Shown: piece by piece, positions 1-64,000 of the stretch
Position numbering within the stretch: the stretch's first letter is position 1
Layout of the letters: each line of letters opens with the position of its first letter
From: Streptomyces sannanensis
Lineage (GTDB): Bacteria > Actinomycetota > Actinomycetes > Streptomycetales > Streptomycetaceae
NCBI RefSeq assembly: GCF_039536205.1
Contig: NZ_BAAAYL010000001.1
Coordinates: 62,001 to 126,000, forward strand
DNA length: 64,000 nucleotides
Direction of reading: 5' to 3'
The notes under the pieces: model-generated
The model's input: only the letters and a program-made list of their open reading frames with translations
The model's database searches: none
Told to the model about the DNA's origin: nothing
Made by a program: the position numbers and the translations under genes

Positions 1-411
1 GAGGACGACGCCCGGGCGCGCAGGGCGCGGTTCACGGACTCGCACGAACGGGTACTGAACCTGGTGGCCGTCGACGGCGACGAAGGCGTCGTCGGCTGGG
101 CCGCCCTGGGGCCCTACCGGGGCAATTCCGCGGAGCCGGATGCGGGCGAGCTGTACGCGATCTACCTCCGCCCGGATGTGATCGGCAGCGGCGCCGGTCG
201 CACCCTGATCGAGGCCGTGCACGCGGAAGCCGTCAGCCGCCGGTTTCGCACGCTGCTGCTGTGGGTGCTGCGCGACAATGCGCGGGCCCGCCGCTTCTAT
301 GCGTCAGCGGGCTACGCGCCGGACGGCACCGTTCGAGGTGACCGGTACGAAGACGTGGAACTGCCCGCCCTGCGCTACCGGGTGAGCCTCGGTCAGGACG
401 ACCCGATCTGA
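1..411 (+). CDS. GNAT-family N-acetyltransferase, 5' end outside window
   Basis: The reading frame is open from base 1, so the start lies upstream; an internal GTG at 64 is unlikely to be the true start because coding-like sequence (EDDARARRARF...) precedes it. About 136 residues are visible. The segment GELYAIYLRPDVIGSGAGRT matches the GNAT acetyl-CoA-binding motif A (hydrophobic strand, then R/Q-x-x-G-x-G/A), and NARARRFYASAGY is the usual C-terminal helix and strand. Such enzymes transfer an acetyl group from acetyl-CoA to an amine; the substrate cannot be told. It converges on the hypX-like gene with 27 bases between the stops. Confidence 0.85.
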   Translation, partial: EDDARARRARFTDSHERVLNLVAVDGDEGVVGWAALGPYRGNSAEPDAGELYAIYLRPDVIGSGAGRTLIEAVHAEAVSRRFRTLLLWVLRDNARARRFYASAGYAPDGTVRGDRYEDVELPALRYRVSLGQDDPI

Positions 412-438
412 TCCAGCAGCGTGCCGGCGATCGTCGCG

Positions 439-2151
439 TCATCGTGGGGCGGTCGGCGAGGACGGCGCGGGAGGCACACTGGGCCCGGCGGCGGGCTGTT
501 TGCGGATGAAGGCCGAACGCAGCCGGTGGTAGGGCTCGCCGGCCTCGTAGAAGTTGCGGCGCATCCGGGCCAGTTCGTCCGCCCGGTACCAGGCCAGCGG
601 TTTGATCTCCTCCTGTGCCGCGCGCCGGCTCCGCTTGTCCCTCAGCCGCGCGGGCAGCCCGGGCAAGTCCGCGGCGGCCGCCGCGAGCTGCGCCACCTGT
701 GCCTCGAACGCGCCGGGCGCCGCCGGTACGACCCTGTCGACCAGGCCCAGGTGACGGGCGTGGACCGCGCTCAGCGGCCGGGCTTCCTCGGTCAGGCGGC
801 GGGCCTCGGCGGCGCCGACGCGCCGGGGCAGGGTGTACGTCCAGTACTCGGAGCCGTAGAGACCCATCCGTCGGTAATGGGGATTGAGTACGGCTCCCCG
901 CCGGCACCACACCTCGTCGGCGGCGAGCGCGAGCATCACTCCGCCCGCTGCCGCGTTGCCGCCCACCGCGGCGACGGTGAGCCGGTCGGTGGTGTCCAGC
1001 ACCGCCTGGACGAGGTCGTCCATGGCGTTGATGTTCTCCCAGGATTCCCGGGCGGGATCGGACGACGCCTCGATGACACCGAGATGGATACCGTTGGAGA
1101 AGAAGTCCCGGGCGCCGCCGAGGACGAGCACGTCGGTCGGACGCGAGACGGCGTGGTGGTAGGCGGCGAGCAGTCGCCTGCACTGTGCGGTGGACATGGC
1201 CCCGGCCGGGAAGGAGAAGCGCAGGAAGCCGACCCGGCCGCGCTCGCGGTAGCGGATGTCGGTCCAGGTCCTGCGGCCCTCGGGGAGGTCGAGGGGCGCC
1301 GGTATCCGCGGCAGCAGCCGGGCCCGGTCGCCGAGCGCGAGTGTGGCGGGCATCTTGAATGTCGCCGGACCGCCGGGGGTACGGCGCGGCCGCATCTGGG
1401 TGATCCACACCGCGCCGTCGACGGTGGCGCGGCACACGGCTCCGCCACGGCGCGCGACGATCCGGCCGGGACTGCCGCACAACTGGTCCTCGGTGTGGCC
1501 GCCGTAGAGGAAGTACTCACGGTTCCCCCACTCGTCGAGCACCCCGGGGAAGGAGTCCGCGGCACGCAATTTGCGGACGACGGTCTGCGTGGTGTCGCTG
1601 GTCCAGTCGATGCGCCTGCGGTCCTGGGTGAAGTACGGGCGGGGCTTCCCGAGGACATCGGGGCGGGCGTAGTCGAGCGGTTCGGGGACATACGTTCCGG
1701 AGGCGTACCGTGCCACGGCCAGATGCACCGCCTCGAGCGCGGCATCTGCGACCTCGTTGCGGTACAGATCGCTCTTGGCGGCCTCGGGGAGCTCGCAGGG
1801 CACCGACGCCCAGATGTCTCCGGCGTCCATCTCCTCCACGGCTTGGAGGACGGTGACGCCCCATCGGCGTTCTCCGCTGTCGATGGCCCAGTCCAGCGAG
1901 GACGGCCCCCGGTCCCCCATGGGGCCCGGATGGACGACGAGGCACAGCCGCTCGGCCCAGAGCTGTTTGGGTATCGCGGTCTTGAGCATCGGGGCCAGGA
2001 CCAGATGAGGGTCCAACCGTCGTGCGGCGGCACACAATTCCTCGTCGGACACGGCCAGTTGGACGTGGACGCCATGCCCTTGGTCGCCGAGTTCCGCCTC
2101 GACGCGCTGGGTCAGACTGTTGTACGCGCTCGCAATTACCATGATCCGCAT
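439..2151 (-). CDS. hypX: HypX/HoxX-like hydrogenase maturation protein (formyltransferase plus enoyl-CoA hydratase-like)
   Basis: A 570-residue two-domain protein. The N-terminal half is formyl-transferase-like and contains HPGPMGDRGPSSLDWAI, the HypX version of the formyltransferase signature. The C-terminal half is crotonase-like, with the oxyanion-hole region FFSNGIHLGVIE and a GGVMLALAADEVW stretch. HypX proteins are known to make CO from formyl-tetrahydrofolate for the active site of [NiFe] hydrogenases in aerobic organisms. The frame stays open 759 bases further upstream, but the ATG at 2151 is preceded by GGAGGG, and the homology starts there with MRIMVIASAYNS. No other hyp or hydrogenase gene is in the window, so the partner must be elsewhere or the protein has another role. 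Confidence 0.85.
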   Translation of the reverse strand: MRIMVIASAYNSLTQRVEAELGDQGHGVHVQLAVSDEELCAAARRLDPHLVLAPMLKTAIPKQLWAERLCLVVHPGPMGDRGPSSLDWAIDSGERRWGVTVLQAVEEMDAGDIWASVPCELPEAAKSDLYRNEVADAALEAVHLAVARYASGTYVPEPLDYARPDVLGKPRPYFTQDRRRIDWTSDTTQTVVRKLRAADSFPGVLDEWGNREYFLYGGHTEDQLCGSPGRIVARRGGAVCRATVDGAVWITQMRPRRTPGGPATFKMPATLALGDRARLLPRIPAPLDLPEGRRTWTDIRYRERGRVGFLRFSFPAGAMSTAQCRRLLAAYHHAVSRPTDVLVLGGARDFFSNGIHLGVIEASSDPARESWENINAMDDLVQAVLDTTDRLTVAAVGGNAAAGGVMLALAADEVWCRRGAVLNPHYRRMGLYGSEYWTYTLPRRVGAAEARRLTEEARPLSAVHARHLGLVDRVVPAAPGAFEAQVAQLAAAAADLPGLPARLRDKRSRRAAQEEIKPLAWYRADELARMRRNFYEAGEPYHRLRSAFIRKQPAAGPSVPPAPSSPTAPR

Positions 2152-2900
2152 ACGGCCCTCCGGCTGTCTGATGGTCGGACGTATGCCGCGGCGGCACCCC
2201 CGCCGGGCCCGATCCACTCCCCGGTGCGGCTTGTTTCTAGCGTCTTGGAGACTCGCGGTCCGGAAATTGCCGGTTCTGCGGATTTCCGGGCTCGGTTTTG
2301 GATATAGGCGAGCTGCCGCGGCTCTTGCCGCGAGTTCGGGGCCGCGCCCGACAGGTTCGGACTCCCAGGACCAGGTCAAGGTCCTGCCACGCCCTCGGGC
2401 CGGCATGCGCGGGCTGGGCTGCCGCATCCGTTCAGCACGCGACGGACGGACCGGGACAACACCAGTTGAAGCAGCGCTGCAAGCGCCTGGAGCGCGGCGA
2501 TCGCCAGCAGCAAAAGCGACGGGACCAGGAGGCCGCGACGCCGGTGAGAGCCGCCCCGCAGGCGGCGGCCGAGATCTTCGGTCCCGCCCCGACGGTGAGG
2601 ACCCGGGTTTGCCTGCCCAGAGGTGCGTGGTCGGCCCCGATGCGGAGCGTGGCGGTGAGCAGGGGCCCGTCGCACAGGCCCGCGGCGGTGAACAGCACCG
2701 CGGCACGTATCCCCTGGGGCGAGTGCGCCGCATCCGGTTGCTCCGCCCTCTATCTGGGCACCGGCCCCGGGGCGGCTCGTCGTTACTGCTCCGCCGCCTG
2801 CGCGTCGCGTACCCGGGTCGCGGCCCACCGAGGCCGCAGGAGAGCCCCCAACGGGTGAGCCCGGTTTCGCTCCCGCACGATGCGGTCAATGATGGGGACC
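2152..2900. other. 749-base stretch with no confident gene
   Basis: Between the divergent hypX-like and DUF5988 genes. All long frames here look like high-GC shadow frames. The only coding-like trace is a possible MFS-transporter remnant on the minus strand, listed separately. The part next to 2151 should hold the hypX promoter, but I see no clear -35/-10 pair. Confidence 0.4.
2432..2698 (-). pseudogene. possible remnant of an MFS transporter C-terminus
   Basis: The frame reads GLCDGPLLTATLRIGADHAP, then GRQTRVLTVGAGPKISAAAC and GAALTG. This resembles the eleventh and twelfth membrane segments of MFS drug exporters, where a family-typical 'P-L-L...R..E.....T...G...G.A.GAALAG' pattern occurs. 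The resemblance fades after about 55 residues, and in-frame stops lie upstream near 2752. There is no full-length gene, so this is at best a decayed fragment. A chance high-GC reading frame remains possible. Confidence 0.25.
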
Positions 2901-3101
2901 ATGAGCGCAAAGGCCGTACTCGAAGGCGGGCCGGACGACCTGCCCGAGCGCATTGTTCCGATCACCCCGCCGGGCAACGAGCTGAAGGTGCCGTTCAGGG
3001 GCGGATACGAGCACTTCAAGGCCACCCCCCGGCACGAGGACACGTCTGAGGGGCGGCTGCCGGTGTACGAATGGTGGGAGCGCACCGAGATCGCCGAGTA
3101 G
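2901..3101 (+). CDS. DUF5988-type small conserved protein
   Basis: A 66-residue acidic protein starting MSAKAVLEGGPDDLPERIVP and ending PVYEWWERTEIAE. I recognise this as the small Streptomyces family annotated DUF5988, whose hallmarks are the LEGGPDDLP opening and the YEHF.AT.RH....G.LPV..W..RT...E ending. In-frame ATGs also occur at 2880, 2889 and 2892; the one at 2901 gives the length usual for the family. The function is unknown. It converges on the geosmin synthase gene. Confidence 0.75.
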   Translation: MSAKAVLEGGPDDLPERIVPITPPGNELKVPFRGGYEHFKATPRHEDTSEGRLPVYEWWERTEIAE

Positions 3102-3244
3102 TCCGGTACGAGCGCCCGGCACCCCCGGGCGCGTGCCGTGCACCGCTCCGTGACGATCACACCGACGCCCCGGCCGGCGGCTGACCGGGAGACGCAGGTC
3201 CGCGTCACCCGGTCGATTCAGCACGCGCCGGGGAACCGCGCCCG

Positions 3245-5476
<2,232 letters not shown>

Positions 5477-5714
5477 CTACCCGTGCCGGAGACCGGTTAC
5501 CCGCTTCGCGTATTTTTCATATGAACGCGAGGATTACAGGCATTCCCTGCGCGAGTATGCCGAAACCGTCCCGGCCGAGCATGGCCGCGGCCGTGCTGGT
5601 GGCGGCCTTCAGGGCGCGCAGCGGGTGGTCCCGATGGCCACCATGCCCGTGAACTCGCGCCAGGCTGTGCGGAAAGGTTGCTGCAGTCGGTACCGAAGAC
5701 GACCTGCACATCCG

Positions 5715-6080
5715 AAATCGATCCGCGCCGCCCGCCCCGACGGCGCCCCGGTCTACATCATTCTGGACAACCTCTCCGCCCACACCGGAGCGGACATCCG
5801 CCGCTGGGCGAAGAAGAACAAGGTCGAACTGTGTTTCACCCCGACCTACGCCTCCTGGGCCAACCCGATCGAGGCGCGCATCGGCCCGCTGCGGCAGTTC
5901 ACCCTGGCCAACTCCCACCACCGCAGTCATCCCGCGCAGCCCCAGGCACTGCACCGCTACCTGCGCTGTCGAAACGCCAACGCTCGCCCCCCCGACGTGC
6001 TCGCCGCCCAACGCAAGGAACGCCCCCGCATCCGCAGCGAGAAGGGCATCCGCTGGGGCGGACGCCCTCTTGCAGCCTGA
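5715..6080 (+). pseudogene. IS630-family transposase, C-terminal fragment
   Basis: About 120 residues resembling the end of IS630 transposases: YIILDNLSAHTGADIRRWA contains the second catalytic Asp (DN..AH), and FTPTYASWANPIEARIGPLR contains the catalytic Glu in the usual P.Y....NPIE context. The N-terminal helix-turn-helix and the first Asp are missing, and the upstream frame to 5625 has no similarity. No terminal repeats were found. It is a dead remnant upstream of geoA. Confidence 0.8.
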
Positions 6081-6122
6081 CTGACCCGACCCTGTGTGGT
6101 CACTTGATTTCACCGTAACCGC

Positions 6123-6317
6123 TCAGCTGTTTGGACCTACTGCCGCGCGGTCTACCTGCTGCGACTCCATCGCCCTCCCCGGCACCAAGACGGCAAGGGT
6201 GCTGCGCGCTTCATGCCGCAGCGTGCGGCGTCGAGCAAAGGTCGCAGTCAGAGCGAGGAGAGAGACCGTGCCCCCGTAGAACACAGCAGCAATCGTGGAG
6301 AGGAGCCCGATCGTCAT
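6123..6317 (-). CDS. small hypothetical membrane protein
   Basis: A 64-residue frame, MTIGLLSTIAAVFYGGTVSL followed by LALTATFARRR and TLRHEARSTLAVLVPGR. It has one clear N-terminal membrane segment (about residues 3-27), then a basic, cytoplasm-like stretch, a layout seen in small Streptomyces membrane proteins. An AAAGG sequence lies ten bases upstream of the ATG. The hydrophobic segment and start signal favour a real gene, but I cannot name a family. It lies between an IS630 remnant and a decayed amidohydrolase, so it may itself be a remnant. Confidence 0.4.
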   Translation of the reverse strand: MTIGLLSTIAAVFYGGTVSLLALTATFARRRTLRHEARSTLAVLVPGRAMESQQVDRAAVGPNS

Positions 6318-6534
6318 CGGGCACGCACCTTTCTTCCCCCGTTCGGCCCGCCCGGCTCACAGCCCGGGGCGGGTGTTGATGCGTTTCCTCCCTACCATAC
6401 GTGTGCCGTCAACTCCCCCTGCGTTCGGACTCATCCCTGTCCGGGAGCCACCCATTGCTACGGCCGCGTGCCGATTCCCGCTGTCCGCTGTGCTACCTGT
6501 GCCGCAGCCTGGTCAACCCGGCGAACCTTCACGG

Positions 6535-6702
6535 TCACGGCTCGTCGGATGGTCTACCGAAGCCGTCCGTGGCCGCGAACTTGATCCAATCCGCGCTGCC
6601 CGCGATGTCCCTGCGCACGATCGTACGGATCACGTCCCGCCCCCGGCGTAGGCCCCCACCGCGAATGACGGGCTCGCGGCCTGCGCTGTGCGCCAGGCCG
6701 CG
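6535..6702 (-). pseudogene. amidohydrolase fragment
   Basis: The minus frame reads RGLAHSAGREPVIRGGG, then RDVIRTIVRRDIAG and SADWIKFAATDGFGRPSDEP before a stop. This resembles the barrel segment of metal-dependent amidohydrolases of the prolidase/imidazolonepropionase type, where 'VR..I..GADWIK..A.GG....' carries the lysine that bridges the metals. Nothing recognisable flanks it, so only a fragment of about 55 residues is left. The rest of 6318-6971 holds no gene I can support. Confidence 0.4.
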
Positions 6703-6971
6703 GACATCCTCACGGGTGCGTGTGGGGCGATGCCTTCCCGGCGGCCGAAGGAGACGACGCCCGACACGCCGGATACCCCCCCGAATGGAGGATCTGGCGA
6801 CCACCGCGCCCGCGCCCCCCGAGGCAGGCCGGAAGCCCTGTGCCGCCTGAACGGGGAGGGACTCACGGGGTACCGGGGGCCTCCGCCCGACGGTCATCCG
6901 GTTGCGGGGCGTACACAGGCGGCCGAGGGTGGTCCCGCAGTCACGCCGAATACGACAAGAAGGGGTACAGC

Positions 6972-8102
6972 ATGGCGATTCTGTGCCAGCCCGCCGTCTC
7001 TGTCCCGGACCACGTGATCACCATGGAGGAGACGCTCGCCCTGGCGCGCTCAATGCACGCGGACCACCCACAACTTCCGCTTGCCCTGCGCCTCATCGGG
7101 AACACCGGAGTGCAGAAGCGTCACATTGTACAGCCGATCGAGGAAACCCTTAAACACCCCGGCTTCGAGGCGCGCAACGCCCTTTACGAGGCTGAGGCCA
7201 AGGCACGGGTTCCGTCCGTCGTCGAGCGTGCACTCGACAACGCCGAACTGCGGCCGGCGGACATTGATCTGATCATCTATGTCTCGTGCACGGGTTTCAT
7301 GATGCCGTCGCTCACCGCGTGGCTGATCAACACGATGGATTTTCCCAGCGACACTCGGCAACTCCCGATAGCCCAGCTCGGCTGTGCCGCCGGTGGTGCG
7401 GCGATCAACCGCGCGCACGATTTCTGCAGCGCCTATCCGGAGGCCAACGTCCTCATCGTGGCCTGCGAGTTCTGCTCGCTGTGCTACCAACCCACCGACC
7501 TCGGGGTCGGCTCGCTGCTGTCCAACGGCCTCTTCGGGGACGCCGTGGCCGCCGCCGTGGTGTGCGGCCGGGGAGGCACCGGCATGTCGCTGGAGCGCAA
7601 CGGTTCGTATCTGGTGCCCGACACCGAGGACTGGATCGCCTACAGCGTCCGGGCGACCGGATTCCACTTCCTGCTGGACAAGCGTGTGCCCACCACCATG
7701 GAGCCGCTGGCACCGGCCCTGCGTGAGATCTCGGCCCAGCACGGCTGGGATGCGGAGAAGCTCGACTTCTACATCATCCATGCGGGCGGGCCGCGCATCC
7801 TCGACGACCTGAGCCGCTTCCTGCATGTGCCGGAGGAGGCGTTCCGGTTCAGCCGTGCCACGCTGACGGAGTACGGAAACATCGCCAGTGCCGTCGTGCT
7901 CGACGCGGTGCGCAGGCTCTTCGAGGAGGGCGGACCCGGCGACGACGCCCATGGCATCCTCGCGGGATTCGGTCCAGGCATCACCGCCGAGATGTGCCTG
8001 GGAAGCTGGACGTCCTCCCGGCCCAAAGGAGCAAGTCTCCAATCGATGCTGGCCCCGGTCCGCCTTCCCCACCTCTCCGCCACGACCGAGCCCTGGAGCT
8101 GA
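6972..8102 (+). CDS. rppA: type III polyketide synthase, 1,3,6,8-tetrahydroxynaphthalene synthase (RppA)
   Basis: A 376-residue chalcone-synthase-like enzyme that condenses five malonyl-CoA into tetrahydroxynaphthalene (THN), the precursor of flaviolin and naphthoquinone/HPQ melanin. The catalytic triad is visible: Cys138 in AQLGCAAGGAA, His270 in IIHAGGPRILDD and Asn303 in EYGNIAS. The sequence follows Streptomyces RppA nearly end to end (MAILCQPAVSVPDHVITM; CTGFMMPSLTAW). The frame is open further upstream, but homology and an AAGGGG site fix the ATG at 6972. It is the first gene of a tight cassette: two bases to the P450 start, then the cupin, which is the known rppA-P450-cupin order. Confidence 0.95.
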   Translation: MAILCQPAVSVPDHVITMEETLALARSMHADHPQLPLALRLIGNTGVQKRHIVQPIEETLKHPGFEARNALYEAEAKARVPSVVERALDNAELRPADIDLIIYVSCTGFMMPSLTAWLINTMDFPSDTRQLPIAQLGCAAGGAAINRAHDFCSAYPEANVLIVACEFCSLCYQPTDLGVGSLLSNGLFGDAVAAAVVCGRGGTGMSLERNGSYLVPDTEDWIAYSVRATGFHFLLDKRVPTTMEPLAPALREISAQHGWDAEKLDFYIIHAGGPRILDDLSRFLHVPEEAFRFSRATLTEYGNIASAVVLDAVRRLFEEGGPGDDAHGILAGFGPGITAEMCLGSWTSSRPKGASLQSMLAPVRLPHLSATTEPWS

Positions 8103-8104
8103 GC

Positions 8105-8521
8105 ATGACCACCGAGACGAGCGCGGGGCTGTGCGCACGCACACCCCCGCCCATCAGGTTGTGGCCCGTCGATGACCTTCCGCGACTGGACTTCGACCCG
8201 CTCCTCGCCCAGGTACTGCGCGAGGAACCCGTCGCTCCGATCCAACTGCCCAACGGCGAGGGCCATGCCTGGCTCGTCACCCGGTACGAGGACGTCAAGA
8301 CGGTCACCAATGACGAGCGCTTCGGCAATCCGCACCTTTCCCTCGGTCATGAACCGCACTACTGCGTGGGCCCGATGCCGGCCCGCCTCGAGTGCACTGT
8401 CACCGTCTCCACCCTGCTGGAGCGGCTCCCGGGTCTGAGGCCGGCGGTCCCCGTCGAGGAGGTCCGCCGGCGCCGCGGAGCACTCATCCGCGGCCCCGAG
8501 ACACTGCCCGTCACCTGGTGA
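8105..8521 (+). pseudogene. CYP158A-like cytochrome P450 with the central part deleted in frame
   Basis: A 138-residue frame joins the two ends of a CYP158A-type biflaviolin synthase. Residues to about 80 (RLWPVDDLPRLDFDPLLAQV ... LPNGEGHAWLVTRYEDV ... TNDERFG) match the P450 N-terminus. From NPHLSLG onward (EPHYCVG ... GALIRGPETLPVTW) it matches the heme-Cys loop and C-terminus. About 265 residues, including the I-helix and ExxR, are missing without loss of frame. The heme loop keeps its Cys but is altered (LGHEPHYC where family members have FGFGPHYC). P450 catalysis is therefore very unlikely. The gene is still cotranscribed with rppA and the cupin gene, and it keeps start, frame and stop. 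Confidence 0.85.
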
Positions 8522-8533
8522 CAGGAGCGTCCG

Positions 8534-9064
8534 ATGACTCTGTTCACCCCTGCCCAGGGGCTGATCGTCCCGCCCGGCCAGGGAAGCACCATCCACACCG
8601 CCGCGCAGCAGGTGACCTTCAAGGTCACCGGAGAGCACTCACGTGTGTCCTCCAGTTTCGAAGTCGTCGTCCCGCCGGGCTTCGACGTGGGCGCGCACCG
8701 GCACACCCGCAGCGAGGAACTCTTCTACATCCTCGACGGCGAACTCGAGGTGCTGGCCTTCGAACCCCGGGTGCGTACAGCCGACTGGAGCGAGTGGACC
8801 TCGGCCTCCGGACTGCGGTCGGTACGGGCCACCCGGGGCACGGTCATCGTGGTCCCGCCCGGCTGCCCGCACGCGTTCGCCAATCGCTCCGATGAGCCGG
8901 CCACGATGTTCTTCCAGGCATCCCCGCCCTCCGACCACGAGCGGTACTTCGAGGAGCTCCTCTCCATCCTCGGCTCCGACGGACCGCCCGACGACGTGGC
9001 CATCGCAGAGCTGCGTGCCCGCTACGACATCGAACAGCTCACTCCGCTGCGTCACGACGCATGA
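8534..9064 (+). CDS. cupin-domain quinone-forming monooxygenase, MomA-like
   Basis: A 176-residue cupin with both motifs: motif 1 around GAHRHTRSEELFYILDGELE (metal-binding His and Glu) and motif 2 around VPPGCPHAFANRS. It lies 12 bases after the P450 remnant with CAGGAG ahead of its ATG, as third gene of the THN cassette. Cupins in this position (MomA type) are known to oxidise THN to flaviolin. That role is inferred here from position and fold. Because the adjacent P450 is broken, flaviolin would probably be the end point of this locus unless another P450 couples it. Confidence 0.8.
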   Translation: MTLFTPAQGLIVPPGQGSTIHTAAQQVTFKVTGEHSRVSSSFEVVVPPGFDVGAHRHTRSEELFYILDGELEVLAFEPRVRTADWSEWTSASGLRSVRATRGTVIVVPPGCPHAFANRSDEPATMFFQASPPSDHERYFEELLSILGSDGPPDDVAIAELRARYDIEQLTPLRHDA

Positions 9065-9146
9065 TCGCTCCAACCCGGTCCTGCTCCGGCTGGTCGGTAC
9101 CGCCGACCGGGTGCAGGCTGGAGGGGTAGCGCAGGAGGTGGCCGCC

Positions 9147-9416
9147 ATGCAGACAATCGTTGGATGGCACATCGAAGTCGAGTTCGAAGAGGTCGAGAAG
9201 ACCACCCGGGCGTCCTGCCTGGTCCGGCTGCAGGACGGTACCGAGCTGAGGGCGCACGGTCATGCGAATCGCCACCCAGACGACCCGGAACAAATGCGGG
9301 TCGGCGAGGAGATCGCCGCGGCACGGGCCTTGAACGAGTTGTCCCGGACCCTGCTGAAGAAGGCCGGCGTCGAGATCGAGGAGGTCACACACATCCCGGC
9401 GCACATCAGGATGTGA
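9147..9416 (+). CDS. DUF1876 domain protein
   Basis: An 89-residue protein, MQTIVGWHIEVEFEEVEKTT through VRLQDGTELRAHGHANRHPDD to VTHIPAHIRM. These are hallmarks of the DUF1876 (dsRBD-like fold) family common in actinomycetes. A strong AGGAGG eight bases upstream fixes the ATG. A GTG nine bases upstream overlaps that site and is unlikely. The function is unknown. It is the only intact gene between the THN cassette and a run of broken genes. Confidence 0.8.
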   Translation: MQTIVGWHIEVEFEEVEKTTRASCLVRLQDGTELRAHGHANRHPDDPEQMRVGEEIAAARALNELSRTLLKKAGVEIEEVTHIPAHIRM

Positions 9417-9556
9417 CCCTTACTCGGCCGACCGCACTCGGACGTGCACGGCCGGCCGCGCCGCCCTTGGTCATGCGGTGAGCCGGTGACGGCAGACGCT
9501 TGCGCGTGAGGGTCGGCGCCGCCCGGGCGTAACAAGGGGTGCACCGTGCCCCATGA

Positions 9557-9811
9557 CCCGGCGCCACCCCCGGATTCGTCACCGAGGTGGCGCTTGATCC
9601 CGGCGCCGTACTGGCGCTCTCCACGGATGGCCTCATCGAGTCGCCCGGGACCGGCCTGGACGCGGCCGTGTGCGAGCTGGCGGACCGTCTCGCCGAGCTG
9701 GGCGACCGGCCGCTGGAGTCCGTGGCGGACAGCCTTGTCCAGCACGGCGAGCAGACCCATCGGCGCGACGACGACATGGCCCTTATGCTGCTGCGCCCGG
9801 CCACCGGGTGA
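9557..9811 (+). pseudogene. C-terminal fragment of a SpoIIE/RsbU-type PP2C phosphatase
   Basis: About 84 residues (GFVTEVALDPGAVLALSTDG, LIESPG, then ADSLVQHG and RRDDDMALMLLRP). This is the end of PP2C phosphatases, where STDGLIE holds a metal-binding Asp-Gly and DDMALM the final metal-binding Asp. A stop at 9554 closes the frame upstream, and no catalytic N-terminal part or sensor domain is present. It is a remnant of a gene whose family dephosphorylates anti-anti-sigma factors. Confidence 0.75.
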
Positions 9812-9855
9812 GGCACAATCGCGGCGTCGGCGAAGCTGAATTCCCAGGGGGCGCA

Positions 9856-10085
9856 GTGGGCTTGGGCACGGTGGCGATCACCGGAGCGGCGGCGCGCATC
9901 GGAACCGTCGTACGCCGGGCACTACGAGGGGAGGCCGAGCGGCTCGTTCTGCTGAACCGCGAGCCGCTGGGGCCGGTCGCGGCGAACGAGGTGGCACACA
10001 CCGCCGATCTGCGTGACGCGGGGCCGATGCCATCGTCCACCTGGGCGGGCTCCCGGACGAGGCGCCGCTGCCGGAGCTCCTCGAA
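9856..10085 (+). pseudogene. NAD-dependent epimerase/dehydratase, N-terminal fragment with frameshift
   Basis: Starts at a GTG with VGLGTVAITGAAARIGTVVR, a Rossmann glycine motif (TGAAARIG), followed by LNREPLGPVAANEVAHTADL. The frame then shifts near 10020, and the next family segment [20 protein letters not shown] continues in another frame. About 75 residues remain of roughly 270; the YxxxK part is absent. The new frame runs straight into an aldehyde dehydrogenase fragment, so a deletion also joined two genes. Confidence 0.7.
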
Positions 10086-10311
10086 GCGTGGGCCCTTCTG
10101 CGGTGTCGCACCGTTCCCGCGCCGCGGCGCGGTGCCCTCGTCAAGCGGCTCGGCGAACTCCTCACCGTCCACCGGGAGGACACGACGATCGCAGCGACCG
10201 GCGGCGGCCGGGAGTCCGGCTCCGACGCCTGGCGGGCCTGTGTACGCCGCGCGACCAACACCGTCAATCACTCGGACGACCTGCCGCTCGCCCAGGGCGT
10301 CCACTTCCTCG
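10086..10311 (+). pseudogene. ALDH7-type aldehyde dehydrogenase with the middle deleted
   Basis: In frame with the preceding epimerase piece: [20 protein letters not shown] matches the N-terminal helix region of ALDH7/alpha-aminoadipate-semialdehyde dehydrogenases. [20 protein letters not shown] and [14 protein letters not shown] match their extreme C-terminus, whose family form is SDAWK.Y.RR.TNTVNYS..LPLAQGV.F. About 400 residues in between, including the catalytic Cys and NAD site, are missing. Nothing functional can remain. The join pattern is like that of the P450 and DNA ligase remnants nearby. Confidence 0.75.
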
Positions 10312-10327
10312 GAGGGGCAGGCGGATC

Positions 10328-11089
10328 GTGCCCATTTTCGTCGGAACCTCGGGCTGGCAGTACAAGGACTGGCGCGGCGAGCTCTACCCCGCGGACTGCC
10401 CGCAGCGGCTGTGGCTGGAGGAGTACACGACGCATTTCGCCACCGTCGAGAACAACAACGCCTTCTACCGGCTGCCCACGCCGGAGACCTTCGCCGCCTG
10501 GCGTGACCGCACCCCCGAGGGGTTCCTCATGGCGGTCAAGGCCAGCCGCTATCTGACCCACATCAAGCGGCTGCGCGATCCCGAGGAGCCGGTGGAGCGG
10601 CTGATGCGGCATGCCGCCGGTCTGGGCGACCGGCTGGGGCCCGTACTGCTCCAGCTGCCGCCCACGCTGCGGGCCGATCCCGGGGCCCTGGACGCGGTGC
10701 TCGACTGCTTCCCGTACGGGACCAGGGTGGCCGTCGAGCCGCGGCACGACTCGTGGTGGACGGACGAGGTCCGGGCCGTTCTCGAGAGGCGCGGTGCGGC
10801 ACTGTGCTGGGCGGACCACGACTCCCGGCCGGTCACTCCGCTGTGGCGGACGGCCGACTGGGGCTATGTACGGTTCCACTGCGGCCGGGCCCAGCCCTGG
10901 CCGCGCTACGGGCGGCAGGCGCTCGGCAGCTGGGCCGGGCGCGTCGCCGAGACGTGGTCCGACCGGGCCGATGTGTACGCGTACTTCAACAACGACCCCG
11001 GCGGGGCCGCCGTCCATGACGCAGCCGTCTTCGCACGGGAGGCGGCCGCGAAGGGGCGTACCGTCAGCCGCACGCCTGCGTACGGGTGA
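10328..11089 (+). CDS. DUF72 family protein (TIM-barrel)
   Basis: A 253-residue protein with the DUF72 hallmarks: [21 protein letters not shown] at the start, NNAFYRLP near residue 40, [11 protein letters not shown] mid-way, [11 protein letters not shown], and [16 protein letters not shown] near the end. The GTG at 10328 gives the family-typical start; it lies just after the ALDH remnant, and no strong ribosome site is seen. The family adopts a TIM-barrel fold and its biochemical role is unresolved. Confidence 0.9.
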
Positions 11090-11172
11090 ACACATGAAGG
11101 CCGTCCGGCCCGGCCCGCGCCCGGAGGGTAGGTCCTGGGTGTTATTCGGCCCACTTCGGAAAGGCGACAGAC

Positions 11173-11574
11173 ATGGCGGACGACGACCTGGGGACACTGC
11201 TCGGCTCTCTGCTCGGCGGCAAACAGGCCGGAGAGGGCACTCTGTTGAGCCACCTGCTCAGCGCCCTCGGGGACAGCGGGCAGGGCGGAGGGAATCCGCT
11301 CCAGGCGCTGATCGAGGAGCTGCAGGACGGCGGTCTGGGTGGGAAGGCCCAGTCCTGGGTGAGCACCGGCCAGAACCAGCCCCTCAGCGGCCCGGAGGTC
11401 GCTCAGGCCTTGCCGTACCAGCTGCTCGACAGTGTCGCGGAGCGGTCCGGGCTCTCCCCGGAGCAGGCCGCGGACCAGCTCGCCGTGGCCCTTCCGCCTG
11501 TGGTCGACAGGCTCACTCCGCAGGGAGAAGTGCCGCAGGGCTCGCTGGAGGATCTGATCAGGCGGCAGCTCTGA
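11173..11574 (+). CDS. YidB-like (DUF937-type) protein
   Basis: A 133-residue acidic protein. The opening MADDDLGTLLGSLLGGKQAG and the motifs GGLGGKAQSWVSTGQNQPLS and GLSPEQAADQLAVALPPVVD are typical of YidB/DUF937 proteins, small helical proteins of unknown function. GGAAAGG lies upstream of the ATG. It stands alone after the DUF72 gene. Confidence 0.8.
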   Translation: MADDDLGTLLGSLLGGKQAGEGTLLSHLLSALGDSGQGGGNPLQALIEELQDGGLGGKAQSWVSTGQNQPLSGPEVAQALPYQLLDSVAERSGLSPEQAADQLAVALPPVVDRLTPQGEVPQGSLEDLIRRQL

Positions 11575-11947
11575 CCGCCGCTGCCCGGCAGAGCCCTGGC
11601 AGCCGACGCGGCGAGGCCGCCGGCGGACTGCTGCGTCGGCGGTGACCTCGGCTGCCGCGAAGCCGGCGAACTCGGACCTGGACGGGCCGGGCAACTCGGG
11701 CACAGGTGACCCCGGGGTGGACGACTCGGAAGCCGACGCCTCCGCGGTGGGGACGACTCGGGGGCCGGCGGCACAGTGGCGGGCGATTCCGGAGCAGGCG
11801 ACTCGGGGCTCGGCGGGCACGTCCCCGATGAATGTCGTCCAGCCTTGATGCCTCGAGCGCTCGTGCTCCGGCACCGCACGGCCCGCAAGCCGACGCGGTT
11901 GGCCCTCCCGGCGGGCGGGGCGTCGGGACGCTGCTTACGGTGGCAGT
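11575..11947. other. 373-base stretch without a supported gene
   Basis: Between the YidB-like and streptophobe genes. It contains irregularly repeated GACTCGG/CTCGGG words and several short frames, none with similarity I recognise or a ribosome site. The right end must hold the streptophobe promoter, since the gene's GTG at 11948 follows a sequence with no clear Shine-Dalgarno. Confidence 0.4.
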
Positions 11948-13246
11948 GTGAGCCAGCACGTATCCGCCGCCCCCGGCTGCGTGACGCGGGCCCTGCACGA
12001 CTGGCGTGACGCTGTTGTGACAGTGCTCGCCGGGATGGCCGCCATGATCGTCATGGCCACGCTCGGCCTGTGGGCCGCGGGGGCGGCAGAGCTTCCCGAT
12101 GCGTCGTTCCCCCGCGTCGTCACGGCCGTGGTCGTGATGGCCGTCGGCGGTTCCGTGGAGCTGTCCGGCGGTGCCGGGTTCTTCGCACAGACCAACGCGG
12201 CCATCGATGCGCTGCCGCTGTCGGTGAGCGTCGCCGGTGCGCTGGTGACCGCCGCCGGCTTCCTGCGGCCGCTGCGGCACCGGGCCGTCGCCGGAACCCC
12301 CGAACTGCTCGGCCGGGTCGCCCGTATCGCACTGCTGTGGCTCGTGGCACTGATCGTCGTGGTGGCCGTGGCCCATCACGAATTCGAGCTCCCGCTGGGC
12401 AACGAGACCGCAAGAACCCTCGCCGAGCCCCTGGGGATCACCCCCACAGCCGGATTCCGCGCCGACATGGCACTCACCCTGGTGTTCGGCCTGCTGTGGC
12501 TGCTGGGCGTGCTCGCCCTCGCGCTCCTCGTCTCACGAAAGGCCCCGCTCCCGGTCCGGCTGGTGCGCCTCCAGGAGCCCGTACGCCCGGTTGCCTTCGC
12601 CGTGGTGGCCCTGCTGCTCGCATACGTCGCGCTGGGCACGGTCGTCGGAGTCGTCGTCGCGGCGACCCACGGCCATCCCGCCGACACCTTCGCAGTGATC
12701 TTCCTGGCGCTGCCCAACATCGCCTGGCTCGCTCTGGGACTGGGGCTGGGCGCCTCGTGGGAGGGAAAGGTGAACTCCCCCATCGGTCTGCCGATGCCGC
12801 GGATCCTGGACCAGGTCCTGCGCGGGTCCGAGACCACCACCCTGAACCTCAGTTCGATGGCCGAGCACGATGCGCGAGTCTGGTGGTTGCCGGTCGTCGC
12901 CGCCGTCCTGCTGCTGGCCGCAGCCTTCGTCATGGTGGTGCGCTCACCGGCCCGGATGCGCCCCTGGCAGCACGCGCTGCATCTCGCGGCGGCACTGGCC
13001 CTCACCATGCTGATGATCTGTCTGGTCACCCGTATCTCCGCGCACTACGGCCTGTCACTGATCGGCATCGGCGACATCGCCGCCTTCGGCGGGGAGGTAT
13101 CGCTGCAGCCTCATCTGTGGACGGCGATCGGACTGGGTGCGCTGTGGGGGCTGGTCGCGGGCTTCCTTGCCGGGCTGGTGGCCTCGCGGGTGCACCGCAA
13201 GGGCGAGGTGGAACGCGGCCAGGACCCCCCTGTCGGAACAGGATGA
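11948..13246 (+). CDS. streptophobe family integral membrane protein
   Basis: A 432-residue, highly hydrophobic protein with about ten predicted membrane segments, for example VTVLAGMAAMIVMATLGLW, VVTAVVVMAVGGSVELSGG and FAVVALLLAYVALGTVVGVV. I recognise the family annotated 'streptophobe', confined to Streptomyces and relatives. Its marks include VELSGGAGFF and LPNIAWLALGLGLGASWEGK. The function is unknown. The start is the GTG at 11948; no neighbour is cotranscribed. Confidence 0.85.
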   Translation: MSQHVSAAPGCVTRALHDWRDAVVTVLAGMAAMIVMATLGLWAAGAAELPDASFPRVVTAVVVMAVGGSVELSGGAGFFAQTNAAIDALPLSVSVAGALVTAAGFLRPLRHRAVAGTPELLGRVARIALLWLVALIVVVAVAHHEFELPLGNETARTLAEPLGITPTAGFRADMALTLVFGLLWLLGVLALALLVSRKAPLPVRLVRLQEPVRPVAFAVVALLLAYVALGTVVGVVVAATHGHPADTFAVIFLALPNIAWLALGLGLGASWEGKVNSPIGLPMPRILDQVLRGSETTTLNLSSMAEHDARVWWLPVVAAVLLLAAAFVMVVRSPARMRPWQHALHLAAALALTMLMICLVTRISAHYGLSLIGIGDIAAFGGEVSLQPHLWTAIGLGALWGLVAGFLAGLVASRVHRKGEVERGQDPPVGTG

Positions 13247-13457
13247 CGCCGGGCACCGGCGTCGGGAACAAGCTCTACGGAAAGGGGGAAACACCGGGAG
13301 TGCCCACCGGGCCGGGGGGCTCGCCATCCTGTGGCAGGCCGACCGCCACTTGCGTCGGGGCGTGTCCGGGGCGCTCGCTGCAGCGCCTCGCAGCGCCGCC
13401 ACGAATGAATTTCATCTTTCCGCCCGGCTTGCCGCCGTGCAAAGCCGACGCCACCGC

Positions 13458-13724
13458 TCAGACCCGGCGTTCGGAAACGATGGCGACCAAGCCGTAGTCG
13501 AGCTCCGAACCGTCGAGGAGAACGGCCTCGACCGTGCGGGTGACCGGATCGATATCGGCCTCGAAGCCATCACCCACGAAGCGTGGATACCCGGAGTTGC
13601 CGGTCTGTCCTGTGGCAGTGACGATGCCGGAGCGGATCGCGGCCTCCGGGGACGGTAGCTCGCCGCGGTCCTTCACATGCCGAGGCACGAGCAGAATCTC
13701 GAAACGCTGCGCCGAAGTGCTCAT
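13458..13724 (-). CDS. small conserved hypothetical protein
   Basis: An 88-residue frame, MSTSAQRFEILLVPRHVKDR ... FVGDGFEADIDPVTRTVEAVLLDGSELDYG. The composition is protein-like (mixed charged and hydrophobic strands) and unlike the surrounding shadow frames. No domain is recognised. There is no useful ribosome site; a TAGCGT six bases before the ATG could be a -10 box of a leaderless transcript, which is inference. It is divergent from the ligase remnant. Confidence 0.5.
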   Translation of the reverse strand: MSTSAQRFEILLVPRHVKDRGELPSPEAAIRSGIVTATGQTGNSGYPRFVGDGFEADIDPVTRTVEAVLLDGSELDYGLVAIVSERRV

Positions 13725-13797
13725 GCCTCGACGCTAAGACACCTCGCGCCCACCGCGCCCGCTGGGCGACGAGGCGGATCGGGGGCACCATGGCGAC

Positions 13798-14456
13798 ATG
13801 CTGCTGGCCGAGATCGCACGCGTGTCGCGGCAGGTCGCCGCCGCGTCGGCGCGCTCGCGCAAGATCTCCCTGCCGGCCGGGCTGTTCGAGTCCGCGCCGG
13901 GTGAGGACATCGCCCTGGTCAATCTCCTATCTGGCCGGCCGGCTGCCGCAGGGGCGGCTGGGCGTCGGCTGGAGTGTGCTGGGCGAGCCCGTTGCGCCGG
14001 CCGGCAGGCCGGCACTGACGGTCACCGACGTGGACGCCGCGCTGAGCGCTCTCGCGGGGGTCGGCGGCGCCGGGGCGCAGGCCGAGCGCAGAAGACGGGT
14101 GCGGGCGCTGTCGGGCGCCGCGACGGCCGGGGAGCAGGAGTTCCTGCTGCGGCTGCTGTCCGGGGAGGTGCGCCAGGGCGCGCTGGACGCCATCGCGCTC
14201 GAGGGCGTCGCCGCGGCCTCGGGTGTCCCGGCCGACGAGCTACGCCGTGCGGTCATGCTGGACGGCTCGCTGCCCCGGGTGGTGCGGGTACGCCCGGAGC
14301 TCGTCGTCGAGATCGCTTATAACGGCCTCCAGCGCTCCCCGCGCTATCCGGCCCGGTGTGACACTGCGCTTCGCCCGCGTGGTGCGGCACCGCCCGGACA
14401 AGGACGCGCGGGAGGCTGACACCATGGATACGGTGCTCGCGTCCCGTGCGGGCTGA
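13798..14456 (+). pseudogene. ATP-dependent DNA ligase with frameshifts and a central deletion
   Basis: The ATG at 13798 opens MLLAEIARVSRQVAAASARS, the start of actinomycete ATP-dependent DNA ligases. Near 13925 the frame shifts by one, and the family text continues as YLAGRLPQGRLGVGWSVLGE through RRAVMLDGSLP. That is joined directly to the C-terminal OB-fold text VVRVRPELVVEIAYNGLQRS. A second shift near 14355 leads to GVTLRFARVVRHRPDK and DTMDTVLA. The nucleotidyltransferase core with the catalytic KxDG lysine (about 250 residues) is gone. It is inactive, and it retains both ends like the P450 and ALDH remnants. Confidence 0.85.
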
Positions 14457-14581
14457 GCACTGCACCGACGCCGGCCGGCACGGAGCAAGGAACAGGGCTG
14501 CGGCTGTGGATCGGTCACGGGCACATGCCGGCCCAGGGGGTGACCCCGCACTTTCGCCCGCGGGGGTGACACGGGCCGTCC

Positions 14582-14752
14582 GTGACTTTGCAGACGAGGG
14601 ACTCGACAAGGCTGATCGCCACGCTCGCCCGGTATCTGCCGAGAGGCGACCTGTACCGACTGGTGGAGCCGGTCGATCTCGTGCAGGCGGACGACCCCGA
14701 CACCACGATCGCCACGATCGAAAAGTTCCCGGTCAAGGTCGGCGGCCTCTGA
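14582..14752 (+). CDS. possible small protein or gene remnant
   Basis: A 56-residue frame from a GTG: MTLQTRDSTRLIATLARYLP, then RGDLYRLVEPVDLVQADDPD and TTIATIEKFPVKVGGL. The composition is protein-like and the stop is followed by a strong terminator, so this could be the true 3' end of a gene. I recognise no family, and no convincing ribosome site precedes the GTG. It may be the tail of another truncated gene. Confidence 0.3.
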   Translation: MTLQTRDSTRLIATLARYLPRGDLYRLVEPVDLVQADDPDTTIATIEKFPVKVGGL

Positions 14753-14784
14753 GGGGCGGATCATCGCCCGCCCGGCCAGGCAAC

Positions 14785-14823
14785 GCGGACGCCCCCCAGC
14801 GCGCTGCTGGGGGGGCGTCCGCG
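14785..14823. terminator. strong hairpin terminator between convergent genes
   Basis: GCGGACGCCCCCCAGC pairs with GCTGGGGGGGCGTCCGC around a short loop (one extra G in the second arm). It sits between the plus-strand frame ending at 14752 and the minus-strand DUF397 gene ending at 14850, so it can serve both directions. There is no U-tract, as is usual in Streptomyces. Confidence 0.8.
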
Positions 14824-14849
14824 TCGTCTCCGCGTGGGGCGAGAACGGC

Positions 14850-15086
14850 TCAGGACAGCAGGAAGTCCGCCTGGCCTGCCTTCGCCCCCTGGATGAACGC
14901 GGTGATCTCGCCGGTGGTGTAGATCAGGACGGGGCCGTCGGGATCGCTCGACTGCCGTACGGCCACCCGGCCGTCGGCCAGCTTCATCGCCTCCAGGCAG
15001 TTGCCGCCGTTGCCGCCGCTCCATGGCTTGTGCCAGCCCTCGGCAGGCAGTTCGGCGGCCGGCATGCCGTTGTATACACGGTCCAT
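14850..15086 (-). CDS. DUF397 domain protein
   Basis: A 78-residue protein with the DUF397 signature: WHKPWSGGNGGNCLEAMKLA, VAVRQSSDPDGPVLIYTTGE and a closing FIQGAKAGQADFL. Its ATG directly follows the TGA of the WhiJ-like gene (TGAATG), so the two are translationally coupled. DUF397 proteins are small partners of WhiJ-type regulators in Streptomyces and often modulate their DNA binding. The family is highly paralogous. Confidence 0.9.
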   Translation of the reverse strand: MDRVYNGMPAAELPAEGWHKPWSGGNGGNCLEAMKLADGRVAVRQSSDPDGPVLIYTTGEITAFIQGAKAGQADFLLS

Positions 15087-15947
15087 TCACAGCTCCTTGC
15101 GGAAATCCCGGAGGATTTCCTTCGTGCGTTGTGCAGTCGCCGCTTGGGCGGCCGTGCGGTCCATGACCTCGAGGTGGGTGGCCACTTCGGTGTGCGCGTC
15201 GAGGTAGACGGCGCCGGTCACGTACTCGCTGTAGACCATGTCGGGGAGTTCCGGCATGGCGAACCGGAAGAGAACGAACGGTCCGTACGTACCGGGGTGG
15301 TGGCCGCTCGCGAACTCCGCGATCTGCAGGGTGACGTTGGACAGTTCGGCGGCGGCCAGCAGCCGGTCGATCTGCGCACGCATGACCGCTGCGCCGCCCA
15401 CCGGGCGGCGCAGCACGGTCTCGTCCATCACGGCCCAGAAGCGCGGGGCGTCGGGCCGGGTGAGCAGGTCCTGGCGCTGCATGCGCAGGGCCACGTGCCG
15501 TTCGATGTCAGCGGTCCGGGTCCGTCCCAGCGCTCCGGCCCGCATGACGCCGAGGGCGTAGTCCTCGGTCTGCAGCAGTCCCGGCACGAAGTGCGGTTCG
15601 TACGTCCTGATGAGCGAGGCCGCGCCCTCCAGGCTGACGTACATGCTGAACCAGTCCGGCAGGATGTCGTGGAAACGCTGCCACCAGCCGGGCTTGTTGG
15701 CCTCGTCCACGAGGGTGATGAAGGCCTCGATCTCCTCGCCGGTGGACCCGTACGCCTGCAACAGCAGCTGCACATAGGGGACTTTGAGCGCGACCTCGGC
15801 GGTCTCCATGCGGCGGACCGTGGCCGGGGCGACATGGAGCACCCTGGCGGCCTCGTCGCGCTTCAGCCCCGCCTTCTCGCGCAGGTCCTGCAGCCGTCGG
15901 CCGAGTACGACCTGGCCCACGGTCGGCGCTGACCTCGGTTCACTCAC
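15087..15947 (-). CDS. WhiJ-like helix-turn-helix regulator (XRE + DUF5753)
   Basis: A 286-residue protein. Residues 10-70 hold an XRE helix-turn-helix (LGRRLQDLREKAGLKRDEAA, RVLHVAPATVRRMET). The rest matches DUF5753: SLIRTYEPHFVPGLLQTEDY, RQDLLTRPDAPRFWAVMDET, and EYVTGAVYLD near the end. The start is the GTG at 15947 (GGGAGG six bases upstream) rather than 24 codons earlier. With the DUF397 gene downstream and the divergent anti-sigma-like ATPase, this forms an abaA-like regulatory triad of the sort that governs development and secondary metabolism. Confidence 0.9.
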   Translation of the reverse strand: MSEPRSAPTVGQVVLGRRLQDLREKAGLKRDEAARVLHVAPATVRRMETAEVALKVPYVQLLLQAYGSTGEEIEAFITLVDEANKPGWWQRFHDILPDWFSMYVSLEGAASLIRTYEPHFVPGLLQTEDYALGVMRAGALGRTRTADIERHVALRMQRQDLLTRPDAPRFWAVMDETVLRRPVGGAAVMRAQIDRLLAAAELSNVTLQIAEFASGHHPGTYGPFVLFRFAMPELPDMVYSEYVTGAVYLDAHTEVATHLEVMDRTAAQAATAQRTKEILRDFRKEL

Positions 15948-16180
15948 GTCTGCCTCCCGGGACTGTGTACTGCGGGCAGTGTGCCATGCGGAAACAGACT
16001 GACACACTGCACTCTGCACTTTTCATAGTGGCTCTTGCTAAGTGAATCGAATGGGGCCATAGTTGTCGCTCGTGAACCAGTTCACACGACTGCGGTGCCC
16101 GCTGCGGCCCGCGGCCCACCTGTGCGCGGACGCCTGCGGCACGTCCTACGGCGCATGTCCCCCATCGTTAGGAATGCGTC

Positions 16181-16624
16181 GTGGTCCTCAGTAACGCGAT
16201 GACGTCCCACCAGGCCGGCCTGCGGCCTCCACCCGGCACGGACCGGTACCGATTCGAACTTCCGGCGCGCCCCGACGCCGTCTCCCGGGCCAGACGTCTG
16301 ACGTGCGGCCGGCTCGACAGCTGGGCCGTGGGCGACGAGACCCGCGGCACCGCGGCGCTGGTGGTCTCGGAACTGTTCACCAATGCGGTCATGCACACGG
16401 CCAGCGCGCGGATCGTCTGCGAACTGCGGCACAGCGATACCGGCATCCGTATAGCGGTACAGGACGAGGGTTTTGAACCCGGCGGCCCCAAGGTGTGCGA
16501 GACGCCGGAGGACGAGAACGGCCGCGGGCTGCTGCTGGTCGCCGCCGTCAGCACGTCCTGGGGCTCCCAGATGGCCGCCGGCGGTGCGGGCCGCGTCGTC
16601 TGGGCACAACTGCCGCACGCCTGA
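16181..16624 (+). CDS. ATP-binding RsbW-like anti-sigma regulatory protein
   Basis: A 147-residue GHKL ATPase-domain protein. The N box is VVSELFTNAVMH (Glu and Asn for Mg-ATP), the G1 box IAVQDEGFEPGG and the G2 box ENGRGLLLVAA. Such single-domain proteins are serine kinases or anti-sigma-like regulators. It is divergent from the WhiJ/DUF397 pair across about 230 bases that must hold both promoters. The start is probably the GTG at 16181; an ATG seven codons in is possible. Confidence 0.88.
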   Translation: MVLSNAMTSHQAGLRPPPGTDRYRFELPARPDAVSRARRLTCGRLDSWAVGDETRGTAALVVSELFTNAVMHTASARIVCELRHSDTGIRIAVQDEGFEPGGPKVCETPEDENGRGLLLVAAVSTSWGSQMAAGGAGRVVWAQLPHA

Positions 16625-16705
16625 GACCGGGGGTGCGGCCCGCCGCGCTGCGGCCGGCGGACATCGCGCCCCCGGAGAGCGCAGCCATGCCCGGGCGAGC
16701 TCCGG

Positions 16706-17311
16706 TCACCCGACCGAGTCCAGAAGCCGGGCCGCATGGAGCCGTCCGGCGTACTCGACGAGCCGGATGAGCACCTCCTTGCCCGAGTCACGGTCACGGG
16801 CGTCGCACAACACCACCGGTGTGCCATGGTCCAGGTCCAGGGCTCGGGAGACCTCATGGGCTCCGTAAGTCCTGGCCCTCGGGAAACAGTTGACCGCGAC
16901 GACGAACGGGATGCGGCGGTGCTCGAAGTAGTCCACCGCCGGGAAACAGTCTTCGAGGCGCCGGGTGTCGGCCAGGACTACCGCGCCGAGGGCGCCCTGG
17001 GACAACTCGTCCCACAGGAACCAGAAGCGGTCCTGGCCCGGGGTGCCGAACAGATAGAGAGCCAGGCCGGAGCGAATGGTGATACGGCCGAAGTCCATGG
17101 CCACGGTGGTGGTGGTCTTCCGGTCGACGCCGACGGTGTCGTCCACCGTCCGGCCCGCCTCGCTGAGCCGCTCCTCGGTGCGCAGGGGGCGTATCTCGCT
17201 GACCGATCCGACCAGGGTGGTCTTGCCCACGCCGAACCCGCCCGCGACAAGGATCTTCAGAGCGAGGGCGATACCGGGTTCTTCGGCCAACTCGGAGTGC
17301 TCGGTTGCCAT
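16706..17311 (-). CDS. CvnD-like small GTPase (orphan conservon D)
   Basis: A 201-residue GTPase of the MglA/CvnD type. The P-loop is GGFGVGKTTLVGSVSEI, DTVGVDRKTTTTVAMDFGRI covers the switch region, YLFGTPGQDRFWFLWDEL is the G3 region, and VAVNCFP stands at the NKxD position in altered form. In conservons the D gene normally follows cvnA-B-C as one operon. Here it stands alone, while a cvnABC set without D lies 10 kb away at 26738-30161. It could serve that set or another conservon. Confidence 0.88.
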   Translation of the reverse strand: MATEHSELAEEPGIALALKILVAGGFGVGKTTLVGSVSEIRPLRTEERLSEAGRTVDDTVGVDRKTTTTVAMDFGRITIRSGLALYLFGTPGQDRFWFLWDELSQGALGAVVLADTRRLEDCFPAVDYFEHRRIPFVVAVNCFPRARTYGAHEVSRALDLDHGTPVVLCDARDRDSGKEVLIRLVEYAGRLHAARLLDSVG

Positions 17312-17523
17312 CGATCACTTCTCTCAGGAGCATGAGTACGAAGCCTGCATCATGGCAAAACGGGCCCCACACCGAGGGCTGAGAGCGCACTTTGAGCATT
17401 GTGATCGCACCAGGCCCATTTGACGGCCATTCGGGTACACAATTCGATACCGGAATGGCGTAATAAACAGGCGTCGGGTCAGCAGATGTGGCGAGCGGAG
17501 TTGATCGCCCATAACTTCGGCTC

Positions 17524-18585
17524 ATGACGACACAACAGATCAAGTACCTCGGATGCATCGCAGCCGTCGTGGCATCGGGGCTGGCTTGCGCCCCGCCGGC
17601 CGCCGCCGGGACGCGTCACGTAGTGCATCCGGGGCAATCGATCCAGAAAGCGGTGGAAGCCGCTCAGCCGGGAGACACCATTGTCGTCTCGCCCGGGACC
17701 TACCGTGAGAGCGTGCTGATCACCAAGTCGAACCTTACCCTGCGCGGCGCGGGCGAGCAGACCGTGATCAGGCCGGCGGCCGTGCCCGCCGTGAATGCCT
17801 GCGCACAGAAGGGCAACGGAATCTGTGTCACGGGAACGGACGCGCACCCCGTCGAGCGTGTGACCGTCCGGGGGCTGAAACTGACCGGCTTCACGAAGAA
17901 CGGCGTCTGGGCAACGCGGACCGACGAGCTGACCGTCAGGGAGGTGACCGCCGAGAAGAACGGTCAGTGGGGCATCGCCGAGGAGAGGTCCACCCGCAGC
18001 GTTTTCCGGGGCAACATCGCCCGGGACAACGCCGAGTCGGGCCTCTTCGTCTCCAACACGGTCGACACGGAAGCCGGCGCCACGGACACCCTGGGGACGG
18101 AGATCAGGGACAACCAGCTCCTGGGCAACCGCATCGGCGCCACGATCAGGCGCGTCAGAAACCTCACCGTGAAGGACAACATCTTCAGCGCCAACTGCGC
18201 GGGGGTGTTCGTCGTGGGAGACGAATCCCTGCCGCGGGCCGGATCGATGATTATCCGCGGCAACACCGTCAGCAAGAACAACAAGTACTGCGCGGCCACC
18301 CCACGGCTCCCGGACATGCAGGGGGCCGGAATCGTCCTCACCGGCACGACGGACACGCTCGTGGAGTCGAATGTGATCCAGAGCAACGTGGGATCCACCC
18401 CCTTCTCCGGCGGGGTCGTGCTGTTCAAGAGCTTCGTGGGCGCCGTCAACGAGCGCAATGTCATTCGCGACAACGTGCTGACGGGAAACACGACAGCAGA
18501 CCTGGCCGTCAGGGAAACCGGAACGCACAACAACAAGTTCAACGGCAATGTGTGCACGCGTTCCGAGCCGGCCGGACTGTGCTGA
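17524..18585 (+). CDS. secreted right-handed parallel beta-helix protein
   Basis: A 353-residue protein. Residues 1-28 are a Sec signal peptide (basic start, CIAAVVASGLACAPPAAAG, cleavage near AAA-G). After HVVHPGQSIQKAVEAAQPGD come many N-x-x-x-x-N/G-I repeats, such as NGVWATRTDELTV, NGQWGIAEE and ENVIRDNVLTGN. These build a pectate-lyase/NosD-like beta-helix, which usually binds or cleaves polysaccharide. A TAACTT six bases before the ATG and the lack of a ribosome site suggest a leaderless message. It lies 34 bases upstream of the O-methyltransferase gene on the same strand. Confidence 0.8.
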   Translation: MTTQQIKYLGCIAAVVASGLACAPPAAAGTRHVVHPGQSIQKAVEAAQPGDTIVVSPGTYRESVLITKSNLTLRGAGEQTVIRPAAVPAVNACAQKGNGICVTGTDAHPVERVTVRGLKLTGFTKNGVWATRTDELTVREVTAEKNGQWGIAEERSTRSVFRGNIARDNAESGLFVSNTVDTEAGATDTLGTEIRDNQLLGNRIGATIRRVRNLTVKDNIFSANCAGVFVVGDESLPRAGSMIIRGNTVSKNNKYCAATPRLPDMQGAGIVLTGTTDTLVESNVIQSNVGSTPFSGGVVLFKSFVGAVNERNVIRDNVLTGNTTADLAVRETGTHNNKFNGNVCTRSEPAGLC

Positions 18586-18619
18586 CCGGCATCTGCACTC
18601 AAGAGAATCGAGGCCGTAA

Positions 18620-19642
18620 ATGACTACCGTAAGTCCCGCCCCCTCCATGCAGCTGAGGGAGCTCGTGTTCGGGGCGGCGTGCGCCGCGGCCGTACGGGCG
18701 GCGGCCCGGCTGGGCGTCGCCGACGCACTGGGGGACGCGCCCGCGACACCGGAGGACCTGGCGGCCGCGGTGAAGACGGAACCGCGTGCCCTGCGGCGGC
18801 TGCTGCGTGCCCTGTCCTGCTATGGGATCTTCGCCGAGACCGAGGACGGGAAGTTCGTCCACACCAGCATGTCCCGGCTGCTCCGCGACGACGATCCGCA
18901 CAGCCTGCGGTACATCTCCCTGTGGTGCACGGAGCCCTGGACCTGGGATGCCTGGCCGCGGCTCGACGAGGCGGTGCGTTCCGGCAGAAGCGTCTTCCAG
19001 GAGATCTACGGCAAGGGGTTCTTCGACTACCTGCACGAGGACGCACACGATTCGGCCCATGTGTTCAACCGGGCCATGACCACCTCCAGCAAGCAGTCGG
19101 CGGAGGAACTCGCGGAGCTCCTCGACCTCACCGGGGTGTCGTCGGTCGCGGACATCGGAGGCGGCCAGGGGCATGTGCTGGCGAGCCTGTTGGAGAAGCA
19201 CCCGGCCCTACGCGGGACCCTGCTCGATCTGCCACGCGTGGTGGAGAAGGCGGACCCCTCTCTGCGGCCCGGCGGCGCGCTCGCGGACCGGGTGCGTATC
19301 GTCCCCGGGGACTGCCGCGAGGACATCCCGGTCGAGGCCGATCTGTACATCATCAAGAACATCCTGGAATGGGACGACGACAGCACCCGGAGGACCCTGC
19401 GCAATGTCCTCGCCGTGGCCCGCCCCGGAGCCAGGGTCGTGGTCATCGAGAACCTCGTCGACGACACTCCCTCGATGAAGTTCACCACCGCGATGGACCT
19501 GATGCTCCTGCTCAACGTGGGCGGAGCGAAGCACACCAAGCAGAGCCTGGTGGAGCGGATCACCGAAGCCGGTCTGCGCGTCGGCGAGATCCGCCCTGTC
19601 AACGCGTACCTCCACGCGTTCGAATGCTCCGTCCCCGGCTGA
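18620..19642 (+). CDS. SAM-dependent O-methyltransferase (acetylserotonin/TcmN type)
   Basis: A 340-residue enzyme. The N-terminal dimerisation/winged-helix part (ARLGVADALGDAPATPEDLA) is followed by the SAM-binding glycine motif VADIGGGQGHVLASLLE near residue 176. Then come LPRVVEKADP, an acidic strand VPGDCREDIPVEADLYIIKN and the late DLMLLLNVGGAKHT motif, all typical of plant-type O-methyltransferases acting on aromatic polyketides. GAGG lies six bases before the ATG. It converges on the whiE operon. It may methylate the spore pigment, but the standard whiE set has no such gene, so this is inference. Confidence 0.88.
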   Translation: MTTVSPAPSMQLRELVFGAACAAAVRAAARLGVADALGDAPATPEDLAAAVKTEPRALRRLLRALSCYGIFAETEDGKFVHTSMSRLLRDDDPHSLRYISLWCTEPWTWDAWPRLDEAVRSGRSVFQEIYGKGFFDYLHEDAHDSAHVFNRAMTTSSKQSAEELAELLDLTGVSSVADIGGGQGHVLASLLEKHPALRGTLLDLPRVVEKADPSLRPGGALADRVRIVPGDCREDIPVEADLYIIKNILEWDDDSTRRTLRNVLAVARPGARVVVIENLVDDTPSMKFTTAMDLMLLLNVGGAKHTKQSLVERITEAGLRVGEIRPVNAYLHAFECSVPG

Positions 19643-19661
19643 GCGACCGGGTACTCACACA

Positions 19662-19704
19662 CCGATCGCCGGCTCCGCGTCCTGTCTGCGGAGCCGGCGA
19701 TCGG
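19662..19704. terminator. bidirectional hairpin terminator
   Basis: CCGATCGCCGGCTCCGC pairs perfectly with GCGGAGCCGGCGATCGG across a nine-base loop. It separates the plus-strand methyltransferase gene (stop at 19642) from the end of the minus-strand whiE operon (stop at 19726). Confidence 0.85.
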
Positions 19705-19725
19705 CGTGTTCACGGTCTGCGCCTG

Positions 19726-20057
19726 TCAGGCCGTGACCTCTCGCTCCCAGCGGTAGAACTCGTGGGCCATGGCGTCCTTCGGGCTCCGCCAGGTCAGCGG
19801 ATCGTACGCGCTCACGTGGGCGGAAAGCCGTTCGCTGACGTCCCGGAACGCCGGATGGTCCACCACCTTCGCGATCGCCGGCCCGGGCGGCCGGTCGGCC
19901 TCGACCAGGTGCAGGTACACATCACCGAACTGGAAGAGACTGCGGCGGGTGACCCCGACGAGGTGCGGCAGTTCGCCGCTGTCGGAGGCCGCGAAGATCT
20001 CGGCGATGTGCGGGGCCGATTCCGGGGCCATCCGGGCGACGATCAGGGCCTGATGCA

Positions 20058-20058
<1 letters not shown>
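19726..20058 (-). CDS. whiE-VII: TcmI-family polyketide cyclase (WhiE ORFVII-like)
   Basis: A 110-residue small cyclase: MHQALIVARMAPESAPHIAE, GVTRRSLFQFGDVYLHLVEA, and an ending with YDPLTWRSPKDAMAHEFYRW. These are TcmI-family hallmarks (dimeric ferredoxin-like fold). The enzyme would close later rings of the spore-pigment dodecaketide-class aromatic chain. Its ATG overlaps the TGA of the aromatase gene (TGATG), and it is the last gene of the operon. Confidence 0.93.
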
Positions 20059-20787
<729 letters not shown>

Positions 20788-20804
20788 GAAGGAGTTCTCC
20801 TTTC

Positions 20805-22055
20805 TCACGAATGAGCGTCGCTGCCGTGCCGTAGCACGAGCGCCGCATTGGAGCCCATGAGCCCCCGGCTGAGTACCAGTGCCGTACGCAGCTCGGCGGG
20901 GCGGGCGCTACCGGTGACCAGATCGAGGTCATGGCACACGTCGAACACATTGGGCGTGGGCGGTACGAGGCCGTTTTCCATGGCGAGCACCGCCGCCGCG
21001 GTGTCCAGCACCGGCGCTCCGCAGTACGCCCGCCCCGTGCCGGTCTTGGGCGCCGTGACCGGCACGCGCAGGCCGTGCTTGCCCAGGGCGTCGGCGATCG
21101 CCAGCGCTTCGGCACGGTCGGCCTCCGGTACGCCGAGCGCATCCGCGAACACCACGTCGATCTCCTCCGGAGCACAGCGGGCGTCCCGCAGCGCTCCGCG
21201 GATCGCATGGGCCAGTCCTTCCCGGGACTGCTCCCACTGGGAGGCCCCGGTGAAGGTCGCGGCGTGCCCGGCCAACCTGGCGCGGATCTTGGCGTCCCGA
21301 CGGCGAGCCGCCGTCTCCTCCTCGACCACGAGCATGGCGCCGCCTTCGGCGGGTACGAATCCGCAGGCGCCGGTGGTGTAGGGGCGGTAGGCCCGGGCCG
21401 GATCGTCACAGGTGCTGAGCTCCTCGTAGCCGAGCTGGCAGACGGCCGAGTACGGCGCCAGCGGTGCCTCGGCCGCACCCACCACGATCGTGTCGGTGCC
21501 GCGCCGGATGGCTCCGGCCGCGTGCGCGACCGCGTCCAGGCCGCCCGCTTCGTCACTTGCCACGACTCCGCACGGGCCCTTGAAGCCGCCGCGTATCGAT
21601 ATCTGGCCGGTGCTCGCCGCGTAGAACCAGGCGATGGACTGATACGGGCCGACGTAGCGGGATCCTTGTCCCCACAGCCTTTGCAGCTCACGCTGGCCGA
21701 ACTCACCGCCGCCGGATCCGGCGGCGGTGACCACTCCCACCGAGAACGGCGAGTCACTGTTCTCGGCACGGCTGAGCCGGGCGTCCTCCAGGGCGAGCTC
21801 GGTCGCGACCATCGCGAAATGGGTGAACCGGTCGGTCTGGACCAGGTAGCGCTCCTCGATCACCGAGGCGGGGTCGAATCCGCGGACCTCGCCGGCGATG
21901 CGGAGCGGCAGACGCGTACACCCGTCACGAGTGACCCGGTCGAGAACGCTGATGCCCTCCTTCGTGGACTTCCAGAAGGCATCCGTGCTCAACCCGTTGG
22001 GGGCTACGACACCGATGCCGGTGACGGCCGGACGCCGGCTGTGCGGGACGCTCAT
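20805..22055 (-). CDS. whiE-IV: ketosynthase-beta / chain length factor (WhiE ORFIV-like)
   Basis: A 416-residue KAS-like protein starting [20 protein letters not shown]. The position equivalent to the KS active Cys reads [18 protein letters not shown], so there is no Cys. Chain length factors commonly have Gln at this point; here the aligned residue appears to be Glu (SDEAGG). It pairs with KS-alpha to set chain length. Its ATG overlaps the KS-alpha TGA (ATGA), the usual coupling for equimolar heterodimers. A frame extension upstream to 22181 is just open sequence inside KS-alpha. Confidence 0.95.
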
Positions 22056-23320
22056 CTTGTCCTTCCTTCTGGTCGGGTCATGACCACGGCGGACTGGAAG
22101 CCGCCGAACCCGCTGCCGACCGAGAGCACACTGCGCAGCTTCAGGGGCCGCGCGGTGCGTGGCACATAGTCCAGGTCGCACTCGGGGTCCGGTGTCTCGT
22201 AGTTGGCCGTGGGCGGCACCACCTGTTTGGCGAGGGCCAGGACGCAGGCCACGATCTCTATCGCTCCGATGGCGCCCAGCGAGTGGCCCACCATGGATTT
22301 GATCGAGCTCATGGGCACGTCGTAGGCGTGTGCGCCCAGTGACCGCTTCACCGCGGCCGTCTCGTGCCGGTCGTTCTGCTGGGTGCCCGAGCCGTGCGCG
22401 TTGACATAGTCGATCTGCGAGCTGTCGACGCGGGCGTGGTCGAGCGCGGTGTCGATCGCCCGGGCCATTTCCAGGCCCTCGCGGGTGAGACCGGTCATGT
22501 GGTACGCATTGCCGAAGGTGGCGTAGCCGCCTATTTCGCAGTACACGGTGGCACCGCGGGCACGGGCGTGTTCCAGCTCCTCCAGGACGAGCACCGCTCC
22601 GCCCTCTCCCATGACGAATCCGTCACGGTGGAGGTCGAAGGGCCGCGAGGCATGGCCCGGGTCGTCGTTGTTCGGAGAGGTCGCCTTGATGGCGTCGAAG
22701 CACGCCATCGTGATCGGGGAGATCGGCGAGTCCGACGCACCGGCGACGCAGACGTCGACCCTGCCGTCCTCGATGGCCTGGAAGGCGTAACCGATGGCGT
22801 CGAGCCCGGAGGTGCAGCCCGTGGAGACGGTCTGCACCGGGCCGTGCGCACCGGTCTGCTGGGCCACTTCGGAGGCGAGCGCGCTCGGTGAGAACGCCCG
22901 GTGCAGATGGGGACCCGCCAAGCGGTGGTCCACGTCCCAGCGTCGGCCGGAGCCGCTGACCGCGACGTAGTCGTGCTCGAGACGGGTGGTGCCCCCGACG
23001 GCGGTGCCCAGGGACACCCCTATACGCCAGGGATCCTCCTTCTCGGGGTCCAGGCCCGCGTCGCGTATCGCCTCGCGAGCCGCGACCATGGCGAACTGGA
23101 CGTAGCGGTCGGCGCGTTGCGCCGTCTCCGCGTCGATGCCGTGGTCCGCCGGATCGAAGTCGCACTCGGCGGCGATGCGCGAGCGGAAGCCCTTCGGGTC
23201 GAAGAGAGTGATCCCCCGCGTAGCGGTCCTGCCGTTCGCCAGGAGGTCCCAGAACGCCGGCACGCCCAGGCCGCCCGGGGCCACGACACCGACCCCGGTG
23301 ACCGCCACGCGCCGGGTCAT
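22052..23320 (-). CDS. whiE-III: ketosynthase-alpha (WhiE ORFIII-like)
   Basis: A 422-residue ketosynthase. The catalytic residues are visible: Cys169 in [12 protein letters not shown], His309 in [11 protein letters not shown] and His346 in [11 protein letters not shown]. It catalyses the decarboxylative condensations of malonyl-ACP with the KS-beta partner. The start ATG overlaps the cupin stop by four bases. Layout and sequence match the sporulation-pigment KS rather than an antibiotic KS, because the whole gene order is that of whiE. Confidence 0.97.
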
Positions 23321-23757
23321 GAAACTGCCCCGGTTCGTTCAGGCGGGGCGGCCTCTGTGGCTCCCTCCATCGCTGTGTCCTCCGTGTCGACGTGGCCGAG
23401 TTCCGGACGGGGGGCCAGCGGACCCAGGTGGAAGACCAGGCGGGCCTCCACGTCCCCCACATTGCGGAAGCGGTGCCGCATGTAGGGGGGAATCAGCAGC
23501 CCCTGGTCGGGCCGGATCCGGTAGGGCTCCCCGTCCAGGTCCACTTCGAGCGCACCGCTCACGACGTACACGAATTCCTCGGAGTACGGGTGGTAGTGCT
23601 CGCCGATGCGCTCGCCGGGCTGCACGAGGGCCAGCCCCATGAACCCGCTGGTGGCCCCAACCGTCGTGGGCGTGAGCATGGCGCGCAGGTCACCTCCGCG
23701 TCTGCGGTTGGGCTGCGTCTCGCTGAGGTCCACGACGCGAGGGCGGTTTGTGGTCAT
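23317..23757 (-). CDS. whiE-II: cupin protein (WhiE ORFII-like)
   Basis: A 146-residue single-cupin protein: [20 protein letters not shown] is motif 1 (two His and a Glu for the metal), and [20 protein letters not shown] is motif 2. WhiE ORFII-type cupins sit directly upstream of the KS-alpha gene in spore-pigment clusters; a role in oxidative tailoring or product release has been suggested but not settled. The stop overlaps the KS-alpha start. Confidence 0.92.
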
Positions 23758-23775
23758 GATGTGTCTCCTGCAGGG

Positions 23776-24891
23776 TCAGGCATCCGGGGACCGGCGGTCG
23801 GTGATCAGTCGCATGTCGGCGCGCTCGAGGAAGCGCACGACCTCCTTCTCGTCTTCCAGGGATCCGGTCACGCTCTCGTCGAGCAGCCGTGCCAGAACGG
23901 CCGACTTGCGGGGGCCCTGGACTCCGAGCGCCTGGAAGGGCACGGCGTCGATGGGTCCGTGTGCGTTGATGAGCCGGACGACGATGTCGTCGCGCTGGAA
24001 GATCGTCGTGCTGGTGATGGGGCACGCGGGGTCGTCGAGCGACGCCTCGTCCTGAGTGGCGAGAAGTCGCGCCAGGGCCATACCGCACCCCTGCTTGGCC
24101 GGATAGATGAGGGCGTGCCTCGTCAGATCCGGGGATTCCTGCGCGTCGGCCGCGACGTGATGCACTGCCGGGAGCGCTGCCCGGGTGAAGAACACCCTGG
24201 CGGAGTCGGGATCGCCGAGGTCACGGTCCTGCTCCAGATACGGGTTGATGGCCTCCTCGACGGCCCTGATCTCCGGCTGCCGGGCCACGTGGCGCAGCGC
24301 GGCAAGGAGATCGCCCTGCACCTCGACCGCTCGTACGACGCGGTTTCCGTGCATGTAGAGGGAAGTGCGCCGCAGCCGTGTGGTGTCGTCCACCTGCGCC
24401 TCGGGCGAGGTGTATCCGGCCAGGATCTCCGCGACCTTGTCCTCGCTGCCCGGCTTGACGGTGAAGGTGAGAGCGTGGCGGACCACGCCGTCCCCCACCC
24501 GGGGCGAGGCCTGCAGCCGTCCCTTGGTCTGCGAGGCAGTGACTGAGGAGGTGATGCCCGTCTCCCTCAGAATGCTGAACCGCAGAGACCGGGTGTCCCT
24601 CACACAGCCGTGCAGCGGTCGGACCGTCTGCACGTGCTCCTCACTGTTCACCCAGGCGAGGAAGGGCGGGGCGCTCTCCCATTCGCTGGTGATGAGCCAC
24701 TGCGAGGGGTTCTCGATCGACTGGCACAGCTGGTCGCTGATGTGACCGGGAACGGACGCCACTTGGTTGCGCAGGAGCTCATATGCCTCGAGGAATTGCT
24801 GCTGAGCTCCGTCATGAAGGTCCAGCAGCAATACGACGCGGAGCCTGGAGCCGTCGAAGGCGGACTGGGATATACGTTCCGAGATGGTCAT
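23776..24891 (-). CDS. whiE-I: SchA/CurD-like domain protein (WhiE ORFI-like)
   Basis: A 371-residue protein of the SchA/CurD family, which is limited to spore-pigment clusters. It appears to hold tandem ferredoxin-like (antibiotic monooxygenase-type) repeats: RVVLLLDLHDGAQQQFLEAY, VRHALTFTVKPGSEDKVAEI and TRHALIYPAKQGCGMALARL. The ATG at 24891 (MTISERISQS) has GGAG eight bases upstream and is preferred over the ATG at 24912. It is the first gene of the minus-strand whiE operon. Confidence 0.9.
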   Translation of the reverse strand: MTISERISQSAFDGSRLRVVLLLDLHDGAQQQFLEAYELLRNQVASVPGHISDQLCQSIENPSQWLITSEWESAPPFLAWVNSEEHVQTVRPLHGCVRDTRSLRFSILRETGITSSVTASQTKGRLQASPRVGDGVVRHALTFTVKPGSEDKVAEILAGYTSPEAQVDDTTRLRRTSLYMHGNRVVRAVEVQGDLLAALRHVARQPEIRAVEEAINPYLEQDRDLGDPDSARVFFTRAALPAVHHVAADAQESPDLTRHALIYPAKQGCGMALARLLATQDEASLDDPACPITSTTIFQRDDIVVRLINAHGPIDAVPFQALGVQGPRKSAVLARLLDESVTGSLEDEKEVVRFLERADMRLITDRRSPDA

Positions 24892-25071
24892 CCTGCACAC
24901 TCCAGTCGTCATGGATTCCGAGTGATGATCCGGCGGTGCCGGAATTTGATCGTGAGCCGGTACCACCGGCGGCGCGAGTTACGTGAACCACGCGGGTGAA
25001 TGGGCGAGCGAACCGCTCCCCCGAGGGCATGGAAACACCATCCCCAAAGGTGGCTGGAAATGGAGTCATTG
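24892..25071. promoter_or_regulatory. divergent whiE promoter region
   Basis: 180 bases separate the first gene of the whiE operon from the divergent hydroxylase gene. In S. coelicolor the corresponding region holds two sporulation-specific promoters, of which the one for the hydroxylase depends on SigF. By position this segment should do the same. I could not identify the -10/-35 boxes by eye. Confidence 0.6.
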
Positions 25072-26706
25072 ATGAACGAAGAGTTCGACCACCGGGTGCC
25101 GGTCCTCATCGTGGGCGGCTCCCTGGTGGGCCTGTCCTCCTCGCTGTTCCTGGGCCGACTCGGCATCAGGCACATGCTGGTCGAGAAGCATGCGGGCACC
25201 TCGATGCATCCGCGCGGACGCGGGAACAATGTGCGCACGATGGAGCTGTTCCGGGTCGCCGGAGCGGAGCAGCGGATCAAGGACGCCGCCTCGATCCTGG
25301 CCGGCAACCACGGAATCCTGCAGACGTCCTCGCTCACCGACGACGAGGGCGAGTGGCTGTTCAAGAAGATCGACCCCGGTGACACACTTGCGCGTTTCAG
25401 CCCGAGCACATGGTGTCTGTGCAGTCAGAACGACCTGGAACCGGTGCTCTTGACCTGCGCCCGCGAGTACACGGGCGACCTGCGCTACTCGACCCAGATG
25501 CTGTCCTTCGAACAGGACGCGGAGGGTGTCACCGCGATCGTGAAGAACCGGGACACCGGCGAGCACTCCACGGTCCGCGCGGACTACCTCATCGCGGCCG
25601 ACGGTCCCAGGAGCCCGATCCGGGAGCGGCTCGGCATCGGCCACACAGGGCCCGGCGACCTGTTCCACAACGTCAGCATCACCTTCGACTCCCGCGAGCT
25701 CGCCGATATCGTGGGCGACCGGCGCTTCATCGTCTGCTACCTGACCGACCCCGACGGCGACGGGGCGCTGCTGCCGGTGGACAACCGGGAGAAGTGGGTG
25801 ATCCATGTGCCCTGGCACCCCGACCGGGGTGAGACGCTGGAGGACTTCACCGACGAGCGGTGCGTCGAGCACATCAAGAAGGCGACCGGCGTCTCCGGTC
25901 TGGACGTCAGGATCACCGGAAAGGCCCCGTGGCACGCCGCGGAGCGCGTCGCGGAGCGGTACGCGGACCGCCGGGTCTTCCTCGTGGGGGACTCCGCCCA
26001 CGAGATGTCCCCCACCGGGGCGTTCGGGTCCAACACCGGCATCCAGGACGCGCACAACATCGCCTGGAAGCTCGCCGCCGTACTGGAGGGCTGGGCGGGC
26101 CCCGGCCTCCTGGAGACGTACGAGATGGAACGCCTGCCGCTGGCCCGGGCCACCAGTGCGCGTGCCTCCGCCCGTTCCGTGGAGCACAGCCACCCGGGGT
26201 ACGCCCCCGCTCCCGGCGTGGGCGGCGGGAGGCAGAGCGGAATGCTCACGGTGGCCATGGGATACCGCTATCCCCGCGGCGCTGTCCTGGGAGCCGACTC
26301 CGAACTGCCCGTCGTACCCGAACGGATGCAGCTGGGCGGTGAGCCGGGCACCCGGGCCCCACACATGTGGGTCCGCCGGTCCGGCAAGCGGATCTCCACG
26401 CTCGACCTCTACGAGCGCTCCTTCGTCCTCCTCAGCGGGGCCGAGGGCAAGGACTGGCACGCGGCGGCGTCACGCGTCGCCGAGCAGCTGTCCCTGCGGC
26501 TGGACGCCTACCGGGTGGACAGCGGGCCGGAGGCCGAACTTGCCCCCGAGAACGGAGCCGACTGGGCCGAGGTCCACGGCACGACGGCCGGAGGTGCGGT
26601 CCTGGTGCGCCCGGACGGCTTTGTCGCCTGGCGCGCGGCCGGTCCCGTTCCCGAGCCGGAGGCGGTGCTTCACGAGGTCATGACCTCACTGCTCCGCCCG
26701 GCCTGA
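25072..26706 (+). CDS. whiE-VIII: FAD-dependent polyketide hydroxylase (WhiE ORFVIII-like)
   Basis: A 544-residue class A flavoprotein monooxygenase. The Rossmann motif is VPVLIVGGSLVGLSSSLFLG, the DG motif DYLIAADGPRSPIRERLG, and the FAD ribityl motif VFLVGDSAHEMSPTGAFGSN; a C-terminal thioredoxin-like domain follows. It hydroxylates the aromatic spore pigment. The ATG at 25072 has GGAG seven bases upstream; an ATG four codons earlier lacks a site. It is transcribed away from the whiE operon, as in S. coelicolor. Confidence 0.95.
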   Translation: MNEEFDHRVPVLIVGGSLVGLSSSLFLGRLGIRHMLVEKHAGTSMHPRGRGNNVRTMELFRVAGAEQRIKDAASILAGNHGILQTSSLTDDEGEWLFKKIDPGDTLARFSPSTWCLCSQNDLEPVLLTCAREYTGDLRYSTQMLSFEQDAEGVTAIVKNRDTGEHSTVRADYLIAADGPRSPIRERLGIGHTGPGDLFHNVSITFDSRELADIVGDRRFIVCYLTDPDGDGALLPVDNREKWVIHVPWHPDRGETLEDFTDERCVEHIKKATGVSGLDVRITGKAPWHAAERVAERYADRRVFLVGDSAHEMSPTGAFGSNTGIQDAHNIAWKLAAVLEGWAGPGLLETYEMERLPLARATSARASARSVEHSHPGYAPAPGVGGGRQSGMLTVAMGYRYPRGAVLGADSELPVVPERMQLGGEPGTRAPHMWVRRSGKRISTLDLYERSFVLLSGAEGKDWHAAASRVAEQLSLRLDAYRVDSGPEAELAPENGADWAEVHGTTAGGAVLVRPDGFVAWRAAGPVPEPEAVLHEVMTSLLRPA

Positions 26707-26737
26707 TCCGCCGGACGGGTGATCCGCCGGACACCTC

Positions 26738-27157
26738 TCAGAGCGCCCTCAACCCCTCGATCACTTCTCGCAGAATCTTCTCGTCCGGGAGCTGTGCGGG
26801 GGGTACGGGCCGGCTGACCTTGACGAAACCGCCTTCCAGCAGGTCCCCCAGCAGGACCCGGACCACGCCCACCGGCAGATCGGCGTCGGCCGCGAGTTCG
26901 GCGACCGACTGCGTCTGGGAACTGCACAGCCCGAGCAAGGTGCGGTGCTCGGGGCCGAGCAGCGACGCGTCGACGGATCCGTGCGAAGTGTCGACGACGA
27001 CGAGCGCGATGAGGTCGAACCGCACCCCGCTCGGACCGGGTTTGGTCCGTCCGCCCGTCATGGCGTACGGACGGACCAGGGGTCCGGCTTCCGCGTCGTA
27101 CCAGCGGCCGTCGGGCAGATGCTCGGTCATGGGACGTGTCTCTCTGCCGCTGGTCAC
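26738..27157 (-). CDS. cvnC: conservon protein CvnC (DUF742)
   Basis: A 139-residue DUF742 protein. VRPYAMTGGRTKPGPSGVRF is the family-specific start region, and a winged-helix segment follows (GLCSSQTQSVAELAADADLP ... VRVLLGDLLEGGFVKV). The GTG at 27157 overlaps the CvnB stop (GTGA); an ATG nine codons in is an alternative. In conservons CvnC sits with CvnB and the CvnA kinase at the membrane. No cvnD follows it: the next gene is the convergent whiE hydroxylase. Confidence 0.9.
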   Translation of the reverse strand: MTSGRETRPMTEHLPDGRWYDAEAGPLVRPYAMTGGRTKPGPSGVRFDLIALVVVDTSHGSVDASLLGPEHRTLLGLCSSQTQSVAELAADADLPVGVVRVLLGDLLEGGFVKVSRPVPPAQLPDEKILREVIEGLRAL

Positions 27158-27591
27158 CCGGCCGCCGGGGGCTGGGCCGGGTGCCGTGCCGGGGTGGCCA
27201 GGTGCTCGCCGACCCGGTTCACCAGCCTGGCCATCTCATAGGCGATCAGACCCACGTCCGCGGTGACGGAACTGAGCACCGCAAGGCAGGAGCCGTCCCC
27301 GGCCGCCGCGACGAAGAGGAAACCCTCGTCCATCTCGACCATCGTCTGGCGTACTCCGCCGACCCGGAAATGCCGGCCCACGCCCTTGGCAAGGCTGTGG
27401 AAGCCGGAGGCCACGGCGGCCAGGTGCTCGGCGTCCTCGCGGGACAGGGCGCTGGAGGCGCCGACGGCGAGGCCGTCGTTGGACAGCACCACCGCGTGCC
27501 TGACCTCCGCGACCCGGAGGACGAGGTCGTCCAGCAGCCAGTCGAGTTCACCGGAGCGGGGCGCGGTGTCCATCCTGTGGTGCTCGATCAT
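27154..27591 (-). CDS. cvnB: conservon protein CvnB (roadblock/LC7)
   Basis: A 145-residue roadblock/LC7 protein: ELDWLLDDLVLRVAEVRHAV, LSNDGLAVGASSALSREDAE, and GFLFVAAAGDGSCLAVLSS. This family binds and regulates small Ras-like GTPases, in conservons the CvnD protein. The ATG overlaps the CvnA stop by four bases, and its own stop overlaps cvnC, so A-B-C are one translationally coupled unit. Confidence 0.92.
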   Translation of the reverse strand: MIEHHRMDTAPRSGELDWLLDDLVLRVAEVRHAVVLSNDGLAVGASSALSREDAEHLAAVASGFHSLAKGVGRHFRVGGVRQTMVEMDEGFLFVAAAGDGSCLAVLSSVTADVGLIAYEMARLVNRVGEHLATPARHPAQPPAAG

Positions 27592-30161
27592 GCGTGGTCT
27601 CCTTCACTGGACTTGCCTGCCGGGGTGCCGCCACCGCGGGCCCAGCCGCTGAGATAGGCAGTCATACGGTCCCTGACCTGTTCCGGTGTGCGCTCCGCGG
27701 CGCCTTCTCGGTCGCCGGAGGAGGGCGTCTCGGGCGCCGGGGCCCCGCGCAGCTGGGGGGCGAGGCCGGCCCCACGGACCCGGCGCGGCAGTCTGCCGGC
27801 TGGCGCGCCGCCGCGCTCGGTGTTTTCGTCGTCGGTGTCGTCCGTGACGCGTCCGATGCTGCCCTGCGGCGGGGGCCGCATACGGTCCCGCAGAGCCGTG
27901 ACCCCGGCGGGCACAGGTTGCTCATGCTGGGGGAGCTGCTCGGGAAGGACCGGGTGGGAGGGCGGGCGCGGCGGCCCGGGCGGTGCGGTTCGGGCCGGCT
28001 GTGCGGGCTGTACGGCCCACGGTGGCTCCTCCGCCGCCCGTGATGCCGGGGCGGGTACCTGCGCCCGGGAGGGGGCCGCGTCCCCGGACTCGTTCGCGGT
28101 CGTCTTCAGCAGTCCGGTGGGCAGCAGGACGACCGCAGTGGTTCCCCCGTACGGCGAGGTCCGAAGATGCACCCTGACGGCGTGCCGGGCGGAGAGCCGG
28201 CTGACCACGAAGAGGCCCAGCCGGTCGCTGTCGAAGAGGTCCAGCGCCTCCGACTGCTCGATCCTCAGGTTCGCCTGCTTCAGGGCCTCCGGTCCCATGC
28301 CCAGACCGCGGTCCTCGATCTCGAGCACATAGCCGTTCCCGACGGGTTCGCCGTTGATCCGCACCTTGGTGTGCGGCGGGGAGAACTGGGCGGCGTTCTC
28401 GATGAGCTCGGCGAGGAGATGGGTGAGGTCGGCGACGGCCGAACCGGTGACGGCGGTGTCGGGGAAGTGGCGGACCTCGACACGGGCGTAGTCCTCGATC
28501 TCGGAGATGGCGGCACGTACCACGTTGGTGAGCGGGACGGGTGTCCGCCAGGCCCGGCCTGGGGCCGCGCCGGAGAGGATGATCAGGCTTTCGGCGTGAC
28601 GCCGCATACGGGTGGTGAGGTGGTCGAGCCGGAAGAGGTCGCCGAGTTCGTTCGGGTCGTCGACGCGGCGTTCCATGCTGTCCAGCAGATTGAGCTGACG
28701 GTGCACCAGGACCTGACTGCGCCGGGCGAGATTGACGAAGACGCCGGAGATGCCGCTGGCCAGCTCCGCGCGCTCGACGGCCGCGCCGAGCGCTGCCCGG
28801 TGGACGGTGGTGAGCGCCTCGCCGACCTGGCCGATCTCGTCCTGCGCGGGCGGCCCCGCCGGGGCCTCGGCGAGGATGTCGAGTTCCTCGCCGGCCCGGA
28901 GCCGACGCATGGCACGGGGCAGTTTGCGGCGGGCGATCGCCAGGGCGCTGTTGCGCAGGGTGACCAGTTCGACGACGAGACCGCGGCCGATGCGGACCGA
29001 GATGACGAGGGAGGCGGCCACGGCGACGAGCCCAAGGAGCACGGCCGCCCCCGCGGGCGTGAGTGCACCCCGGGTGAACGGGTCCGCCCGTTCGGCGGCG
29101 CTGCGCACGGCGCCGGACTCGATGGCCCGCATGCCCTTCTCCACGCCCGCCCGGGTCTGTTCCCAGGTGGCGGCCGGTACGGCGACAGCGGCATTGCGGC
29201 CGGGACTGGCGGCGAGCACTTTGTCCTCGGTGTTGCCCAGCACCGCGTACACGCCTGACCGGGTGAAGTCGTGCCAGGCGGCGCCCTGCGATCCGGGCAG
29301 GTCGGCCGCGGCGGAGTCGGTCAGGGTGCGGCGGGTCTCCACGGCGCCGGCGAACAGTCGCAGCCGCGATCCGCTCAGCGTGCCGGTGAGCTGCGCGGAG
29401 GCGAGCAGCGCCTCCTCCCGGGACAGCATCTCTCCGGCCCGGGTGAACTCGTAGAGGACTCGGGCGTCGGAGCCGAGTTCGGCGTCCTGGATGCCGGTGA
29501 GTCCACCCGCGATGGTGAAGGCCGTGGCGATGGTGGAGGTGTACTGCTGGTACGTAGCGTCCCAGTCGGCCACGCCGTCGAGGACATCGGCGCGCAGGGC
29601 GCGCAGCTTCCGTACAGCGGCGACGAACCGTTCCAGACGGTCCGCCACCCCGGCCGGCAGGTCTCCGCCCTCGGCAACGGTGTGGCCGCTGTCCAGACTC
29701 AGCGCGGCCACCGCGTCGTCGGTGCGTGCGGCCTGCTGCCGGAGTGCGGCCCCGCGCTCCGCGTCGGGGGCCGCCACCTGCTGTACGGCGGCCCGGCGTT
29801 CGTCCTGGAGCCGGGCAATCGCGGCGGCGACCGGTGCCCTCACCAGCTGGTCGACCCGCTGGGACTGGCGCAGCCTGGCCACGTCCTGGGCGGTGGTGAC
29901 GGTGGCGAACCCCCACAGGGCGAGCAGCGAGACGACCGGCACCATCAGCAGCGAGATGATTTTCGCGCGGACGGTCCTGGGACGCAGCCGCCACCGGCGG
30001 CGCTGGGTCCCGGCCGCAGGCACCCGCGCCTCGTCCGAGGCCGCCGGGGGGTCGTCTCTCTCGTCCGCGGGCGGGCCGGCGTGGGCCCGCCGTCCGCGCG
30101 CCGCCGTCGTGGGCGGGGCGGGCGATATGCCGGTGCCCAGGGTCCTGCGGGGTGTTCGCAC
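27588..30161 (-). CDS. cvnA: conservon sensor histidine-kinase-like protein CvnA (NIT domain)
   Basis: An 857-residue membrane protein. Residues about 66-90 are a first membrane segment (IISLLMVPVVSLLALWGFAT). Residues 90-370 form an extracellular nitrate-sensing (NIT)-type helical domain. Near 373-392 is a second segment (AAVLLGLVAVAASLVISVRI), then a HAMP-like linker, a dimerisation region (RRSQVLVHRQLNLLDSMERR) and a GHKL ATPase domain (LLAELIENAAQFSPPHTKVR; LEIEDRGLGMG). A Pro-rich tail ends the protein. The start is a GTG with GAGGAC upstream. It is the first gene of cvnABC. Confidence 0.92.
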   Translation of the reverse strand: MRTPRRTLGTGISPAPPTTAARGRRAHAGPPADERDDPPAASDEARVPAAGTQRRRWRLRPRTVRAKIISLLMVPVVSLLALWGFATVTTAQDVARLRQSQRVDQLVRAPVAAAIARLQDERRAAVQQVAAPDAERGAALRQQAARTDDAVAALSLDSGHTVAEGGDLPAGVADRLERFVAAVRKLRALRADVLDGVADWDATYQQYTSTIATAFTIAGGLTGIQDAELGSDARVLYEFTRAGEMLSREEALLASAQLTGTLSGSRLRLFAGAVETRRTLTDSAAADLPGSQGAAWHDFTRSGVYAVLGNTEDKVLAASPGRNAAVAVPAATWEQTRAGVEKGMRAIESGAVRSAAERADPFTRGALTPAGAAVLLGLVAVAASLVISVRIGRGLVVELVTLRNSALAIARRKLPRAMRRLRAGEELDILAEAPAGPPAQDEIGQVGEALTTVHRAALGAAVERAELASGISGVFVNLARRSQVLVHRQLNLLDSMERRVDDPNELGDLFRLDHLTTRMRRHAESLIILSGAAPGRAWRTPVPLTNVVRAAISEIEDYARVEVRHFPDTAVTGSAVADLTHLLAELIENAAQFSPPHTKVRINGEPVGNGYVLEIEDRGLGMGPEALKQANLRIEQSEALDLFDSDRLGLFVVSRLSARHAVRVHLRTSPYGGTTAVVLLPTGLLKTTANESGDAAPSRAQVPAPASRAAEEPPWAVQPAQPARTAPPGPPRPPSHPVLPEQLPQHEQPVPAGVTALRDRMRPPPQGSIGRVTDDTDDENTERGGAPAGRLPRRVRGAGLAPQLRGAPAPETPSSGDREGAAERTPEQVRDRMTAYLSGWARGGGTPAGKSSEGDHA

Positions 30162-30358
30162 AGGTGTCCTCGCTTACGGTACGGGGCTTAGGGGATAGTG
30201 CTGTGACCGGAAAGGTTCACCGGCTCGCGACGTCCGGCGGCACCTCTCCCCCGTAGCCCTTCGGGCACGGGAGGTACCCCCACTGTTGTCGCATCGCGCG
30301 AGTACGGCCGAGTACGAGCTGTGATGCTCCGCCTTGCGATGCACCGCACCTGGGGGCA

Positions 30359-30416
30359 CCTCTGGGGGCACCCTGGGGACGCCCCCAGAGGTAGCTGGGG
30401 GAGGTAGCTGGGGGAG
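30359..30416. repeat. hairpin and direct repeats upstream of cvnA
   Basis: CCTCTGGGGGC pairs with GCCCCCAGAGG around an 11-base loop (30359-30391), followed by two direct copies of GTAGCTGGGGGAG (30391-30416). Such G/C-rich dyad repeats occur in many Streptomyces intergenic regions. It lies between the cvnA start and the end of the MHYT gene and could act as a terminator for the latter. Confidence 0.6.
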
Positions 30417-30452
30417 CCGCGAGCCACCCGGCAAACCTTCCCGGCCACAGCG

Positions 30453-31226
30453 TTAGGGAGCCGAGGTCTCGGCGAGCCGTTCGGCCGAGGCATAGGCGGC
30501 GCGTTCCCGCGCGGTCGGGGAGAGCGCGACGAAGGCGGAGGTGAGGAAGAGATAGGAGCCGAGGCCGACGGCGAGGGGAAAGACGAACTGCATCGTCGTG
30601 GCCCCGGCGAGCGCCTCTCCCGATGGGTCGACCCGCACGTCGACCGCGATCATGCCGGTGTAGTGCATGCTGCTGACCGCCGCGCCCATGACGAGCGAGG
30701 CGATCGCGACGGCGACCGGTGACTTGATGTTCAGCGCGGCCCACAGGGCGGCGGTGGCCGCGATGACGGCGATGGCCACGGACAGTCCGACGAGCACGGG
30801 GTGGTAGTGGACGGATCCGTGCAGGCGCAGGGCTGCCATGCCGAGGTAGTGCATGCTCGCCACGCCCAGTCCGGTCGTGAGGCCGCCGAGCAGCAGGGCC
30901 CGGGGACGGTCGCGTCCGTACCCGACGGCGAAGACCCCGCCGCCCACGACCAGCATGGCGACGAGCAGGCTGAGCAGCGTCAGCGGAACGTTGTAGCGGA
31001 TGTCGGTGCCGGTGACGCCGAAGCCCAGCATCGCCACGAAATGCATCGTCCAGATGCCGGTGCCGATCGCGGAAGCCGCCGTGATCAGCCAGTTGCGCCG
31101 GGAGCGGCCTTGGGCGTCGAGCGCCCGCACGGTGCAGCGAAGCCCGAGGGCGGCGCCCATGCAGGCCATCACGTACGACAGCACGGGGGTAAGCCAGCCG
31201 AAGGCGGCGTGGTCCAGGTGTCCCAT
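30453..31226 (-). CDS. MHYT-domain integral membrane sensor
   Basis: A 257-residue, seven-segment membrane protein containing the three repeats that define the family: WTMHFVAMLGFG, VASMHYLGMAALR and SSMHYTGMIAVDV. The Met/His/Tyr residues lie near the outer face and are thought to bind a metal (copper) and sense a small ligand such as O2, CO or NO. There is no attached output domain, so the protein is a sensor or transporter of unknown partner. It starts MGHLDHAAFGWLTPVLSYVM. Confidence 0.92.
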   Translation of the reverse strand: MGHLDHAAFGWLTPVLSYVMACMGAALGLRCTVRALDAQGRSRRNWLITAASAIGTGIWTMHFVAMLGFGVTGTDIRYNVPLTLLSLLVAMLVVGGGVFAVGYGRDRPRALLLGGLTTGLGVASMHYLGMAALRLHGSVHYHPVLVGLSVAIAVIAATAALWAALNIKSPVAVAIASLVMGAAVSSMHYTGMIAVDVRVDPSGEALAGATTMQFVFPLAVGLGSYLFLTSAFVALSPTARERAAYASAERLAETSAP

Positions 31227-31376
31227 GGCTCGGGGACGCTAGTCCTCACGAGGGCGCACACAAGGGGCGCATTTCGAAAGCTGATGGGATATGACGCATA
31301 AATTTTCCGGAACGATCGCATCGAGTCCGAACATGCGCGCAGGAGCACCTTCCCCGGTGTGAGGGATCATGTCCGC

Positions 31377-31976
31377 ATGGCCGAGGACCACACGCACGTT
31401 CAGGAATTCTTCAGCGCCCGCGCCGCGGACTGGGACGCTCGCTTCCCCGACGACGGACCGGCCTATGCCGCCGCCGTCGCCACGCTGGGACTGAAGCCCG
31501 GAAACACCGTGCTCGACGCCGGCTGCGGCACCGGCCGCGCCCTGCGGCCGCTGCGTGCCGCCGTGGGCCCGGAGGGCACGGTGCTGGGCGTGGACCTCAC
31601 CCCCGCGATGCTCGACGCGGCGGTACGGGCGGGGCGGGGCGGCCACGGCCGGCTGCTGCTCGGCGACGTGGCCCGGCTGCCGCTGCGCTACCGCTCTCTG
31701 GACGCCGTGTTCGGCGCCGGACTCATCGCCCACCTGCCCGAGCCCGAGGCGAATCTGCGTGAACTGGCCCGGGTCGTACGGCCCGGCGGACTGCTCGCGC
31801 TGTTCCATCCCGTCGGCCGGGCGGCCCTCGCGGCCCGGCAGGGACGGCAGATCACTCCGGGCGATCTGCGCGCCGAGGGCAATCTCCGTCCGCTGCTGGC
31901 CGCTTCGGGTTGGCGGATGACCTCATACGTGGACGAGGACGCGCGCTTTCTCGCTCTGGCGGCCCGTCAGGACTGA
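31377..31976 (+). CDS. SAM-dependent class I methyltransferase
   Basis: A 199-residue methyltransferase. Motif I is NTVLDAGCGTGRALRPLRAA, the acidic loop VLGVDLTPAMLDAAV, motif II GRLLLGDVARLPLR, and motif III ARVVRPGGLLALFHP (UbiE/COQ5-like Methyltransf_11). The substrate is unknown. The start is either the ATG at 31377 (MAEDHTHVQEFFSARAADWD) or a GTG six codons upstream. It is divergent from the MHYT gene. Confidence 0.88.
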   Translation: MAEDHTHVQEFFSARAADWDARFPDDGPAYAAAVATLGLKPGNTVLDAGCGTGRALRPLRAAVGPEGTVLGVDLTPAMLDAAVRAGRGGHGRLLLGDVARLPLRYRSLDAVFGAGLIAHLPEPEANLRELARVVRPGGLLALFHPVGRAALAARQGRQITPGDLRAEGNLRPLLAASGWRMTSYVDEDARFLALAARQD

Positions 31977-32019
31977 GCAACGGCCGCGCGGATGAACGCC
32001 TCCGCGTTGTCGAACGTCA

Positions 32020-32433
32020 CGTACGCTCTACCCGGCCATCAAGCGCCTGGAGAAAGCTGGTCTGCTCGCTCGCGAGACCCAGCCGGGCGCCGTCGCGGCG
32101 CCCCGGCACGTCCTCACCCTCACCGACGAGGGCAGGCGGAGCTACTGCGGCGGCTCGCGGAACCCGTGCAGCAGGAAATCACCGACGAGAACCGCTGGTT
32201 CACCCTGCTCGCCTTCCTGCGGCATCTGCCGGACCAGGCGGCGCAGGCAGGTGTGCTGCGGCGGCGGCTCGACTTCCTGGAGCAGCCCGCCAGTTTCTTC
32301 TACGGCTACAGCGAGAGCGACGGCGAACGTCCGCTGCGCGCCGAGGAGCTCGACGACCCCTTCCGGCGCGGCATCCTCACCATCGCCCGCGCGACCAGCC
32401 TGGCCGAACTCACCTGGCTGCGCGCGACCCTGG
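32020..32433 (+). pseudogene. PadR-family regulator, truncated and frameshifted
   Basis: RTLYPAIKRLEKAGLLARET and PRHVLTLTDEGR are the winged-helix end of a PadR repressor, but the first helices are missing: sequence upstream of 32020 in this frame has no similarity. Near 32138 the frame shifts and the effector domain continues as AELLRRLAEPVQQEITDENR, ASFFYGYSESD and AELTWLRATL. It is non-functional. PadR regulators usually control a neighbouring transporter; none is present. Confidence 0.75.
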
Positions 32434-32739
32434 GGTCACCCGGCAGCGGCAGCCGACCGCTGCCCGTGCAGCACCGGGCAGCCGCGTACGCCCGGGACCG
32501 GGAAGATGCCGAGTCCGGCGACCTCGTAGCCGTCCGGGTAGCCCTTGATCTCCTTACATGGCGGAGTTCGGGCCACGCGGTGAGGTCGTGCAGCCGCGGT
32601 GGTCGGTGGAGCTGATGCGCGAGTACTACGGCTGACTTGCGGCCGGCCGCCGTGGGCCGGTTCACGGCCTCGTCCACGCCCCGGCCTCACGCGACACCTG
32701 CACAGCGGCTCACCGCCCCGGCAGGCTGAGGGCCTCCGG
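32434..32739. other. 306-base stretch with only a short gene tail
   Basis: Apart from a 25-codon frame at 32558-32635 (MAEFGPRGEVVQPRWSVELM, then REYYG and a stop), which looks like the C-terminus of some lost gene, I see no feature. It lies between the PadR remnant and the MOSC gene. Confidence 0.35.
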
Positions 32740-33282
32740 TCAGACCGCCTGAAGGGGCCTGTGCTCGCCCTCCGGGAGTTCCACCTTGATCGGGTCGCCC
32801 GGTCGTATGACTCCGCCGGTCCTGACGACGCTCATGACGCCGGCCTTGCGCACGATGTTGCCGTCCTCGTCGCGGCCCACGCACTGCTTGAGCAGCCCGT
32901 TCTGGAAGTTGTCGATCTGGAGGCAGGGGTTGCGCAGTCCGGTGAGCTCGACGACCGCCTCGGCGCCGATGCGGAGCAGGGTTCCGGTGGGTAGCCCGAG
33001 CAGGTCGAGGCCGCGGGTGGTGATGTTCTCGCCGAGCTCGCCGGGCGCCACCTCGAAGCCCGCTTCCCGCACCTCGTCGAAGAGCTCCTGGTGGATGAAG
33101 TGGACCTGGCGCAGGTTCGGCACGGTGGGGTCCTTGGCGACGCGGGAGCGGTGCTTGACGGTCACGCCCGCGTGCACGTCCCCCTCGACGCCGAGCCCGG
33201 CGAGCAGGGTGATGCTGTCGCGGTTGGGTTTGGTGAACGAGTATTCGGCGTTGCTGCTGACCGCTGTGACCGTCCCGCTCAT
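32740..33282 (-). CDS. MOSC-domain protein
   Basis: A 180-residue MOSC (molybdenum cofactor sulfurase C-terminal-like) protein. GLGVEGDVHAGVTVKHRSRV is the N-terminal hallmark, followed by LGENITTRGLDLLGLPTGTL and the conserved Cys in LTGLRNPCLQIDNF. MOSC domains are linked to molybdenum cofactor or sulfur-carrier chemistry and detoxification of N-hydroxylated compounds. The ATG at 33282 has GAGGGGAG upstream; the frame stays open further but without similarity. Confidence 0.88.
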   Translation of the reverse strand: MSGTVTAVSSNAEYSFTKPNRDSITLLAGLGVEGDVHAGVTVKHRSRVAKDPTVPNLRQVHFIHQELFDEVREAGFEVAPGELGENITTRGLDLLGLPTGTLLRIGAEAVVELTGLRNPCLQIDNFQNGLLKQCVGRDEDGNIVRKAGVMSVVRTGGVIRPGDPIKVELPEGEHRPLQAV

Positions 33283-33353
33283 CGTGCGGAACTCCCCTCT
33301 TCCGTACCTGCTATCGAGCCGTACGACCCTATAACGGCACGTCGGAGAAGTGA

Positions 33354-33536
33354 TCAGCGGCCGATCTCCTTGCGTGGGATCCGGCGCAGCCTGCGGCGCT
33401 GGAAGGGGTCCAGCATCAGGTATGCCGCGACCGGCACACCGACGATCACCAGCAGCGAGGGCCAGAATCCGATCAGGGGGATCAGGACGAGGCCGGCCAC
33501 CACACCCGCGGCGGCGATCTTCGCGCTCTTCGACAT
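33354..33536 (-). CDS. small membrane protein
   Basis: A 60-residue protein starting MSKSAKIAAAGVVAGLVLIP with two close membrane segments (about 8-22 and 24-40) and a basic tail RRRLRRIPRKEIGR. GGAGG lies eight bases before the ATG, which is why this start is preferred over one 30 codons upstream. It resembles small integral membrane proteins common in Streptomyces; the function is unknown. Confidence 0.6.
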   Translation of the reverse strand: MSKSAKIAAAGVVAGLVLIPLIGFWPSLLVIVGVPVAAYLMLDPFQRRRLRRIPRKEIGR

Positions 33537-33693
33537 CTTCGTCGCCTCCTTCGCGGCCCGTGCCGCTTCCTCTCTTACGAACGTACGCCGCCTGCGCACG
33601 GTTCCAGCGGCGGTGACCCGCGTCACAACGTGATGGCGTCCGCCCCTGCCCGGTCTGGTGTACCCTCAACGACCCCAGGCCGAGTAGTCAAAT

Positions 33694-36555
33694 TTGAGGA
33701 ATCACATCATCGCTGCGCACAGTTCCCCCACGGCAACGCCCTCCGAGATCACCGAACTCGCCCGCTGCTCCGCGGTCTTCCTGCCCGCGATCCCGGCACG
33801 CGCAGGCCGCGTCGCCTTCTGGCACCCCGACGGCAGCGAGCCGCCCGCCGTGCTCGCGGCTGCCGTCGAGGAGGTGACGCTCGTCGCCGACGACGCGCGT
33901 CCCTGTGACGCACGGGCGCTGGTGCTGCCCGTGGGGGACGCGCTGCCGGTCCTCACCCGGGCCCGCACCTCGGCACAGGCCACCGAGGCCGTCGCGTTCT
34001 GGGGCGCCGCCGCGCTGCTCGCCCTGCAACTCGCTGCCCGCGGGCGGCTGCTGCCGGGTCTCACCGCCGACGACCACGACGCCTGGCGGGCCGGGCCACT
34101 GGCCGCCGACGACCTGGAGCGGGTACGCACCCTCGCCGCGTCGATGCCGCCGCGTGCCCACGCCGTGCCCCTCGACGGCACCGAGCCGGTGCGGCTGCCC
34201 GAACCGGAGCGGCTGCTGAGGACCTTCCTCGACGCGGTAGCGGACGGACTGCCGCGCACTCCCGCCGCACCACTCGCCGCCGGCGGCCCGGCCTTCGCGG
34301 CACCGGCGCCGCAGCGCGTTCCCGAGCAGCGGGCCTGGGCCGCCGAGATCGCCGCCGGGCACGACGCGGGCGTACGTCTCTCCCTGCGGGTCGAACTGCC
34401 CGGGCTCGCCGCGGCGGACGCCGAGGGCGAGAGCCCGGTCTTCCGTGCCGTCCTCCAGATCCACAGTGTCAGCGACCCGCTGCTGGTCGCGGACTCCGCC
34501 GAGGTGTGGGCCGGCTCCGGTCCGGCCGGCGCCTCCTTCGGGCCGCGGGCCCGGATGGACGCGCTGGTCGCGCTGCGCCGGGCCGCCCGCGCCTGGGCCC
34601 CGCTCGCGCCCCTGCTCTCGGCGGCGGTGCCGGATGCCGTCGAGCTCGCCGACGAGGAGGTGACCGAGCTGCTGGGCGAGGCGGCGCGGGCCCTCGCCGC
34701 CACCGGTGTACAGGTGCACTGGCCCAGGGAGCCGGCGCGGGGGCTGACCGCACGTGCCGTCGTCGGACCGCAGGAGGAGGACAGCGGCACCGCGGCGCCG
34801 TCCTTCCTCTCCGCGGACGCCCTGCTCGCGTTCAACTGGTCGTTCGCACTGGGCGACCAGCGGCTCACCCGCGAGGAACTGGACCGGCTCGCCGAGGCGA
34901 GCCGTCCCGTGGTGCGGCTGCGCGACCAGTGGGTGCTGGTCGACCCGGAGGACGCGCGGCGCGCCCGGGCGCGCCAGGACCGCAAGCTCACCCCGGTCGA
35001 CGCGCTCGGTGCCGTACTGACCGGGCGGGCCGAGGTCGACGGGCAACGGGTGGACGTCGAGGCCACGGGCTGGCTGGCCGGGCTGCGCGACCTGCTCGCC
35101 GACCCGGAGGGTACGCAGACGATCGGGCAGCCGGAAGCGCTCGCCGCCCGGCTGCGCGACTACCAGCTGCGCGGGCTCAACTGGCTCGCCCGGATGACCT
35201 CGCTCGGCCTCGGCGGCTGCCTCGCCGACGACATGGGTCTGGGCAAGACGATCACGCTGATCGCCCTCCATCTGCACCGGCAGACGGAGCGGCCGACGGC
35301 CGGTCCCACGCTCGTGGTCTGCCCGACGTCGCTGATGGGCAACTGGCAGCGGGAGATCGGCAGGTTCGCGCCGGGCACCCCGGTGCGCCGCTTCCACGGC
35401 GCCGCGCGCAGTCTGGAGGAACTGGCGGACGGGGAGTTCGTACTCACCACGTACGGCACGATGCGGCTGGACGCCGGTCGGCTCGCCGGGGTGGAGTGGG
35501 GTCTGGTGGTCGCCGACGAGGCCCAACATGTCAAGAATCCGCACTCCTCGACCGCGAAGCAGCTGCGCACCATCGGCGCAAAGGCGCGGGTCGCGCTCAC
35601 CGGCACGCCCGTGGAGAACAATCTCTCCGAGCTGTGGGCGGTCCTCGACTGGACGACGCCGGGGCTGCTGGGGCGACTCGGTACGTTCCGTACCCGCTAC
35701 GCCCGGGCCGTCGAGAGCGGCGGCGACCCCGCCGCCGCCGAGCGGCTCGCCCGGCTCGTACGTCCCTTCCTGTTGCGCCGCCGCAAGTCCGACCCGGGGA
35801 TCGCGCCCGAGCTGCCGTCGAAGACCGAGACCGACCGGGCCGTACCGCTCACCAAGGAGCAGGCAGGCCTGTACGAGGCGGTGGTGCGCGAGACGCTCGC
35901 GGAGATCTCCGGCGCGGACGGCTTCGCCCGCCGCGGCCTGGTGATGAAGCTGCTGACCTCGCTCAAGCAGATCTGCAACCATCCGGCGCAGTACCTCAAG
36001 GAGGACAGCCCCAGGGTCGAGAACCGCTCGGGGAAGCTGGAGCTGCTGGACGAACTGCTCGACACGATCGTCGCCGAGGGCGCGGGTGTGCTGGTCTTCA
36101 CGCAGTACGCGCAAATGGCCCGGCTGATGGAGCATCACCTGACGCGCCGTGGAGTGCCTGTGCAGCTGTTGCACGGCGGGACCCCCGTGGCCGAACGGGA
36201 GGAGCAGGTGCGCCGCTTCCAGAACGGTGAAGTCCCGGTTTTCCTGCTGTCGTTGAAGGCCGCGGGCACGGGTCTGAACCTCACCCGGGCCGGTCATGTC
36301 GTGCACTACGACCGCTGGTGGAACCCGGCCGTGGAGGCGCAGGCCACCGACCGCGCGTACCGCATCGGCCAGACCCGGCCCGTGCAGGTGCACCGGCTGA
36401 TCTGTGAGGGCACGATCGAGGACCGGATCGCCGACATGCTCGCGCGGAAGCGGGAGTTGGCGGACGCCGTCCTCGGCTCGGGCGAGGCCGCGCTGACCGA
36501 ACTGTCCGACGCCGAGCTGGCGGACCTGGTGGAACTGCGAGGGGGCGCACGATGA
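33694..36555 (+). CDS. SNF2/Rad54-family helicase (HepA-type ATPase)
   Basis: A 953-residue SWI2/SNF2 ATPase with an N-terminal SNF2-associated region of about 480 residues (bacterial SNF2_assoc). Motif I is LADDMGLGKTITLIAL (about residue 513), the DEAQ box VVADEAQHVKN (608), motif III VALTGTPVENNLSELW, and motif VI TDRAYRIGQTRPVQVHRL. It translocates on DNA to remodel protein-DNA complexes. Its stop overlaps the start of the SWIM gene (ATGA), a conserved bacterial pairing. The start is uncertain: the frame opens at a TTG (33694) and no clear ribosome site is seen. Confidence 0.93.
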   Translation: MRNHIIAAHSSPTATPSEITELARCSAVFLPAIPARAGRVAFWHPDGSEPPAVLAAAVEEVTLVADDARPCDARALVLPVGDALPVLTRARTSAQATEAVAFWGAAALLALQLAARGRLLPGLTADDHDAWRAGPLAADDLERVRTLAASMPPRAHAVPLDGTEPVRLPEPERLLRTFLDAVADGLPRTPAAPLAAGGPAFAAPAPQRVPEQRAWAAEIAAGHDAGVRLSLRVELPGLAAADAEGESPVFRAVLQIHSVSDPLLVADSAEVWAGSGPAGASFGPRARMDALVALRRAARAWAPLAPLLSAAVPDAVELADEEVTELLGEAARALAATGVQVHWPREPARGLTARAVVGPQEEDSGTAAPSFLSADALLAFNWSFALGDQRLTREELDRLAEASRPVVRLRDQWVLVDPEDARRARARQDRKLTPVDALGAVLTGRAEVDGQRVDVEATGWLAGLRDLLADPEGTQTIGQPEALAARLRDYQLRGLNWLARMTSLGLGGCLADDMGLGKTITLIALHLHRQTERPTAGPTLVVCPTSLMGNWQREIGRFAPGTPVRRFHGAARSLEELADGEFVLTTYGTMRLDAGRLAGVEWGLVVADEAQHVKNPHSSTAKQLRTIGAKARVALTGTPVENNLSELWAVLDWTTPGLLGRLGTFRTRYARAVESGGDPAAAERLARLVRPFLLRRRKSDPGIAPELPSKTETDRAVPLTKEQAGLYEAVVRETLAEISGADGFARRGLVMKLLTSLKQICNHPAQYLKEDSPRVENRSGKLELLDELLDTIVAEGAGVLVFTQYAQMARLMEHHLTRRGVPVQLLHGGTPVAEREEQVRRFQNGEVPVFLLSLKAAGTGLNLTRAGHVVHYDRWWNPAVEAQATDRAYRIGQTRPVQVHRLICEGTIEDRIADMLARKRELADAVLGSGEAALTELSDAELADLVELRGGAR

Positions 36556-37802
36556 CTCGGGGGTATGAGGACGAGTGGACGTTCGAGGCGCTGCCGCCGG
36601 TCCACGGGCGCGGCTTCGCGCAGACCTGGTGGGGCCGGGCCTGGCTGCAGGCGCTGGAGGACACGGCGCTGGACGGCGGGCAGCTGAAAAAGGGACGGAA
36701 GTACGCCCGCGAGGGCGCCGTCGGCGCGATCTCCGTACGACCCGGGCGGATCACGGCGGTCGTGCACGGCCATCGCGCCGATGTGCTGCTGCGGCAGTTG
36801 GGCGACGCGGAATGGGATCGCTTTCTGGACACGGCAGCCGGCCGGTCGGGACATATCGCGGCTCTGCTGGACCGCGAGATGTCGCCCCACCTGGTGGAGG
36901 ACGCATCAGCCACCGGGGTCGAACTGCTGCCGGGCATCGGCGACCTGGAACCCGGATGCGGCTGCGGCGTATGGGACCACTGCCCGCATACGGCGGCGCT
37001 GAGCTACCAGGTGGCGCGACTGCTCGACCGGGACCCGTTCGTGCTGCTGCTGCTGCGTGGGCGGAGCAAGCGCCGGCTGCTCGACGAGCTCCAGGAGCGC
37101 AGCGCCGTCCGGGCGGCGGCCCCGGTCGCTCCCGAGGCCGGGGCAGAGCCCGAGGGTGTACCGGCCGACGAGGCGTTCGCGGCGCGGGACATCCTGCCCC
37201 CGCTGCCCGCTCCCCCGCCGCTCCCGGAGCGGCCGGGCCGCCCGCCGGCCCTGGACACCGAGACCGGCCCGGCACCGGGCGTCGACGCGGCCGCGCTGGA
37301 GTTCCTGGCGGCCGACGCGGCGGTCCGGGCGTACCGCATGCTGGCGGAAGCACTGGCTCCCGGCCATGGAGGCCGACCGGTGGAGGGCCGGCTGACGGCC
37401 GGCCAGGACGCTGTCCGGATGGCCGCCGGGGACCCGGAGGCCCGGATCGCCGCCCGGATCGCGGAGCACACCGGACGCGGACGGGCGGAGCTGGACCTCG
37501 CAGTACGGGCCTGGCAGGTGGGCGGCGCCGCGTCGCTGTCCGTCCTCGAGGAGGACTGGACCCCGGGGCCGGAGGGACTGGCGCGGGCCCACGCGGCGCT
37601 CGAGCGTGCCTGGGAGGACGGCGAACGGCCGCCGCTGCGGGCGAGCCGCAACCGGTGGACGGTGCTCGATGCGAACGTCCAGCTGCGTTACGGCCGTGAC
37701 GGACGCTGGTGGCCGTACCGCAGACACCGCGGCCGCTGGATCCCTGCCGGACCCGCCGCCTCGGATCCGGCGTCGGCGCTCGCCGGGGCGGCCGACGGCT
37801 GA
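36552..37802 (+). CDS. SWIM zinc-finger protein
   Basis: A 416-residue protein. The zinc-binding SWIM motif CGCGVWDHCPHTAALSYQVA (CxCx(n)CxH) is near residue 137; HGRGFAQTWWGRAWLQALED at the N-terminus is typical of the family found next to bacterial SNF2 helicases. The C-terminal half is Pro/Ala-rich with a final WTVLDANVQLRYGRDGRWWP segment. It is translationally coupled to the helicase gene and probably works with it in DNA processing. The exact function is unknown. Confidence 0.9.
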   Translation: MTRGYEDEWTFEALPPVHGRGFAQTWWGRAWLQALEDTALDGGQLKKGRKYAREGAVGAISVRPGRITAVVHGHRADVLLRQLGDAEWDRFLDTAAGRSGHIAALLDREMSPHLVEDASATGVELLPGIGDLEPGCGCGVWDHCPHTAALSYQVARLLDRDPFVLLLLRGRSKRRLLDELQERSAVRAAAPVAPEAGAEPEGVPADEAFAARDILPPLPAPPPLPERPGRPPALDTETGPAPGVDAAALEFLAADAAVRAYRMLAEALAPGHGGRPVEGRLTAGQDAVRMAAGDPEARIAARIAEHTGRGRAELDLAVRAWQVGGAASLSVLEEDWTPGPEGLARAHAALERAWEDGERPPLRASRNRWTVLDANVQLRYGRDGRWWPYRRHRGRWIPAGPAASDPASALAGAADG

Positions 37803-37969
37803 GGTCCGGGCGTGTCCGTCCCCGGAGGGCTTGACGGCCGACGGCACCCAGCAACCCGAAAATCATACTTTCGGATCATGTTCACTGACACGCCGTCGGC
37901 CGGATTCCGCCCCCTCCACACGCCCCGTAGCGTGGGCCGCTCCCTGCTCAAACCCCCACAGGAGTGGTC

Positions 37970-38617
37970 ATGGAACGCAGCCTGCCGAATCGCAGATGGC
38001 TATTGCGGGGCGCCATCGCCTCGGCAAGCGGGGCCGCCGGTGCGGCGGTGCCCCTGCTGGCACGGAGGGGCGACAAGCCCACGCCCGCACCCGGCCCCGC
38101 CCCCGCTCGCGGCCCGGCCCGCAGAAGGGACCCCGTCGACTTTCCGTCCGCGGCGTGGGTTCCGGCCGCACCGCCCAATTACACGCGGGCCCGTCGCCCT
38201 GCCGAATATCCCGTCGAGTACGTGGTCATCCATCTCACCACCGACACCTTCAACATCATGATCGACACCTTCCAGGACCCGCGCGAAGCGTTGTCCGCGC
38301 ACTATGTGATGCGCTCCTACGACGGCCACATCGTCCAGTGCGTACGCGAGCAGGACGTCGCCTGGCATTCGGGCAACTGGGACTTCAACACCCGCAGCAT
38401 CGGCATCGAGCACGAGGGCTGGATGGACCAGCCCATGTACACCGATGCGATGTACGAGGCATCGGCCGAGCTCACCGCCTCCATCTGTGCGAAATACGGG
38501 ATTCCGGTGGACCGGAAGCACATTCTCGGCCACGTCGAGGTCCCCCTTGCCACGCACGAGGACCCCGGGCCCAACTGGGACTGGAGGCGATACATGAAAC
38601 TCGTCAGGGCCGCCTGA
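37970..38617 (+). CDS. secreted N-acetylmuramoyl-L-alanine amidase (amidase_2)
   Basis: A 215-residue protein. The N-terminus (SLPNRRWLLRGAIASASGAA) is a Tat-like twin-arginine signal, followed by an Ala/Pro-rich linker. The amidase_2 domain has the zinc His in VVIHLTTDT, the substrate loop DVAWHSGNWDFNTRSIGIEH and the second zinc pair in HVEVPLATHEDPGPNWDW. It cleaves the bond between muramic acid and the stem peptide. GGAG five bases before 37970 fixes the ATG; a GTG two codons upstream overlaps that site. Confidence 0.92.
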   Translation: MERSLPNRRWLLRGAIASASGAAGAAVPLLARRGDKPTPAPGPAPARGPARRRDPVDFPSAAWVPAAPPNYTRARRPAEYPVEYVVIHLTTDTFNIMIDTFQDPREALSAHYVMRSYDGHIVQCVREQDVAWHSGNWDFNTRSIGIEHEGWMDQPMYTDAMYEASAELTASICAKYGIPVDRKHILGHVEVPLATHEDPGPNWDWRRYMKLVRAA

Positions 38618-38683
38618 CTCCGGTTCACTCCGGCCAGGCCGCCGGCCCCGCGCCGCTTGCCGTCGGCCGCCGCCCGCACGACG

Positions 38684-40018
38684 ATGGGCGGTCCCGTCGT
38701 CGCATCCGGGGAGGCCGAGTTGGGCGGTTCACGGTACGACTCATGGGTGGCGCTGGAACCCGGCGCCGACCCCGCCGAGCGGCGTGGTGCACTGCGCCGC
38801 GCCCACGAGGCGTTCACCACGGCGGGTCGGCTGGAGCGGCCGGTGCCGGTACGCCCGCCGGTCGCCGACTCCTGGCAGCGTTCGGCCCGGGCTCGTGTCT
38901 CCCCGGACGGGGCGGCGCGGGTGGAGCTGTGCGAGGACGAACTGGCCCCGTACCGCGAAGGGCATCCGCTGTCCCGGGCCATGCCGGTGATCCGTGAGCT
39001 GATGGGCGCGTATGCCGTGGACGGCGAACACCTCGTCGCCGTCTGCGACGCGCAGGGGCGGCTGCTGTGGGTGGAGGGACACCCCGCCGCCCGGCGGCGG
39101 GCGCAGGACATGAACTTCGTGGAGGGCGCCCGCTGGGCGGAGTCCGCGGTGGGTACGAACGCGCCGGGCACAGCTCTTAAGGTCGACCGTCCGGTGCAGG
39201 TCTTCGCCGCCGAGCACTTCCGCCGTCCGGTCCAGCAGTGGACCTGCGCGGCCGCCCCGGTGCACGACCCGGCCACCGGGCGGCTGCTGGGCGCCGTGGA
39301 CATCACGGGCGGCGACCGGCTCGCCCATCCGCACAGCCTCGCCTTCGTGCAGGCCGTGGCCCGCGCGGCGGAGTCCCAGCTGGCGCTGCTGGCGCCGCCG
39401 CCGGCCACGGACTCGGTGCGGCTGTGCGCGCTGGGGCGGGACGAGGCACTGCTGATCGCAAACGGGCGGACGCTGCGGCTGGGGCGCCGGCACAGCGAGA
39501 TCCTGGTACTGCTGGCCCACCGGCCGGAGGGCCTGGGCGGGGACGAACTGCTGATCGAACTCTACGAGGACGAGTCGGTCTCCCCGGTGACCCTGCGGGC
39601 CGAACTCTCCCGGCTGCGCCGGCTGCTCGGCCCGGATCTGCTGCGTTCACGCCCGTACCGGCTGGCCCTGCCCATCGACGCGGACTTCGGCGCGGTGCTG
39701 CGGCGGCTGGCGTCGGGCGGCGTCACCGCGGCGATGGGCGCATATGCGGGACCGCTGCTACCGGCGTCGCAGGCACCCGCGGTGGTGCGGCTGCGCCGAC
39801 GGCTCGAGGACCAGCTGCGTGCCGCACTCATCGACCGGGCGGACCCGGGACTGCTGTCCGACTGGGCGCACAGCCCCTGGGGCGAGGAGGACCTCCCGGT
39901 CTGGCGGGCGCTGGCCGCCGCGCTTCCGGGACCGCGAAGGGCGCCCGTGCTGGCCCGGGTCCGCGCGTTGGACGCCGAGCAGTCCTGTGCAACGGGTTCG
40001 CAACCTCCGGGTGCCTAG
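38684..40018 (+). CDS. GAF-domain transcriptional regulator of the adjacent aldehyde dehydrogenase
   Basis: About 444 residues. The first half is a GAF-type sensor domain similar to that of AcoR/sigma-54 activators ([64 protein letters not shown]). The second half has a winged-helix segment ([35 protein letters not shown]). There is no AAA+ domain. Actinomycete ExaC-type aldehyde dehydrogenases are regularly preceded by such a gene, so control of the next gene is likely. The start is unclear: ATG at 38684 is used, but the frame opens earlier. Confidence 0.8.
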
Positions 40019-40068
40019 CCTCGCGCCGAGCGCCGCCCAACGGCGGGTGGCGAGAGGAGGCCAGAGCG

Positions 40069-41592
40069 ATGACGCGTTACGCCGCACCCGGCGCCGAAGG
40101 CTCGATCATGTCGTACCGGTACCGGTACGACCACTGGATCGGCGGCGAGTACGTCCCGCCCGCGCGCGGCCAGTACTTCGAGAACCCGAGCCCTGTCAAC
40201 GGCCGTACCTTCACCGAGATCGCGCGCGGCACCGCCGAGGACGTCGAAAAGGCGCTGGACGCGGCGCACGCGGCCGCGCCCGCCTGGGGGCGTACCGCCG
40301 CGAACGAGCGCGCGAACATCCTGTTGAGGATCGCGGACCGGATGGAGACCCATCTGGAGGAGCTCGCGGTCGCCGAGAGCTGGGAGAACGGCAAGCCGGT
40401 CCGGGAGACCCTGGCCGCGGACATACCGCTCGCCATCGACCACTTCCGGTACTTCGCGGGTGCGCTGCGGGCCCAGGAAGGGTCGCTGAGCGAGCTCGAC
40501 GACAACACGGTCGCATACCACTTCCACGAGCCGCTCGGTGTGGTGGCTCAGATCATTCCGTGGAACTTCCCGATCCTGATGGCGGTGTGGAAGCTGGCGC
40601 CCGCGCTCGCCGCGGGCAACGCGGTGGTACTGAAACCCGCCGAGCAGACCCCGGCCTCCATCCACTACTGGATGAGCCTGGTCGCCGATCTGCTGCCGCC
40701 GGGCGTGATCAACATCGTCAACGGCTTCGGCGTGGAGGCGGGCAAGCCGCTCGCGTCCAGCCCGCGCGTCGCGAAGATCGCCTTCACCGGTGAGACCACG
40801 ACAGGCCGGCTGATCATGCAGTACGCCTCGGAGAACATCAAGCCGGTCACGCTCGAGCTGGGCGGCAAGTCGCCGAACATCTTCTTCGACGACATCTGGT
40901 CGGCGGACGACGAGTTGCGCGACAAGGCCCTCGAGGGCTTCACGATGTTCGCGCTCAACCAGGGCGAGGTCTGCACCTGTCCTTCACGGGCACTGATCCA
41001 GCGCGGCCATTACAGCGAGTTCCTTGACGCGGCGATCGCCCGCACCGAGGCGATCGTGCCCGGGCACCCGCTGGACACGGACACAATGATCGGCGCGCAG
41101 GCCTCCAACGACCAGCTCCAGAAAATCCTTTCGTACCTTGACATCGGCCAGCAGGAGGGCGCCAAGATACTGACGGGCGGTCAGCGGATCGAACACGAAG
41201 GCGAACTGGCCGGCGGCTACTACGTCCAGCCCACCGTCTTCGAGGGCGACAACCGCATGCGGATCTTCCAGGAGGAGATCTTCGGCCCGGTCGTCGCGGT
41301 GACGTCCTTCACCGACTTCGACGACGCGATCCGCACGGCGAACGACACCCTGTACGGCCTGGGGGCCGGGGTGTGGACCCGGGACATGAACACCGCGTAC
41401 CGGGCGGGCCGGGCCATCCAGGCGGGCCGGGTGTGGACCAACTGCTATCACGCCTATCCGGCGCATGCCGCCTTCGGCGGCTACAAGCAGTCGGGCATCG
41501 GCCGAGAGACGCACAAGATGATGCTGGAGCACTACCAGCAGACGAAGAATCTTCTGGTGTCGTACTCGCCGAAGAGGCTGGGCTTCTTCTAG
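40069..41592 (+). CDS. NAD-dependent aldehyde dehydrogenase (ExaC/AcoD type)
   Basis: A 507-residue ALDH. The catalytic Glu is in [16 protein letters not shown] and the nucleophile Cys in [33 protein letters not shown] is the NAD-binding fold, and the C-terminal marker is [20 protein letters not shown]. The family oxidises acetaldehyde or other short aldehydes from alcohol metabolism. GAGAGGAGG precedes the ATG. It follows the GAF regulator by 50 bases and ends at a strong terminator; the island begins just beyond. Confidence 0.95.
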
Positions 41593-41605
41593 ACACATGC
41601 GAAAA

Positions 41606-41639
41606 GGCGCCTGACCTGGGTTTTCACCCGTCAGGCGCC
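41606..41639 (+). terminator. hairpin terminator after the aldehyde dehydrogenase
   Basis: GGCGCCTGAC pairs with GTCAGGCGCC; inside the loop GGGTTTTCACCC can extend the stem. It lies 13 bases after the stop. It is the last core feature before the integrase remnant. Confidence 0.85.
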
Positions 41640-41754
41640 CTTCGTGCAACCCGTTCTCGACCGGGCCCGGCTTGCGTGCTAACTCCCAGTTCCTCCCACG
41701 ACTGCACCCCTCCTGACCAGTGCTTCCGGACCAGTCACGGACCAAACCCCCGGT

Positions 41755-43066
41755 TCAGCCCTCGGGTACGTCACCCTGACTGACGCGCTGCCACTCGTTC
41801 ATGGACTGCTCGATGAGACGGTTCGCCTGCTCTCGAAGGCCGTCAAGGAACTTGGCGTAGTGGCGAAAGAGAACCTCGATGCTCTGGCCGGCGCGGCGGG
41901 CGCACTCGGCCGGGTCCACTCCGGAGTAGAGCCAGAACGAGATCCCGGCGTGACGGAGATCGTAAGGCCGCTTGGCCAGGCGAGAAGTGCGCTCAGTACG
42001 GGTCAGGGCGTATTCCCGGGCCCGCGCCCATGTGATGCCGTAGGCGGCAGCGTCCACGTAGTTACCAGCCTGGTTCCGGAAAAGTCGACCGTCAGGTGCC
42101 ACGTCGAACCGATTCACATGGGCACGCAGCATGCGTACGAACTGCGGCAGGATGGGAACAGGCCGCGTCGCGCTTGCCGCGCGACGCTTGAGCGAGTGCA
42201 CCTCGTGCACCTCACCGTCGTCGGTCCACCCCTTGCCAGACGTGACGACCCCGCCCGAGAGGTTCAGCATGCCCCATCCCGTCTTTGGCAAGTGGCATTG
42301 CTCGATCCGAAGGTGGATGACCTCTGCTGGCCGCATAGCCGCGAGTACATGCAACCGAAGAATGCTTCAAGATGAGGACCCCGCCCCCGCTGGCAAGCAA
42401 CGGCCTCGAGCAGCCGAAGCACCTGGGCCGGATTGGGAACGGCGGCCGGATCCACCTCCTCATTGACTGCTGGCGCTTGCCACCGGAGCCCTTTGAGGGG
42501 GTTCTCTGCGAAGTACCCCTTCTCCACCGCAGTGTTGAGAGCTTCGTTGAACGCAGCCCTCTTGCGTCGGGCTGTTTTAGCCGCAGCCGCCTTGCCGTCC
42601 AGCTTGCGGCACATCGCATCGAGGGCCCGCCTCAGAACGTCGGCTTCCGCGAGGGCGCTGACCGGCAGCGAGTTGCGCTTCATCCAGTCCAGCGCATGGA
42701 GCCACTCCTCGGTGGGCTCGCACTCCCAAGCTTTCTTGTTGAATGCCCACGAGTACAGGGCACGCCGCAGTACCCGCGGATCGGAATACGCTGCGCCGGG
42801 GCGTACCAGGGCGGGCGTGACCGTAGCGAAGGCATCAGCCAGGGTGCGGCGGGTGTTCCCTGGCGTGCGCTCCCATCTTTGCTCGATGTATTCGTGCACC
42901 AGGTCGTACCACGTAGTGCGCTGCTTGATGGACCGCAACTCGGATGCTGGCAGACCTGTGTGCTCGTCAAACGGCTCACCCTCGCGCGCGGCTGTCATCA
43001 GCTTCGCACGCCGGCTGTCAGCAAGCGCGAACGCGATGAAGGACTCAGACTTCTCTCGCCCGTTAA
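41755..43066 (-). pseudogene. tyrosine recombinase (phage/ICE integrase), frameshifted and 5'-truncated
   Basis: The catalytic half (MRPAEVIHLRIEQCHLP; RPYDLRHAGISFWLYSGVDP; LFRHYAKFLDGL) carries Arg, the RHxxxS box and the nucleophile Tyr and ends at 41755. The N-terminal half (ESFIAFALADSRRAKLMTAA ... WAFNKKAWECEPTEEWLHAL) runs in another frame. The shift is near 42345, where FFGC must continue into the MRPAEV segment. The first residues are lost because the IS701-like copy A starts at 43067; MKITIYSWS in the long frame is IS sequence. The gene cannot make an active integrase, but it marks the left part of an integrated element. Confidence 0.88.
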
Positions 43067-43090
43067 TACTCCAGCTGTAGATGGTGATCT

Positions 43091-44407
43091 TCACGCTTGA
43101 GCGGCTTGCCGCCGGTAGTGGCTGGCCTGGGATCGGGCTTGGTGGCGGCGTCGCCAGTCGGACCAGCCGAGCCGATGTGCGGCATCGTGGACGGGCCGGA
43201 CGACGAGAGTGATGAACAGGCGCTGGATCTCGTTGCAGGTGAGGGGTATGAGGCCGTTCGGTGCCGGTTGGCGGGCATGGTCATCGGCTCGGACGACGGC
43301 GAGGAAGGCGTGGGCGAGCATGGCGAGGGTGACCCAACGGGACCAGGACGTGTAGCGGCGGACCTGGTGCTCGTCCAGTGCGGCCAGGCCCTTGCCGGAC
43401 TGGAAGAACTCCTCCACCCGCCACCTTGATCCAGCTACTCGCACCAACTCGGCCAGCGGCACTGCGGCGGGCGAGTAGCAGCGGTAGTAGGCGAGTTCGC
43501 CGGTGCTGCGGTTGCGGCGGATCAGCATCTGGCGGCTCCCGGGTCGGGGGTCGGCGAGGTCGATGACGGCCCAGTCGTAGAAGCGGTGGCCCTTCGCACC
43601 GGTCCCCGCCGACAGCTTCTGCCAGGCCCGCTTGGGGACCTTCTTGGCCAGGGTGTCGGCACGGAACTTGCCGGCTCCAGTTGCGGCTTCGTACGAGCAG
43701 GCCACCGCGAGGACGTAGCCGGTGCCGCGTTCCTCCAGCACCGTGCGAAGTTTCGGGTTACCGCCGTAGACCTCGTCGCCCGCAACCCACGCGGCCCGGT
43801 GGCCGGCGTCCAGGAACCGGGCGACCATCCGCGCAGCCAGTTCCGGCTTGGTGGCGAAAGCGGTCTCCTCGCCAAGCCCGGCGGCCCGGCAGCGGTCGGG
43901 GTCGGCGGTCCAGGAGCGCGGGACGTACAACTCCCGGTCCACCGCGGCATGCCCGCGCTGACCGGCGTAGACCAGGTAGACGGCAACTTGGGCGTTCTCG
44001 ATTCTGCCGGCAGTGCCGGTGTACTGGCGCTGGACACCGACCGTGGCGGTGCCCTTCTTCACGTCGCCGGTCTCGTCGACCACCAGCACCGCCCGCTCGT
44101 CGCGCAGGTGCTCCACCACGTAGCCCCGCACGTCATCACGGACCGCGTCGGCGTCCCACTTGGCCCGGCTGAGCAGGTGCTGCATCGCGTCTGGGGTGGA
44201 CTCCCCGGCCCACTCGGCGATCGTCCAGCAGTTCTTGCGAGGCAGGTCCGACAGGAGTCCGAGCACCAACCGCCGGACTCGGCGGCGGGGCTCCACCCGC
44301 GCGAAACGACCCGCGATCCGGCTCATCAGGCCCTCGAATACGTCCTGCCAGTGGACCGGGTCTACGCTGTGACCTGCGGCCACCGCTTGATCGTTCGTTG
44401 TCTTCAC
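43091..44407 (-). CDS. IS701-family transposase, copy A
   Basis: A 438-residue DDE transposase. The likely catalytic residues are the Asp in LVVDETGDVKKGTATVGVQR, the Asp in WVAGDEVYGGNPKLR and the Glu in RWRVEEFFQSGKGLAALDEH. The N-terminus begins MKTTNDQAVAAGHSVDPVHW. It is intact and identical to the copy B protein, which suggests recent duplication and possible activity. The stop lies 24 bases from the element's left end. Confidence 0.93.
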   Translation of the reverse strand: MKTTNDQAVAAGHSVDPVHWQDVFEGLMSRIAGRFARVEPRRRVRRLVLGLLSDLPRKNCWTIAEWAGESTPDAMQHLLSRAKWDADAVRDDVRGYVVEHLRDERAVLVVDETGDVKKGTATVGVQRQYTGTAGRIENAQVAVYLVYAGQRGHAAVDRELYVPRSWTADPDRCRAAGLGEETAFATKPELAARMVARFLDAGHRAAWVAGDEVYGGNPKLRTVLEERGTGYVLAVACSYEAATGAGKFRADTLAKKVPKRAWQKLSAGTGAKGHRFYDWAVIDLADPRPGSRQMLIRRNRSTGELAYYRCYSPAAVPLAELVRVAGSRWRVEEFFQSGKGLAALDEHQVRRYTSWSRWVTLAMLAHAFLAVVRADDHARQPAPNGLIPLTCNEIQRLFITLVVRPVHDAAHRLGWSDWRRRHQARSQASHYRRQAAQA

Positions 44408-44486
44408 AAACCACGATGATCACCGGTGGCCGCAACCGTCTCGCTCCCGGTCCAGATCGCGGGACCGTACCGCGGCGGCCGGGATG

Positions 44487-44924
44487 CTAGGCCATCCAGC
44501 AGTACAGGCCGTGACCCCGCCCCTCGGCGGCACGGGCCAGGTCTGCCAGATCACCCAGGAGTTCCCGCACCATCTCCAAGTCGAACGCCTCGCCCTCGGC
44601 GGCCCGTTCCTGGATCCACAGCTCGCCGACCTCGGCAAGGCGAGAGGCCGAAGCGCCGGCCAGCGCTCCTTGAAGCGCACCCGAGGCGACAAACAGCAGG
44701 GGGCCGTCCCCATCCTCTGGGTCAGCAACCATGCGCGGCTCATCGGACGCGACGAGCGCCTCGAAGCTCTGCCCAGTAAGCAGGCTCTCCCACTCGACCA
44801 CCGCCTCGGAAGCATCGAAGTTGCCGCAGGCCAGCGAGTCGAAGACGCCGACCGGCCCGCGATCAACAATGCCCGCAGCTGAGGTGTCGTCAGGGGCGAT
44901 GAAGAACTTGATGATGATGCTCAC
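44487..44924 (-). CDS. IS passenger protein of unknown function, copy A
   Basis: A 145-residue acidic protein from a GTG (MSIIIKFFIAPDDTSAAGIV) with GPVGVFDSLACGNFDASEAV, VEWESLLTGQSFEALV, and a helical C-terminus ending GHGLYCWMA. The frame is open earlier, but similarity to a widespread Streptomyces hypothetical family, as I recall it, starts here. It lies inside the IS, upstream of and in the same direction as the transposase (79-base gap), so it is a passenger gene. Its function is unknown. Confidence 0.7.
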   Translation of the reverse strand: MSIIIKFFIAPDDTSAAGIVDRGPVGVFDSLACGNFDASEAVVEWESLLTGQSFEALVASDEPRMVADPEDGDGPLLFVASGALQGALAGASASRLAEVGELWIQERAAEGEAFDLEMVRELLGDLADLARAAEGRGHGLYCWMA

Positions 44925-45232
44925 CTGTGCATGGTGCCCGCTCAGGCCGCCACACCCCCACACGATGTCCCGGGAGATCCTGCCGAAGTCCATCAAGATC
45001 ACGATCTACAGCTGGAGTACTAATTGCGGGGTTCCGCTTTCGATGCCGCAACTACCCGTGACCGTCCTCGGACAGGGGCGTCGCCGCCTCGATGGCTCGG
45101 TGACCCGCATGATCACGCCGCTCTGTTTAGCGGATGGTCCGGCACGGGCCGGGATGATGCTGTTTCAGCAGCGTGACGTGTGCCCTTGACGGCTCGGTAG
45201 AGTCGCGGTAACTGAACTGGAGAGGCAATTGC

Positions 45233-45553
45233 ATGGCCAACGAGATTGTGATCGCGCAGACGACCAGCGACAACGAGGATCAGGCGAAGGCGTTGGCCCG
45301 TGGCGCGGTCGAGAGCAAGCTGGCAGCGGGCGTTCACATTGATGCGCCGATCACAGCCTTCTACTGGTGGAAGGGGAAGGTCGAGACGGCGCAGGAGTGG
45401 CGGATCTCGTACATGACTACGACGGACCGTCTCCCGGCACTGGAGGCGTGGCTGCACGAGAAGCACCCCTACGACGTTCCCCAGTGGATCACGCTGCCCG
45501 TGACCGGCGGGTCGGAGGCGTACCTGTCCTGGGTTATCGAGGAGACGGCATAG
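45233..45553 (+). CDS. cutA: divalent-cation tolerance protein CutA
   Basis: A 106-residue trimeric ferredoxin-like protein. Hallmarks are ALARGAVESKLAAGVHIDAP, ITAFYWWKGKVETAQEWRIS, and LHEKHPYDVPQWITLPVTGG with SEAYLSWV near the end. GGAGAGG precedes the ATG. CutA is linked to copper/divalent metal tolerance, though its mechanism is debated. It is the only intact gene of the 998-base segment between the two inverted IS copies, so it is probably carried with the island. Confidence 0.92.
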   Translation: MANEIVIAQTTSDNEDQAKALARGAVESKLAAGVHIDAPITAFYWWKGKVETAQEWRISYMTTTDRLPALEAWLHEKHPYDVPQWITLPVTGGSEAYLSWVIEETA

Positions 45554-45627
45554 GTTCTGCGGAGCGCCGGGCCGCCCGTACGACGGCGCTCGCGTCCTGG
45601 GCTTACCCGCCTACTGCGTGTGGGGTC

Positions 45628-46017
45628 TCAGGATGCGAACTTCCGTAGATGGCGGCCGAGTTCCTGCCCACTGTCAGGGAGCGACGAGGCGATAGTCGAT
45701 GCGCGCTCCTTGCCCATCGTGTTGGGCTTGGCCTCTGCAGCTGCGACGAACTGACGTGACACGTACACCCCTTGATCGACGTCACCCCCACGCAGTAGGG
45801 CCGAAGCGAGATCACCGAGGACCACGACGCCCCCGTCCGGTAGACCGTCTCCGAGGCGGTCGACCGCGGTATCAGCTGTGGCCGTGAGCTCGGGACGCCT
45901 CAGCTGGCCGTACACGGACAGGGCCAACGAGTCCATGCGGTATGGGGTCACGAACCTGACCCATGCCTGCTCGCTGGCGTGGTCCGCGAAATCGTAAGCG
46001 AAGCGCGCTCGGTCTAA
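45628..46017 (-). pseudogene. C-terminal part of a regulator with TPR-like helices, cut by IS copy B
   Basis: About 130 residues: LDRARFAYDFADHASEQAWV, YRMDSLALSVYGQLRRPELT, VVLGDLASALLRGGDVDQGV, and the closing LPDSGQELGRHLRKFAS. This is the helical repeat end of Streptomyces XRE-type regulators. The N-terminal helix-turn-helix is absent because the element starts at 46018; the reading frame continues into IS sequence only by chance. The missing half is not on the other side of the IS. Confidence 0.7.
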
Positions 46018-46112
46018 TACTCCAGCTGTAGATCGTGATCTTGATGGACTTCGGCAGGATCTCCCGGGACATCGTGTGGGGGTGTGGCGGCCTGAGCGGG
46101 CACCATGCACAG

Positions 46113-46550
46113 GTGAGCATCATCATCAAGTTCTTCATCGCCCCTGACGACACCTCAGCTGCGGGCATTGTTGATCGCGGGCCGGTCGGCGTCTTCGACT
46201 CGCTGGCCTGCGGCAACTTCGATGCTTCCGAGGCGGTGGTCGAGTGGGAGAGCCTGCTTACTGGGCAGAGCTTCGAGGCGCTCGTCGCGTCCGATGAGCC
46301 GCGCATGGTTGCTGACCCAGAGGATGGGGACGGCCCCCTGCTGTTTGTCGCCTCGGGTGCGCTTCAAGGAGCGCTGGCCGGCGCTTCGGCCTCTCGCCTT
46401 GCCGAGGTCGGCGAGCTGTGGATCCAGGAACGGGCCGCCGAGGGCGAGGCGTTCGACTTGGAGATGGTGCGGGAACTCCTGGGTGATCTGGCAGACCTGG
46501 CCCGTGCCGCCGAGGGGCGGGGTCACGGCCTGTACTGCTGGATGGCCTAG
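46113..46550 (+). CDS. IS passenger protein of unknown function, copy B
   Basis: Identical to the copy A passenger (145 residues, MSIIIKFFIAPDDTSAAGIV to GHGLYCWMA). It is placed 95 bases inside the left end of the element and 79 bases upstream of the transposase gene. No nuclease, methylase or DNA-binding motif is visible. The Asp/Glu-rich composition resembles an immunity or antirestriction-sized protein, but that is speculation. Confidence 0.7.
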   Translation: MSIIIKFFIAPDDTSAAGIVDRGPVGVFDSLACGNFDASEAVVEWESLLTGQSFEALVASDEPRMVADPEDGDGPLLFVASGALQGALAGASASRLAEVGELWIQERAAEGEAFDLEMVRELLGDLADLARAAEGRGHGLYCWMA

Positions 46551-46629
46551 CATCCCGGCCGCCGCGGTACGGTCCCGCGATCTGGACCGGGAGCGAGACG
46601 GTTGCGGCCACCGGTGATCATCGTGGTTT

Positions 46630-47946
46630 GTGAAGACAACGAACGATCAAGCGGTGGCCGCAGGTCACAGCGTAGACCCGGTCCACTGGCAGGACGTATT
46701 CGAGGGCCTGATGAGCCGGATCGCGGGTCGTTTCGCGCGGGTGGAGCCCCGCCGCCGAGTCCGGCGGTTGGTGCTCGGACTCCTGTCGGACCTGCCTCGC
46801 AAGAACTGCTGGACGATCGCCGAGTGGGCCGGGGAGTCCACCCCAGACGCGATGCAGCACCTGCTCAGCCGGGCCAAGTGGGACGCCGACGCGGTCCGTG
46901 ATGACGTGCGGGGCTACGTGGTGGAGCACCTGCGCGACGAGCGGGCGGTGCTGGTGGTCGACGAGACCGGCGACGTGAAGAAGGGCACCGCCACGGTCGG
47001 TGTCCAGCGCCAGTACACCGGCACTGCCGGCAGAATCGAGAACGCCCAAGTTGCCGTCTACCTGGTCTACGCCGGTCAGCGCGGGCATGCCGCGGTGGAC
47101 CGGGAGTTGTACGTCCCGCGCTCCTGGACCGCCGACCCCGACCGCTGCCGGGCCGCCGGGCTTGGCGAGGAGACCGCTTTCGCCACCAAGCCGGAACTGG
47201 CTGCGCGGATGGTCGCCCGGTTCCTGGACGCCGGCCACCGGGCCGCGTGGGTTGCGGGCGACGAGGTCTACGGCGGTAACCCGAAACTTCGCACGGTGCT
47301 GGAGGAACGCGGCACCGGCTACGTCCTCGCGGTGGCCTGCTCGTACGAAGCCGCAACTGGAGCCGGCAAGTTCCGTGCCGACACCCTGGCCAAGAAGGTC
47401 CCCAAGCGGGCCTGGCAGAAGCTGTCGGCGGGGACCGGTGCGAAGGGCCACCGCTTCTACGACTGGGCCGTCATCGACCTCGCCGACCCCCGACCCGGGA
47501 GCCGCCAGATGCTGATCCGCCGCAACCGCAGCACCGGCGAACTCGCCTACTACCGCTGCTACTCGCCCGCCGCAGTGCCGCTGGCCGAGTTGGTGCGAGT
47601 AGCTGGATCAAGGTGGCGGGTGGAGGAGTTCTTCCAGTCCGGCAAGGGCCTGGCCGCACTGGACGAGCACCAGGTCCGCCGCTACACGTCCTGGTCCCGT
47701 TGGGTCACCCTCGCCATGCTCGCCCACGCCTTCCTCGCCGTCGTCCGAGCCGATGACCATGCCCGCCAACCGGCACCGAACGGCCTCATACCCCTCACCT
47801 GCAACGAGATCCAGCGCCTGTTCATCACTCTCGTCGTCCGGCCCGTCCACGATGCCGCACATCGGCTCGGCTGGTCCGACTGGCGACGCCGCCACCAAGC
47901 CCGATCCCAGGCCAGCCACTACCGGCGGCAAGCCGCTCAAGCGTGA
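46630..47946 (+). CDS. IS701-family transposase, copy B
   Basis: Same 438-residue DDE transposase as in copy A, without any difference in the predicted protein. It ends HQARSQASHYRRQAAQA, 24 bases before the right end of the element. The two intact copies in inverted orientation could move the intervening cutA segment as a composite unit. Confidence 0.93.
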   Translation: MKTTNDQAVAAGHSVDPVHWQDVFEGLMSRIAGRFARVEPRRRVRRLVLGLLSDLPRKNCWTIAEWAGESTPDAMQHLLSRAKWDADAVRDDVRGYVVEHLRDERAVLVVDETGDVKKGTATVGVQRQYTGTAGRIENAQVAVYLVYAGQRGHAAVDRELYVPRSWTADPDRCRAAGLGEETAFATKPELAARMVARFLDAGHRAAWVAGDEVYGGNPKLRTVLEERGTGYVLAVACSYEAATGAGKFRADTLAKKVPKRAWQKLSAGTGAKGHRFYDWAVIDLADPRPGSRQMLIRRNRSTGELAYYRCYSPAAVPLAELVRVAGSRWRVEEFFQSGKGLAALDEHQVRRYTSWSRWVTLAMLAHAFLAVVRADDHARQPAPNGLIPLTCNEIQRLFITLVVRPVHDAAHRLGWSDWRRRHQARSQASHYRRQAAQA

Positions 47947-47973
47947 AGATCACCATCTACAGCTGGAGTACTA

Positions 47974-49071
47974 GGGCGCGTATCGAGTTGTGATCAATTT
48001 GCGGGATTCGCCCTCGCGGCGGGGCCTGATCCGGTAGATCGTCTTGCATGACGCGGGTGCAGTTGACGGACGAGGAGTGGGAGTTCATCGAGCCGTACCT
48101 GCCAATCGGCAGGTTTGGCCCGTACCCCGAACGGCTGCGACAGCAATTCGAAGGCGTGATCTGGCGGTTCAGGACGGGCGGGCAGTGGCGGGAGATGCCG
48201 AAGGAGTTCGGTGCCTGGCCGACCGTCCACAACCGCTTCCGGCAGTGGAGGGATGCCGGCGTCTTCGAAGCCCTGCTGGAGGGCCTGATCGCGGAAGCCG
48301 CGAAGCGGGGTGAGGTGGACTTGTCCCTGGTCAGCGTGGACTCCACCACAGCCCGGGCCCACCACGACGCTGCCGGTACCCATCTCGGCCAGGACGTCAT
48401 GACCGCTCTGGAGAAGGCCGCCGTCGACGAGGAGAAGGCCCGGCAAAAGGGGGCGGCCCGGAAGAACAAGACGGGCAGGACGCCGGAAACGACCCCGAGC
48501 GGGAAGAACGACGGCACATCCGGCGCCGGCGCAAACTCCGGCTGAAAGCCGCCCTGCTCGGACGTTCGAGGGGCGGGCTGACCAGCAAGGTTCATCTCGC
48601 CGCCGACCGGAAGTGCCGTCCTCTGGCGTTCGTCCTGACCGCGGGGCAGGCCGCGGACAGCCCGCAGTTCATCCCCGTGCTCAAGAAGGTGCGGGTCCGC
48701 CTGCCCGTCGGCCGCCCCCGCACCCGCCCCGACGCGGTTGCCGGCGACAAGGCCTACTCGTCCCACGGAAACCGTGCCTACCTGCGGAAACGCCGCATCA
48801 AGGCGGTCATCCCGGAGAAGAAGGACCAGGCCGCCAACCGGAAGAAGAAAGGCAGCAGGGGCGGTCGGCCCGTCAGCCACGACGCCGACCTCTACAAGGA
48901 GCGGAATGCCGTCGAGCGGCTGATCAACAAGCTGAAGGCATGGCGAGGCATCGCCACCCGCTTCGACAAGACCCCTGAGAGCTACCTCGCCGGCCTCCAC
49001 CTCCGCGCCTCGATGATCTGGATCAAGGACCTCACGCGGACCACCCCTTGATCACAACCGAATACGCGCCC
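47974..49071 (+). mobile_element. IS5-family-like element (about 1.1 kb)
   Basis: The terminal inverted repeats are GGGCGCGTATCGAGTTGTGA at the left and, read inward from the right, GGGCGCGTATTCGGTTGTGA, both followed by TCAA. The ends are framed by CTA (left) and TAG (right), so the element sits in a CTAG-like target. It lies directly against IS701-like copy B. It encodes one transposase in two overlapping frames. Confidence 0.88.
48048..49051 (+). CDS. IS5-family transposase in two frames (probable -1 frameshift)
   Basis: Frame 1 (48048-48545, 165 residues) begins MTRVQLTDEEWEFIEPYLPI and holds the first catalytic Asp in LVSVDSTTARAHHDAAGTHL. Frame 2 (ending 49051) carries SRGGLTSKVHLAADRKCRPL, the second Asp in VAGDKAYSSHGNRAYLR and the Glu in KERNAVERLINKLKAWRGIA. 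The frames overlap from about 48444 on. A CAAAAGGGGG run at the start of the overlap could allow -1 slippage. Together they make a full-length enzyme, so this is more likely programmed frameshifting than decay. Confidence 0.8.
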
Positions 49072-49075
49072 TAGC

Positions 49076-50145
49076 TGTTCTGTCTCGGGAGGTTGTGGAC
49101 AGTGACAGGGGTCACGGCTGACCAATCTTGAAATGGGTGAGGGCCTTCTGGCCTGGTGTGGATTGCGACATCTGCACCAGCAACAGAAAGGCCCTCGTGC
49201 CCCACCGTAATGCACCCCTGAGCGAAACCGGCCGCCTGCGCCTGGCCCGCTGCGTCGTCGACGAGGGCTGGACCCTGCGCCGGGCCGCCGAACGCTTCCA
49301 GGTCTCACCCACGACAGCCCAGCGGTGGGCCGGCCGCTACCTCGAGCTGGGCGAGGCAGGCATGACCGACCGGTCCTCACGCCCGCAGCGCAGCCCGCGC
49401 CGGACCCCGACCCGCACCGAGCGGCGCATCATCAAGGTCCGCGTCCTGCGCCGGTGGGGGCCGGCCCGCATCGCCTACCTTCTCGGGCTGAACCCCGCGA
49501 CCGTCCACCGGGTCCTGACCCGCTACGGCCTGGCCCGTCTGACCCACCTGGACCGTGCCACCGGCCGCGTCATACGCCGCTACGAACGTGAACGCCCCGG
49601 CGAACTGGTGCACGTGGACATCAAGAAGCTCGGCAACATCCCCGACGGCGGAGGCCACAAGACCCTCGGACGCCAGGCCGGCCGCAAGACCCGCTCCGGC
49701 GTCGGTTACAGCTACCTGCACAACGCCGTCGACGACCACTCCCGCCTCGCCTACAGCGAGATCCTCGGCGACGAGAAGAAGGAGACCGCCGTCGGATTCT
49801 GGCAGCGGGCCCACGCCTTCTTCGCCCAGGCCGGGATCACCGTCGAACGCGTCCTGACCGACAACGGCTCCTGCTATAAATCCCACCTGTGGCGCAACTG
49901 CCTCACAGAGCAAGGGATTTCACACAAGCGGACCCGCCCCTACCGGCCCCAGACCAACGGGAAAGTCGAGAGGTTCAACCGCACCCTCCTCGACGAATGG
50001 GCCTACGCACAGCCCTACCGGAGCGAGACCGAGCGACGCGAGGCATACCCCGCCTGGCTGCACACCTACAATCACCACCGCGGACACACCGCGCTCAAGG
50101 GCCAACCACCCGCCAGCCGCGTCCCTAACCTCACGGGTCAGTACA
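49076..50145 (+). mobile_element. IS481-family element
   Basis: The left end is TGTTCTGTCTCGGGAGGTTG and the right end, read inward, TGTACTGACCCGTGAGGTTA: imperfect inverted repeats starting TGT. It is bordered by a perfect 6-base duplication CCTAGC (49070-49075 and 50146-50151), which fits the NCTAGN target known for Bordetella IS481. The duplicated site includes the last two bases of the adjacent IS5-type element, so IS481 inserted after it. Confidence 0.88.
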
Positions 50146-50150
50146 CCTAG
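49197..50150 (+). CDS. IS481-family transposase
   Basis: A 317-residue transposase with an N-terminal helix-turn-helix (CVVDEGWTLRRAAERFQVSP, TTAQRWAGRYLE) and an rve integrase core. The first Asp is in ELVHVDIKKLGNIPDGGGHK, the second in ERVLTDNGSCYKSH, and the Glu in RPYRPQTNGKVERFNRTLLD. The GTG at 49197 follows GAAAGG; the frame is open upstream to 49128. The stop codon TAG (50148-50150) lies outside the element, in the duplicated target CCTAGC. Confidence 0.9.
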   Translation: MPHRNAPLSETGRLRLARCVVDEGWTLRRAAERFQVSPTTAQRWAGRYLELGEAGMTDRSSRPQRSPRRTPTRTERRIIKVRVLRRWGPARIAYLLGLNPATVHRVLTRYGLARLTHLDRATGRVIRRYERERPGELVHVDIKKLGNIPDGGGHKTLGRQAGRKTRSGVGYSYLHNAVDDHSRLAYSEILGDEKKETAVGFWQRAHAFFAQAGITVERVLTDNGSCYKSHLWRNCLTEQGISHKRTRPYRPQTNGKVERFNRTLLDEWAYAQPYRSETERREAYPAWLHTYNHHRGHTALKGQPPASRVPNLTGQYT

Positions 50151-50151
50151 C

Positions 50152-50273
50152 AGCGTCTCCATGTGCGCCTCGACGAGACCCTGCACATCTGCCTCGACCT
50201 CAGCAAGACGCGGCATGACCTCGCTCACGCCGCTTTGCGATGCGTCCGTCCGGAACAACTTCAAGCCGACCAC
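50152..50273 (-). pseudogene. N-terminal fragment of a DUF5655/NucS-like endonuclease-domain protein, cut by the IS stack
   Basis: From a GTG at 50273 the frame reads [20 protein letters not shown] and PRLAEVEADVQGLVEAHMET, then LLG, and is interrupted at the IS481 target. In the family I recall, LKLFR opens the protein, and '...LIE.NMETLLGVRFLASEYSTG' leads into a restriction-endonuclease-like core. That core is not found beyond the IS elements on the left, so it has been deleted. Confidence 0.5.
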
Positions 50274-50371
50274 CCCCGTTATCGCATAGGAGATGGACAA
50301 CGTCGGACGGGCGGAGAATTGTTTCCGCAACCAGCACGAGGCACGTGAAGAACGTGTGCCGGAGGCCCGAT

Positions 50372-50560
50372 CGACTGGTTCAGCGCTCCGAGGCTTACCT
50401 CCCGGACGTCCGCAACTTCGGTGCGAAGTCCATCGCCGAGGTCATGGAAAAGCTCCCCGGGATGGGCCTGGCCCTGAAGGACAGCCCGCCCGGATTCAAC
50501 CCGCCCGCCGCCGCCTTCGACGCGGACGCGGGCTTCGTGGAGACCGAGCAGTACCGCTGA
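50372..50560 (+). pseudogene. fragment of rpoA encoding the end of the RNA polymerase alpha C-terminal domain
   Basis: [40 protein letters not shown], then GFNPPAAAF and [13 protein letters not shown] before the stop. This is the last 62 or so residues of actinomycete RpoA, including the RNFGAKS helix of the alpha-CTD and the conserved FVETEQY tail. The N-terminal and most of the linker are absent. The normal rpoA locus (ribosomal operon) is not here, so this is an ectopic partial copy. Confidence 0.8.
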
Positions 50561-50639
50561 GCCGCGCCGGTCATAAGACAAAGCGTCCAGGGACAGGAGA
50601 ACCTCACCGCTGTTTCGACGCCCTCAGGGGACCTCGGGC

Positions 50640-50735
50640 GGGTCGCGCCAACGTACAGCCAGGTGGACAGCGCCGAGTGCCGCAGGTCGTACAGCCGTTT
50701 CGCCGGCAGGGAGCTGACGAGAAGGGGGCGTTGCC
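50640..50735 (-). pseudogene. tyrosine recombinase fragment (RHxxxS box)
   Basis: The minus frame reads LLVSSLPAKRLYDLRHSALS and TWLYVGAT, which is the R-x-Y-D-L-R-H-x-x-x-S-x-W-L segment of integrases. The following residues (RPRSPEGVETAVRFSC) no longer match. It is a second, separate integrase remnant, about 7.6 kb from the first one. Confidence 0.6.
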
Positions 50736-50756
50736 CGAGGCCGGCACCTCGTGCAT

Positions 50757-52202
50757 TCAGATATAGAACTTGAACTGAGGCAGTGGCTCCCGGTCTGCGG
50801 GGATCTCCCTCATGATCTCGCCGACCAGCCCGGAGAACTTGATCGTGATCGGCAGGAGTCCGCCCAATGCGGCCGAGTTCCAATTGAGCTTCGTGAGCGC
50901 GAGGACTTCCTTCAGCAGAGCATCTCGCGAAGAATCCTGTCCGACATGGTCTGCGACCTGGAGCGGCGCCGGAACGTGCATCCCGTGGAACTCGTTGAGC
51001 GCGGATATGTAGCCCGTCGTGTACAGGTAGTCCAAGTCACCGAAAGTGAAACGGGTTCCGCGCAGCGGCGGGTACTTCGATGTGGTGATGAGACGTACCC
51101 GGCTCTGCACCTCAAGCGCCATCAGGTCGTAGCGCCGCACACGGGACTCGATCGCCGCGCGGAAGCCGTCACGTTCGTCCGGCCAGTAGCGCGAGGTCTT
51201 GTGGACCACGATGCGAGCCGGGGTCTGCTTCATGGCTGCCTCGTACCGGTCGAGTACCAGGGCCATCAGCTGGTGCGCGCCGTCAGCCGTCAGGTGAGGC
51301 GAACGACTCCCGGTCTTGTTCGGATCCCACTCGAATTCGTGTCCCCGGAGAACCAGTCCTTCCCCTCGCTCGTCAAACACCTGCACGAGGCTGGTCTGCA
51401 TCGTCGCATCCGCGCTACCCAGTGGCCGATAGAAGCCGATGCCGACGTAGCAGGTCCCAGGCGTAAGGCCGTACGGACTCCACGGATAGCCTCCCGCCTT
51501 GCAGTACATCGCGGTGAAGAAGTTCCAGGCGATGCGGGAGGGCGGTGTCCTGTCGCGCCCGTCGAGCGCGGGCGCTCGGACGATCTGCGTTGGTATGCGG
51601 AACTTCATGGCGCTCGCCTTGAGAGCCCGGCGCAGGTCGCGATGGACCGCGCCGGTCTCTTTGCCGGTGTAGTCGGCCGTGCCGCAGCGCGTCACGATCT
51701 GGTCGGACAGCGCGATCACGACGTAGTCGGGGACGCTGTCACGCTCTGCCAACTGCCGGAACTTGGCCTCGAACAGGGTCAAGGCAGCGTGGAAGCGGTC
51801 CTTCTGCGACTTGATCTCCAGTACCTGCCGCAGTTCGGTCTGCCCCAGTTCTTCATTCCACGCGTCGTCGAACTCCAGCGACGAGAAGAACCCGCGGTCG
51901 GGCATCCACCCAGGGAACTCCGGGTTGTTCAGATCCCCGCGTACGCCCTCGGCGCGACTGCTCATCCAGGTACGGGCCGCCTCGACGAGCTCGGCGGTAC
52001 CGATCAGCCCCACGCGCAGCCGGGTGGGATGGCGGCCCGATGCCGTCCAGGAACGCGGCCCGTAGCGTGCGATGCCGGCCTTGGGGTCAATGTGCAGGCC
52101 GTCGTCGGCGAACTGCAGCAGCGGTTCGGGAAAGTAGGTGCTAGCGATGAGCGACGGGGAGCCGGCGGGCGAGATCCTCGGTGGAGCAGGGCGTGCCGTC
52201 AT
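50757..52202 (-). CDS. short prokaryotic Argonaute (MID-PIWI), predicted catalytically inactive
   Basis: A 481-residue protein with the layout of short pAgos: no N or PAZ domain, a MID domain (about 60-215, with DYVVIALSDQIVTRC and RRALKASAMKFRIPTQIVRA) and a PIWI domain (220-481). Hallmarks are CYVGIGFYRPL (251-261), IVVHKTSRYWPDE (331-343), ITTSKYPPLRGT, LYTTGYIS, LTKLNWNSAALGGLLPITIK and the closing REPLPQFKFYI. The strand that holds the first catalytic Asp in active Agos reads VGIGF, so slicing is unlikely. Its ATG overlaps the stop of the HNH-APAZ gene by four bases. By analogy with SPARTA/SPARSA/SPARDA it would load a guide and switch on the partner nuclease. Confidence 0.88.
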   Translation of the reverse strand: MTARPAPPRISPAGSPSLIASTYFPEPLLQFADDGLHIDPKAGIARYGPRSWTASGRHPTRLRVGLIGTAELVEAARTWMSSRAEGVRGDLNNPEFPGWMPDRGFFSSLEFDDAWNEELGQTELRQVLEIKSQKDRFHAALTLFEAKFRQLAERDSVPDYVVIALSDQIVTRCGTADYTGKETGAVHRDLRRALKASAMKFRIPTQIVRAPALDGRDRTPPSRIAWNFFTAMYCKAGGYPWSPYGLTPGTCYVGIGFYRPLGSADATMQTSLVQVFDERGEGLVLRGHEFEWDPNKTGSRSPHLTADGAHQLMALVLDRYEAAMKQTPARIVVHKTSRYWPDERDGFRAAIESRVRRYDLMALEVQSRVRLITTSKYPPLRGTRFTFGDLDYLYTTGYISALNEFHGMHVPAPLQVADHVGQDSSRDALLKEVLALTKLNWNSAALGGLLPITIKFSGLVGEIMREIPADREPLPQFKFYI

Positions 52203-53494
52203 CGCAGCGTTTCCTCCGCGTCGTCGTCTTCGTCGGCGGCATCATCGTCCTCGCTCAGACCCTCCGCCTCGGCCCAGGTGAAGAGGTCGTCCACGTAGTC
52301 GACATTCTTGAAGGGCATGTCGTGCTCGGGGGGAATGCCCGGCCAGCGCACCTGTCCGCTACTCAGCGATGTCGAGACGATCAAATTCTGCCTGTCCGTG
52401 CCGAAGGGGAAGAAAATCCGCGGAGTGCTCCTGCCGAGGAAGTCCCGCCAGAACTGCACTTCGCCCAGGAGGTCGTGGTTGAAGAGGCGGGACTTCTTCC
52501 GGGTCACCTGCCGCCCGATGTACTTGGCCTGTATGGACTCGAAGCCGTCGGAGGTGACACGCAACTCGGGTCTGACGCTCAGGCACCACTGGTTGTCACC
52601 GATGAGGAAGAAGCGCAGCGAAACAGCACGGTGAAGCCAATAGTTGCGAGCCTCCCCGGTCGCTCGCTTCTTGGGCTGCCATACGACGCTCCGGGTCGCC
52701 CTGCTGGCATTCAACGGCCGGTATGGCACGGAGCGTTCAACGCCAGCAGCCTCCGGTTCGAAGTAGTAGCGGTGGTGGTCGTGGTCGAGCCGCAGTCCGA
52801 GACGTCCGGTGAGTTTGTTCAGCGACCGGTTCAGCAGCGCGACGTACCACCCCAGCCTGTCGGGATCCGTCCACCACTCCTTGGTGGAGAAGCGCTCGGT
52901 CTCCGTGCACGCCACCACGTCGACGAACGGGTTGCTGGTGTCCCGCAAGTCCTGGAATGCCCACAACCGCCCCTCACGCAGGATGAACGGCGTCATCGTC
53001 CCAGCAGATGCCGCGGCTGGCCGGACCTCGTTCTCCCGGCCGACAGAGCAAGGAGCTCCGTAGATGTAGCGCGGCATCTGCGTAACCGGCAGCACGTTGC
53101 TGTACACGGTGTCGTTGACCATCGGGGGCAGCTCCGTCGGCACGTTGGAACGCCCGCCAAGCCTGCGCTCGATCCGCTGTTCGTGAGTCTCCTTCATGGC
53201 GTGCAGACGCTCCACCGTGTACTTCGCCAGCGCACCTTCGGAGTCGATCAGCTGGTGATGCTGATTGCACAGCAAGATCAGGTTCTCGTACCGATTGCGC
53301 TCCTCCGGCGTCAACGGTGAATCGCCCCGCGGACCGTTCGGGCTCTCCGCCACGATGTGGGCCATCTCGCCAAGCACCACAACGGGGTCTTCCGGCGTCC
53401 CCTGAGCCGTCAGCAGTAAGCCGCATCCGGGAAAGGCGCAGATATTGCCGGAACGCTGGGTCAACTTGCGTTGCTGCGCGACAGGTACGGCCAC
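52199..53494 (-). CDS. HNH nuclease fused to an APAZ-type domain, partner of the short Argonaute
   Basis: A 431-residue protein. The HNH module is at the N-terminus: paired Cys19/Cys24 (NICAFPGCGLLL), His46 in GEMAHIVAESPNGP, Asn71, Cys76 and His79/His80 in NLILLCNQHHQLID. Residues about 130-410 form the APAZ-like region (RLWAFQDLRDTSNPFVDVVA, WTDPDRLGWYVALLNRSLNK, LRFFLIGDNQWCLSVRPELR, LLGEVQFWRDFLG), followed by an acidic tail EDDDAADEDDDAEE. The GTG at 53494 has GGAGGAGG just upstream; the open frame to 53776 is not coding. APAZ domains occur only with short pAgos. This makes a two-gene short-Ago/HNH system, a type I recall being called SPARHA. Confidence 0.88.
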   Translation of the reverse strand: MAVPVAQQRKLTQRSGNICAFPGCGLLLTAQGTPEDPVVVLGEMAHIVAESPNGPRGDSPLTPEERNRYENLILLCNQHHQLIDSEGALAKYTVERLHAMKETHEQRIERRLGGRSNVPTELPPMVNDTVYSNVLPVTQMPRYIYGAPCSVGRENEVRPAAASAGTMTPFILREGRLWAFQDLRDTSNPFVDVVACTETERFSTKEWWTDPDRLGWYVALLNRSLNKLTGRLGLRLDHDHHRYYFEPEAAGVERSVPYRPLNASRATRSVVWQPKKRATGEARNYWLHRAVSLRFFLIGDNQWCLSVRPELRVTSDGFESIQAKYIGRQVTRKKSRLFNHDLLGEVQFWRDFLGRSTPRIFFPFGTDRQNLIVSTSLSSGQVRWPGIPPEHDMPFKNVDYVDDLFTWAEAEGLSEDDDAADEDDDAEETLR

Positions 53495-53690
53495 AACACC
53501 TCCTCCAGGTAACCCACATGCTACGGACGACCTCTGACAAAGGCCCTCCCTCGCACAGGAGTGCGAACCATCGGGGCTCCGCTGCGTCGCAGCACCCGCT
53601 GGTGGGTCGTCACCGCGTCGGCCCAGCCTCTGATCTGCTGACCACTGGTTGTGCTGTCTTCGCTCAGTTCCTCGACCTGCTCGGCGAAAG
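53495..53690 (-). promoter_or_regulatory. leader region of the HNH-APAZ/pAgo operon
   Basis: 196 bases between the helicase stop and the HNH-APAZ start hold no gene. Apart from the ribosome site (GGAGGAGG), no promoter boxes or terminator are clear. It is enough space for an independent promoter, which would separate the pAgo operon from the helicase-nuclease pair upstream. Confidence 0.4.
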
Positions 53691-56600
53691 CTACCGGGCG
53701 CGCCGGGTGGTGATGAGCTGACCGTTGTGGAGGCGGTGGTTGAGGTCGAGGCCGCTGTCGAGCATCGCGAGGACATCGAGGTGGCGGTCGGCGGGCACAG
53801 TCGCCACCCGGCGACGGTCGCGGCCGACGCGGATGGTCGGGTGGCGCTCGCTAGGCCGTGCGACGCTGACCGGGCCGTCGGGTGTCCCTGCTGCCAGCCG
53901 AGTTAGCGGGGTGGTGGCGGCGCGGTTGTCGAGGAGCTGGTTGATCGGGTCGGAGGGGGTTCGGACGTAGTCGAGGAGGTCCTGGACCTCGTAGTCGTTC
54001 GCCTCGTACTGCCGTGTCCAGCCGTCGATGTGGTGCTGGGCGGTCCACTGCCGCAGGCCGGCCGACCGGTGCCCCAGGCGGGCGGCATCGCGGCCGAGGA
54101 GGTGGGCGATGCGTCGGGAGGTGATGCCGGAGGTGAGCAGGGTCAGGGCCTGCTCGGTGTCGACGCCGTGGCGGATGTGCCAGGCGGTGTGCGTGTTGAG
54201 CCTGGGTGCGCCGGGAGAGAGCACGGGACTGGTGTTGACCAGGTTGATGAGGGCGCCGACGGTCCAGCTCAGGGCGTGCCCGAAGGCGGTGCTGATGTTG
54301 CGTACCGCCTGTTCGAGCGCCCACCCGGCAGCGACGCCGGGCTGCCAGGAACGGGCGAGGTCGGGGATCGTGGTGCCGGAGATCCACTCGCGGAGCGCGG
54401 GGGCGATCGGGACGTCCATCTGTGTGCCCCGTGTCTCCTTGTCCTTAAAGCTCCAGGTCTTGGTGACCTCCGGGACGTGGTCGAGTAGACGGTCGAAGAC
54501 CTGGTGCTCGGTGAGGAAGTCGAGGGTGCGTTGAAGCGACCATTCCTCCGGTTCGGCGAGCCGGTCGCCTCCGATGGCGTCGTCCACCGTGTGCCGGTCG
54601 AGCAGCACGGCCAACTGGTTCGCGAGCCAGTCGAGGTAGCGGGCCGACCCCAGGCTGGTGCCGGTGGCGGCCCACCGGCCAGCCTGGGCCGGGTCGGTGG
54701 TCTCGAACACGGTGGCAACCTTGTCCGCGAGGGTGAGCCACCGGCTGGTTTGCCGGCCGTTGCCTCTCTGGGACAGGGCGAACAGTGCGTCCAGGGCGTC
54801 GATGGGATTGCCCTGCGGCGTCGGCGAGGAAGCGTGGAGCTGCAGGACGAGCCAGACAAACGAGGCGAAGTCTGCGGCGATACCATCCGCCAGCGCGAAG
54901 ACTCCGTCAGCGTCCTGTCGCAGGGTGTCCTCGGCGTCAGCGAGTGCGGTCAGGGCCTCGTCGGTCAGCAGTGCGGAAACGACGCGCAACTGCTCCGGGT
55001 CGGGGTTGAGGGAGTCGAACTCGTCGGGGCGGGGCGGGTAGGGGCGGGTCAGGAAGATCCACCCCTCGCTCTCCCGACCAGCCCGCCCCGCGCGGCCGAT
55101 GGCGTTGAGGAGCTCGGCGGGGGACAGGGTGCGCTGGCCGTCGTAGGTGAGCGGGTCGCCGTCGACCTTGTGGTGGATAATGACCGTGCGCACGGGCAGG
55201 TTGACGCCGTCGGTGAGGGTGCTGGTGCTGGCGATCGCCAGGAGCTCGTTGCGACGCAGCGCGCCCTCGACGGCGTGCAGGACATCCTCGGGCAGGGCGC
55301 CGTGGTGGTAGGCGACGCCGTGCCGGGTGCAGCGCACTAGCGGGTGTTCCGTGCCGAGCGTGTCGGCGAGGTAGTCGGTCAGAGCCTCGGCTTCGGGCCG
55401 CTCGGGCAGGCACTCGGCGATGGCGAGTGCCGCGTCACGGGCTGCCCGCCGGGTGCCGACGACCATCAGCACGCTGCCGACCGCAGTGAGTTCCGCGGCG
55501 CCAGCGGCGAAGACCTGGTAGTCGGCGATCCCGCCTGGCAGACGGGTCCGCGCGTTCCACCGGCCTGCGGAGCCGGCGAAGCGCCGCGTGCCCACCTCTC
55601 CGGTAGTCAGTCGGGCGATGGCGGACGAGGCGGTCGGCCGGACATCGAGGAGGGTCTCGACGGGCACGGTGGCGAGCACCGGCGAGGCATGCTTTGCCGT
55701 CGGTCGCCGCTCCGTCAACTCGGCCTGCTCCGCCATGAGGTTCGGATACATGAGCCCGTGCATCCGGCGCGGGCCCCGCCAGGTGTCGGTGAAGTAGACC
55801 TCCCGTTCGGGGCGCTCCGGGTCGAGCCACGAGGCGATGTCGCCCTTATTGCCGACCGCCGCGGACAGCAGCACGAGTCGGATGTCCCTGCGAGCCTGCA
55901 GCAGCGTGAGCAGGCTCTCCAGCACGAAGCCGCGCCGCCCCTGGCCCAGGTGGTGGGCCTCGTCGACGACGACCAGCCCGACCTCCGCCAGTGCTTCGCC
56001 GGGGTGGTTGCGGATCATGTGCATGAGCCGCTCCGGGGTGACGATCTCCACGTCCCCGCCGTCCGGCTGGGCCGAGGAGGTCCAGGTGCCCAGCGGAAAA
56101 TCCGGTTGCTCTGCAGCCAGGCGCCGCCCGAGCACCCGCAGCCGGCCCCGCAGTGTCCCGCGCATCTCCCGCCCCAGGCTGCGCATCGGCGACACGTACA
56201 CCACGCGCCCGGGGCGCTGCGCCAGGTGCGAGCAGATCACCAGCTGCGCCATCAGCGTCTTGCCCGCGCTGGTCGGCACACTGATCAGGCTTCGAGACGT
56301 CGCCGGGTCGAGCGGATTGCCGCGCTTGAGCATCAGGAGCTGGCGCTGCGGCGGCCAGAGCGTCATCACTGGCGGCTCCGACAGTGCGAAGCTCCGCGAC
56401 ACTGCCCGGGGAGTGCCCGGGGGGAGCAGTTGGTACAGGCTGCTGGCCGCCATCTCCCCGCTCAGCTGGTACAGATGCGCGGCAACCCACCGCGCGAGCC
56501 GATCGCCCCGGCCGGCCGCCTGCGTCATCACGTCCCGCAGCAGCCGCTGCGCCGCCAACAGATCCCGTTCCTCGCCCACTGCCAGGAACTGGTACAGGTG

Positions 56601-57200
56601 GAAGACGGCCTCCACAACGGCCTCTGCGGGCCCGTACATGGTCCCCGCCAGGGACTCGCGGCGCATCATTGCCCTCACCCCACGCAGCTGCCGCCTCCAC
56701 GCACGCAGCGCCCGGCCCAGCTCCGGGCGGTCGAAGCCGAGAAAGATGACGCCGGCCTCTACCGACAGGGTGCCGATGTGCCCGCGCAGTTCACCGGTGA
56801 TGTCAACGAGAGCGTGGACCTGCCGGTAGACGGCGGTGGCGTTCGGGTCCTGCTCGCTGCGCCGGTATCCGGCTTGGGCGGCGAAGGCGATCTGGAGCCG
56901 CTCAGCCTCGGGTCTGCGTTCGTCGCCCAGGGCGAGGTCCATCAGGTGCGCGCTTGTGGCGAAGGCTCGCCGCACCTGCACCGCGTCGTAGCCAGGAGTC
57001 TCCGGGGCGAGCGCCGCGAGCCCGTGCAGGTACCACGCCGTGGCGAGGGTCTCGTCCTCGATCTCCCGCTCACCGCGGAAGGCCGCGACCTCTAGCTCGG
57101 TCATCGCCGCCAGCAGGTCCGGTGCGCTGGGCAGCACCCCGCCCGCCCGGTGCTCGCCGAGCGCGGACGCGAGTACCTCCAGGTCTAGAGTGCGCTCCAC
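53691..57200 (-). CDS. large Ski2-like SF2 helicase (HamB-like)
   Basis: An 1169-residue helicase. An N-terminal helical region of about 270 residues is followed by the motor: Walker A in ISVPTSAGKTLMAQLVICSH (308-316), TPERLM, the DEAH box VVVDEAHHLGQG (413-416), LLSAAVGN, VAYHHGALPEDV, STSTLTDGVNLPVRTVIIH, and motif VI LNAIGRAGRAGRESEG. The C-terminal third is helical and of unknown fold. The overall plan is that of Hachiman HamB. Its start overlaps the upstream nuclease gene by 16 bases, so the two act together. The assignment to Hachiman rests on architecture only. Confidence 0.75.
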   Translation of the reverse strand: MERTLDLEVLASALGEHRAGGVLPSAPDLLAAMTELEVAAFRGEREIEDETLATAWYLHGLAALAPETPGYDAVQVRRAFATSAHLMDLALGDERRPEAERLQIAFAAQAGYRRSEQDPNATAVYRQVHALVDITGELRGHIGTLSVEAGVIFLGFDRPELGRALRAWRRQLRGVRAMMRRESLAGTMYGPAEAVVEAVFHLYQFLAVGEERDLLAAQRLLRDVMTQAAGRGDRLARWVAAHLYQLSGEMAASSLYQLLPPGTPRAVSRSFALSEPPVMTLWPPQRQLLMLKRGNPLDPATSRSLISVPTSAGKTLMAQLVICSHLAQRPGRVVYVSPMRSLGREMRGTLRGRLRVLGRRLAAEQPDFPLGTWTSSAQPDGGDVEIVTPERLMHMIRNHPGEALAEVGLVVVDEAHHLGQGRRGFVLESLLTLLQARRDIRLVLLSAAVGNKGDIASWLDPERPEREVYFTDTWRGPRRMHGLMYPNLMAEQAELTERRPTAKHASPVLATVPVETLLDVRPTASSAIARLTTGEVGTRRFAGSAGRWNARTRLPGGIADYQVFAAGAAELTAVGSVLMVVGTRRAARDAALAIAECLPERPEAEALTDYLADTLGTEHPLVRCTRHGVAYHHGALPEDVLHAVEGALRRNELLAIASTSTLTDGVNLPVRTVIIHHKVDGDPLTYDGQRTLSPAELLNAIGRAGRAGRESEGWIFLTRPYPPRPDEFDSLNPDPEQLRVVSALLTDEALTALADAEDTLRQDADGVFALADGIAADFASFVWLVLQLHASSPTPQGNPIDALDALFALSQRGNGRQTSRWLTLADKVATVFETTDPAQAGRWAATGTSLGSARYLDWLANQLAVLLDRHTVDDAIGGDRLAEPEEWSLQRTLDFLTEHQVFDRLLDHVPEVTKTWSFKDKETRGTQMDVPIAPALREWISGTTIPDLARSWQPGVAAGWALEQAVRNISTAFGHALSWTVGALINLVNTSPVLSPGAPRLNTHTAWHIRHGVDTEQALTLLTSGITSRRIAHLLGRDAARLGHRSAGLRQWTAQHHIDGWTRQYEANDYEVQDLLDYVRTPSDPINQLLDNRAATTPLTRLAAGTPDGPVSVARPSERHPTIRVGRDRRRVATVPADRHLDVLAMLDSGLDLNHRLHNGQLITTRRAR

Positions 57201-58105
57201 ACGTACCTCCTCACGTCCTTCGCGAAGTCTTCAAGATCCTCGATCGCCACCACTACGCCCTGCAGCGCGCCCGGGTGGGTGTGGGTGGTGAAGTGCTGGT
57301 GCGAGCGCTCGAAGGCCGTGTCCGGGATGTATTCGGCGTCGAGAGCGATGCTGACCCCGCCGTTCCCCGACACCTTCGCGTCCACCCATTGCCGAGCTAT
57401 TGAGGCAACGAACTCCCGGGTGTCGGGGGCCAGCTCCCGGCCTCCCCACGAGATCTGACCCAGGTACCGCGCCCCCCAAGTGTTCAACTGCTGCCATGCC
57501 TTGCGGATCGTGTCGCTCGGCTTCGTCTTTTCCGCGGTGAATTTCTTCATCTCCCACAACCGGAAGACGAACCCCAGCTCGCTGCCGGGCACTCGGTGGA
57601 TCACCAGCCCGTCCGGCCCGCTGTCCGTCACCGTCGATGAGGGCGGGTCCAGGATCTCTACGCTGCGCCCCGGCTCGGGGGGAAGGTCGCGGGTGGAGAG
57701 ATACCAGAGCCACTCGCCTACGTAGCCAGTAATGCCGGTGGTGTCGTTGGCCTCGAATACCGGGCCGGCGTAGAGCAGGACGTGGGCGCGATCGGGGCCG
57801 GTCAGCGGGGTGCCGGCCAGGGCGCTGTCGCGCCAGAGCCGGTATGCGAGGTCGTCCAGGTCGGTACGGGCCCGCATGATCTCGTCGGCGATGATCCAGG
57901 CTGCCGCATCAAGGTCCTCGGGCTCCGGCCCGATGGTTACCACCAAGTCCCACGGGCACACCTGTCCGATGCCGCGGCTCTCCCGCTGAGTGAAGTCCAC
58001 AAGGCGGCCTCCGGCGGCCCGGGCGCGCTCCATGGCCTGCAGTGCGGGTATCGACACCCGTCCCCACCCCCGCTCCTGACTCGGTGCCGAGCCCCGCGGC
58101 AACAC
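57185..58105 (-). CDS. PD-(D/E)XK-type nuclease, HamA-like partner of the helicase
   Basis: A 306-residue protein. GITGYVGEWLWYLSTRD provides a Gly-rich Glu helix. The core is DGLVIHRVPGSELGFVFRLW followed by EMKKF: an acidic residue, strands and ExK, as in restriction-endonuclease-like and DUF1837/HamA nucleases. The rest is mixed alpha/beta with no other domain. It overlaps the helicase gene by 16 bases. The start is uncertain: the GTG at 58105 has AGGGTGA upstream, and a GTG at 58057 is possible. A nuclease held in check by the helicase, as in Hachiman, is the best model. Confidence 0.6.
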   Translation of the reverse strand: MLPRGSAPSQERGWGRVSIPALQAMERARAAGGRLVDFTQRESRGIGQVCPWDLVVTIGPEPEDLDAAAWIIADEIMRARTDLDDLAYRLWRDSALAGTPLTGPDRAHVLLYAGPVFEANDTTGITGYVGEWLWYLSTRDLPPEPGRSVEILDPPSSTVTDSGPDGLVIHRVPGSELGFVFRLWEMKKFTAEKTKPSDTIRKAWQQLNTWGARYLGQISWGGRELAPDTREFVASIARQWVDAKVSGNGGVSIALDAEYIPDTAFERSHQHFTTHTHPGALQGVVVAIEDLEDFAKDVRRYVWSAL

Positions 58106-58309
58106 GGATCACCCTACCCAGCAAAATCTGGTCTGTGAGGGCGGATACTGCGTGAGCGTGGCCGCGGGCCTGCTGCGGGCGCGGCCGTGCGAGTGCCGGA
58201 CTCGCGTGGCCGCGGCCCTGGGCGCGGCGGCCACCGGCCGTATGGCACAGCGACTGAACGGTCATGATCGGTGATGGCTACCCACCGTCACCACCGAATA
58301 CGGCCAGAC

Positions 58310-61300
58310 CTACATTTCGAACAGTTGCAGCTGCCCTTCAGTGTCGACGTCGAGTGCCTCCAACTCCAAGTTCGGCACAGGCTGTTCCACCGGCGATGCG
58401 TCCTGCGCGTCATCCAAATCGTCTGAAGCGTCGGATTGGACCGTGGCCCCTGCGTCTCCCGTTTCCGCCTCGTCGTCCTTCGGTGTCGGCAGTACGTACT
58501 CCTGTGCCAGGCCGGCCAGGTGAAGTGGCAGGGGCAGGGCAAGCGCCTGGTCGTAGTCCGAGGGCTGGCGCAGAATATGGGTGAGAAGCGCGAGGGACCT
58601 AGGGTCGTCGCCGTCGTCCCGATGGCAACCGACGACGGCGATCTCCAGCAGCCCCGGCATCCAGGCCGCCTGGCCGGTGTCGATGGTGGGTTCACCCTTG
58701 CGCTTGCCCTGAGCGATCGGCCGGGGCGAGAGCTTGTCGGCGGTCACCGCCGCGTGCTTGAACTGCACGGGCTTGGCCGTCGTACTGAAGAACACGCGGG
58801 CGTCTTCAGCGGCATCCTCTGGCACCCACAAGCCCTGCTGGATGCCGTTCGCCTTGCCCTCCGGGGCTCTCCCCCACCACTGCGGAGTTTCGTTCCGGGC
58901 GCCTGCGCGGACCCGGACCATCCGCAGGTCGGGGTCGAGGCGACGAGCGGGAGCGAGGCCGTCCTGCAGGCGATCCCGTTCGATCCGGCCGTCCTGGAGC
59001 CAGGTCCAGTGCGAGCGGGCGTTGTGGGCCTCGGCGAACAGGACGGTTGGTGCGGTGCGTAGGGAGGCACGCAGACCCTGAAGCCACTCGGCGGCCTCAC
59101 GGCGCTGCCGTTCACGTTCTTGGTAGCGTTTCGGGCGCTCGGTCCCACTTTCCGTCTGCACCTCCGAGGTGTCGGCCTCGTCGTCCTGTGAGCCGCGCTG
59201 GCTGGGCAGAACGGGCTTGACCTCAGCTTTTGTCGTCAGCCTCAGCAGGAGTTCGGGGTAGGGGACCCAGGCGCCTGCGCCGGAGCGCGCCTCGGGGTCC
59301 CAGCCTTCGACACGGGCCGCGTCGGTGCCGGCCGGATCGGGGGTGATCATGACGCCGACCGGGAGGTACGCGGCCCAGCGATTCCGGGTCGTACGGTTCT
59401 TACGGACCATCCACAGTGCGGCATGCCGCAGTCCGTCGGGCAGTCCGTCGTCCTCGGCGAGCCGGGGGAGGGTGCGCGCGCCGAGCTGCCGCAGGCCGTC
59501 GTTCCAGGCACTTAGCGTGCGGTGCCGCAGGCTGGACGCTGTTTCCGCGCCCTTGCCGTTCTCGCCGCCTGCTTCGGGCACCGTGGTGAACTGTGTGACG
59601 AAGCCTGCCTTGCCACAGCCGAGTCGCATGGCGAACTTCGGGTCGTGCAGTCTGCTTGGATATGACGCGGCGCGGCCGATCTCTACCAGGGCGAGGGCCG
59701 GCGCTTCGGTAGTGCGTTCCGCAGCCAGCCACTGTGCGGCGCTGTCGCGGCGGGCCACTGTCGCGGCGGTCACCTGGACGTCCTTGATATGGGTGCCGGT
59801 GGGCAGGTCGAGCGGGGCAAGGAGGCTGTCGGCAGTACGGTCACTGAGCGCGACGAGCGGGCGCATGCAGCGGACCCGCACGGTCAGCTCCGGAGCGGAC
59901 CACTCGTGCACGACCGGCGCGCCGGCCGTGGCGTCGTCGTACTGCTGTGCGGTGAAGGACCCGCCGTCGCCCTTAAGGCCCAGAAGCTCACCGAGGGAGG
60001 CCAAAGCGGCGTCGCGCAGCCGCGGCGACTGCCACAGCAGCCGTGCCTCAAGCACGGGAGCGCCGCCCTGGCGCGCTACGCCGTCGAGAGCGTCCAGCGC
60101 GTAGGCCGTCGCCAGCCGGCGCTGAGCGCACCGTTCCGCTTCGACCGTCTCCTTGTCGCCCTTGGGGATGTTCGCGGGCGTGCCTCGATCGATCAGCGCG
60201 AGGTCCGGGGCGCGGCGCAGTTCGGACGTGAGGGCGCCTTCCGCCCAGGCTGTGAGCTGTGAGAGCTGGTGTGCCATGAAGCCGGGGCCTACGTCGTGCC
60301 GCCCCATAGCGGTGCGGTACAGAATGCCGGCTCGGGCATCGTCGCGCAGCCAGGACGCGGGGTCGGTCAGGATCGCGTCGGCGTCCGGGAAGGGCTCGCC
60401 CAGGGGCAGTCCGGCGAGCATCGCTGCGGGGCCGCCCGCGCGCCACCGGTCGGCGAAGTCACCCTTCTCACCCATGTCCTTGTCCCAGTAGCGCTCCAGA
60501 GCGGCGACGGCGAACCGCTCGCTGCGGGGCGTGCCCGGCAGGAACGGCCTGCGCGGACGCAGCAGGACGGTGGTGCTCGCACCCCACGGGAGGCGCAACC
60601 GACCCGTCTTGGCGTTGGTACGAGTGGCCCAGCGGCGAACCGACCAGCGGAGGTTGAAGCGCGGCAGCGGGTCGAACGGCACGGTCTGGAGCGTGATCGA
60701 CAGCGTCACCGACCACCAGGAGTCCTGCTTCTCGTCCGGCCCGGGGAACCGGATCGGTTCGGAGACGAGTTGGGCACCCTGGTCACGTGGTCCACGTGGC
60801 ATGGCCCGGAAGATGAGCTGCCCACCGTCGTACGGGTACGGGCCTAGCGCGAGGATCCGCCGGGCCAGCCAGTCGGGGCTGAGGCTGTACTGGTGCGGTG
60901 ACGGACGTGCGGTGCCGCCATCGGTCGGGACGTCACGCGGCAGGAGTTCATGGTGGACGGTCTTCCAGCGCGGCGGATGGGCGGCCAGTTCTGCGATGGT
61001 CTCCTTCAGCAGGCCGCGGTACTCGGGCTCGGGCCGCAAGTCACGCAGCCAGTGCTTGAGCACGGTGTCCAGGACAGGGCCGGGGAGCGGGTCGGGGAGG
61101 TCGGCGGGCGCACATAGCCAGTGGGCTGGCGCGCCCGGGTCACGGTCGTAGAAGGGGCGTGGCAGCGCGAGGACGTCGGGCGCGAAAGCCTGCAGGACCT
61201 GTTCCAGGCGCCAGGTCGGTGCTGTCTTCCACGGCTCCTTGCCCGCTGCCACCCGGGGCGCGTTGCAGAGAGTCAGGACGGCGTCCCGCCACTGCTCGGG

Positions 61301-61393
61301 GAAGGGCAGGACGCGGTAGGGCACGGTGTGAGAGGCCAAGGCGTCGGCCGGGCGCCAGGCCGTGGTGCGGGCGGAGCGATAGACGGGTGGCAT
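58310..61393 (-). CDS. pPIWI-RE protein (DUF3962 N-terminus plus RNaseH/PIWI-like C-terminus)
   Basis: A 1027-residue protein. The first half matches the pPIWI-RE N-terminal module (YRVLPFPEQWRDAVLTLCNA; PLPRFNLRWSVRRWATRTNA; SERFAVAALERYWDK). The last third is the RNaseH-fold PIWI-like domain: TVLFAEAHNARSHWTWLQDG, RMVRVRAGARNETPQWWG, VFFSTTAKPVQFKHAAV, MPGLLEIAVVGCHRDD, LLTHILRQPSDYDQALALPL and PLHLAGLAQEYVLP. A disordered acidic tail ends in LQLFEM. GAGGAG precedes the ATG. pPIWI-RE proteins are known from comparative genomics as a PIWI family separate from Argonaute, encoded with a DinG-type helicase and a REase, and predicted to act in defence. The helicase gene lies 31 bases upstream. 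Confidence 0.88.
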   Translation of the reverse strand: MPPVYRSARTTAWRPADALASHTVPYRVLPFPEQWRDAVLTLCNAPRVAAGKEPWKTAPTWRLEQVLQAFAPDVLALPRPFYDRDPGAPAHWLCAPADLPDPLPGPVLDTVLKHWLRDLRPEPEYRGLLKETIAELAAHPPRWKTVHHELLPRDVPTDGGTARPSPHQYSLSPDWLARRILALGPYPYDGGQLIFRAMPRGPRDQGAQLVSEPIRFPGPDEKQDSWWSVTLSITLQTVPFDPLPRFNLRWSVRRWATRTNAKTGRLRLPWGASTTVLLRPRRPFLPGTPRSERFAVAALERYWDKDMGEKGDFADRWRAGGPAAMLAGLPLGEPFPDADAILTDPASWLRDDARAGILYRTAMGRHDVGPGFMAHQLSQLTAWAEGALTSELRRAPDLALIDRGTPANIPKGDKETVEAERCAQRRLATAYALDALDGVARQGGAPVLEARLLWQSPRLRDAALASLGELLGLKGDGGSFTAQQYDDATAGAPVVHEWSAPELTVRVRCMRPLVALSDRTADSLLAPLDLPTGTHIKDVQVTAATVARRDSAAQWLAAERTTEAPALALVEIGRAASYPSRLHDPKFAMRLGCGKAGFVTQFTTVPEAGGENGKGAETASSLRHRTLSAWNDGLRQLGARTLPRLAEDDGLPDGLRHAALWMVRKNRTTRNRWAAYLPVGVMITPDPAGTDAARVEGWDPEARSGAGAWVPYPELLLRLTTKAEVKPVLPSQRGSQDDEADTSEVQTESGTERPKRYQERERQRREAAEWLQGLRASLRTAPTVLFAEAHNARSHWTWLQDGRIERDRLQDGLAPARRLDPDLRMVRVRAGARNETPQWWGRAPEGKANGIQQGLWVPEDAAEDARVFFSTTAKPVQFKHAAVTADKLSPRPIAQGKRKGEPTIDTGQAAWMPGLLEIAVVGCHRDDGDDPRSLALLTHILRQPSDYDQALALPLPLHLAGLAQEYVLPTPKDDEAETGDAGATVQSDASDDLDDAQDASPVEQPVPNLELEALDVDTEGQLQLFEM

Positions 61394-61424
61394 GGGACGG
61401 CTCCTCGCGAGCAGAGTCGGGAAG

Positions 61425-64000
61425 TCAGCGATGGGTCATTGTGCGGAGGGCGTTGTAGAACGGCTGGTACAGGAGACGGACCAGAGAGCGAGCAGACGGG
61501 TCGGGGTGGGGCGGGGCGATGTCGGGCCCGTCCGTCAGGTAGGGGTCGAGGATGCCGGCGAGGGCGTGGAGCAGGCCGTCGGTGCCCGGCACATCAGTCC
61601 CGGAGGACGGTTGGCCAGTGCTGCCGGGTGCGAGCTGTCTCGCCAGGCGAGGCGAGAAGGCGGCATCGACGAACACCACCCGGGCCGGCACTCCGCCGCG
61701 CACCAGACGGCCGATGACCTGCCAGAGCGTGACGAGTTGGTCCCAGGCGAAGGCGCGCTTCTCCCAGGCGGGCAGTGAACTGTAGGCGTACCTGCGGTTG
61801 AGCAGCCGACGCCATTCGCGGCGGCCCTGTTGGCGCAGGACTCCGGCCGCTTCGTCCAGCGATCCCGCTTTCTCCATGAGTTCGGTGAGCGTGTGCGGGC
61901 CGTCGAGGGTGTCGCGGCGCGGCTGGTCGCGGAGCATGCCGCTCAGCCAATCGTTGACCGCGAAGACGGACAGGTCGAGGTCGTCGGGGCGGGGGTGAGG
62001 GCGGACCAGGAACAAAGCCGTGCCGAAGGCCGCTTTGCCCTCCTCGTTGAGGATGTTGTGGCCACGCTCGACGGCCAGCAGCGGAGCGACCAAGACTTCT
62101 GCGGTGTCATCGTCGGCGAAGCGGGCGACGTCGCCACGCCGTAGTGTCGCCGGAGTCTCGTCCTGCTGCCCCGGGGCGGTGCCGGCTGGTACGCCGCTGC
62201 CGCGGGCCTCGTCATCCGGGATCAGCGCGCTCACCTTGCCGCGCCAGGCGTCGAACCGGTGCAGTGCCTCGGCCACCGCAGCGGCTTCCCGGTAACTGCC
62301 CACAAGGATCAGCGCTCTCCGCCGCGTCGTCTCAGGGATACGGCTGATCTCCTGACCCAGCACCGAAGAGCCGCCCGGGCCCGGTTCGCCGAGCCGCCGG
62401 GCCATCGCGACCGCCTGGGCGAGCCGGTCGCGCGGCGGTGTGCCGGAGAGGCTCATCGGGCGCTCGTCCCGGTCGTAGAGGAAACGGGTGGCGAACGAGG
62501 TTCGGGCCACGGCAGCCAGGGACACGTCGGTGGGCTTGAGGACGAGGCTCACCGGGACGCGGACGTGGGCGCGGCTGGACTCGCCGGCCCAACTGGTACC
62601 GGACATCAACACGACGTGCGGGCCGCCACGACCAGTGGCCGGGTCGGCGCCGAGGCTGTTCAGGTTCAGCAGCAGCTCGCGCCCGACTCCGGCACACCGG
62701 AAGAAGCGCAGGGTGCCGCCCCGGCGGCCGGCGTCGTCGCGTTCCTCGCCGTCCGGGAGATACTGGTAGCCGAGGATGTTGCCCATGGGCGCCTCGGGCA
62801 CCAGCGGGGCGTAGTCCAGCGGGACGCGCCGGGCCAGCTCCCTGCCCTGGGAGTCCAGTCGCAGGGCGGCCTCCACGTGCGGCCATAGGAAGGTGAGTCG
62901 CTCCAGCCTGTGGTGGAGGGTGCTGAGCAGCAGGAGAAAGGAGAGCCGCAGGCATAGGACGTCCCACCAGTCCTTCGTCGGCTCGGGCGGGGGCGTGGTG
63001 AATGCAGGCTGTTCGGCCCGTACTTCCTCCGTCACCCGGTCGACGAGCTGACCGGCCAGCTCACGCACCCGATCCCTCGTGCGGCCCGCTGCCATGTGGT
63101 GCAGGAGGGCGTCGGCCGTGTCGGTGAGGACGCCGGTGAGCGGGTCGAGGGCGTCGCCTTCTCCGAACGGATCGTCGCGGAAGGCATCCCAGGCAGCCTC
63201 GAGCAAGCGGCGGGCCGGGGAGAGCGCGAGGTGCGGGGAGGGGCCCGGCTCGTCCGCCACGTCGTCATAGCCCTCGTAGAGTTCAGCGCTGTCCTCACCC
63301 ATGTCGGCCGCCGCGGACGCCTCCCGTTCGACCTGGTACTGCTCGCCTTCGCGGTGGCGCCGGGTCACATCGCGGAACAGATCGTCGAGCAGGCTCTGTT
63401 GGAGGGTCCACGGGCTGAAGTAGGCGGGATCAGCCCACTCCCGGAGGTACTCGTCCTTGATCAGCAGAGCGCAGAGCGGATCGACGGCAAGGGTGACGGT
63501 TCCCAGTGCCCGGTTCCACTGGGCGACCTGGCCGTCGGTCAGCGGCAGGCGGGCGCGCCTGCTCAGCTCCTCGATCTTGTAACGATTCAGCTGGTCGAGC
63601 CAGGAGTCGGTGTCGGGGCGAACCAGCGTGCCGGAGGGGGTGAAGAGGCGGTCCAGTGCCATCTGGACGCTGTCTGCCTCGTCCACGAAAATCAGGTCGC
63701 TGCGCAGACAGGCCAGTTCCAGCTGGCGCAGCCGCTCGTCGTTGAGTTGCGCGGGCACCTGGCTCTGTACCAGGCTGGCCGGGTTGGCCACCCAGATCAG
63801 AGCGTCGACCTGCGCGCGGGCAGCCGCGTGGCGCGGGCATTCGGCCCACAGAGGGCAACCGTGCGGGCGACCGGGCAGGCGGTCAGGGGCGTGGGCCTGG
63901 CGGGGTGCGGTGTTCCTCCGGTCGGGAGTCCACTGCTCCAGGACGACTGATTCCGGTTCCGCTGGGCCGCGCTGTGGCTCGGGATGCAGCCGGGTGCATG
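61425..64000 (-). CDS. DinG/XPD-like helicase of the pPIWI-RE system, 5' end outside window
   Basis: The frame is open to the right edge, giving about 858 residues. Cys residues at CTRLHPE and in HGCPLWAECPRHAAAR look like the Fe-S cluster ligands of XPD/DinG helicases. Motif II is DLIFVDEADSVQMALD. VVLMSGTSW is motif III-like, and the last motif is TLWQVIGRLVRGGVPARVVF (motif VI, QxxGRxxR). Walker A lies beyond the window. Long insertions with acidic stretches separate the motifs, as in the helicases that accompany pPIWI-RE proteins. An in-frame GTG at 63791 is internal to the similarity, so it is not the start. Confidence 0.85.
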   Translation of the reverse strand, partial: CTRLHPEPQRGPAEPESVVLEQWTPDRRNTAPRQAHAPDRLPGRPHGCPLWAECPRHAAARAQVDALIWVANPASLVQSQVPAQLNDERLRQLELACLRSDLIFVDEADSVQMALDRLFTPSGTLVRPDTDSWLDQLNRYKIEELSRRARLPLTDGQVAQWNRALGTVTLAVDPLCALLIKDEYLREWADPAYFSPWTLQQSLLDDLFRDVTRRHREGEQYQVEREASAAADMGEDSAELYEGYDDVADEPGPSPHLALSPARRLLEAAWDAFRDDPFGEGDALDPLTGVLTDTADALLHHMAAGRTRDRVRELAGQLVDRVTEEVRAEQPAFTTPPPEPTKDWWDVLCLRLSFLLLLSTLHHRLERLTFLWPHVEAALRLDSQGRELARRVPLDYAPLVPEAPMGNILGYQYLPDGEERDDAGRRGGTLRFFRCAGVGRELLLNLNSLGADPATGRGGPHVVLMSGTSWAGESSRAHVRVPVSLVLKPTDVSLAAVARTSFATRFLYDRDERPMSLSGTPPRDRLAQAVAMARRLGEPGPGGSSVLGQEISRIPETTRRRALILVGSYREAAAVAEALHRFDAWRGKVSALIPDDEARGSGVPAGTAPGQQDETPATLRRGDVARFADDDTAEVLVAPLLAVERGHNILNEEGKAAFGTALFLVRPHPRPDDLDLSVFAVNDWLSGMLRDQPRRDTLDGPHTLTELMEKAGSLDEAAGVLRQQGRREWRRLLNRRYAYSSLPAWEKRAFAWDQLVTLWQVIGRLVRGGVPARVVFVDAAFSPRLARQLAPGSTGQPSSGTDVPGTDGLLHALAGILDPYLTDGPDIAPPHPDPSARSLVRLLYQPFYNALRTMTHR

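Follow-up and report, generated by a model that had tools for sequence, protein, structure and literature searches.

The defence island of the soil bacterium Streptomyces sannanensis is, very probably, a set of independently moving cassettes that abut by chance: a short Argonaute/HNH-APAZ cassette, a Hachiman-like HamA-HamB pair and a six-gene pPIWI-RE unit. The cassettes have strand and place in common, and there is no sign of common guides or a common pathway. The side-by-side PIWI pair looks like defence-island stacking and is useful mainly as a clean example of it with a mapped seam; the extended pPIWI-RE unit matters more than the pairing. The gene identities, the folds of HamA and of the pPIWI-RE protein, the seams and the co-inheritance of the kinase are established. 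The features are listed below by position in the window (the whole stretch of 64,000 nucleotides analysed) or in locus L004, where the window position is the L004 position plus 60000.

50757..52202, minus strand: short prokaryotic Argonaute (MID-PIWI, 481 aa); PADLOC and PDB match
52199..53500, minus strand: HNH-APAZ partner, up to its likely start; HNH_2 and Aga/APAZ profiles, PDB match
53597..53689, no strand: seam between the Argonaute cassette and the HamAB and pPIWI-RE cassettes; blastn
53691..57200, minus strand: HamB-type helicase of the Hachiman-like pair; PADLOC, PDB
57185..58105, minus strand: HamA-type PD-(D/E)XK nuclease; invariant G163, D165, G166, E185 and K187
58310..61393, minus strand: pPIWI-RE protein (X, MID and RNaseH domains); Pfam, Argonaute fold
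61425..64000, minus strand: PprDinG helicase, truncated by the window edge; PADLOC and Pfam
L004:1425-5156: PprDinG, whole gene; PADLOC and Pfam
L004:5116-6558, minus strand, beyond the window edge: PprRE; PADLOC and Pfam
L004:6371-8092, minus strand, beyond the window edge: PprPDDEXK; PADLOC and Pfam
L004:7998-9728, plus strand, beyond the window edge: Ser/Thr kinase; PADLOC and Pfam
L004:9776-11839, minus strand, beyond the window edge: HTH-N6-methyltransferase; PADLOC and Pfam
L004:12532-19810, minus strand, beyond the window edge: TmtA with a fused transposase frame; PADLOC and Pfam

Database comparison revealed that the 481-aa Argonaute matches PADLOC pAgo_I (E 4e-147) and PDB 9om4_B (E 4e-148), and that the HNH-APAZ partner matches 9om4_A (E 1e-114), so that both chains of this solved complex were matched over almost their full length. 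The protein is a short pAgo, with MID-PIWI lacking N/PAZ and a separate HNH-APAZ partner encoded by an overlapping gene of the same operon. The open frame of the partner extends to 53776; as homology begins only near residue 97, its start codon is likely to lie near 53500. In the alignment a Gly appears to replace the first catalytic Asp in the motif CYVGIGFY, the site being assigned from motif position. Relatives of the Argonaute were found in 99 plasmid records, every one below 60% identity, and viral contigs held a single relative (L130, 51% identity).

The HamB-type helicase matched PDC-M23B (199 bits) and HamB1 (188 bits) in PADLOC, and in the PDB it matched HamB (8vx9_B) at 97 bits, slightly below Hel308-type helicases (104). 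The adjoining gene encodes a PD-(D/E)XK nuclease, giving the HamA-HamB arrangement of Hachiman. No family of PADLOC, Pfam or NCBIfam was matched by the HamA-like protein at the limits used, and therefore we regard it as a diverged HamA and class the pair as Hachiman-like only. With an E limit of 0.001, Foldseek alone left HamA unmatched; VIA-align, run on the same candidates, matched it. The pair fills the gap of about 5 kb between the pPIWI-RE and HNH-APAZ genes and is the helicase-nuclease pair that the preliminary description had placed between the two PIWI modules.

The pPIWI-RE protein carries PF13111, PF18157 and PF13032, corresponding to the X, MID and RNaseH domains, and its predicted structure has the Argonaute/PIWI fold. 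The REase, DinG and pPIWI-RE genes lie close together in that order, and REase and DinG profiles were matched in all 79 pPIWI-RE neighbourhoods. The RNaseH domain of the protein shows no evident Asp in its first strand; passages of PMC3702460 state that RNase H catalytic residues are kept only in a subset of pPIWI-RE proteins. Seven plasmid records held pPIWI-RE relatives, all below 60% identity. PprPDDEXK is already represented in PADLOC. Domain and structure matches, including the homology of the short Argonaute to the solved 9om4, bear out the earlier view of two separate PIWI families in one island, both modules lying on the minus strand, and profile-to-profile comparison found no relation between them. 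The island is present twice, at mirrored sites near both contig ends in an apparent inverted repeat, so that both PIWI cassettes have two copies in the genome; a HamA frame appears split. An Rfam scan of 44000-64000 gave nothing at gathering scores.

Comparison with related genomes located the seam. By blastn, similarity to the Argonaute relatives G226, G275 and G075 stops at 53553-53596, on the HNH side, and similarity to G040, G257 and G058 begins at 53690, so that the two breaks fall within about 140 bp. G040 and G257 carry the HamAB and pPIWI-RE island without an Argonaute, their pPIWI-RE proteins being 95 and 97% identical to that of the window. G275, G226 and G075 carry the Argonaute cassette (Argonaute 96, 95 and 90% identical) without this pPIWI-RE in the examined stretch; in G075 a HamAB pair also adjoins it.

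The preliminary description left it undecided whether the clustering was an island effect or reflected shared guides, substrates or timing. Cooperation of the two PIWI systems, one sensing and the other killing, perhaps with common guides, would fit their single strand, short separation and joint duplication, and a second genome, G226, also carries both families, 23.5 kb apart and thus beyond both survey windows. A rough hand estimate put the probability of two such close pairs in 10 genomes with an Argonaute at the order of 1e-4, so the clustering exceeds chance under uniform placement, a yardstick from which defence islands depart. However, in 78 further pPIWI-RE neighbourhoods, each surveyed over about 20 kb (from some 13 kb upstream of the RNaseH domain to 5.6 kb downstream), no Argonaute or HNH-APAZ gene was found, and no pPIWI-RE, DinG or PprRE in 81 further short-Argonaute loci (up to 10 kb around the gene, just 4-7 kb in some). 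Looser links would be missed by such short windows, and distant pPIWI-RE genes near Argonautes of other phyla could escape profiles built from one family. Whole-genome search of 50 of the 81 Argonaute records found pPIWI-RE in five. The two families showed no genome-wide association (p 0.48). Near relatives carry each cassette without the other, and the pPIWI-RE of G226 belongs to a different clade with a different layout. The pairing is thus nearly unique to this strain, G226 being the exception, and these comparisons favour the island effect while lending shared guides, substrates or timing no support. We consider cooperation highly improbable, and a shared-guide or two-step model is not favoured because the adjacency does not recur.

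Chance abutment of the cassettes also has to be weighed against the HamAB pair working together with pPIWI-RE in this lineage, which would have taken it up as an additional effector. The HamAB genes come immediately after pPIWI-RE in S. sannanensis, G040 and G257, and the DNA from HamB through the pPIWI-RE genes is 93-95% identical, in one block in G040 and two in G257. However, these three genomes form one tight clade, and HamAB was not seen in the examined stretch of G082, their nearest neighbour in the tree. HamA homologues occurred in 16 of 327 genomes, adjoining pPIWI-RE in three, and in all eight other contexts examined (those without Argonaute) the pair stands without pPIWI-RE or Argonaute nearby. 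Recruitment is therefore unlikely. Somewhat less likely still is that the kinase and methyltransferase beside pPIWI-RE have no tie to it and are ordinary actinobacterial genes that happen to lie there. This group has many kinases, and the methyltransferase family is widespread: with an E limit of 1e-50 it was matched in 237 of 327 genomes, many methyltransferases among the matches listed (39-47% identity) lay away from any pPIWI-RE match when compared by eye, and 4 of 28 neighbourhoods without PprPDDEXK also had a match. Against this, the kinase was present in 43 of 51 neighbourhoods with PprPDDEXK and 0 of 28 without (79 neighbourhoods, p 1.6e-14), on the opposite strand in 43/43, its open frame abutting or overlapping that of PprPDDEXK in 38, with the methyltransferase between them in 5. 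Divergence of both genes follows that of pPIWI-RE (Mantel r 0.92 for the kinase and 0.96 for the methyltransferase; DinG 0.96), and kinase and PprPDDEXK are neighbours also in L212 and L213, from two genomes that belong to two other families.

Less expected than the PIWI pairing, the pPIWI-RE unit seems to be larger than the window shows: past its edge come a PD-(D/E)XK gene, then a Ser/Thr kinase gene in divergent orientation and one for an N6-methyltransferase. A 465-aa frame antisense to the kinase (L004:8382-9779, minus strand) was rejected as a gene. In one subclade an AfsR-like STAND gene replaces the methyltransferase (15/15). Motif IV of the methyltransferase reads SYPPS in the lineage of the window and NPPF, NPPS or NPPA in 15 of 28; because of this motif, the protein of this lineage may be a sensor of DNA rather than a methylating enzyme. 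We see about an even chance that a large actinobacterial pPIWI-RE clade is run by phosphorylation, with the kinase as a working part alongside an interchangeable N6-methyltransferase-like or AfsR-like NB-ARC/TPR STAND regulator. The kinase would then keep the PIWI protein and both nucleases inactive, or turn them on, once its partner senses invading DNA.

The working model of the island is inferred from relatives, in all the activities assigned and in the sequence of steps. The Argonaute, apparently catalytically dead, would detect invader DNA by a small guide and turn on the HNH nuclease, so that DNA is degraded and the infected cell killed or stalled. HamB would sense abnormal or damaged DNA and release HamA to cut. 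The pPIWI-RE protein may sense RNA-DNA hybrids or guided targets and bring in DinG and the two nucleases, the kinase and its methyltransferase-like or STAND partner setting when the unit fires. Guide-dependent switching-on of DNA degradation is reported in passages of PMC10810196 for a DUF4365 relative.

Literature searching, which left out preprints and most subscription journals and is weak evidence, returned no description of a pPIWI-RE unit with kinase, methyltransferase or STAND gene; the term pPIWI-RE occurred only in the 2013 prediction, and no bacterial MADS paper was among the matches listed. If the kinase and its partner belong to the unit, an Argonaute-fold defence gains an upstream signalling layer.

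Compared with known systems, the Argonaute cassette is one more member of the type seen in 9om4, called SPARHA (short prokaryotic Argonaute with HNH-APAZ), with the Argonaute directly after the HNH-APAZ gene and no notable difference. The pair differs from Hachiman in its diverged HamA, which lies outside the curated HamA profiles. MADS is a defence system containing a kinase and a methyltransferase. The kinase here scores 189 bits against PD-T4-6 and, next, 181 bits against mad6 over the kinase domain, and the methyltransferase matches mad2 weakly; among the mad models present in the profile set searched, these two alone match at the unit, and the core (pPIWI-RE, DinG, REase and PDDEXK) matches Ppr/pPIWI families only. 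The unit has a counterpart in the three-gene pPIWI-RE system of Burroughs 2013, which passages of PMC3702460 describe as having a strictly conserved gene order and triads with no associated methylase, and where it is asked what protects the host from the restriction enzyme, a question that a regulated unit, if real, would make testable in a new way. The unit of the window shares with that system, as those passages present it, the order REase, DinG, pPIWI-RE and the diagnostic Pfam domains, and adds PprPDDEXK, the divergent kinase gene and either a methyltransferase gene or an AfsR-like one.

The window spans positions 62001–126000 of a contig of 7,409,353 bp. The genes of the island and of the region past the window edge are arranged 5′ to 3′ as follows, the first five lying past the edge, with the repeat elements downstream of them.

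Minus strand, beyond the window edge: TmtA (the name used by PADLOC) with a fused transposase frame
Minus strand: HTH-N6-methyltransferase
Plus strand, flanked by the methyltransferase and PprPDDEXK genes: Ser/Thr kinase
Minus strand: PprPDDEXK
Minus strand: PprRE (REase)
Minus strand: PprDinG
Minus strand: pPIWI-RE, 1027 aa
57185–58105, minus strand: HamA-like
Minus strand: HamB-like
Minus strand: HNH-APAZ
Minus strand: short Argonaute, 481 aa
49128–50150: IS481-type transposase, immediately downstream of the Argonaute gene
43057–47980: two fully complementary 1966-bp arms with a 992-bp spacer, each arm covering a DDE_5 transposase-type frame (46630–47946 scanned)

The TmtA homologue (12532–19810 of L004, a fetched stretch whose positions plus 60000 give those of the window) has an open frame that continues into a DDE_Tnp_1_4 transposase, and the C-terminal part of the homologue occupies a frame of its own. 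TmtA was also matched near pPIWI-RE in neighbourhoods L090, L094 and L117.

The preliminary description had placed two separate PIWI families in one island, and this was borne out. In the solved complex 9om4, the Argonaute chain was matched by the 481-aa protein (E 4e-148) and the HNH chain by the neighbouring HNH-APAZ protein (E 1e-114); all three pPIWI_RE domains were found in the 1027-aa protein, and profile comparison of the 481-aa and 1027-aa proteins detected no relationship. The PIWI fold expected of the 1027-aa protein was recovered as an Argonaute fold in its predicted structure.

A second copy of both PIWI genes, with 100% protein identity, was located at the mirrored place near the opposite contig end. 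Base-by-base comparison of the arms, covering the outer 20 kb and the 110–179 kb region, revealed full identity in the former and showed that bases 110001–179352 are mirrored in the other arm, save for one single-base length difference. The arrangement is consistent with a terminal inverted repeat on a linear chromosome. In the right arm, the reading frame of HamA is broken by the single-base difference, which could be genuine or could stem from the assembly.

In the family sample of 327 genomes, pPIWI-RE (scored by PF13032) was present in 94 and relatives of the window's Argonaute in 10, namely the window's own genome (G000), three at 91–96% identity and six at 35–39%. Both families occur in four genomes (G000, G226, G275 and G086), with no genome-wide association across the 327 (Fisher p 0.48); they are close in G000 and G226 (23.5 kb between matches in G226) and on separate contigs in G275 and G086. 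One point counts against reading the two as separate cassettes: by a hand estimate that takes uniform placement, rather than other defence pairs, as its baseline, two such close pairs in ten Argonaute genomes are more than chance would give, an excess that defence islands can explain. We analysed 79 pPIWI-RE neighbourhoods (78 plus the window's own) of at least 118 matches, by hand count among the matches listed; the 39 left out were the second G000 copy, matches that were partial or weak, and some that were complete. None of the 79 had an Argonaute profile match, the window's own stretch stopping short of its Argonaute gene and that of G226 excluding its Argonaute, and HNH-APAZ was found in the window's own neighbourhood only. 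The short-Argonaute set comprised the best 80 of 117 confirmed genome loci and one virus contig, from many phyla; pPIWI-RE, DinG or PprRE was found in none of these 81 other loci within 10 kb on each side (less at contig ends), and whole-genome search of 50 of the 81 records found pPIWI-RE in five, G275 among them. In one genome, pPIWI-RE is partially matched at two places some 13 kb from each other (G009:C1:7024565–7038707).

DNA similarity to G226, G275 and G075 lies within 50616–53596 at most and stops at 53553–53596, and similarity to G040, G257 and G058 begins at 53690, the end of HamB. Since the pairing does not recur in the surveys and similarity breaks at this seam, we read the Argonaute and HamAB/pPIWI-RE genes as separate cassettes. 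HamB of G257 has an interruption of about 1.4 kb (L049:15516–16955). For the clustering, two possible causes had been offered, a simple island effect or cooperation through guides, substrates or timing; within the limits of these data the former, simpler reading is correct, with Argonaute in 0 of the 78 other pPIWI-RE neighbourhoods, and it is unlikely that the two systems cooperate. The surveys yielded one other genome with both families close together, G226, and no recurrence across 78 + 81 other loci.

The part worth following is the pPIWI-RE unit linked to a kinase. Scored with profiles iterated from the window's own proteins, PprRE and DinG occur with pPIWI-RE in 79/79 neighbourhoods; 51 of these have PprPDDEXK, 43 have the kinase and 32 the methyltransferase. 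The kinase is present in 43 of the 51 neighbourhoods with PprPDDEXK versus 0 of the 28 without (p 1.6e-14), and the methyltransferase in 28 (including L066, where it is non-adjacent) versus 4 (p 6e-4); of the PDDEXK-bearing rows, seven lack both genes and one has just the methyltransferase. A quick-method pPIWI-RE tree, midpoint-rooted for drawing and with several long branches flagged, places 50 of the 51 PDDEXK-bearing rows in one group with moderate support (SH-aLRT 89), L108 being the exception. The window's genome (G000) carries another pPIWI-RE, a divergent one accompanied by REase and DinG, on a contig of 179,521 bp (L127, G000:C3:102291–103166); the tree puts it outside this PDDEXK/kinase group. 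The class survey gave matches in 17 of 394 genomes, nine of them outside the family. Among eight of these nine neighbourhoods, the kinase lies beside PprPDDEXK in two (L212, and L213 with the methyltransferase) and was not found there in the other six (L214–L219): no more than the core genes was seen in L214, L216 and L217, apart from a kinase match downstream in L217; L219 has REase and DinG, L218 has just pPIWI-RE, and L215 is a fragment of 5.7 kb.

The kinase and PprPDDEXK genes are on opposite strands in 43/43 neighbourhoods, their open frames abutting or overlapping in 38 and separated by the methyltransferase in five. The kinase Lys, the catalytic-loop Asp (HRD, some HCD) and the DxG Asp are kept in all 43, with unusual flanking residues in several. 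Kinase divergence follows that of pPIWI-RE (Mantel r 0.92, 43 rows), as does that of the methyltransferase (0.96, 27 rows, without L066), compared with 0.96 for DinG, 0.92 for PprPDDEXK and 0.87 for PprRE (50 rows each); L108 was excluded throughout, and 0 of 999 permutations was as high in each test, row permutation leaving shared ancestry in. All 15 members of one subclade carry a large, related gene oriented convergently to the kinase, and weak matches to it occur in L063 and L095. In the single example scanned, NB-ARC and TPR domains score above cut-off and a BTAD match slightly below it, an AfsR-like combination.

The methyltransferase family is common, with matches of E 1e-50 or better in 237/327 genomes, and among the matches listed, compared by eye, many at 39–47% identity lie away from pPIWI-RE. 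By simple patterns, motif IV of 28 methyltransferases is NPPF, NPPS or NPPA in 15, TPP in two and YPP in the four of the window's lineage (its own, L059, L060 and L062), with no match in seven. We infer from sequence that the window's methyltransferase would be inactive.

By analogy with the DUF4365 short-Argonaute system (PMC10810196), a guide would direct the short Argonaute and HNH-APAZ to invader DNA, and recognition would lead to indiscriminate DNA cutting. As in the solved Hachiman, the HamAB nuclease would be gated by its helicase; a review table in PMC12948488 lists host and phage genome degradation for Hachiman. Under the model of Burroughs 2013 (PMC3702460), pPIWI-RE would sense DNA-RNA hybrids together with DinG and nucleases, and the kinase probably governs the window's unit. 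The term pPIWI-RE was found in the 2013 paper only in the literature searched, and preprints or subscription journals may hold descriptions. That paper describes a three-gene core, standalone pPIWI-RE genes and an REase with no accompanying methylase gene; PprPDDEXK is already in PADLOC.
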